Virus record (IMG/VR): IMGVR_UViG_3300006919_000334
Span: 1 to 27,584 of that record
DNA length: 27,584 nucleotides
From: a virus
Reading direction: 5' to 3' (one strand)
The first letter of the stretch is position 1. Each line of letters opens with the position of its first letter. This document shows, one piece after another, positions 1 to 27,584 of the stretch. The notes under the pieces were generated by a model. That model worked only from the letters and a program-made list of their open reading frames with translations. It was not told where the DNA came from and ran no database searches. The position numbers were made by a program, and so were the translations under genes.

Positions 1-2
1 AG

Positions 3-143
3 GAATTAAATGGTTGGTCTATGCAAACAGTTGGTGTTCAACTGTTAATGGAAGACAAGGACATTTCTCGTAACATAGCCGAGCGTCTTGTTGATGCTTG
101 GTGTATTAAAAAGGAAGTAAGTAGTGAAAAAGTTCGCAGTTGA
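3..143 (+). CDS. 3' end of an unidentified small phage gene (partial)
   Basis: The frame beginning at base 3 is open from the window edge to a TGA at 141-143, giving 46 residues that end in AWCIKKEVSSEKVRS. The composition is helical and charged, and no family is recognised. The true start may lie left of the window, or at the ATG at 21, which would give a 40-residue protein. Its last 20 bases overlap the next gene, which starts with GTG at 124. Such overlaps are common in this operon and support a real gene, but the evidence is thin. Confidence 0.45.
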   Translation, partial: ELNGWSMQTVGVQLLMEDKDISRNIAERLVDAWCIKKEVSSEKVRS

Positions 144-309
144 ATGGAATATCTTATGCTATGGTACTATTGGAGTAGAAGCTGAATGTGAAGATGAAGC
201 TAGAGATTTAATTGAAAATAGCTCTGACCCCCAAGAAATGGCTCGTAATTGTTTTTATGACTACGATGTGCAAATTGAAGAAGTAAGAGTAGTAAAGGAA
301 GATAAATAA
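124..309 (+). CDS. small acidic phage protein, 61 aa, unknown function
   Basis: The gene starts at a GTG preceded by AAGGA at a suitable distance. The protein has an N-terminal strand-like stretch (KFAVEWNILCYGTIGVEAE), an acidic helix (EDEARDLIE) and another strand near the end (VQIEEVRVV). This beta-alpha-beta outline with VEAE followed by a D/E-E-A helix resembles small DpnD/PcfM-like accessory proteins seen in phages and mobile elements, but the match is only a pattern. It overlaps the upstream partial frame by 20 bases, and its stop codon shares bases with the start of the next microprotein (TAATG at 307-311). The function is unknown. Confidence 0.65.
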   Translation: MKKFAVEWNILCYGTIGVEAECEDEARDLIENSSDPQEMARNCFYDYDVQIEEVRVVKEDK

Positions 310-383
310 TGGCTATTACAGGGGTATTTCTATTGATAATTAGTTTAATTGTGTTTTATTTAATCGTAATAAAGGAGATATAA
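309..383 (+). CDS. 24-residue single-span membrane microprotein
   Basis: An ATG at 309 opens a 24-codon frame, MAITGVFLLIISLIVFYLIV followed by IKEI, that stops at 381-383. Nearly the whole peptide is one hydrophobic helix ending in a short charged tail, as expected for a single membrane span. It joins both neighbours by TAATG overlaps: the stop of the 61-residue gene overlaps its start, and its stop overlaps the ATG of the gene at 383. Its last codons also contain the AAAGGAG ribosome site of that next gene. Translational coupling at both ends makes it a likely real gene. The role is unknown; a membrane or superinfection function is only a guess. Confidence 0.6.
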   Translation: MAITGVFLLIISLIVFYLIVIKEI

Positions 384-868
384 TGGGTTTAGATATGTAT
401 TTAGACAGTCATCATTACTATGGCGGTAAGTATAAGAATGATAACGCTGATAAAGAGTATTATCAACACACATTAGAAGTATCTGGGGATTTTGCAAAAG
501 AACGTGGTATTGATAAGAACAATATTGCTGAAATTGTATTAAACGTTGCTTATTGGAGAAAAGCAAATGCTATTCACGGATGGTTTGTAACTAATGTTCA
601 AGATGGTGTCGATGATTGCAAAAGGGCTTATTGCAGTCCAAAACAGTTAAAAAAGTTGGTGTCAGTTTGTAAAGAAACACTTAAGGCATTGGATGATAAA
701 GATTATTCTTTAGCTCTAGAGTTGTTGCCTCCAACAGAAGGTTTTTTCTTTGGAGACTATGATGTTACCAATGATTGGTATCGTCATGAGATAGAAGATA
801 CCATCAAGCAAGTGGAATTGGCTCTAAGTAAGCCAGGAGATACGTTTTACTATACAAGCAGTTGGTAG
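383..868 (+). CDS. conserved phage protein of the MGLDMY family, unknown function
   Basis: This 161-residue protein begins MGLDMYL and has a central YWRKANAIHGWFVTNVQ block followed by DDC. Near the end it has LPPTEGFFFGDYD, a conserved tryptophan-tyrosine helix and the terminal YYTSSW. These blocks recur in a widespread family of tailed-phage proteins of similar length whose function is not known. The length is typical, so the gene looks intact. The ribosome site AAAGGAG lies inside the end of the preceding microprotein, and the ATG overlaps that gene's TAA. A strong hairpin terminator follows directly. Confidence 0.85.
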   Translation: MGLDMYLDSHHYYGGKYKNDNADKEYYQHTLEVSGDFAKERGIDKNNIAEIVLNVAYWRKANAIHGWFVTNVQDGVDDCKRAYCSPKQLKKLVSVCKETLKALDDKDYSLALELLPPTEGFFFGDYDVTNDWYRHEIEDTIKQVELALSKPGDTFYYTSSW

Positions 869-879
869 AGTAAGTGGGT

Positions 880-912
880 AATAAGGGGGCGATTCTATGT
901 CACCCCCTTATT
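880..912. terminator. bidirectional hairpin terminator between convergent genes
   Basis: AATAAGGGGG (880-889) and CCCCCTTATT (903-912) form a perfect 10-bp stem with a 13-base loop. The hairpin sits between the stop of the rightward gene at 868 and the stop of the leftward repressor at 922. AT-rich ends on both sides fit intrinsic termination in either direction; the + strand side continues TTATTTAATTAG. Confidence 0.85.
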
Positions 913-921
913 TAATTAGAA

Positions 922-1686
922 TCAGTTTTCTATAAACTGAATTTTTGATTTTACAGTTAAATTTAGCCAGTTAACCTTATTGTACGTAATCGTATGAACT
1001 TTATTTACCCCATCCTTACAAATATAAGTAACTGGAACAGGTAAATAATGATTGCCAACTATATTTTTAAGTGTATCAAATACATAAGGCATCGTTTTAG
1101 CGTGGTCTTGCATAATCTTTGCAGAATCAGAATCCAACAATTCATTAATTGGATGTGTATTTATATCTTCGCAGTTATCTCCTACACGAAAATAATTGCT
1201 TAATTCATCTTCAGTATAACCAAGTCTTTTTGCTAGTGGAGCCATAGTATCTATATTTGTAATAGAACGACCTATTTTAAAACCATTTCTTACTAGTTTG
1301 ACATCAACCATATAATCAAATTCAAGCATATCCCAATGAGTACTTTCTGCTTGTTTCTCTCTTAATACACTCTTTAATTCGTCTATTTCTGTTTTTTGAT
1401 AAGCTATCTTATCTTTTTGTAATCCTATTAAATAACGAGGGTCTATTTCGTCTTCTCCACTGGATTCGCTACTGGTTGAAGAATTAAAACCTATTGTCAT
1501 CTTTTCTCCTTTTTTAAATAAATCACCGTATTTATGCACAACTTTTAAATAATTACTATCTCTTATTTCAGATTTTTTAGACACCCAAGCATAAAGAGTG
1601 TTTCTAGATATGCCAGTTTGCCTTGAAATCTCAGTGAGAGGTATTGGCGTATTGCTTAACCACTCTAACATATCATTTTTGCCCAT
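922..1686 (-). CDS. HTH repressor with C-terminal PAS-like sensor domain
   Basis: This 254-residue protein is the best candidate for the lysogeny repressor. Residues 17-37 (LTEISRQTGISRNTLYAWVSK) form a helix-turn-helix. Residues 62-83 are a Ser/Glu-rich linker and 85-115 a heptad-like coiled coil probably used for dimerisation. Residues about 140-245 look like a PAS domain: a helix ending LGYTEDEL, then a later strand pair with ICKDGVNKVHTITYNKVNW. There is no visible S24 peptidase (LexA/CI-type cleavage) domain. The gene is transcribed away from the 1813 gene across a 126-base gap holding an operator-like inverted repeat, which is classic repressor geometry. An AGGAG lies just upstream of the ATG. 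The PAS assignment is by pattern; the HTH is clear. Confidence 0.75.
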   Translation of the reverse strand: MGKNDMLEWLSNTPIPLTEISRQTGISRNTLYAWVSKKSEIRDSNYLKVVHKYGDLFKKGEKMTIGFNSSTSSESSGEDEIDPRYLIGLQKDKIAYQKTEIDELKSVLREKQAESTHWDMLEFDYMVDVKLVRNGFKIGRSITNIDTMAPLAKRLGYTEDELSNYFRVGDNCEDINTHPINELLDSDSAKIMQDHAKTMPYVFDTLKNIVGNHYLPVPVTYICKDGVNKVHTITYNKVNWLNLTVKSKIQFIEN

Positions 1687-1812
1687 ATATACTCCTATAT
1701 ATTATTCCTAACCATACAAAATTAACAATAAAAATTGAAATTTGCCAACAAGTTTGTAAAAAATAGAACTTGTTATATATGTATACTTTAACTAACTTAC
1801 AGGACAACTAAC
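1687..1812. promoter_or_regulatory. divergent promoter/operator region of the lysis-lysogeny switch
   Basis: The gap between the leftward repressor and the rightward 106-residue gene contains a perfect inverted repeat, AACAAGTT (1747-1754) and AACTTGTT (1767-1774). Its arm centres are 20 bp apart, two helical turns, as expected for a dimeric repressor. A -10-like TATACT lies at 1782-1787, immediately right of the repeat, so bound repressor would block rightward transcription. On the other strand TTGTTA and TAATAT with an 18-base spacer could drive the repressor gene. Promoter boxes are inferred; the inverted repeat is seen directly. Confidence 0.6.
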
Positions 1813-2133
1813 ATGAGATTAGATACATTAATTACCACAGAAACAAAGAACAGCTTATTAAACCTTTCACTATCTCTTAAACGTAGTAATATAGACAGAC
1901 AGAGAGCATTAGTTAAGGGAGATTATTACGCTGATGAAATAACAAAGATACGTCATCTTAGTAAAAAACAACTTGTTAAGTTTATTGAACAGAAACGTAA
2001 TAAACCAAGTGTTAAGCTTGGTATCAAAATTGCCCACTCGAGCTCTACGAAGATGTATAGAATGCTGGATAGAAAAGTTCATCAAGATATCGAATTGATA
2101 AATTATGCTAGAAATCGTTTGTATGCTTCTTAA
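1813..2133 (+). CDS. 106-aa basic protein, first gene of the rightward operon (possible early regulator)
   Basis: The protein is rich in Lys and Arg (RLDTLITTETKNSLLNLSLS at the start, then several basic helices) and has no recognisable domain. It is the first gene transcribed from the repressor-controlled region, with AGGA at 1801-1804 serving an ATG at 1813. That is the position where lambda-like phages place Cro- or N-like regulators. A strong intrinsic terminator follows it and separates it from the replication operon. An antirepressor or antiterminator role would fit the position, but nothing in the sequence proves it. It could equally be a small nucleic-acid-binding protein of another kind. 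Confidence 0.65.
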   Translation: MRLDTLITTETKNSLLNLSLSLKRSNIDRQRALVKGDYYADEITKIRHLSKKQLVKFIEQKRNKPSVKLGIKIAHSSSTKMYRMLDRKVHQDIELINYARNRLYAS

Positions 2134-2146
2134 CGAAGAGCACCCC

Positions 2147-2202
2147 TGGTACGCCTCCTCCTTCCTTACCCGATACTACAATTGGGGGCGTACCATATTT
2201 TT
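2147..2202 (+). terminator. strong intrinsic terminator before the replication operon
   Basis: TGGTACGCCTCC (2147-2158) pairs with GGGGGCGTACCA (2184-2195) over 12 positions including one G-U. A 25-base pyrimidine-rich loop lies between the arms, and the stem is followed by ATTTTT. It lies between the 106-residue gene and the MazG-like gene, so rightward transcription must read through it or restart after it. Confidence 0.8.
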
Positions 2203-2211
2203 AATAGAATT

Positions 2212-2637
2212 ATGAGTAACAAACAGATTGTCAAGTTAATCGAAGAACGATTAGAGCTTGGCAAACGAGAATACACCGAGCAATTGGATGTAAACGATGG
2301 TCGAAACTGGCTTCAAGAGGCACTTGAAGAAGCGTTGGACCTTTGTGTTTATCTAACTGCTGAAATACAAAAGAGAATAGAAAGACCTTATAGGTATATC
2401 GCAACTGCAAGGCTAGAAGACCACGATAATGGTCTTTATCAAATAGAATCAAGTGGACGCTTAACATGGCATAAAATACAGGAAGAAATAGCAATATTAA
2501 TAAACGATGGAGCTTTTGGTGATGATAAAAACGATTGGATGTCTGTATACATAGACACTTGTGTCGAATTGACCCCAGATGGAGATACAGACGGTATATT
2601 CATTGATGGGTATCAAGAAGTTGATAGGTTGCTTTAA
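2212..2637 (+). CDS. MazG-like nucleotide pyrophosphohydrolase domain protein
   Basis: The start chosen is ATG 2212, giving 141 residues. An upstream TTG at 2182 lies inside the terminator and is unlikely. Residues 1-57 match the all-alpha NTP pyrophosphatase pattern of phage MazG-like proteins: a first helix (IVKLIEERLELGKREY), a short loop with NDGRNW, then LQEALEEALDLCVYLTAEI carrying the E-E-x-x-D metal-binding motif. Family members hydrolyse (d)NTPs to (d)NMPs and pyrophosphate, and some phage versions influence nucleotide pools or alarmone signalling. The remaining ~85 residues are an acidic alpha/beta extension with no recognised family. No clear Shine-Dalgarno precedes the ATG, which is odd for this genome. 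Confidence 0.65.
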   Translation: MSNKQIVKLIEERLELGKREYTEQLDVNDGRNWLQEALEEALDLCVYLTAEIQKRIERPYRYIATARLEDHDNGLYQIESSGRLTWHKIQEEIAILINDGAFGDDKNDWMSVYIDTCVELTPDGDTDGIFIDGYQEVDRLL

Positions 2638-2649
2638 AAAGGACTACGA

Positions 2650-2880
2650 ATGAGAAAAATATACAAAGTAATACTATTGCAAGATGGAATAACCACTGTT
2701 GACACAAGATTCTTTACAAGTGGAAAAGAAGCAATAAAATATGGAGAGTTTCAATCTAAAGCAATGTCATATGAAGAGTTTGACCATGCAGTATCAGTTA
2801 CTTATGAAATAAAAGCATTGAGAAAACCCACTCGTCAAAAAGAATGGGTAAGGTTTATCAATCTTCATGGAACTGTATAA
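2650..2880 (+). CDS. 76-aa hypothetical protein
   Basis: A good AAAGGA site precedes the ATG. The protein opens with a beta strand (KIYKVILLQDGITTVDTRFF), then has a helix (GKEAIKYGEF) and another strand (AVSVTYEIKAL), a small alpha/beta outline. No family is recognised. It is followed closely by the histone-fold candidate, with 11 bases between its stop and the chosen start of that gene. Confidence 0.65.
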   Translation: MRKIYKVILLQDGITTVDTRFFTSGKEAIKYGEFQSKAMSYEEFDHAVSVTYEIKALRKPTRQKEWVRFINLHGTV

Positions 2881-2891
2881 TAAAAAAGCTT

Positions 2892-3098
2892 ATGAATAGA
2901 CCAACACAAACAAACATAAAAAAGATATTTAGAGAAGCTGGTGTCCAATTAGGCACCCAATCCATAAATATGATAGAGAAAGAGATGGTATTCCTTGCCC
3001 AAAGAATGGCTATTCGCTGTAGGGAAGGAAACCTTAAACGATTAACTCCAGAATTATTCTGGGTAGCAATGGGGAGACAAAATGGGTCATCTTATTGA
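2892..3098 (+). CDS. candidate histone-fold small DNA-binding protein, 68 aa
   Basis: From ATG 2892 the protein is 68 residues, the size of a single archaeal histone. Its order of helices follows the histone fold: a short helix NIKKIFREAGV, a long central helix from about TQSINMIEKEMVFL to MAIRCREG, then KRLTPELFWVAMGRQ. The last part resembles the KRKT-x-x-x-D-x-x-x-A-L-x-R-Q turn and helix of histone H4, and the first resembles I-R-R-L-x-R-x-G-G-V. The central helix appears about one turn shorter than in archaeal histones. If correct, it would bind or wrap phage DNA, or act as a transcription or replication accessory factor. An ATG at 2844 in the same frame lies inside the previous gene and would add 16 unrelated residues. 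The last 17 bases overlap the DUF932 gene. The assignment rests on pattern reading only. Confidence 0.45.
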   Translation: MNRPTQTNIKKIFREAGVQLGTQSINMIEKEMVFLAQRMAIRCREGNLKRLTPELFWVAMGRQNGSSY

Positions 3099-4080
3099 AA
3101 ATATGTTTTACTTGGGTGAAACCCCCTGGCATGGCTTAGGAACGCCATTAAAACAAGTTCCTACGATAGAAGAAGCGTTAGAATTGTCTGGTATGGACTT
3201 TGAGGTAAAAAAAGTACCTACTGTTTATCAAATGTATAGTGACGCAGGTGATTATATCTTAAAAGATACTGGACATTTTGTAACTATTCGTTCTGATACT
3301 AATAATCCAATAGGTAATGTTGGTAAAAAGTACGAAGTCTTGCAGAACCGTGATGCTTTTGCACCATTTGAGGTGATACAAGACTATGGATATAAATTGG
3401 AAACTGCTGGTGTGATTGACGAAGGAAAGAAAGTATGGATTCTTGCAAAGACTCCTGACACTTTTCAGGTTGGGGATGATATGATACAAGGCTTTGTCTT
3501 GTTGTATACATCTCATGATGGGTCATCTGGCAGTTGTTTTCGTGATACGTCTGTTCGTGTTGTGTGTAATAACACATTAACGTGGGCATTAGGGAAGAAA
3601 GGTGGCTATGAGTATAAGCTTAGGCATACCTCTTCTATTAATTCACGGATGAAAGAGTTAACAGGTAAGCTAGAAGAACATAAAGGAAATGTAGCACAAG
3701 CTATGGACCATATGAACCGATTCGTTGAAGTTGACATGACTCCAGAGACTCTGAAGTTATACATCGAATCTGTAATGCCTTGGTTAAAAGGCAGGCATAA
3801 AGAGTCTGTTCCAGAACTAGGAATATTTGTTCGTAACAGAGCAAAGCCTGTGTATGAAAAGATTACTGACCTATTCTACAATGGGAAAGGTAATAAAGGT
3901 AGGACGTTGTGGGATGCTTATAATGCCATTACTGAATTTCATGACCATGAGAAGAATCATAAAGACTGGGTAAAAGGTACTCAATTCGGTGCTTCTCATC
4001 GTGATAAGATGAATGCGTATAGAATAGCAACTGCAATGGCAGAACACAGTAGTAACAATACAATAATAAGTTATAACTAA
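3082..4080 (+). CDS. DUF932 (phage/plasmid-like, TIGR03299-type) protein
   Basis: This 332-residue protein begins MGHLIENMFYLGETPWHGLG. The features are typical of DUF932: an N-terminal W-H-G-L-G block, a V-x-x-x-Y-x-x-x-Q-N-R-D-AF segment (GKKYEVLQNRDAFAPFEVI), then VRVVCNNTLTWAL and LRHTSS. The length is normal for the family, which is common in phages and plasmids next to recombination and replication genes. The biochemical role is not established. GGAGA precedes the start, and the gene overlaps the upstream small gene by 17 bases. It sits directly before the annealing protein, a frequent arrangement. Confidence 0.9.
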   Translation: MGHLIENMFYLGETPWHGLGTPLKQVPTIEEALELSGMDFEVKKVPTVYQMYSDAGDYILKDTGHFVTIRSDTNNPIGNVGKKYEVLQNRDAFAPFEVIQDYGYKLETAGVIDEGKKVWILAKTPDTFQVGDDMIQGFVLLYTSHDGSSGSCFRDTSVRVVCNNTLTWALGKKGGYEYKLRHTSSINSRMKELTGKLEEHKGNVAQAMDHMNRFVEVDMTPETLKLYIESVMPWLKGRHKESVPELGIFVRNRAKPVYEKITDLFYNGKGNKGRTLWDAYNAITEFHDHEKNHKDWVKGTQFGASHRDKMNAYRIATAMAEHSSNNTIISYN

Positions 4081-4088
4081 GGAGTTAT

Positions 4089-4925
4089 ATGGAAGAAGAA
4101 AGAAATCTGTTCGCTTATAGTTTAAGAGAAGCAGATTACAAACCTTTCGTAGAAACCATTGGGGGAGGAAGCTTTGAGGCTTCCTACCTTTCATGGTCTG
4201 TTTGCTGGGATAATTTAAAATCATTATATCCCTTGGCTAGACACGAATGGATAATGTACACATATGGAGATAAACCATTTGCTGGTATTATGCAACCAGA
4301 TGGTTCTGTAATTGTGCATTGTAAAATAACCTACGAAACAGAAGATGGTGACACGTTTGTACACGATGAATATCTTGCTGTTCGTGATAATAGAAATCAG
4401 TCAGTTCAGAATCCAAATTCTGCTGAAATGGAAAACACTTATCGCAGAGCGTTAGCAAAAGGTGTTTCAACTTTAACTGGGTTTGGTATTGAATTGTGGA
4501 TGGGTGAAGACGTTAAAGAACTTCAACGACCTCAACAAAGAATGCTAAATGGCGATAGACCAACTCTAGGTGGAGTAACTGTTGACCAGAATGTAAAGTT
4601 GGACGCATTGATGCGTGACCCCTTAGCCAATCAAGAAGATAAAGATAGATTGAAAAAGATGAAAGAATCTGGTTGGGAAGGTGTTACAGAAGAGGTCGCT
4701 ACTATTTTAATAGCTGATGTAAAAGAAGGTATCGTTCAAAATAGAAAGATTACCATGGCGAAAAGAAACAAGACGATTAAACTGATTGAAAATTCTGACT
4801 TAGATGCTGATAAAATGAACAAAGCGTTAAAATGGATACAAATTGACAAGAGAACAAATCTTGAAGTTGATACATTTTTAAATAAGAATAAACTAAAGGA
4901 GAAGGCACAAAATGCAATTCACTAA
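4089..4925 (+). CDS. DUF1071 (Sak3-type) single-strand annealing protein
   Basis: Residues about 27-148 of 278 match the DUF1071 annealing family. They run from a W-x-x-x-x-D-N-L-K-S-L-Y-P helix (WSVCWDNLKSLYP), through a strand pair with DGSVIVHCKITY and EYLAVRDNRNQSV, to ENTYRRALAKGVSTLTGFGI followed by L-W-M-G-E-D. This block is the usual signature of these phage recombinases, which anneal complementary single strands during recombination-dependent replication and repair. The C-terminal 130 residues are Lys-rich and helical. TAAGGAG precedes the ATG. The gene overlaps the SSB-like gene by 14 bases, and a Holliday junction resolvase lies further down the same operon, giving a coherent recombination module. 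Confidence 0.8.
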   Translation: MEEERNLFAYSLREADYKPFVETIGGGSFEASYLSWSVCWDNLKSLYPLARHEWIMYTYGDKPFAGIMQPDGSVIVHCKITYETEDGDTFVHDEYLAVRDNRNQSVQNPNSAEMENTYRRALAKGVSTLTGFGIELWMGEDVKELQRPQQRMLNGDRPTLGGVTVDQNVKLDALMRDPLANQEDKDRLKKMKESGWEGVTEEVATILIADVKEGIVQNRKITMAKRNKTIKLIENSDLDADKMNKALKWIQIDKRTNLEVDTFLNKNKLKEKAQNAIH

Positions 4926-5502
4926 TAGTAAGAGTGGTGGTGGAAATGGTGGCTCGACAAAATATCCTAAAGGGGTATTTGTTGACCTTATTACTATCAC
5001 AAAAGCTGAGAACTCAGACTCAGAATGGAATGATTGTAATATTTTCATTGAAGGAGAATCTCCTCACGGAAAATACCCTAAGAAATTTTTCTTAGGTGGC
5101 AAACATCATAAAGATGGAAAGACCATGTTGGATTGGGGTAGCAGTAAGAACGATACGCCAAGTGGAAGTTGGAAAGTGTGTGCTTTTATCGAAGCTGTAA
5201 CTGGTAAAAAGCCTAACGAAATCGAGTTAAATGACGATGGTAGTATAGCTGGAACTCAACTCGCTGACCTTTTAGGTCGTCAGGTTTATATCTTACAGTA
5301 CGAATCCAATGGTAAATACTCTAGAGAAACTTGGTTTTACTTTGGAGATGTCGAAGGCGGTCAAGAATTCCTTCTTGATAAATGGAAAGGTATGTCTTCT
5401 CCCCCAAAAGGTTATAAGCACCAATCTGCAAACGGAGCTTTAAATAACCTATGGAATGAAGGAGCTGAAGTAGAAAAGAAAGAGGTCGGATTACCGTTTT
5501 AA
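4912..5502 (+). CDS. SSB-like single-stranded-DNA-binding protein
   Basis: The 196-residue protein has a Gly/Ser-rich start. A beta-rich core follows (FVDLITITKAENSDSEWNDC, then a KKFFLGGKHHKDG hairpin and QVYILQYESNGKYS), suited to an OB fold. The acidic C-terminal tail ends EVGLPF and resembles the I/L-P-F tip through which bacterial SSB recruits partner proteins. Its position immediately after the annealing protein supports binding of single strands during recombination. AAAGGAG precedes the ATG, and the last base of its stop codon is the first base of the next ATG (TAATG). OB-fold assignment is inferred from strand pattern, tail and context. Confidence 0.6.
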   Translation: MQFTNSKSGGGNGGSTKYPKGVFVDLITITKAENSDSEWNDCNIFIEGESPHGKYPKKFFLGGKHHKDGKTMLDWGSSKNDTPSGSWKVCAFIEAVTGKKPNEIELNDDGSIAGTQLADLLGRQVYILQYESNGKYSRETWFYFGDVEGGQEFLLDKWKGMSSPPKGYKHQSANGALNNLWNEGAEVEKKEVGLPF

Positions 5503-5813
5503 TGGCTTACGACTTTTCAAAAGTTATGGGTATCAAGGGGCGTAGCAATGAAGCTATGCTCCTTGAATGGCTAAAAAGCAGAAAAGACACCTTAATAGGT
5601 GCTCATGAAGTTCAATTAAGTGCTGTTGAGTATATCCGTACAATATTCCAGAAACCTGTCACACCAGATACTATATCTAGGTTGTGGAGAAAAATGAGAG
5701 AAGACTTTCGTACAGATAAAGAGAATTCAATTCTTTATCGTAGTGGTCTTACCTATGAAGAGCAACTTACCAATCGTGGAAAGCAGAAATACTATAGAGT
5801 GTCTGATGCCTGA
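5502..5813 (+). CDS. small winged-helix-like protein, 103 aa
   Basis: The protein has helices at EAMLLEWLKSR, EVQLSAVEYI and TPDTISRLWRKMRED, then a likely wing and an ending GKQKYYRVSDA. The order resembles a winged helix-turn-helix with TPDTISRLWRKM as recognition helix, a form often used by phage replication-initiation or regulatory proteins. It is coupled on both sides: its ATG overlaps the SSB-like stop, and its stop overlaps the PrimPol-helicase start by 8 bases. A role in loading the helicase or in origin recognition is an inference from position. Confidence 0.65.
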   Translation: MAYDFSKVMGIKGRSNEAMLLEWLKSRKDTLIGAHEVQLSAVEYIRTIFQKPVTPDTISRLWRKMREDFRTDKENSILYRSGLTYEEQLTNRGKQKYYRVSDA

Positions 5814-7620
5814 TAAACGCATGGTAGAAATTGCCACAGGGCACGTTTCCAATAGAAATCAAATAGCAGAACTAAGCAATATCAGTTCTTATATCTTTGA
5901 AGCAAACATGAAAACGGAAACCTATCATAGTTGGTATTGTTTCGATGAGCAATTAAAACAACACATTGATTCTGTAGGTACGATTCAAGGGTTTAATGGT
6001 GCATACTATATTAATAGTATCATTTTAGACTTTGACAAGAAAGACCTAGAAGATAAGGTGTTATACGATGCTGTTCATTGGCTTGTAAATACTGAAATGG
6101 TAGAAGACCTTGGCATCAAAGAGGAGCATATCCTTGTTTGGTATTCAGGTACTGGATTCCATATTGAGATTCCAAATCTGTTTGGGTTCAACCCCTCTAC
6201 TACCTTGCCTGGAGTTGTAAAAGAAACACTTCAGACCATTTTCCCTGAATGTGACAATATCTATGATGGGGCACGTTTAATTCGTGCTCCATTTAGCTAT
6301 AATAGCAAAAAGGGTAATTACAAGATTCCTTTTACGGTTAAAGGTTTTAATAGTTACGATATAGATACTATTAAAAAAGCAAGCAACGAAGGGTTTAAGG
6401 AAAAACATTTAAGCTCAATTGATTCCATTAGACAATTATGGGAACATCTTGAGCCTTATTTGCAGTCCTACATCAAATACCCTGAAACAAGGGTCATTGC
6501 AAAAGACACCGTTAGAAGTCAATTTAGAATTGACCCTAATTCAGTAGTTACTTGTATGCAAAACGTAATAGGAAAAGCTCCTGTTGTCGGTGAGCGTAAT
6601 GATACTATGATGAGGGTTGGTTCTTGGATGAGACGTACTGGAATGCCTTTAGATGTTGTAAAGCATACATTAAGAACTTGGTCTGGTTTAGGCGAAGAAG
6701 CTGATGACTGTGCTAGTAAGGTATTTGAAACAGGATACGAATATGGATGCAATGATTACCTAATGGCTAAGCATTGTAAACCTGAATGTATATACTTTAA
6801 ACATAAAGACTATTCAATGAATCTAAAGAACGCAGATGACATGGCTGATGAGTACGCTGAGTTTCTGCAAAAAGACTTTACGAATAGCTCGTTTAATTTT
6901 GCAGATATATACAAGATGAATCAAGACTTCTGGGTACTACCAGGGGAATTGGTTATTGTGTCAGGTAATACTGGTATGGGTAAATCTACGTGGGTAATGA
7001 ACCTCGTAAGTAAAATTCCCCATCTTCCAGTAATGTTCTTGTCTTTGGAAAATCAACAACATTTGACGTTTAGAAGGTTTATTCAAATGTGTCATGGTTT
7101 AACAAAGGAAGAAGCAATGGCAGTCTATAGGGACCCTGAGAAAAAAAGAGAGTATCAAAAAGCCTTTAGCCATGTTCAAGTTACTTGTGAACCTCCTGAG
7201 TTATCCAGATTAATTGAAGGGATTGCTAGGAGTAAACCAAAAGTTGTTGTGGTAGACACAAGTGATATGATTTGGGTAAAAGGCATTCACGATGAAATAG
7301 GAAAAATGAATGAGATTATCAATGGACTTAAAGGTGTAGCACAAAATCAAGACTGTATAGTGATTGTAGTGCATCACGTAAACAAGGAAGCTCAGAATAC
7401 TGGAGTAGTTCGTATGAGTAGTTTAAAAGGTACGAGCAATGTCTCTCAGAAAGCTGACAAAGTATTGGTAATCAATGGCGAAATGCACGAACTAAGAAGG
7501 AGTGTAACAAGTGAAAAAGCAAGAGATGAAGGGTATATGCAGTTAATGTTTGAATTCTCAAGAAAGGATTTTCTATTCAACCAGGTCTCAGGCGAAGGTG
7601 GTTTTAATGTTCAAAGTTAA
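5806..7620 (+). CDS. PrimPol-helicase fusion (AEP primase + DnaB-type helicase)
   Basis: From ATG 5806 the protein has 604 residues. This start overlaps the upstream stop by 8 bases; an ATG at 5743 would give an unrelated leader. The N-terminal half carries archaeo-eukaryotic primase motifs: D75-F-D77 (metal-binding hhhDhD), S114-G-T-G-F-H119, and G155-A-R-L-I-R-A-P. Residues about 265-295 resemble a PriCT segment, and C315, C324 and C328 could bind zinc. The C-terminal half is a RecA-fold DnaB-like helicase: Walker A G387-N-T-G-M-G-K393-S-T, Walker B at 480-484 ending in D484, a DnaB-like LSLEN segment, and H523-H524. One chain would thus unwind DNA and make primers, as in the PrimPol-helicase of Nitratiruptor phage NrS-1. 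All key residues look intact. Confidence 0.85.
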   Translation: MPDKRMVEIATGHVSNRNQIAELSNISSYIFEANMKTETYHSWYCFDEQLKQHIDSVGTIQGFNGAYYINSIILDFDKKDLEDKVLYDAVHWLVNTEMVEDLGIKEEHILVWYSGTGFHIEIPNLFGFNPSTTLPGVVKETLQTIFPECDNIYDGARLIRAPFSYNSKKGNYKIPFTVKGFNSYDIDTIKKASNEGFKEKHLSSIDSIRQLWEHLEPYLQSYIKYPETRVIAKDTVRSQFRIDPNSVVTCMQNVIGKAPVVGERNDTMMRVGSWMRRTGMPLDVVKHTLRTWSGLGEEADDCASKVFETGYEYGCNDYLMAKHCKPECIYFKHKDYSMNLKNADDMADEYAEFLQKDFTNSSFNFADIYKMNQDFWVLPGELVIVSGNTGMGKSTWVMNLVSKIPHLPVMFLSLENQQHLTFRRFIQMCHGLTKEEAMAVYRDPEKKREYQKAFSHVQVTCEPPELSRLIEGIARSKPKVVVVDTSDMIWVKGIHDEIGKMNEIINGLKGVAQNQDCIVIVVHHVNKEAQNTGVVRMSSLKGTSNVSQKADKVLVINGEMHELRRSVTSEKARDEGYMQLMFEFSRKDFLFNQVSGEGGFNVQS

Positions 7621-7783
7621 AAAGCATTCTACTGACAAAGGGAGGTCAATAAGGTTAATTCTCCTTTCTTTATTCTCCCTTGAGTTAGGCTTGCACGATT
7701 TAAATGGAATGCATTTAAGTGCTGGACTAGGCGTGGGACCTGTTGAATTATCCATGTCATTTCATACGTGGGATAAATGGTAA
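7607..7783 (+). CDS. 58-aa hypothetical phage protein
   Basis: The chosen ATG at 7607 overlaps the end of the PrimPol-helicase gene by 14 bases, with an AAGGTGG upstream. The protein is basic at the start, then has ILLSLFSLELGLHDLNG and an end GVGPVELSMSFHTWDKW. The clean block structure and the stop overlapping the next ATG suggest a real small phage protein rather than chance. It may associate with membrane, but the hydrophobic run is short. No function is recognised. A start at 7550 would add a segment read from inside the helicase gene and is unlikely. Confidence 0.6.
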   Translation: MFKVKKHSTDKGRSIRLILLSLFSLELGLHDLNGMHLSAGLGVGPVELSMSFHTWDKW

Positions 7784-8034
7784 TGAAAGAAATCTTTACA
7801 GAGGAATGCATTACCAATCCTACGTATTTAATACATTGGTGTGATAACGATGAACATAGAGAACACGTTGAAATATATATGGACTCAAAAGACAATAGAA
7901 ACGAAGCTCATTTGAGGTTCGAGGAATTATTAACTCAAGATAATGTCAGTGATGCTAATTGCTGTATTGTAGATAGAACAACTGAACATTATCCGCAACT
8001 AACTAAAGGAATTCAAAATGACCCAGAATGTTAA
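7783..8034 (+). CDS. 83-aa acidic hypothetical protein
   Basis: The ATG at 7783 shares a base with the preceding stop (TAATG). An ATG at 7777 is in frame and would add two residues. The protein is acidic, with a strand-helix outline (HVEIYMDSKDNRNEAHLRFE) and a run NCCIVDRTTEHYP. No family is recognised. It belongs to the string of small early genes after the helicase. Confidence 0.55.
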   Translation: MKEIFTEECITNPTYLIHWCDNDEHREHVEIYMDSKDNRNEAHLRFEELLTQDNVSDANCCIVDRTTEHYPQLTKGIQNDPEC

Positions 8035-8043
8035 AGGTGAAAT

Positions 8044-8256
8044 ATGCTAGTTAATACAACATTTCAAGATATTTGCTTTGCTGTGGACCGTCTATGGACT
8101 GTCCTAAATGAAGCCAAAGGTTGGGATGATAAAAATAGTATCAGCAGTATAAATAGTGAAAATTGGAGCGAAATAGTAGACGCTATGAAAAGTCTCGAAG
8201 AAGAACTAGAAATAGACAGAGATGAAAATGGCGAATATTATTGCACTGCAATATGA
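8044..8256 (+). CDS. 70-aa acidic hypothetical protein
   Basis: AAAGGTG precedes the ATG at 8044. The protein is short and mainly helical (TTFQDICFAVDRLWTVLNEA and IVDAMKSLEEELEIDRDE) with a strongly acidic end. Its stop overlaps the resolvase start as ATGA at 8253-8256, suggesting translational coupling to that gene. No function is recognised. Confidence 0.55.
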   Translation: MLVNTTFQDICFAVDRLWTVLNEAKGWDDKNSISSINSENWSEIVDAMKSLEEELEIDRDENGEYYCTAI

Positions 8257-8555
8257 GCAATCCTAGTAAACGTAAAGGGAATGCATTTGAACGTGAATTA
8301 GTACAAAACGCTAAGGGCTGGGGTTTCTCAGCCCGAAGGGCGTGGGGTTCTAATGGGCGGTCTTTGGGTATGCACGAAGAAGTTGATTGTGTAATTGAAG
8401 ACTATACCGTTCAAGCAAAAATACGTAAGACACTGCCTAAGTATCTCAAGTGTGAGCATACTGATATAGTGGCATTTAGAGAAAGCAGAGGTACTACCTA
8501 TGCTTTGATGCCAATGGACACTTTTTATGATTTAATAAAAAAACTTAAAGGATAA
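8253..8555 (+). CDS. Hjc-like Holliday junction resolvase
   Basis: From ATG 8253 the protein has 100 residues. It starts with K-R-K-G-N-A-F-E-R-E-L, the classic opening of archaeal Hjc-type resolvases, followed by W-G-F-S-A-R-R-A-W-G-S-N-G-R. The PD-(D/E)XK metal site can be traced: E13, D45 in HEEVDCVIED, and Q54-A-K56 in place of E-x-K. The length is near the short end for the family. The enzyme would cut four-way junctions produced by recombination, matching the annealing protein and SSB-like protein upstream. The ATGA overlap with the preceding gene fixes the start. Confidence 0.8.
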   Translation: MSNPSKRKGNAFERELVQNAKGWGFSARRAWGSNGRSLGMHEEVDCVIEDYTVQAKIRKTLPKYLKCEHTDIVAFRESRGTTYALMPMDTFYDLIKKLKG

Positions 8556-8556
8556 T

Positions 8557-8877
8557 ATGAAAAACAAAAAGAACATGGTATATGTTGATTTTGGCAAATG
8601 GAATGATGAAATAAGAGAGACAAATGGTCTAATAAGAAACGATACAATAGTCAAATTAGACATTGAAAGTTTAATGATGGGTAGTATAGAAGAAAATGTA
8701 CAAGCTACATTAGATAGGCGTTGTAAAGACGATGGTGGAATACAATTTGAAGGCATCATAGCTATAACTACTCCATATCTTAAAGAAGAAGAAATGGATT
8801 TAACAACAACAAGGATTCTTTGCAATAATATGTGCACAGATGTGACCTGGTTGTATAAACCTACAATGGCTAATTAA
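8557..8877 (+). CDS. 106-aa hypothetical protein
   Basis: AAAGGA lies just upstream and the ATG follows the resolvase stop by one base. The protein has a basic start (MKNKKNMVYVDFGKWNDE), then strands with hydrophobic runs (TIVKLDIESLMM, IIAITTPYL) and three cysteines, two of them in LCNNMC. No family is recognised. It lies in the early operon between the resolvase and a zinc-ribbon protein. Confidence 0.6.
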   Translation: MKNKKNMVYVDFGKWNDEIRETNGLIRNDTIVKLDIESLMMGSIEENVQATLDRRCKDDGGIQFEGIIAITTPYLKEEEMDLTTTRILCNNMCTDVTWLYKPTMAN

Positions 8878-8879
8878 TT

Positions 8880-9110
8880 ATGCAATGGGCTATTGATGCT
8901 TTTTGTGGATTAAACACAAAAAAAGGAAAAAGTAAAGTTGTTGAAACATCGGCAGGAAAATATCAAAGAAAACTATCGGATAGAATGAGTTACTGTGTTT
9001 CTTGTGAATCAGTATGGGAAAAAGACAGAAATCAACCAAACTATATATTTAAATATCAAGGATTCCCTACATGGGGAATCAAACGAAAGGAGTGTAAGTA
9101 CTGTGAGTAA
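8880..9110 (+). CDS. 76-aa zinc-ribbon-like protein
   Basis: Two cysteine pairs, C-V-S-C and C-K-Y-C, lie about 30 residues apart in the second half, as in small zinc ribbons. The first half is short and basic (KKGKSKVVETSAGKYQRKLS). The protein could bind nucleic acid or a protein partner. Its last codons overlap the GTG start of the next gene, and its end contains that gene's AAAGGAG ribosome site. Confidence 0.6.
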   Translation: MQWAIDAFCGLNTKKGKSKVVETSAGKYQRKLSDRMSYCVSCESVWEKDRNQPNYIFKYQGFPTWGIKRKECKYCE

Positions 9111-9327
9111 AATAGAATTTGTAAAACCTGTTTTACATATTGATAAATTTTTTAAAGTAGCAGACTATTTAATAACGTCTGATGATTATGAGCTTAATCA
9201 GTTAGGTAGAGTTATGCGTAGTACCTATGAGGCTCAAATGGTAGAAATGGAGGAACGTGAATGTAAGCCAGAAACGGACATAGAAAACTACAATCCTAAT
9301 GATTGTAAGTCTGGCGTGTGTGATTAA
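9103..9327 (+). CDS. 74-aa hypothetical protein with GTG start
   Basis: The start is taken as GTG 9103 because AAAGGAG lies 10 bases upstream. Earlier in-frame codons would be read from inside the zinc-ribbon gene. The protein begins MSKIEFVKPVLHIDKFFKVA, has a helix YELNQLGRVMRSTYEAQMVE, and ends in an acidic tail with three cysteines (CKPETD and CKSGVCD). No family is recognised. It is the last gene before the 302-base repeat-rich gap. Confidence 0.6.
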   Translation: MSKIEFVKPVLHIDKFFKVADYLITSDDYELNQLGRVMRSTYEAQMVEMEERECKPETDIENYNPNDCKSGVCD

Positions 9328-9341
9328 TCCCAGCATCACGT

Positions 9342-9424
9342 TTTGGGGGATAAGGTTGCTATGAATAAGGCTCTCCGCATAGAGTATTCATACAGTGAAT
9401 TAACACCTATGCTTTATCCCCAAA
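9342..9424. repeat. nested inverted repeats, part of the structured gap 9328-9629
   Basis: The outer arms TTTGGGGGATAA (9342-9353) and TTATCCCCAAA (9414-9424) match except for one extra G. Inside them TATGAATA (9360-9367) pairs with TATTCATA (9385-9392), and CTCT (9371-9374) pairs with AGAG (9381-9384) around the loop CCGCAT. This could fold as a nested stem structure in RNA or single-stranded DNA. No gene is seen here. Confidence 0.7.
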
Positions 9425-9429
9425 TTAAA

Positions 9430-9500
9430 TGGGTTAACATTGTTTTGTTGATGTCAAAATATTAACACATAAGACATAAAATAACTAAAACGTTAACCCA
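9430..9500. repeat. 9-bp inverted repeat TGGGTTAAC/GTTAACCCA
   Basis: TGGGTTAAC (9430-9438) and GTTAACCCA (9492-9500) are perfect inverted copies 53 bases apart. Each arm contains the palindrome GTTAAC. The sequence between them is very AT-rich (ATTAACACATAAGACATAAA and neighbours). Paired protein-binding sites flanking an easily melted stretch would suit an origin, but this is inference. Confidence 0.65.
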
Positions 9501-9506
9501 GAATAT

Positions 9507-9601
9507 TAGGAGGATTTAAAAATCATAAAAACTTTTTTTATTGCAGTAAAAAAAGGGACAATGATAACTAGAGGTTGGCACCAAAAAGTTAAATCCTCCT
9601 A
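9507..9601. repeat. 13-bp inverted repeat containing AGGAGG and CCTCCT, with inner hairpin
   Basis: TAGGAGGATTTAA (9507-9519) and TTAAATCCTCCTA (9589-9601) are perfect inverted copies. Within them ATCAT (9522-9526) pairs with ATGAT (9561-9565), and ACTTTTTTT-free arms CTTTTTTT (9532-9539) and AAAAAAAG (9548-9555) form a hairpin that A9540-T9547 extends to 9 bp. The first outer arm is a perfect ribosome-binding sequence that the second arm would hide in RNA. A 15-codon frame (ATG 9561 to TAA 9609-9611) overlaps the second arm. Confidence 0.75.
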
Positions 9602-9629
9602 TAAACTTTAAACAAATAAGGAGTAAAAC

Positions 9630-9815
9630 ATGAGATATTATTGGGAAGCATTATTTAGCGTAGAATATTTCCCTTACTGGGAATTCAGTATGCTAATGGT
9701 ACTAGGATTAAATCTTAGTGCATTATGGAGGCTTCACGTATTGGAAAATAATCTAGATGGATTAATTGAAGAAATGTGGGGTACTATTAAAAAAACCATG
9801 GTAAAGGATAAATAA
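9630..9815 (+). CDS. 61-aa small membrane protein
   Basis: A clear AAGGAG precedes the ATG. The N-terminal half is aromatic and hydrophobic, including EFSMLMVLGLNLSALWRLHV as one probable membrane span. The second half is a charged helix (ENNLDGLIEEMWGTIKKT) likely on the cytoplasmic side. It is followed after two bases by another small membrane protein. A holin-like or superinfection role is possible for a pair of this kind, but no family is recognised. Confidence 0.65.
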   Translation: MRYYWEALFSVEYFPYWEFSMLMVLGLNLSALWRLHVLENNLDGLIEEMWGTIKKTMVKDK

Positions 9816-9817
9816 AA

Positions 9818-9958
9818 ATGGCATTAAGCATAATGATAGGACCAGATTGGTTGTCTTATTTTGAAATAATATCTAAATCTATGTTTTACATAGGTGTAGG
9901 ATTTGGAATCTTAACTTTATCCGTCTTTAAGTGGATGGATTTTCTTTGGAATAGATAA
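9818..9958 (+). CDS. 46-aa single-span membrane protein
   Basis: The frame runs from ATG 9818 to TAA 9956-9958, with AAAGGA upstream inside the end of the preceding gene. The protein is short and hydrophobic: a leader MALSIMIGPDWLSYFEIISK, then MFYIGVGFGILTLSVF as a membrane span and a short tail KWMDFLWNR. It directly follows the 61-residue membrane protein, and the two may act together. The function is unknown. Confidence 0.6.
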   Translation: MALSIMIGPDWLSYFEIISKSMFYIGVGFGILTLSVFKWMDFLWNR

Positions 9959-9969
9959 AAGGAGTTTGT

Positions 9970-10281
9970 ATGTCGTCCCTCAAGCGAGGGGCGAGTGGGA
10001 AGTTAAAGGAAAAAAAAGATTCACGAACGCAAGCAAGAGCAAAAGATATAATATATTATTTAGGCGAAGGATGGATAGATATAACGTTAATTGCCAACGA
10101 AGCTTGCACAACTTATTATAGAAACATAGGTACTTCATCGTATCAACCTAAGCGTTGCCCAAAATGTAAAATGTACTGGGTCAACACCGTTGTTGATTCA
10201 AGTGGTTCTATAAAGCCGAGGAAACTAGATAGTCATTTTTACAATATACCAACAGAAAAAGAAAAATGTTGGAAATGTTAA
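9970..10281 (+). CDS. 103-aa zinc-binding protein
   Basis: A strong AAAAGGAG precedes the ATG. The N-terminus is basic (SSLKRGASGKLKEKKDSRTQ). The cysteine pairs CPKC and CWKC, about 37 residues apart and the second at the very C-terminus, suggest a zinc ribbon. The helix DITLIANEACTTYYR adds a possible DNA-binding helix. Excisionase-like control of the neighbouring integrase would fit the position, but the sequence does not show a MerR- or Xis-type fold. Its stop overlaps the integrase stop on the other strand (shared TTAA at 10278-10281). Confidence 0.65.
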   Translation: MSSLKRGASGKLKEKKDSRTQARAKDIIYYLGEGWIDITLIANEACTTYYRNIGTSSYQPKRCPKCKMYWVNTVVDSSGSIKPRKLDSHFYNIPTEKEKCWKC

Positions 10282-11174
10282 AGCGTAAAATCCTCTATAT
10301 CGTCCACTAATAAAGGAGCGTAATGGTCTTGTGTTGTTTTTACGCAACTGTGACCGAGTAATTTGCTTAATTGATATATAGGCATACCCTTTTTTATTAG
10401 ATTTAATCCAAATGTCCTACGTAGGTCGTGAAAACGAGCGTCTTTTATATCAAGCCTACGTGCGTTCCACTTAAACTTCTTTGTAATAAAATCTAGCGTG
10501 TAGCTCCATAGTTTTTCTGTAGAAGCTAATACCCCACGTGCTTGTGCATTAAGCTTTATAAACCTTTCTCCACTTTTTCCATAGACCTTCATTCTAGTTG
10601 GCTCTATATAATAAGGTTTAATATTGGTAAGCTCTCCCCTCCTAGCTCCTGTGTAATAAGCAAATCGAATAAACTCTTGAAATTCGTCATCTTGAAACTC
10701 GGTTAGGATTATAGAAATTTCTCTTTCATTAAAAACCCTGGTCCTTCCTTTTTTCTTATTTACTTCCATTAGGTTTAATTCAGTTCTAATGCCTTTTGAT
10801 ATCCCCCAATTTACGCAAGCATTAATTCTTGTCTGATAGCCCCTTGCTGTTTCTTTGTTTTCAGGCAATACACGGTTTTTTACAAAACTATTTAAAACGT
10901 ATTTTGTAGTTTGTTTGCTTGCTTCGGTCCATTTACTTAATACATCTTCATCGTTTAAGTATTTTTTTACAAGGGTAGAAAAACTTTCGTATGTTTCTTT
11001 GGGTTTTGGTGCGTAGTAATCACTTAAGGCTTGATATTCCAACGCTGTATGTAATTTATTAGCAGTGTTTTCATTTTTAGTGTGAACTGGGAGTACTACC
11101 CTATGACCTTGTATCTGTTTTCTGTAGTAAATATTACCAAATGAGTCTTTATACAGATTTCTCTTTAAACGCAT
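10278..11174 (-). CDS. int: tyrosine integrase
   Basis: The 298-residue protein has the normal phage-integrase layout: an N-terminal arm-binding region, a core-binding helical domain at about 60-140, and a catalytic domain from about 145. All catalytic residues are visible: R178 in T-G-A-R-R-G-E-L, K200 in the V-Y-G-K-S-G hairpin, H249 and R252 in F-H-D-L-R-R, H275 in L-L-G-H, and the nucleophile Y285 in Q-D-H-Y-A-P-L. It therefore looks active. The gene is read away from the adjacent tRNA-Val fragment, the usual att/int arrangement, and AAAGGGGG precedes its ATG. It would recombine this attP with a host tRNA-Val gene. Confidence 0.93.
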   Translation of the reverse strand: MRLKRNLYKDSFGNIYYRKQIQGHRVVLPVHTKNENTANKLHTALEYQALSDYYAPKPKETYESFSTLVKKYLNDEDVLSKWTEASKQTTKYVLNSFVKNRVLPENKETARGYQTRINACVNWGISKGIRTELNLMEVNKKKGRTRVFNEREISIILTEFQDDEFQEFIRFAYYTGARRGELTNIKPYYIEPTRMKVYGKSGERFIKLNAQARGVLASTEKLWSYTLDFITKKFKWNARRLDIKDARFHDLRRTFGLNLIKKGMPIYQLSKLLGHSCVKTTQDHYAPLLVDDIEDFTL

Positions 11175-11187
11175 GATTTGCCCCCTT

Positions 11188-11211
11188 TATGGCTGTTATA
11201 TGGCTATTGCT
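11188..11211. repeat. short phased direct repeats upstream of int (possible arm-type sites)
   Basis: TATGGCT occurs at 11188-11194 and 11199-11205, exactly 11 bp apart, and a variant TATTGCT follows at 11205-11211. They lie between the integrase start and the tRNA-like attachment core. Spacing of one helical turn fits binding of Int or an excision factor on one DNA face. Confidence 0.45.
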
Positions 11212-11251
11212 ATAAACTCTAGGGCTTAGTAAAAAGTACTGTCACGTCAAG

Positions 11252-11298
11252 TGGGCGATGACGGAGTCGAACCGCCGACCTCTACGATGTCAACGTAG
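11252..11298 (-). other. attachment site (attP): 3' part of tRNA-Val(GAC)
   Basis: Read on the minus strand this is the 3' portion of a tRNA: anticodon stem CTACG/CGTAG with loop TTGACAT (anticodon GAC, valine), variable loop AGGTC, and T arm GGCGG/CCGTC around TTCGACT. The acceptor half ATCGCCC and discriminator A follow, with no CCA. Upstream (11299-11331) the D arm cannot be formed and the conserved GG of the D loop is absent, so the gene is incomplete. The fragment's 3' end faces the integrase start 78 bases away. Phages that insert into tRNA genes carry just such a fragment as attP. Confidence 0.8.
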
Positions 11299-11350
11299 CT
11301 TAATGACTGTAGTACGAGTTACTGTTTGCCCAAACATAGGGCGTAATCTA

Positions 11351-12952
11351 TTACTTTTCTTCGTTTTGTGGCAATACCGATGGTGCTAATAGACCTAGTT
11401 GCCAATTTTCTCTTAGCTTTGCTTGCCATTTAGGTGATAATGACTTCATTGTATAATCTAAATATTTGCTATCTAAAACGCCCAATCCCATATCATCCCT
11501 AGTTGGGTCTATTAAACCCCTAGCTCTTCTTAACCTATTCATCATATCGACATTGGTTTTGTAATTAAATAACGCTTGAGCACCTATTTTGTCTTTAGGA
11601 CCAATGCTAAACATCTCTTGGTATCCCATAGGGGGACCAGAATCGAACTTAGGGTCATTGTACCCTAGCGTTCTTACTGTTTTTTCATCCAATCTAACAT
11701 CGCTATGCAATCCAGGTCCTCTATACCACGCTTTTGCAACAGCATCATTCTGAATTCCGTGTTTTCTTATTTCAGCCTGTGATGGAACAGGTAAACCAAA
11801 GTCTCTATACTGTTGCCTTATCCTTTCAATGTTATTGCCAATGGTCATATTTGTATAAAAATCATCATTTCCCATTGCTTTCATATCTTTTAATCTTTCT
11901 GGTACTGCCCTTGCTCCATGTGTCTTAATAGGATACCTTGTTACGTCCCAGACTCTAAGCCCTCCACCTGTTTGTCCTACTTTATAATGCCTATCTGGGT
12001 TATCCCTTGCAATTCTTTGAATGCCTTCTATTGCCTCACCTGGGTTATCGTATTTTATTTGCATTGCATCAGAATAATGCTCTCCTTTAAATCCACTGGG
12101 AGTGCCAAGGTCTATGTCATGCATTAATCCTCTTTGGGAAAGGTATTGCAATTGGTTCACAGCATTTTTATCTACTACGTTTCTAAAGCCACCCATTCCT
12201 CTTATTTGGTCTAAGTTCCAGTCCATTGGAATGTTATCACCTAATTCATCTACAAACCAAGGGTAGTCATCACCTTGTCTTTCTAGGCGTTTTAAAAATT
12301 CACTATTGTCAATAACCTCAGGAAGCTTAGTATGCGGATTATAAACAACCTGTTTGTTATACTCTCCTAAATTACGAGCTTTTATTTTTGCATCGTCTAA
12401 AGCTTTTTTTGACGTTAATTGCTCAGGAGTTAAAGTTAATCTTTTCTTAGTATCTTTTATTGTCCCTTTAAATAGGTCAAAATCACGTGGGGTGCTTGAA
12501 GCTACTGTATGTCTGGGGATGTCTATGCTTTTAGGTGTCACAGAAACGTTGTTATAATAATCATATGTTTTGTTGCTTGGGGCGTATGCCAATGAGGCAT
12601 TCTCTGCTGGTATCGTCTTTTTTGGAGACCTACCTAGTAATGCCCCACCTATTAATCCAAGTGCTGGATTTTTCATAGCCAAAGCATCTGTAGCAATGCT
12701 TGCTACCGCACCACTAGGAGAAGGATATACTTCTGTGGGAATTAATGCAGGATTTCCAGCTTGTATAATTTTACCTTCTTCAGTTACTGCAAAATTTCTT
12801 CTTTTAAACTCTTTATTACTTAAAGGAGAGGTCATTTCTGAATCTTCTACGCCATAATACTTTGGTCCTGCAAGACGCACTCCTTTAGATTTGAATTTTA
12901 TGCCTAAGCTTTCAAGTAAATCTCTATAATATTTTTGCTCTTTAGGTCCCAT
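11351..12952 (-). CDS. 533-aa virion/cargo protein, last gene of the late operon
   Basis: This is the last gene of the virion operon; its start overlaps the giant gene's end by 11 bases. Residues 8-24 end in L-G-I-K-F-K-S-K-G, resembling residues 27-43 of the giant protein (Y-G-V-P-F-G-K-K-G). Residues 79-107 form a small-residue, membrane-like segment (AVASIATDALAMKNPALGLI). Residues about 323-383 hold a conserved-looking block: Y-K-V-G-Q-T-G-G-G-L-R-V-W-D-V-T, then L-K-D-M-K-A-M-G-N-D-D-F-Y. A similar Y-x-T-x-G-G-x-R pattern is, to my recollection, seen in other phage proteins of unknown role. A co-packaged ejection or cargo protein is the best reading; no enzyme motif is evident. Confidence 0.7.
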   Translation of the reverse strand: MGPKEQKYYRDLLESLGIKFKSKGVRLAGPKYYGVEDSEMTSPLSNKEFKRRNFAVTEEGKIIQAGNPALIPTEVYPSPSGAVASIATDALAMKNPALGLIGGALLGRSPKKTIPAENASLAYAPSNKTYDYYNNVSVTPKSIDIPRHTVASSTPRDFDLFKGTIKDTKKRLTLTPEQLTSKKALDDAKIKARNLGEYNKQVVYNPHTKLPEVIDNSEFLKRLERQGDDYPWFVDELGDNIPMDWNLDQIRGMGGFRNVVDKNAVNQLQYLSQRGLMHDIDLGTPSGFKGEHYSDAMQIKYDNPGEAIEGIQRIARDNPDRHYKVGQTGGGLRVWDVTRYPIKTHGARAVPERLKDMKAMGNDDFYTNMTIGNNIERIRQQYRDFGLPVPSQAEIRKHGIQNDAVAKAWYRGPGLHSDVRLDEKTVRTLGYNDPKFDSGPPMGYQEMFSIGPKDKIGAQALFNYKTNVDMMNRLRRARGLIDPTRDDMGLGVLDSKYLDYTMKSLSPKWQAKLRENWQLGLLAPSVLPQNEEK

Positions 12953-15900
12953 CGTTATCTTTCCTTATCATAGTTCCAAATTTATGGACAGGGATACCAA
13001 ACATAAATTCAGCAGTCATTTCTGGTCTTTCTAGAGTCATGATTGTACTTCGTGCCAATCTTCCAAATGGTAACATTGTCCAAGTATAGTAGTTTGCCCA
13101 TCGTTCCCACTCTCCATTTATAAGAGCAGTCATAAGTGGCATCCAGTATCTATGTATAGGAGCAGTTGCTACTTGTAATGGTGCAAGTATTGGAGAAGGA
13201 TAAGCACTAAAGAACGCTCTTTCTCTTGCTTTTTTATCTCCAAATAGCCAATCAGCAGTATCTTGTACATAAGATAAAGGCGGTGGAAGAATGCTATCAA
13301 ATAAAGAACCAACAAATACTTGGGCTAAAGCAAAAGTAGATAAATCCATTATGGCTAATCTTTTTAACCTGTCGATAGATTTCTTATCATTGAATCCATA
13401 AATCTTTGCTTGTTTGTAAATATCTCTTCTAAAACGAATAGAATTCCACATAAAAGGTTGAAACCTTGTAAACACTTTACCCATTGTAGACCTAGCAACA
13501 GCAGGTCTATTTACGTTGTGATATAAAAACTGAGTAGCTTCTACTCCCTTTAATGCCATTCCTGTTAAATAAGGATGGTCAAAGGGCATATTAGGTATTA
13601 TTTGCCCCAATGCTTCTCTTGCATTTAAGTAATGAGCAATAAAAGCGTCTGTACGTAGAGTTCTTTCTGATGCTCTCATAAACCAACCACCAGCAGATAG
13701 GATAGAATCTGTTACTTGGTATTTCTTAGCTAAGTCCATTACAGTAGCATCAGTAATGTCTCTTTTAGAAAAAACTTCCTTAAAGAAAGGCTTTAGTTTT
13801 TTAATGTCCAATCTTTTATCCATCATTGCTTCGTTAATGTAAAAAGATTCTAATGCACCTATCTCAGCTACCCATCTATGTATGGTATTCCTATCTGTAA
13901 TTGGAGTCCCATCTTTTAATTTTGCTCCTGCAAATACGTTATTGACCAGCCATTTAACATCTCTAGCCCTTTTAAATTTGCTAAAACCCATATTCGTAAT
14001 AGTGTTTGAGCTACCACCTACTACGTTACCTAAGTATGTTTTAGGATGAGCAAGTAGAGATATAAGAGACAATTTTGATTCATAAGCACCTATGTTATTT
14101 AATATCTGGTATAAGACTTGATGTCTTGCTTTCTCAGAAGTAGGTAAATCCATTCCAAATAACTTTGGAGCCTTAGGTGTTCCATGAAACTTCTTACTAA
14201 TTCCTGGTATAGCCCATTTGTTTAATTGCTGTGATTTAGCATCTAAGTATTCCACCATATTCTGGTCAGACATTCTGTATTCTAAATTTTGCAATGGATT
14301 GAACAAAGACGTTCTAGTGCCATACTGTTTTTTTATTTTATCGTCTCTTTCTATTTTTCTTTTATCCCATTCTTTTTGTATGCCTTCAGGGGATTCTTTT
14401 ATTCTTTGTTTTAATTTTGCTCTTTCTACTATGGTCAGTCCAGTATACTTTGTAGGCAATGCATTGGGTTTTCCCATTAAGCTACTAGCATACTTTCTCA
14501 TTTCGTTAACCCACATATCGCCCATTTCTGGGTTCTCTTTAACAAAAACATTATTCTGTTCGTAATTATTAATGACCTTACGGAATGTCAAAGCATTCAT
14601 ATTCTTAAATAAGGAGCTTACCCATTGGTTTGTGTAAGCCTCTAGTACTTCAAAGCCATAACTAAAGTGAGGAACGTGAGTATCGCCTCTTTGTTGTCCT
14701 GTACCTGGTCTATATTCAGCGTTAATATCTTTCCACTGTTCTTTTCCCTTACGGAATTCAGCGTTTAAAAAGTTTACAAGGTAATCAGATTGCCCATTAG
14801 CACTTTCTACTCTTTGCCCAAGATACAATTGATAGTCAGCATTTTGACTTGCAAGTTTTAGGTCTATAAGGGTTTGCTTTATGTTGTTTGCTCCATAAAC
14901 CCCCCAGATTTCCTTTTGTTTTTCTTTAGGCATTCTACCTGTTAATGCTTGCAATTCTAGTTCTTTGAATTGGTAACGCTTAGGTATTTTATAAACGGAG
15001 TCTTCTTTAACGGTCTTACCACCTTGAGTTAGGTCATTTACATAGTTTTCTAATTTGGCTTTTAACTTTAACTGCTGTTCTTGTACCCAAGGTTTTAATT
15101 TTTTAGTATCGTGATTCATTTGGGGGAAATACTCTGTAACAAATCCATCCTTACCTTCACTTCCTACTCTACCTATGCCAAAGAATTCATTTGCCTTTCT
15201 CCAAGCAACCCTAGCATTTTTTGCTTCATCTGAATTTCTTTTTATTTTTTTACTAAGTAAGTGTTCCTCCATCGCTATTTCATGCTGTACTCTGTTTAAT
15301 AATTCAGTACTCATAGGGTTGTTGCGATTGCCTAGCATTTTATTTAGGGCATTTACACCAAAGGTTTCTACGTTGTCCATAACCTTTTTTTGAAAGTTTT
15401 CTATATCAAATCTTCCATTTTTATCGTATCGTATAAAGTCATGTATAAATAAACCGTTACCAGCCCATTCCATTTTCTCATCAATACGCTTCCAATCAAC
15501 TCTTTGGAATTCACCTTCTGCATCAATGACTCCAGCACCTAAATAGCTTTCATAAAAGTTTTTTAAAAATCTTCCTTGCTGTTCTTGAATGTCTTTTATC
15601 AGTTCTTCTGATGTTCTTTCTATTACTTTCCCATTTCTAGTTATTTTAAATGTTTTTCCTTCGTATTTACTTTCCCAGAGTTTCAATGTATTTGCCCATT
15701 CCTGTTCGTAAAAAGCAACGTCTTCTGTTTTCCACGCTCTTTCACGGTTCATACTCTTTTGAGCAAACATAAACAAGTCAGTAAAGGATTGAATGCCATT
15801 TGGTATAGCTTCTAATTCAGCTTTAACAGAAACTCCTGTAAATAAAGACTCTACCATGCCATTTTTAATTGAATCTTCTAGCTCTCTCATTTGACCTCCA

Positions 15901-18900
15901 ACCTTCTGAAGAAAGGACATAGAGGACAAAGGCACTTTAATGGTTGCAAGACCAAAGTCTTTGGCATTGCGTATAGGTGTTTTCATTTTAAACAACAAAT
16001 CAAGGTCGTGACCAGCTTGTTTTTTTCCTACTGTATCTGGAAATAAGAAGTTGTATAGTTTTTTTACTTTGCCTGTCTGATTGGTAGAGTTAACTATATC
16101 TTTTAAAAACCTGTTAAAGTTTCTTATATCATCCCATGTTGCCATTTTAATACTAGTTGGTCCATCTCCTTGTTGTGCTTTCATGTAAGTATACAGGTCC
16201 TCAAATCGAAGAATTGCACCATCAGGTAAGGTCTTTAAGCTTTGCGTAATGCTCCTTAATACTTGAGGAATATCATTGGGTATGTTTTGTGCTTTGCCTT
16301 TTGTTTCTTTTGCTACTTCAACACCACCTACTTCTGTGGGTTTAAACAACCTGTCAATTTCTACTTCAGCTATTCTTTCTCCGTCAATATTGCTATCTAT
16401 TTCTCCTAGCTTGGTATCTTTTTTTGATTTTGATAGATAATCAGTAACTTCTTTTCCAGCCTTCTCAGGGCTAACAGTATTTAATAAATCAAAAGTATCA
16501 GCATACCCTTTCATAAACTGAGCTTTGACACGGTCAGGTATCGCATCCATTGACCAAATAAATCTAGGTGTGCTGGTATTTTCGTATTGAGCCCTTGTTC
16601 GCTCTTTTTCAGCTTTTAATATTTCTACCTTATCAAGCTCGCCTCTTTTTTCAGCAGTGGCTATTCTTCCATTTAAATTTCTTATTAGTCCCTCTAATCG
16701 AACAGGTTGAGGACGTAAACTTGATAAAAGGAAATTATAGTAATAATCAACCGCTACCTCTGGTTTGATTTTTAGTTCTTTTGCAATCTTACTGATTTCA
16801 ACTACGTCTTTTCTAATAAGATTGTTTGCTTCCTGTTCGTTTTCAAACACACGTTGATTCTCGTTTCTAAAAGTATGGTTAAACTGTATCTTTATTGCTT
16901 CTGCTTGTCTTGCTATAATATCCCTTAATACTAAGAACTTACTTTCAGATTGAGTCTTTGGTTGCTTTCCAGCTTGGATATCGTCTACTGCTTTTTGTAT
17001 TTGCTTGGACCATTTCTCATTTTCAAGAATCTCAATATTATTACCAGTTATTTGCTCGCCATTAACAATACGATTGGCAATCTCATTGATGCGTTCATAA
17101 GGAATTTGACCTTTTTCTACAGTATGCCCTGCTCCTTTTAATGCCCTATCTAATGCCTTGCCTTTCATATTAAGCTGTAAAGCACTCCAAACATCGTAAG
17201 AGTCGTTTATCTTGTATTCTTTTTCAACTCTTGAGCTATAACGCATAATAGGTTTAGGGTTTTGACCTGGTTCCCATCTTTTATTACTGAACATATTATT
17301 AAAAGTTCTTTGAATCTTTTTTCCAGTATCGCCCAGCCTTACTTCTAAAGGTGTTAATCCTTCGCTATTAGGAGACTCTAAAGCTTCCCATAAAAAATCT
17401 CTATAGGGTTCTTTATCTTCTTTCCTTCCTCCTTTTTCAGGGACCTGACCAAGTTTTTTACCACTCTTTGTTATAAAATCAGGATACTTTTTCATGGCAC
17501 CATATACTGCCTTATAGTCAATACTATAATACAATGGCATTACTCTTAGGTTCTTTCTAGTAATGTAGTTTAAAACGTTCTTGTCCCTTAGTAACTCCCT
17601 GCTTAATAACCTTATGGATTCCCTGTACGTCTCGTAATTAAAATGACGTAGAGGGTCAATGTTCATTTCATTTTGACTTACTTTATGGGCAATATCTACG
17701 ATAGCACTCATTGTCTTTGGGGCTCCAGTAAAAGGTCTTACAGCGTCTTGTATCTCTGAAATAGTAAACGCTCTATTGTTTGCATAATCATAACCATACA
17801 ACTTTCTGTTTAACTCATGTAGATGTTTATACTCTAAAGAATTTTTAATATCCTGTAATGTACCTTTCCTTGGTTTAGCTTTTTTATTACTTGGAATAAA
17901 AGTAAGTTTTTCAAAAGCAGAATTAGTTACAATTTGTATTAATTCTTGAGGGTTAGCCATATTCCAATAATTTGCACTATCAGCAGTTCTACTATGTGCT
18001 TCTGTACCTACTACATAATATCCATCTTCTTTATATAGTTGCTTTTCACTAGTCTTTCCTACAAGGGTACCTACCCATTTTGTTTGTCCTTCTCTATTCT
18101 TTTTATAAATATCAACATTTAGATTGCCTTTTTTATTGGTAATTATATCTGCTAAAACATTTTGCAAAAACGATTTTGCATTAACAATTTGTTCTAATCC
18201 TTTTTTACCTTCATACGCACTCATTCCTGTTTTGCGTAAAGCACCAGGAGACCATTGACCCAATGGATTGTTTTTTACATAGTCTAAATCTGCTTTAGAA
18301 ACTTCACTTTTAAAGAGCTTGTCCATCTTTTCTGCTTTATTTTCAAAGAAAATGCTCTTATCACCCTTAACTCTTTCTAAAAAACTGTCGTTTTTGACCA
18401 AATCTTGCATATATTTTTCAGGCAAACCCTGATAAAAGAACACTTTATCACCATCTACGTCTGCACCGTCAATATAAAAGTGGTCTCTGCCCCTCATATA
18501 AACGCCCCAATTGGCTAAATCAACATCTGACCTAGCAAATCCATCAAACAATAAGCCTCTTGTGCCTGAAATAGCGTTTGCTGGTACCCTCATAACCGCA
18601 AACATTAGCTTATTTCTCATTCTAGCTTTTAATAAAGGCTCTTTTTCAGCCTTAAATTCCTCCCAAGCTTTTTCTAGTTCTATTTCTTTGTCTTTTCCTA
18701 TCCATTTTACCTTCATTTTTCTGTGGCTATGTCCCACTTTAAAATGACCAACTTTTCTTTTGACCAATTTGCCATCTTCAAAAAAATCATAGCTTGTATT
18801 CTTTTTAATACCCCCAGTTAAGGATTCCATTACTGGGTCTACACCAGCCACCCAGCCACTTCCTGAGTTTTTCCATTCTGGATTTGTGAATTTATTCATA

Positions 18901-21900
18901 CGATAAATATGAACAGACTTCTCGTATAAACTGTTGTTTATGATGGCAGATACAGGATTATAACCAGTAGCTCGATACCATCGTTCAAAATTATTAGCAT
19001 ATTCTTTTAACTCTTCATACACAGCACCTTCAAATTCTTCTGCTTTTTCTAGTTTTTTAATCTTTTTAAAGATATCCTTATTCAAAGATTCGTGCAGTTT
19101 GTGATTTGGGTTATTAATAACTCGAATAAAGTCTTTATCGCTTAATTCTGATACTTTAAAACCTTGAGGTGGTAATGCATCAGGGTTTTCTTTAAGGGAT
19201 TTTATATAGTTGTTTGCAATATCAGAACCATGAACAGTTTGGTGGTGAATAGCATCCATGAATTCTTGATAGCCTTCTTTGCTCATGGTCAAGCTATCAA
19301 AGAAAGAATGCATTTGTTTTTTTATAGTAGTGGGCTCTGCTGAATGTTTATCGCCATACACTCCAAAGTTAATTCTAAAGTCCTCTACTTTCATTTTTAG
19401 ACTAGGACCATCGTAATCCTTTATTTCGTATTTACCATTCTTCTTAGCCTGCCCTCTATATACTTTTGTTCCTTCTGGCATAGCTTTAATTGCAGAGGTT
19501 ACTACTATCATTGAATTTTTACTAGGCATTGCATCGTTGTAAGCCTTTGCACCAGGATGAACTCCTCCTTTAACTAAGAATAAGCTTCCATCTGGCATGG
19601 TAACTGCTACTGCTGGTTTCATATGAGACATATCTGTCCCTTTAAATCCGTTTGCCTCCATAAACCTTTTGTACAGGTCTGAATGCATAACCAACCAGCC
19701 ATCAATCTTGCTTTCCCAAGCCTGCTTAACCAGTTTTCCGTTCTTATCAACAGTCCAGAATGTTTCTGGCTGTTTTCCTTCTACATTAAGCCACTTTTTA
19801 CCAATCTCGCCAGCTCTACTCAGTAAGTTCTTTTCTGCTTCTATGGCTATAATATTAATTTCACCAGTACCCTTGGTGATGTCTTTAAAGAATTTAGAGT
19901 CTTGTTCGTAGAATGACTTTGAAGACAACAATGCTTCACGTTTTACTCGAGCAATAGCACTTTTAAAGTTCCAATTCTTTTCATAGAGATAATTCGATTT
20001 GAATGCCTTATTATATAGATTACGTAATCCTTTATTTTCAATAATTGCTTTGTCTTTTACAGGGTCATAACCCATAGTTTCTAACCAGACTTTATAATCT
20101 TTTTCAATGTATTTATTAAGAAGGTTTTTGGTAATTAACTTACTGTTTGATTTCTTTACGACTTCATTTATAATTGTTTTTAATTCAAAATTTTGGGTTT
20201 CAGGGTGGTACTCATAGATTCTTTCAACCCCTCCATCTTTTTTGGGTATCTTGAGGTACTGATTTTTTTTATTTAATCCTTTGGTCACATTTAGCCAGTC
20301 TTCTTTTGACATGACCATTTCAAATTGTCTTGTTTTACTATTCCATACTCTTTCATATGGTTTTAAAGTGACGTAAGTATTGCCTTTTTTGTCAACAATC
20401 TCTGCGAATTCTCTTACAGTAACCTCATCTCCCCAAAGTTTTTCATGCATTTTTTCATCAGCAGACCTAGGCTCATACCCTACTACCTTTTTCTTTAGGG
20501 CATTAAAGCCCCATATGCTCGATGTTTTTTTCTTTGTTTTATTAAAGCTAACAATAGGTCGTAAAATGCCTTGCGATAGTCTTGTGAACATTTGGGTTAA
20601 ACTGTTCTGCATTTCAGGGGTTACTCTAATTCCTGGAAATTTGTCTTGGACGATTTGTATGTATTCTTTTACCATTCCACGAACAGGGATGAATCGTGTA
20701 TCTTTTTTACCACCTTCTGTCTTTGGGATTAACTCATTGTAAGTTTTTACAGCGTGCTCTAGCACTTCATTGCCATCGTAAATATCGGATTCTTTTTGCA
20801 GTTGATTTAAAAATCGTTTTATTACTGGTTCAACAATTACTTCAGGTTGGTCTGAAAGGATTACCTCTTCTGCTTTAAGTATATCTTGACTGGTTACTTC
20901 TATTTTTTCTTTTGGTAGTTCTTCAAAATGCTCTTTAATTCTTTTTTCAAGTGGGTCTATGTATCCTTCTTTTACTTGTGCAAGCTCTTCAGGTGTAAGC
21001 TTATCTGCAATTTCCTTAACCTTTCCTTCTGGTTCAATCTTAGGGTCACGTATTTGCCTCATAACCCCTTCAGCAATTATATTCATTTCTTGCTGTTTTC
21101 TATAAGACCTAGGTACCATATCAAGTAACTCTGCTTTTACTTCTGCTATTTCGTGAGGTTCAAGGTTTTCTACTTTCTTTCCAAAATCTTCTGCTTTTTT
21201 ATTTAAAGCTTCATTGTAAGGCTCTACTATTTTTTCTGCCAACACTACACTTGCTACAGAATCTGGGTCATTTCTATCTAATTTTGAATTTTCCATTCTA
21301 TCCCAGATATCACCTATATGCTGAGAATACTTTTCTTTAACAAGTTGTTGAGATTCCAATGGTAATTCTTTATATGCTTCAGAATTAAGCATATCTCTCA
21401 TTTCTGTAAAGTCTCTTTTTAAAATACCGTCTTCTTTCTTTTCATTGTACCTATTAAAAAATTCTGTTGATTTCTTTTCTACAACACCGTGAGCACCATA
21501 CCCAAAAAAAGCACCCAATCCATATTCATATATTTGCGTAGCAGTTGGAGCACCTTGAGCTGTTGCCATTCCACCTTGAAATGCAGAACCTAATGCTCCT
21601 CTTAGGATTTGCCCTCTATTATCCCATAATGTATTAGAAAATTCTTTAGAATGTTGCCATAAGGAACGTTTCCCTGCGTCACTAACAACTTTATTAGGAT
21701 GTTGAACCATATTTCCTATACGAACAAAGTTTCCCAATCCTCCAAAGAATCCTCCTGCAACTGCTCCAAATATTAAATTATCTACTTCATCATCTTGCCC
21801 ATTCCACATACCACTTACAGCACTTGCCACAGATAAATGCTGTGCTTGAAATGCCATATCAATCAACTTAGCTTTATGAGTGACTGCTTCACCTGCCTTA

Positions 21901-22424
21901 AGATATTTCCCAGCTTCAAAACCAGCGTTTGCCATTATCTTTTTTGTGGCATCTACTGCCTTATCGCCAACGAATAAAGGTACAGATTTTCCTTTTTTCA
22001 TAGCCTGCCCAACGCTACCTACAGTTTTACCTGCAGATTGAAATCCTCTAGCAACTTTTCCAGTGCCCATTAACCCCAGCCTTGCTATACCTGAGCCCCC
22101 AAATGAAACAAGGCTACCAGCCATAGGGAATGCAAATCCTAATAAATGCCCTACGCTGTGGGCAATAGATTGAAATTCGTCTTGTGGGTCTTCAGACCAG
22201 CCACCCATTGCAATAGGACCAAGAAACCCTTCTGTAAATCCTGAACTAAACTGAGATAGAACATTGCTTTGAGGAGCGTTTTGAGGTAGCTCTGTACCTT
22301 TCTTTCCAAAAGGCACGCCATACAATTTAGCGTATCTTTCTAATTCAGAAGCTTCTTCTGGGCTAAAACGAGAGTTGTTAAAACGATAAGCTCTTAATTT
22401 TACCCTAGTTTCATAAGGGGTCAT
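12942..22424 (-). CDS. giant virion protein with embedded DPBB-type RNA polymerase, 3160 aa
   Basis: The N-terminal ~330 residues are Gly/Ala-rich and hydrophobic in blocks (GHLLGFAFPMAGSLVSFGGS; NLIFGAVAGGFFGGLGNFV), suited to membrane penetration during ejection. Charged helical segments follow. Residues about 940-1330 look like the catalytic region of a single-chain multisubunit-type RNA polymerase. Candidate first-barrel elements are K1010-M-K-V-E-D-F-R-I-N and G-D-K1026-H with K1035-K-Q. R1279-V-P precedes D1322-V-D1324-G-D1326-K, the magnesium-binding D-x-D-G-D loop of the second double-psi barrel (18447-18461). crAss-like phage virion polymerases and YonO share this signature. Residues about 2775-3150 are again hydrophobic (LSLISLLAHPKTYLGNVVGG; FALAQVFVGSLFDSILPPPL). 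Its start overlaps the 353-aa gene as ATGA. It is probably packaged and injected to transcribe early genes; other activities may be present. Confidence 0.78.
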   Translation of the reverse strand: MTPYETRVKLRAYRFNNSRFSPEEASELERYAKLYGVPFGKKGTELPQNAPQSNVLSQFSSGFTEGFLGPIAMGGWSEDPQDEFQSIAHSVGHLLGFAFPMAGSLVSFGGSGIARLGLMGTGKVARGFQSAGKTVGSVGQAMKKGKSVPLFVGDKAVDATKKIMANAGFEAGKYLKAGEAVTHKAKLIDMAFQAQHLSVASAVSGMWNGQDDEVDNLIFGAVAGGFFGGLGNFVRIGNMVQHPNKVVSDAGKRSLWQHSKEFSNTLWDNRGQILRGALGSAFQGGMATAQGAPTATQIYEYGLGAFFGYGAHGVVEKKSTEFFNRYNEKKEDGILKRDFTEMRDMLNSEAYKELPLESQQLVKEKYSQHIGDIWDRMENSKLDRNDPDSVASVVLAEKIVEPYNEALNKKAEDFGKKVENLEPHEIAEVKAELLDMVPRSYRKQQEMNIIAEGVMRQIRDPKIEPEGKVKEIADKLTPEELAQVKEGYIDPLEKRIKEHFEELPKEKIEVTSQDILKAEEVILSDQPEVIVEPVIKRFLNQLQKESDIYDGNEVLEHAVKTYNELIPKTEGGKKDTRFIPVRGMVKEYIQIVQDKFPGIRVTPEMQNSLTQMFTRLSQGILRPIVSFNKTKKKTSSIWGFNALKKKVVGYEPRSADEKMHEKLWGDEVTVREFAEIVDKKGNTYVTLKPYERVWNSKTRQFEMVMSKEDWLNVTKGLNKKNQYLKIPKKDGGVERIYEYHPETQNFELKTIINEVVKKSNSKLITKNLLNKYIEKDYKVWLETMGYDPVKDKAIIENKGLRNLYNKAFKSNYLYEKNWNFKSAIARVKREALLSSKSFYEQDSKFFKDITKGTGEINIIAIEAEKNLLSRAGEIGKKWLNVEGKQPETFWTVDKNGKLVKQAWESKIDGWLVMHSDLYKRFMEANGFKGTDMSHMKPAVAVTMPDGSLFLVKGGVHPGAKAYNDAMPSKNSMIVVTSAIKAMPEGTKVYRGQAKKNGKYEIKDYDGPSLKMKVEDFRINFGVYGDKHSAEPTTIKKQMHSFFDSLTMSKEGYQEFMDAIHHQTVHGSDIANNYIKSLKENPDALPPQGFKVSELSDKDFIRVINNPNHKLHESLNKDIFKKIKKLEKAEEFEGAVYEELKEYANNFERWYRATGYNPVSAIINNSLYEKSVHIYRMNKFTNPEWKNSGSGWVAGVDPVMESLTGGIKKNTSYDFFEDGKLVKRKVGHFKVGHSHRKMKVKWIGKDKEIELEKAWEEFKAEKEPLLKARMRNKLMFAVMRVPANAISGTRGLLFDGFARSDVDLANWGVYMRGRDHFYIDGADVDGDKVFFYQGLPEKYMQDLVKNDSFLERVKGDKSIFFENKAEKMDKLFKSEVSKADLDYVKNNPLGQWSPGALRKTGMSAYEGKKGLEQIVNAKSFLQNVLADIITNKKGNLNVDIYKKNREGQTKWVGTLVGKTSEKQLYKEDGYYVVGTEAHSRTADSANYWNMANPQELIQIVTNSAFEKLTFIPSNKKAKPRKGTLQDIKNSLEYKHLHELNRKLYGYDYANNRAFTISEIQDAVRPFTGAPKTMSAIVDIAHKVSQNEMNIDPLRHFNYETYRESIRLLSRELLRDKNVLNYITRKNLRVMPLYYSIDYKAVYGAMKKYPDFITKSGKKLGQVPEKGGRKEDKEPYRDFLWEALESPNSEGLTPLEVRLGDTGKKIQRTFNNMFSNKRWEPGQNPKPIMRYSSRVEKEYKINDSYDVWSALQLNMKGKALDRALKGAGHTVEKGQIPYERINEIANRIVNGEQITGNNIEILENEKWSKQIQKAVDDIQAGKQPKTQSESKFLVLRDIIARQAEAIKIQFNHTFRNENQRVFENEQEANNLIRKDVVEISKIAKELKIKPEVAVDYYYNFLLSSLRPQPVRLEGLIRNLNGRIATAEKRGELDKVEILKAEKERTRAQYENTSTPRFIWSMDAIPDRVKAQFMKGYADTFDLLNTVSPEKAGKEVTDYLSKSKKDTKLGEIDSNIDGERIAEVEIDRLFKPTEVGGVEVAKETKGKAQNIPNDIPQVLRSITQSLKTLPDGAILRFEDLYTYMKAQQGDGPTSIKMATWDDIRNFNRFLKDIVNSTNQTGKVKKLYNFLFPDTVGKKQAGHDLDLLFKMKTPIRNAKDFGLATIKVPLSSMSFLQKVGGQMRELEDSIKNGMVESLFTGVSVKAELEAIPNGIQSFTDLFMFAQKSMNRERAWKTEDVAFYEQEWANTLKLWESKYEGKTFKITRNGKVIERTSEELIKDIQEQQGRFLKNFYESYLGAGVIDAEGEFQRVDWKRIDEKMEWAGNGLFIHDFIRYDKNGRFDIENFQKKVMDNVETFGVNALNKMLGNRNNPMSTELLNRVQHEIAMEEHLLSKKIKRNSDEAKNARVAWRKANEFFGIGRVGSEGKDGFVTEYFPQMNHDTKKLKPWVQEQQLKLKAKLENYVNDLTQGGKTVKEDSVYKIPKRYQFKELELQALTGRMPKEKQKEIWGVYGANNIKQTLIDLKLASQNADYQLYLGQRVESANGQSDYLVNFLNAEFRKGKEQWKDINAEYRPGTGQQRGDTHVPHFSYGFEVLEAYTNQWVSSLFKNMNALTFRKVINNYEQNNVFVKENPEMGDMWVNEMRKYASSLMGKPNALPTKYTGLTIVERAKLKQRIKESPEGIQKEWDKRKIERDDKIKKQYGTRTSLFNPLQNLEYRMSDQNMVEYLDAKSQQLNKWAIPGISKKFHGTPKAPKLFGMDLPTSEKARHQVLYQILNNIGAYESKLSLISLLAHPKTYLGNVVGGSSNTITNMGFSKFKRARDVKWLVNNVFAGAKLKDGTPITDRNTIHRWVAEIGALESFYINEAMMDKRLDIKKLKPFFKEVFSKRDITDATVMDLAKKYQVTDSILSAGGWFMRASERTLRTDAFIAHYLNAREALGQIIPNMPFDHPYLTGMALKGVEATQFLYHNVNRPAVARSTMGKVFTRFQPFMWNSIRFRRDIYKQAKIYGFNDKKSIDRLKRLAIMDLSTFALAQVFVGSLFDSILPPPLSYVQDTADWLFGDKKARERAFFSAYPSPILAPLQVATAPIHRYWMPLMTALINGEWERWANYYTWTMLPFGRLARSTIMTLERPEMTAEFMFGIPVHKFGTMIRKDNDGT

Positions 22425-23482
22425 TTACTTAATTGCTCAATTAACTTTGTAATAACGTCTCTTTCCAAGTCTCTTATCTCTTTTTTCTTTGCACCTTTAG
22501 TAACACCATAAGAATCATAAAGTTCTCGTTCTTCAGGAGAAATCTCATATAACTGGTCAATGCTTTTTTCTCCACCAGAAAGCATGGTCCTATACGTTTC
22601 TAGCTCTTCAATAATTGCTTTGGCTGATTGTCCCTGAGGGTCTGTGCCTCCGCCTAGTCCAAAATCGCCATCAGTAAAGTCATCGTAAATACCACCAGTC
22701 TGCCTTTCACCTGCTTCATTATACGTAACTCCAAGTTTTTCAAGCATATCGTCTACTAATTTGACCATACTTTGTCTTTTTGGGTTACTGGCAGGAAGCT
22801 TGATGGCTGTATTTATTGCAAAATCCAATGGTTGTCTTTCATTTGTCTTAGCATCATTGTAACTATCAATAATATCTGATTCATTTAGACCCATAAAAGG
22901 AGACTCATCAAAGAACTCTCTTAATTTTTTACCTCTTAAATGCTCAAGGTCAATAGGAGTTGACTTTGCATCTGCAATTCCCTGATTACGCAACGCCATT
23001 TTAGCCTGTACTGCACCGTATTTCTGGTCAAGAGATGAAATGTCATCTGCTATTCCTTGTGTAGCAAGAGAAGTTTGAGCAGGAATAAGCCCTAAAAGAG
23101 ACCTGGTTCTTTGTAAGTCCATGTCATGTGCTTGACTATCGTCTTGCATCACCTGTTTCATTGAATCTATCGTTGATTGATTCTTTGTGCGTAAAGAGTC
23201 TGCAAATAACTGATTTTGTTGATAGCTATCGTTTGCTAATGAATCTTGCATTTGAAGTTTACTCATCTCTGCATCTCGACTTAATGAGTCTTGAAGCAGT
23301 GCGTTCTCTCTATTTAAAGAGTCTTGCAACCTCATGTTTCCCATGCCCAAAGAATCTTTTAATAAGGTAATATCCTCATTCGCTTGAATCTGTTTATCGA
23401 CAGCATCGCTTTGCATACTGCCTTGCATTGCCCCACCTAAAAGCGAGCCTAATATTTCTAATACTGCGTCATCTTGTGCCAT
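22421..23482 (-). CDS. 353-aa coiled-coil virion protein with DSL repeats
   Basis: The N-terminus is hydrophobic (AVLEILGSLLGGAMQGSMQS). Residues 38-110 form a long helix in which D-S-L recurs at 43, 54, 65, 80 and 95, with D-S-M at 106. The steps are 11, 11, 15, 15 and 11, the periods of hendecad and pentadecad coiled coils. The rest is mixed helical and acidic, with TGGIYDDFTDGDFGLGGGTD near 263-282 and a charged C-terminal helix. It precedes the giant polymerase gene and is coupled to it by ATGA. A trans-periplasmic channel or internal-core role, like T7 gp15, would fit position and helix content, but no homology is claimed. AAGGA lies upstream of the ATG. Confidence 0.7.
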   Translation of the reverse strand: MAQDDAVLEILGSLLGGAMQGSMQSDAVDKQIQANEDITLLKDSLGMGNMRLQDSLNRENALLQDSLSRDAEMSKLQMQDSLANDSYQQNQLFADSLRTKNQSTIDSMKQVMQDDSQAHDMDLQRTRSLLGLIPAQTSLATQGIADDISSLDQKYGAVQAKMALRNQGIADAKSTPIDLEHLRGKKLREFFDESPFMGLNESDIIDSYNDAKTNERQPLDFAINTAIKLPASNPKRQSMVKLVDDMLEKLGVTYNEAGERQTGGIYDDFTDGDFGLGGGTDPQGQSAKAIIEELETYRTMLSGGEKSIDQLYEISPEERELYDSYGVTKGAKKKEIRDLERDVITKLIEQLSK

Positions 23483-23483
23483 G

Positions 23484-23939
23484 TTATGAATTCCTTATTG
23501 ATTCTTGTTCTGCTTTTAAATTAGCTATTTGGTCTTCTTGAGCCCATAATCTGTCTTGTGCCTTGCCAATTGTGTCTGTTAATGAAGCGTTTGTGTTATT
23601 AACTGCTGTTGAAATTTGATTTTGAAAATTAAAATTCTTTCCTGTGTCAGTAGCCAGAGTAAGAGGAGAACCAGAGTTCTTACCTTGAAGAGCATTCCAA
23701 TCGCTCATGGTCCTTCTATTAAAATTGCCCATTGCGTTTGGAAAAATGTCTCCTTTTCTCTTTTCTATATTTGCTATTTCCCTACTAATACTTGAAATCA
23801 CATTTCTTTGTTTTCTTGCTTTTGACCCACCAAGAAATGAAAAGAAACCGTCTCTTCCAATCCAAGTATCCCACCATCTTCCAGCTTTACTTCCTGAACC
23901 AAGAGCCCATGCTTCTGCCTCATTGTATGTTTTAGACAT
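23484..23939 (-). CDS. 151-aa small virion-operon protein
   Basis: The protein starts with an aromatic Gly-rich segment (AGRWWDTWIGRDGFFSFLGG) and a basic helix (KARKQRNVISSISREIANIE). The end is Asn/Gln-rich and helical, with heptad-like LTDTIGKAQDRLWAQEDQIA. Its ATG shares a base with the preceding stop (TAATG on the minus strand), so translation is coupled. The small size, aromatic start and position between nozzle and giant ejection protein suggest an internal or adaptor virion component. No family is recognised. Confidence 0.65.
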   Translation of the reverse strand: MSKTYNEAEAWALGSGSKAGRWWDTWIGRDGFFSFLGGSKARKQRNVISSISREIANIEKRKGDIFPNAMGNFNRRTMSDWNALQGKNSGSPLTLATDTGKNFNFQNQISTAVNNTNASLTDTIGKAQDRLWAQEDQIANLKAEQESIRNS

Positions 23940-24433
23940 TAGTAACTCCCTTTTATTTTTGTTGCTCCACCTTTACCTTTATTAGCCATAAATAATGTCC
24001 CTGCTAATAAAGCCCAACCCACTGGTCCCATTGATGTTAATGCTCCTTGAACTGCGGTACCTGCTCCAGTTAGCAAGCCTCCAGTTTTTGCAAATCCAGC
24101 CTTTGTTGCCAAGCTTCCTAAACCTGTAACTGGGGAAGTTATTCCTTTTGCCACAGCTTGCTCTGCACCTCCTAAGAAAGTAGCTGAATCATCACCGTAA
24201 GTAAGCACTTTGGACAACAGTCCTTTGCTTTGGGTTCCTGTTTTTGCTTTTTGAACTGTGGTCCCTGCTTTTGATTTTGCAAGCTTAGTTGCTTTATAGT
24301 CCTTAGCCAACCAATCACCAACTGTTGGACCAGCTTTTAATGCTAGGTCTGTTCTGTATCTCTTTTTTCTATCATACGCCCAATAATCGGCTACGTCTGA
24401 CTTACTACTATGTTTTGAATAATTATCTGCCAT
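23939..24433 (-). CDS. 164-aa Ala/Gly-rich, gp14-like ejection protein candidate
   Basis: The start is taken at ATG 24433, because AGGA lies just upstream and the previous gene's stop is only a base away. An ATG at 24484 would overlap that gene by 50 bases. The N-terminus is basic and polar (ADNYSKHSSKSDVADYWAYD). The middle is Lys/Thr-rich. The last 70 residues are small and hydrophobic (GLLTGAGTAVQGALTSMGPV, then GWALLAGTLFMANKGKG). Amphipathic or membrane-inserting segments in a small protein after the nozzle gene resemble the position and character of T7 gp14, the outer-membrane part of the ejection channel. This is an analogy, not homology. Confidence 0.65.
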   Translation of the reverse strand: MADNYSKHSSKSDVADYWAYDRKKRYRTDLALKAGPTVGDWLAKDYKATKLAKSKAGTTVQKAKTGTQSKGLLSKVLTYGDDSATFLGGAEQAVAKGITSPVTGLGSLATKAGFAKTGGLLTGAGTAVQGALTSMGPVGWALLAGTLFMANKGKGGATKIKGSY

Positions 24434-24434
24434 G

Positions 24435-24875
24435 TTAATTCCTGTTGATTGGTCTGTAAGTAAAGGTAATATCTGAAAGTTCAAAATCGTCTATGGAAGT
24501 ACTTGAGTTGTAACCCATACCAGATGTGATATATGCAATTTTTATTTGAACTACTTTACCGTATTTATTGTTTTTAATAAAATCAAATTCTGCGGTTTTT
24601 ATTTTTCCATTTGTTCTGGACAGCCTAGCTCCATTGTCATAAACAGAAAACTCATTGTCGTTTACTGTATCGAAGTCAACAAAAGAACCAGCTTCATCTA
24701 ATCTATATGTGATTTTTAAAGGACTAATTCCAATATCACGCATCTTGTAAGTAATACTACATCTGTTGAATTTTTTATTAATACTAATATCGCCCATGTC
24801 GTAATGCTTGGTAATTAGTTTACCAGAAGAGATAGCTTTTCTATCTGACGTTGTTGATTTTAATAGTATTGCCAT
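24435..24875 (-). CDS. 146-aa beta-rich virion protein
   Basis: The protein is almost all predicted strands, with SITYKMRDIGISPLKITYRL in the middle and an end FELSDITFTYRPI followed by NRN. An F-x-x-x-D-I-x-x-x-Y-R ending resembles the C-terminal beta domain of some phage nozzle/stabilisation proteins. Here it is a separate gene directly after the nozzle protein and coupled to it by a TAATG overlap. It may be a detached nozzle domain or a small tail decoration protein. The evidence is pattern plus position. Confidence 0.65.
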   Translation of the reverse strand: MAILLKSTTSDRKAISSGKLITKHYDMGDISINKKFNRCSITYKMRDIGISPLKITYRLDEAGSFVDFDTVNDNEFSVYDNGARLSRTNGKIKTAEFDFIKNNKYGKVVQIKIAYITSGMGYNSSTSIDDFELSDITFTYRPINRN

Positions 24876-27584
24876 TAATCTCCCGATGCTGGTGGTGGAG
24901 CAGTTTGTATTTGGCTCCCTAGCTCCGTTAATTTATTTGTTTTACTAGGGTTTACAGCAGTTCCTTGTGAACCTTGAGCCACTTGTTCAGCCCAAAGTAA
25001 ATGCCCTTCTCTGTCAGTAACAAAACCAGTCTTTTTTGCACCTCCATACATACCCAATCCATCTGTAAAAGCTCCAGTATTAAAGTTATATATAATGGTT
25101 TCTGTATTTGAAATAGTGTCTTTGCAAATATGAACCTGATTCCAATAAGCATCATATCCAATATGAGTTCTTTTTCCATAAAAATTCTCCCATTGGCTTT
25201 TATCAATAAGACTGCCTTCTGAATTTGATGTTAAAGATTTAAAGTTTTGTCCATTGTATAAATATACACCACTTCGACTAATCCAAAACAAGCCATAAGG
25301 AGTGTCGCAAATCTGGTTATCATTCTCTAAGCCAACATGATGTAGGGTCTCTTCAATTTCCTCACGATTCTCCCCATTCTCGAGCGTTTTAATGCCCATT
25401 ATGGTTAGAGAATACTTCTTGAATTGACATAATTTATTACCTGTAACTCTTAAGGCTACAATATCATCCCCATCGTTCACAGTTGCTTCGATTAAATTGC
25501 TTTCTCCAACCGTAGCATACATACCCAAAGCTGACTTTAGAATTCCGTCAGGGTAATAATTCAGTTGGTCGTCCTTTCCTTTAATCCTAACATTGCCATA
25601 ATAAGCTCTTCTATTAAAAACACAAGCTGTTTTCCAACCAGTTCCATCGCTTTCAAACCCAATTGGTTCGTCCCAGGCTAATTGATACCTATTGTAAAAG
25701 CTTTCAAACGTTGGTACTGCCTTATAAATAATATGGTCTGTTACTGGACCTCCTGAAGTATTGGCGTAGCTAGTGCCATAATGAGAAACATTGCCAAAAG
25801 TTGTAAACTCTTTCCATGTTCCTGTTGCAAAGGACTTCCATCCTTTATTTAAATCGACCTCACAGATAAGATAAATATTATTTGGGTCTGTATTATTAAA
25901 TCTAGCATATATCTCTACCCCTTTTAAGCGAGTGTTTAGTACACCATCTTTTTCTGATAATCCAGACCAAGAAGCATTGTTTCCTTTTCCGCTAATTAAT
26001 TGTGGACCAATTCCAATGTGCAATCCTAACGCACAAGAATCTGCTTTTGGAGCAGTAGAAAAAGCTTTATTTATTGAATCAGCTCCACTGTTTCCAGCAT
26101 TGTAGGTATGTTGATAGAATTGCTGAGGTTGACTTACATATCCCCCTTCATATACGTAGCTAAAATAAAACTCCGTTAATTCTTTTTTTAAGAAAGAACC
26201 TGGCATTAAAGAACCAGCTTCGCTATCCTGACCATCTAGCCAATCGTATTGAATCTTTATTCCTAAGGGATGACTTCCCCAAGTAGTGGAATGATTGGGG
26301 TTGCTTTTTACCAATGTCTCATCTGTTGTTCCATCTAAGAAAGAAAAAAGCCCATCTACCTTTGTGGCAATATGAGTATCTTGACCTTTTAAAGCTGTGG
26401 CTGGACTGTTTGTAATCTTTATTCTATAAGGATTAGGGCATAAAGCGTCTGTAGTAAATCCCTTAGCCATTTCAACTTGAGGACTATTGCTATTGTAATT
26501 ATTACTAACGCTATCAAACTGAGTCTTTAAATAAGTATGATTTAAATCTAAATACCCAAACCACTGAGGTCTGTTGTAATCTTTAAAAGTCGCATCACTG
26601 CCAAACAAATGCCCCTCTGCATCCATATATGTTACGTCTACATTTGTAGATGAATCCCAATAATAAACCGTTGCATTCGACACAGCAGAAGTACTAGCAG
26701 TGCTTAAGGTTATCGTAGCAGGAGACACTCCAGTATTTTGAGCTGTAATGGTAGTGCCTGGAGCAATACCTGTTCCTCTGACTTGCTTTCCAACTAAACT
26801 AGGATGCGAACCAGTAGACATTGTAGCATACGTTCCATTTGTACTGTTGTTTCCTACATTTACAGTTCCTATCCATTCAGTTTCATTGAATTTGAAATCC
26901 ATTTGCCAATCTATCCATGTGTCATTTTCCATTGAGTATACAGTTGACATTGAATTTTGATTTGTAATTGCAACTAAATGCTGATATCGTTGACCATGGG
27001 TTACCTTATCGCCATGGTCTACAATGTTTGTCTTGCTAACAGTTACCTCTTTTATTCCGTAAGCCTTAACAGTATCCGTGTCTTGAAATATTCTAACTTT
27101 ACCACCTACTATTTCAAATTTGACTTGATGGTCTGTAGGTATCTCTGCAATTATTCCATCAGCATCGTAAAATAAACCTGCCCTTATGTCCATTGCAGTT
27201 TGCCCTATCTCGACATCATACGTTCTTGTAATTGACGCTTCTGCTGTTTGAGTAACGTTTGTATAATACTTAACAGTAACGCCGTACGTAGCAGTCTCAA
27301 ATCTAGAAATATTGTCAAGATTGTATGTCCATTCGCTAAATGCACCAAAATAAGGATTGTGATTCATCATGTAATAAAACGCCCCACTTTCACTAACCAT
27401 TTGATTGGTAATATTCTGATTTGTGAATTTATCTTCAAAACTGTGTTTGTGAAAAATTGGAGCTAATTGTTTATAAGTATATGTTGTTCCTTCAATAGTT
27501 TTTTTAGGGTCAGCAGTGCTACTATTACCAACAGGTCTAAATCCTTTACCATGTGCATAGTTAATAGCTCCATCAGGCTCCTCA
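24875..27584 (-). CDS. tail nozzle/stabilisation protein (P22 gp10/T7 gp12-like), 5' end beyond window
   Basis: The frame is open to the window edge. 902 residues are visible, including 61 upstream of the first internal ATG at 27400, which has no ribosome site. The gene therefore starts beyond the window. The C-terminal half has the beta-propeller-like pattern of podovirus nozzle/stabilisation proteins: FNRRAYYGNVRIKGKDD, DDIVALRVTGNKLCQFKKYS, YGLFWISRSGVYLYNGQNF and YDAYWNQVHICKD. The N-terminal half includes an inserted threonine-rich beta segment (26657-26862) with GKQVRGTGIAPGTTI and TITLSTAST, a motif shared by many phage tail and adhesin proteins. It begins the visible part of the virion operon. 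The assignment to the nozzle class is by pattern and by what follows it. Confidence 0.7.
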   Translation of the reverse strand, partial: EEPDGAINYAHGKGFRPVGNSSTADPKKTIEGTTYTYKQLAPIFHKHSFEDKFTNQNITNQMVSESGAFYYMMNHNPYFGAFSEWTYNLDNISRFETATYGVTVKYYTNVTQTAEASITRTYDVEIGQTAMDIRAGLFYDADGIIAEIPTDHQVKFEIVGGKVRIFQDTDTVKAYGIKEVTVSKTNIVDHGDKVTHGQRYQHLVAITNQNSMSTVYSMENDTWIDWQMDFKFNETEWIGTVNVGNNSTNGTYATMSTGSHPSLVGKQVRGTGIAPGTTITAQNTGVSPATITLSTASTSAVSNATVYYWDSSTNVDVTYMDAEGHLFGSDATFKDYNRPQWFGYLDLNHTYLKTQFDSVSNNYNSNSPQVEMAKGFTTDALCPNPYRIKITNSPATALKGQDTHIATKVDGLFSFLDGTTDETLVKSNPNHSTTWGSHPLGIKIQYDWLDGQDSEAGSLMPGSFLKKELTEFYFSYVYEGGYVSQPQQFYQHTYNAGNSGADSINKAFSTAPKADSCALGLHIGIGPQLISGKGNNASWSGLSEKDGVLNTRLKGVEIYARFNNTDPNNIYLICEVDLNKGWKSFATGTWKEFTTFGNVSHYGTSYANTSGGPVTDHIIYKAVPTFESFYNRYQLAWDEPIGFESDGTGWKTACVFNRRAYYGNVRIKGKDDQLNYYPDGILKSALGMYATVGESNLIEATVNDGDDIVALRVTGNKLCQFKKYSLTIMGIKTLENGENREEIEETLHHVGLENDNQICDTPYGLFWISRSGVYLYNGQNFKSLTSNSEGSLIDKSQWENFYGKRTHIGYDAYWNQVHICKDTISNTETIIYNFNTGAFTDGLGMYGGAKKTGFVTDREGHLLWAEQVAQGSQGTAVNPSKTNKLTELGSQIQTAPPPASGD

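Follow-up and report, generated by a model that had tools for sequence, protein, structure and literature searches.

A minimal histone that is encoded by the phage, binds DNA, and acts at the stage of replication is probably the best explanation for the small protein specified by positions 2892-3098, plus strand, of the window (the whole stretch of DNA analyzed, 27,584 bases from a virus record). The protein itself, 68 residues long (MNRPTQTNIKKIFREAGVQLGTQSINMIEKEMVFLAQRMAIRCREGNLKRLTPELFWVAMGRQNGSSY) and basic with a pI of 10.5, very likely has a histone fold. Histones are generally held to be all but missing from bacteria and from the phages that infect them. The gene and its neighbors are arranged as follows.

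922-1686, minus strand: divergent, repressor-like HTH protein (Pfam matches below curated cut-offs)
1813-2880, plus strand: three collinear ORFs (1813-2133, 2182-2637, 2650-2880), the first genes of the presumed early operon
2892-3098, plus strand: predicted phage histone-fold gene, 68 residues, with alpha1 at 4-15, loop L1, alpha2 at 24-45, loop L2 (GNLKR), alpha3 at 53-59, and a short disordered tail
3082-4080, plus strand: DUF932 protein, its start overlapping the end of the histone gene by 17 bp
4089-4925, plus strand: Sak-type single-strand annealing protein, same operon
5743-7620, plus strand: DnaB-like primase/helicase, same operon, the most frequent neighbor of the histone gene
8241-8555, plus strand: RusA-like (PHROG 244) Holliday-junction resolvase-like gene
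8880-9110, plus strand: zinc-ribbon-like protein, with CxxC..CxxC seen by inspection
10278-11174, minus strand: tyrosine integrase

Is so short an open reading frame a gene at all? The original prediction had called it from the sequence, and it is indeed a conserved gene, with a 68-residue frame spanning exactly 2892-3098 (+). Four pattern-based scans of viral contigs, with the divergent branch extended by two further scans seeded with divergent members, found relatives at 93% to less than 40% identity in more than 100 viral (IMG/VR) contigs. After de-duplication, 77 different domain sequences remain, which fall into 36 groups at 70% identity, the lowest pairwise identity being 26%. The relatives start at the equivalent methionine and stop shortly past the last helix, so that members are about 61 to 71 residues long and always consist of one short domain, with nothing C-terminal of it. 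The family median pI is 9.6, and each of the 34 long contigs checked carries a single copy. Among the five closest sequences, all close relatives, dN/dS is about 0.2 to 0.4. The family is under purifying selection, and the reading as a chance ORF fails on the spread of relatives together with this ratio.

The fold call derives from two structural models. AlphaFold2, supplied with an alignment of 18 family members, modeled the window protein with a pLDDT of 86.8 and helices at 4-15, 24-45, and 53-59, the order of short, long, and final helix that had been read from the sequence. A distant member (L076), modeled from 20 sequences, none in common with the first alignment, serves as a replicate and gave a pLDDT of 88.8 with helices at 3-19, 26-49, and 57-63. 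When the first model was compared by Foldseek with 350,542 PDB chains, all of the top 50 matches were histone folds, led by Leptospira HLp (probability 1.00, rmsd 1.4 Å over 48 columns) and followed by CENP-T/W, NF-Y, H2A/H2B, HBb, and others. For the second model, 49 of the top 50 were histone folds, HLp again ranking first and MHF structures appearing among the matches; the sole exception was an Hda-type ATPase (3bos). The VIA-align rows shown for both models consist of histones together with TAFs and transcription factors of histone fold, at Z scores of 4.8 to 5.8, although values below 8 lie in the range that VIA-align itself terms common. The Foldseek E-values are weak (0.19 to 0.4 at best), and a three-helix fold is a simple architecture, which counts against the call. 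Since no single structural match is significant, the weight of this evidence lies in its unanimity and its replication. Two viral proteins in BFVD share the predicted shape: A0A516LUS5 (64 residues, TM 0.76, 21% identity) and A0A516LIY4 (139 residues). Thus, rather than a confident monomer without the histone fold, both confident models show the helices in the order known from histones, and nearly all of their matches are histones, in support of the histone-fold reading.

The proportions of the domain are those of a short histone. From the conserved alpha1 Ile/Val to the clamp position there are 39 residues, versus 40 in HBb and 44 in HMfB. Compared with archaeal nucleosomal histones, helix alpha2 lacks about 4 residues; a helix 4 to 5 residues shorter than the nucleosomal one is characteristic of alpha3 histones (Schwab 2024). 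Helix alpha3 is 7 residues long by DSSP in both models, though monomer models may misplace its end; it measures 3 to 4 residues in alpha3 histones (PMC11390915) and 10 in nucleosomal histones.

At the level of sequence, searches of Pfam, PHROGs, NCBIfam, and PDB sequences with the protein and its alignment gave no significant match, to another family or otherwise. Weak matches to YebC, BMFP, and phrog_2180 were scattered, not common to members, and were set aside. The profile search against histone-fold families that the original prediction had proposed came out two ways: no library profile reached its cut-off, while profile-profile comparison with HBb and archaeal histones surpassed both decoys and shuffles. 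As to the former, the window protein had no match to PF00808 (CBFD_NFYB_HMF), and the best family member scored 13.6 bits against a cut-off of 21.4; HBb itself gets just 22 bits. Among Pfam families, the divergent member L223 comes closest to CENP-X, a histone-fold family (E 0.0086, below threshold), and it also matches PF00808 (E 0.085), both in register. As to the latter, hhalign scored the family at 18.7 against HBb-type plus archaeal histones, compared with 13.9 for the best of 78 decoys (other protein families from the same loci) and 17.1 for the best of 200 column shuffles. A divergent subset aligned with the HBb profile at P=9.5e-5 (hhalign probability 59%) and with archaeal histones at P 5.7e-4, and its score of 25.6 against a combined profile of known histones was reached by none of 300 shuffles. 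Against PDB sequences, the divergent-member profile gave chance matches only, such as RNA polymerase and Sda.

How might such a protein contact DNA? By molecular dynamics, the main DNA-contacting residues of HBb are T8, S9, K10, K12, K16, N22, S24, K52, T53, and R57 (PMC11317129). The hhalign alignment, continued manually across L2, places them in order at window residues 6, 7, 8, 10, 14, 19, 21, 49, 50, and 54. Taken together, these positions exceed the remaining polar ones in conservation (p=0.037), while the comparison with all residue positions is not significant (p=0.087). Four of them stand out in a test that is post hoc: K10 (K in 67 and R in 9 of 77), Q19 (invariant, 77/77), K49 (K in 76/77), and R50 (invariant, 77/77). 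The conservation of K49 and R50 is partly circular, as the retrieval patterns include GNxKRLTP; K10 and Q19 did not figure in the degenerate patterns used for the later scans. The turn K-R-L-T, originally taken as histone-like in its residues, does not match the RxTxxxxD clamp, in which R is replaced by L/V48, T by R50, and D by L55. Where HBb has its clamp, R51-D58, the family has the hydrophobic residues L/V/I48 and L55, and the Arg-Asp clamp is absent. R42, conserved in 67/77, is aligned with the R48 of face-to-face histones, the arginine at the back of their interface. Given this alignment with a tetramerization arginine, dimers may pair.

The protein would then be a histone reduced to a single histone-fold domain, with no tail and no extra domain. 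Two copies would pair through the histone handshake into a homodimer, with which the single gene copy per contig is compatible. The N terminus of alpha1 (K10), L1 (Q19), and L2 (K49, R50) could hold double-stranded DNA by its backbone irrespective of sequence. The dimer would bend or coat the DNA, and dimers might associate into tetramers through R42. Made early, alongside the helicase, annealing protein, and resolvase, the protein would most likely be a nucleoid protein specific to the phage, at work on its DNA during replication or recombination. A DNA-binding homodimer, possibly a tetramer, that coats or bends replicating phage DNA is thus the most likely picture, with DNA binding and compaction as its inferred elements.

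The surroundings of the gene suit such a role. The replication and recombination operon that had been predicted is there, with Sak, the DnaB-like primase/helicase, and the RusA-like resolvase downstream; the gene, however, is not at its head but about fourth, the collinear plus-strand ORFs beginning at 1813. Neighbors were counted at 94 loci, some of which share a contig. Near the histone gene, the helicase family turns up in 61 of them and the 2182-type protein in 60, followed by a resolvase-like protein (33), a Gp157 protein (31), the zinc-ribbon-like protein (about 30), and DUF932 (about 28, in two clusters); all tabulated neighbor families share the strand of the histone gene. A DnaB_C helicase is present in 30 of the 34 long contigs. 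The 17-bp overlap with the DUF932 gene recurs in L001-L003 and is likely to reflect translational coupling. The DUF932 proteins found beside the histone gene belong to two diverged families, represented by window 3082-4080 and L081:376-1101 (16 and 12 loci, respectively). The zinc-ribbon-like protein has the motif KFCxxCxxxWE..PTYGLxRKxCxxC and no Pfam match. In one locus (L047:4746-5186, +), it reads in frame into the histone as one 146-residue ORF. This is possibly a natural fusion, although a ribosome-binding-like site lies upstream of the inner ATG.

The same neighbors invite a different interpretation. In eukaryotes, the MHF (CENP-S/CENP-X) histone-fold complex works with the FANCM translocase. 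A histone-fold dimer could similarly bind branched DNA and stimulate the adjoining helicase, annealing protein, or resolvase, with no compaction. Besides the gene grouping, the CENP-X resemblance of the divergent L223 clade (its best in Pfam) and the MHF structures among the Foldseek matches point this way. Yet the CENP-X match is sub-threshold, the neighborhood varies among members, and there is no sign of a partner chain, with one histone gene in each of the 34 contigs. We consider a fork or recombination cofactor somewhat unlikely.

A transcriptional role is less probable still. A small basic protein whose presumed early operon is transcribed away from an HTH gene might bind phage promoters and control the early-to-late or lysogeny switch, in the manner of NF-Y or archaeal regulators; histone folds do include sequence-specific factors such as NF-Y, which is among the Foldseek rows. 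The conserved contacts, however, correspond to the backbone contacts of HBb, a nonspecific binder (PMC11317129), and a separate HTH protein is also present in the window. We therefore regard an early regulator as distinctly improbable.

As to the phage itself, the tyrosine integrase (10278-11174) and the divergent repressor-like HTH gene (922-1686) suggest that it is temperate. Window 12942-22424 (-) is a single ORF of 3160 residues without a PHROG match, presumably a giant virion protein, and none of the seven minus-strand ORFs of 11351-27400 that were tested matched a PHROG; the phage looks far from described groups. Of the lysin families sought for inference of the host, an amidase rose above its cut-off only in a 152-kb contig, and no contig exceeded the cut-off of the Terminase_6N model. 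A tblastn search of 50,697 deposited phage genomes returned no family member at the sensitivity used, only chance matches (capsid, portal) or none.

Could the target be host chromatin instead? Histones are present in some bacteria and many archaea (PMC11390915), and a phage histone might mix with that of a histone-bearing host, disturbing or mimicking it. Cellular genome contigs contained no relative of the family, and hence neither prophage nor host was found. HBb-type histones, sought in the viral contigs, were not found, so there is no direct bridge between the phage family and HBb; PCNA was found in 0 of the 34 long contigs, which speaks mildly against archaeal hosts. We judge interference with host chromatin very unlikely. 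Equally remote is a chance likeness of the predicted monomer to the histone fold, the protein being a three-helix phage product unrelated to histones. This is a reading that the weak Foldseek E-values and lack of a significant profile match would allow but that the near-unanimous histone matches from two independent models, the profile similarity above decoys and shuffles in correct register, and the conserved DNA-contact positions oppose.

With the minimal DNA-binding histone as the preferred reading, a wider proposal can be put forward tentatively: a widespread, unnamed lineage of stripped-down histones may serve the replication machinery of tailed phages of bacterial hosts as a fork or nucleoid protein, having kept the contact surface and replaced the Arg-Asp clamp with a hydrophobic pair, one lineage perhaps being fused to a zinc ribbon. 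The family escapes recognition by the family databases searched. If the reading is true, the presence of the family in more than 100 viral contigs would mean that the replication modules of some phages regularly include minimal histones. They would also offer (i) a compact system for the action of a single histone dimer at the replication fork and (ii) a system for tracing the movement of histones between viruses and cells.

How does the family compare with known histones? The likeness to H4 and archaeal histones that was originally proposed holds for helix order, which is shared with H4 and HMfB (archaeal nucleosomal); alpha1-L1-alpha2 also aligns in register with HMfB (P 6e-4 to 0.014). It does not extend to the alpha2 length, about 4 residues less here, or to a clamp or tail, both missing, and the resemblance to the bacterial histones HLp and HBb is closer than that to H4. 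HLp (Leptospira perolatii; PDB 9qt0, 9qt1; PMC12701072), the top Foldseek match of both models (rmsd 1.4 to 1.8 Å over 48 columns), differs in being cellular, tetrameric, and DNA-wrapping, and identity is 8 to 17%. HBb (Bd0055, Bdellovibrio; PDB 8fvx, 9ezz, 9f0e) matches in fold and is alike in its single domain of similar length, short alpha2, alpha1 lysines, and basic KT/KR in loop L2. Identity is about 15%, however; its RKT and Arg-Asp clamp (R51-D58) give way here to the hydrophobic pair L/V48-L55 and the invariant R50 (T53 in HBb), and alpha3 is longer in the models. The face-to-face histone HTkC (Thermococcus; PDB 9f2c) superimposes with a Z of 5.5 and an rmsd of 1.5 over 53, its R48 corresponding to R42; it differs in having RxTxxxxD, and its N52 aligns with G46, not N47.

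The closest precedent by description is the "phage histones" of Schwab 2024 (PMC11390915), which combine an alpha3 histone fold with a C-terminal tetramerizing helix, lack RxTxxxD, and conserve K10 and K49, the positions of nucleosomal K20 and K63. In a full-text literature search, that term turned up in one paper besides Schwab (PMC12701072), whose introduction mentions the subfamily by name. Like those proteins (example A0A2E7QIQ9, alpha3 superfamily), the present family comes from metagenomic tailed phages, has an alpha3-type fold, and lacks RxTxxxD. In both, the conserved lysines, numbered K10 and K49 in either case (here K or R in 76/77 and K in 76/77), stand 39 residues apart, and given this equal spacing the two domains, compared by description only, may be of one lineage. 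The helical C-terminal tetramerization domain of the Schwab proteins is seen in no member of the present family. While phage histones as such have already been described (PMC11390915), what is new here is a predicted histone that does without that helix.
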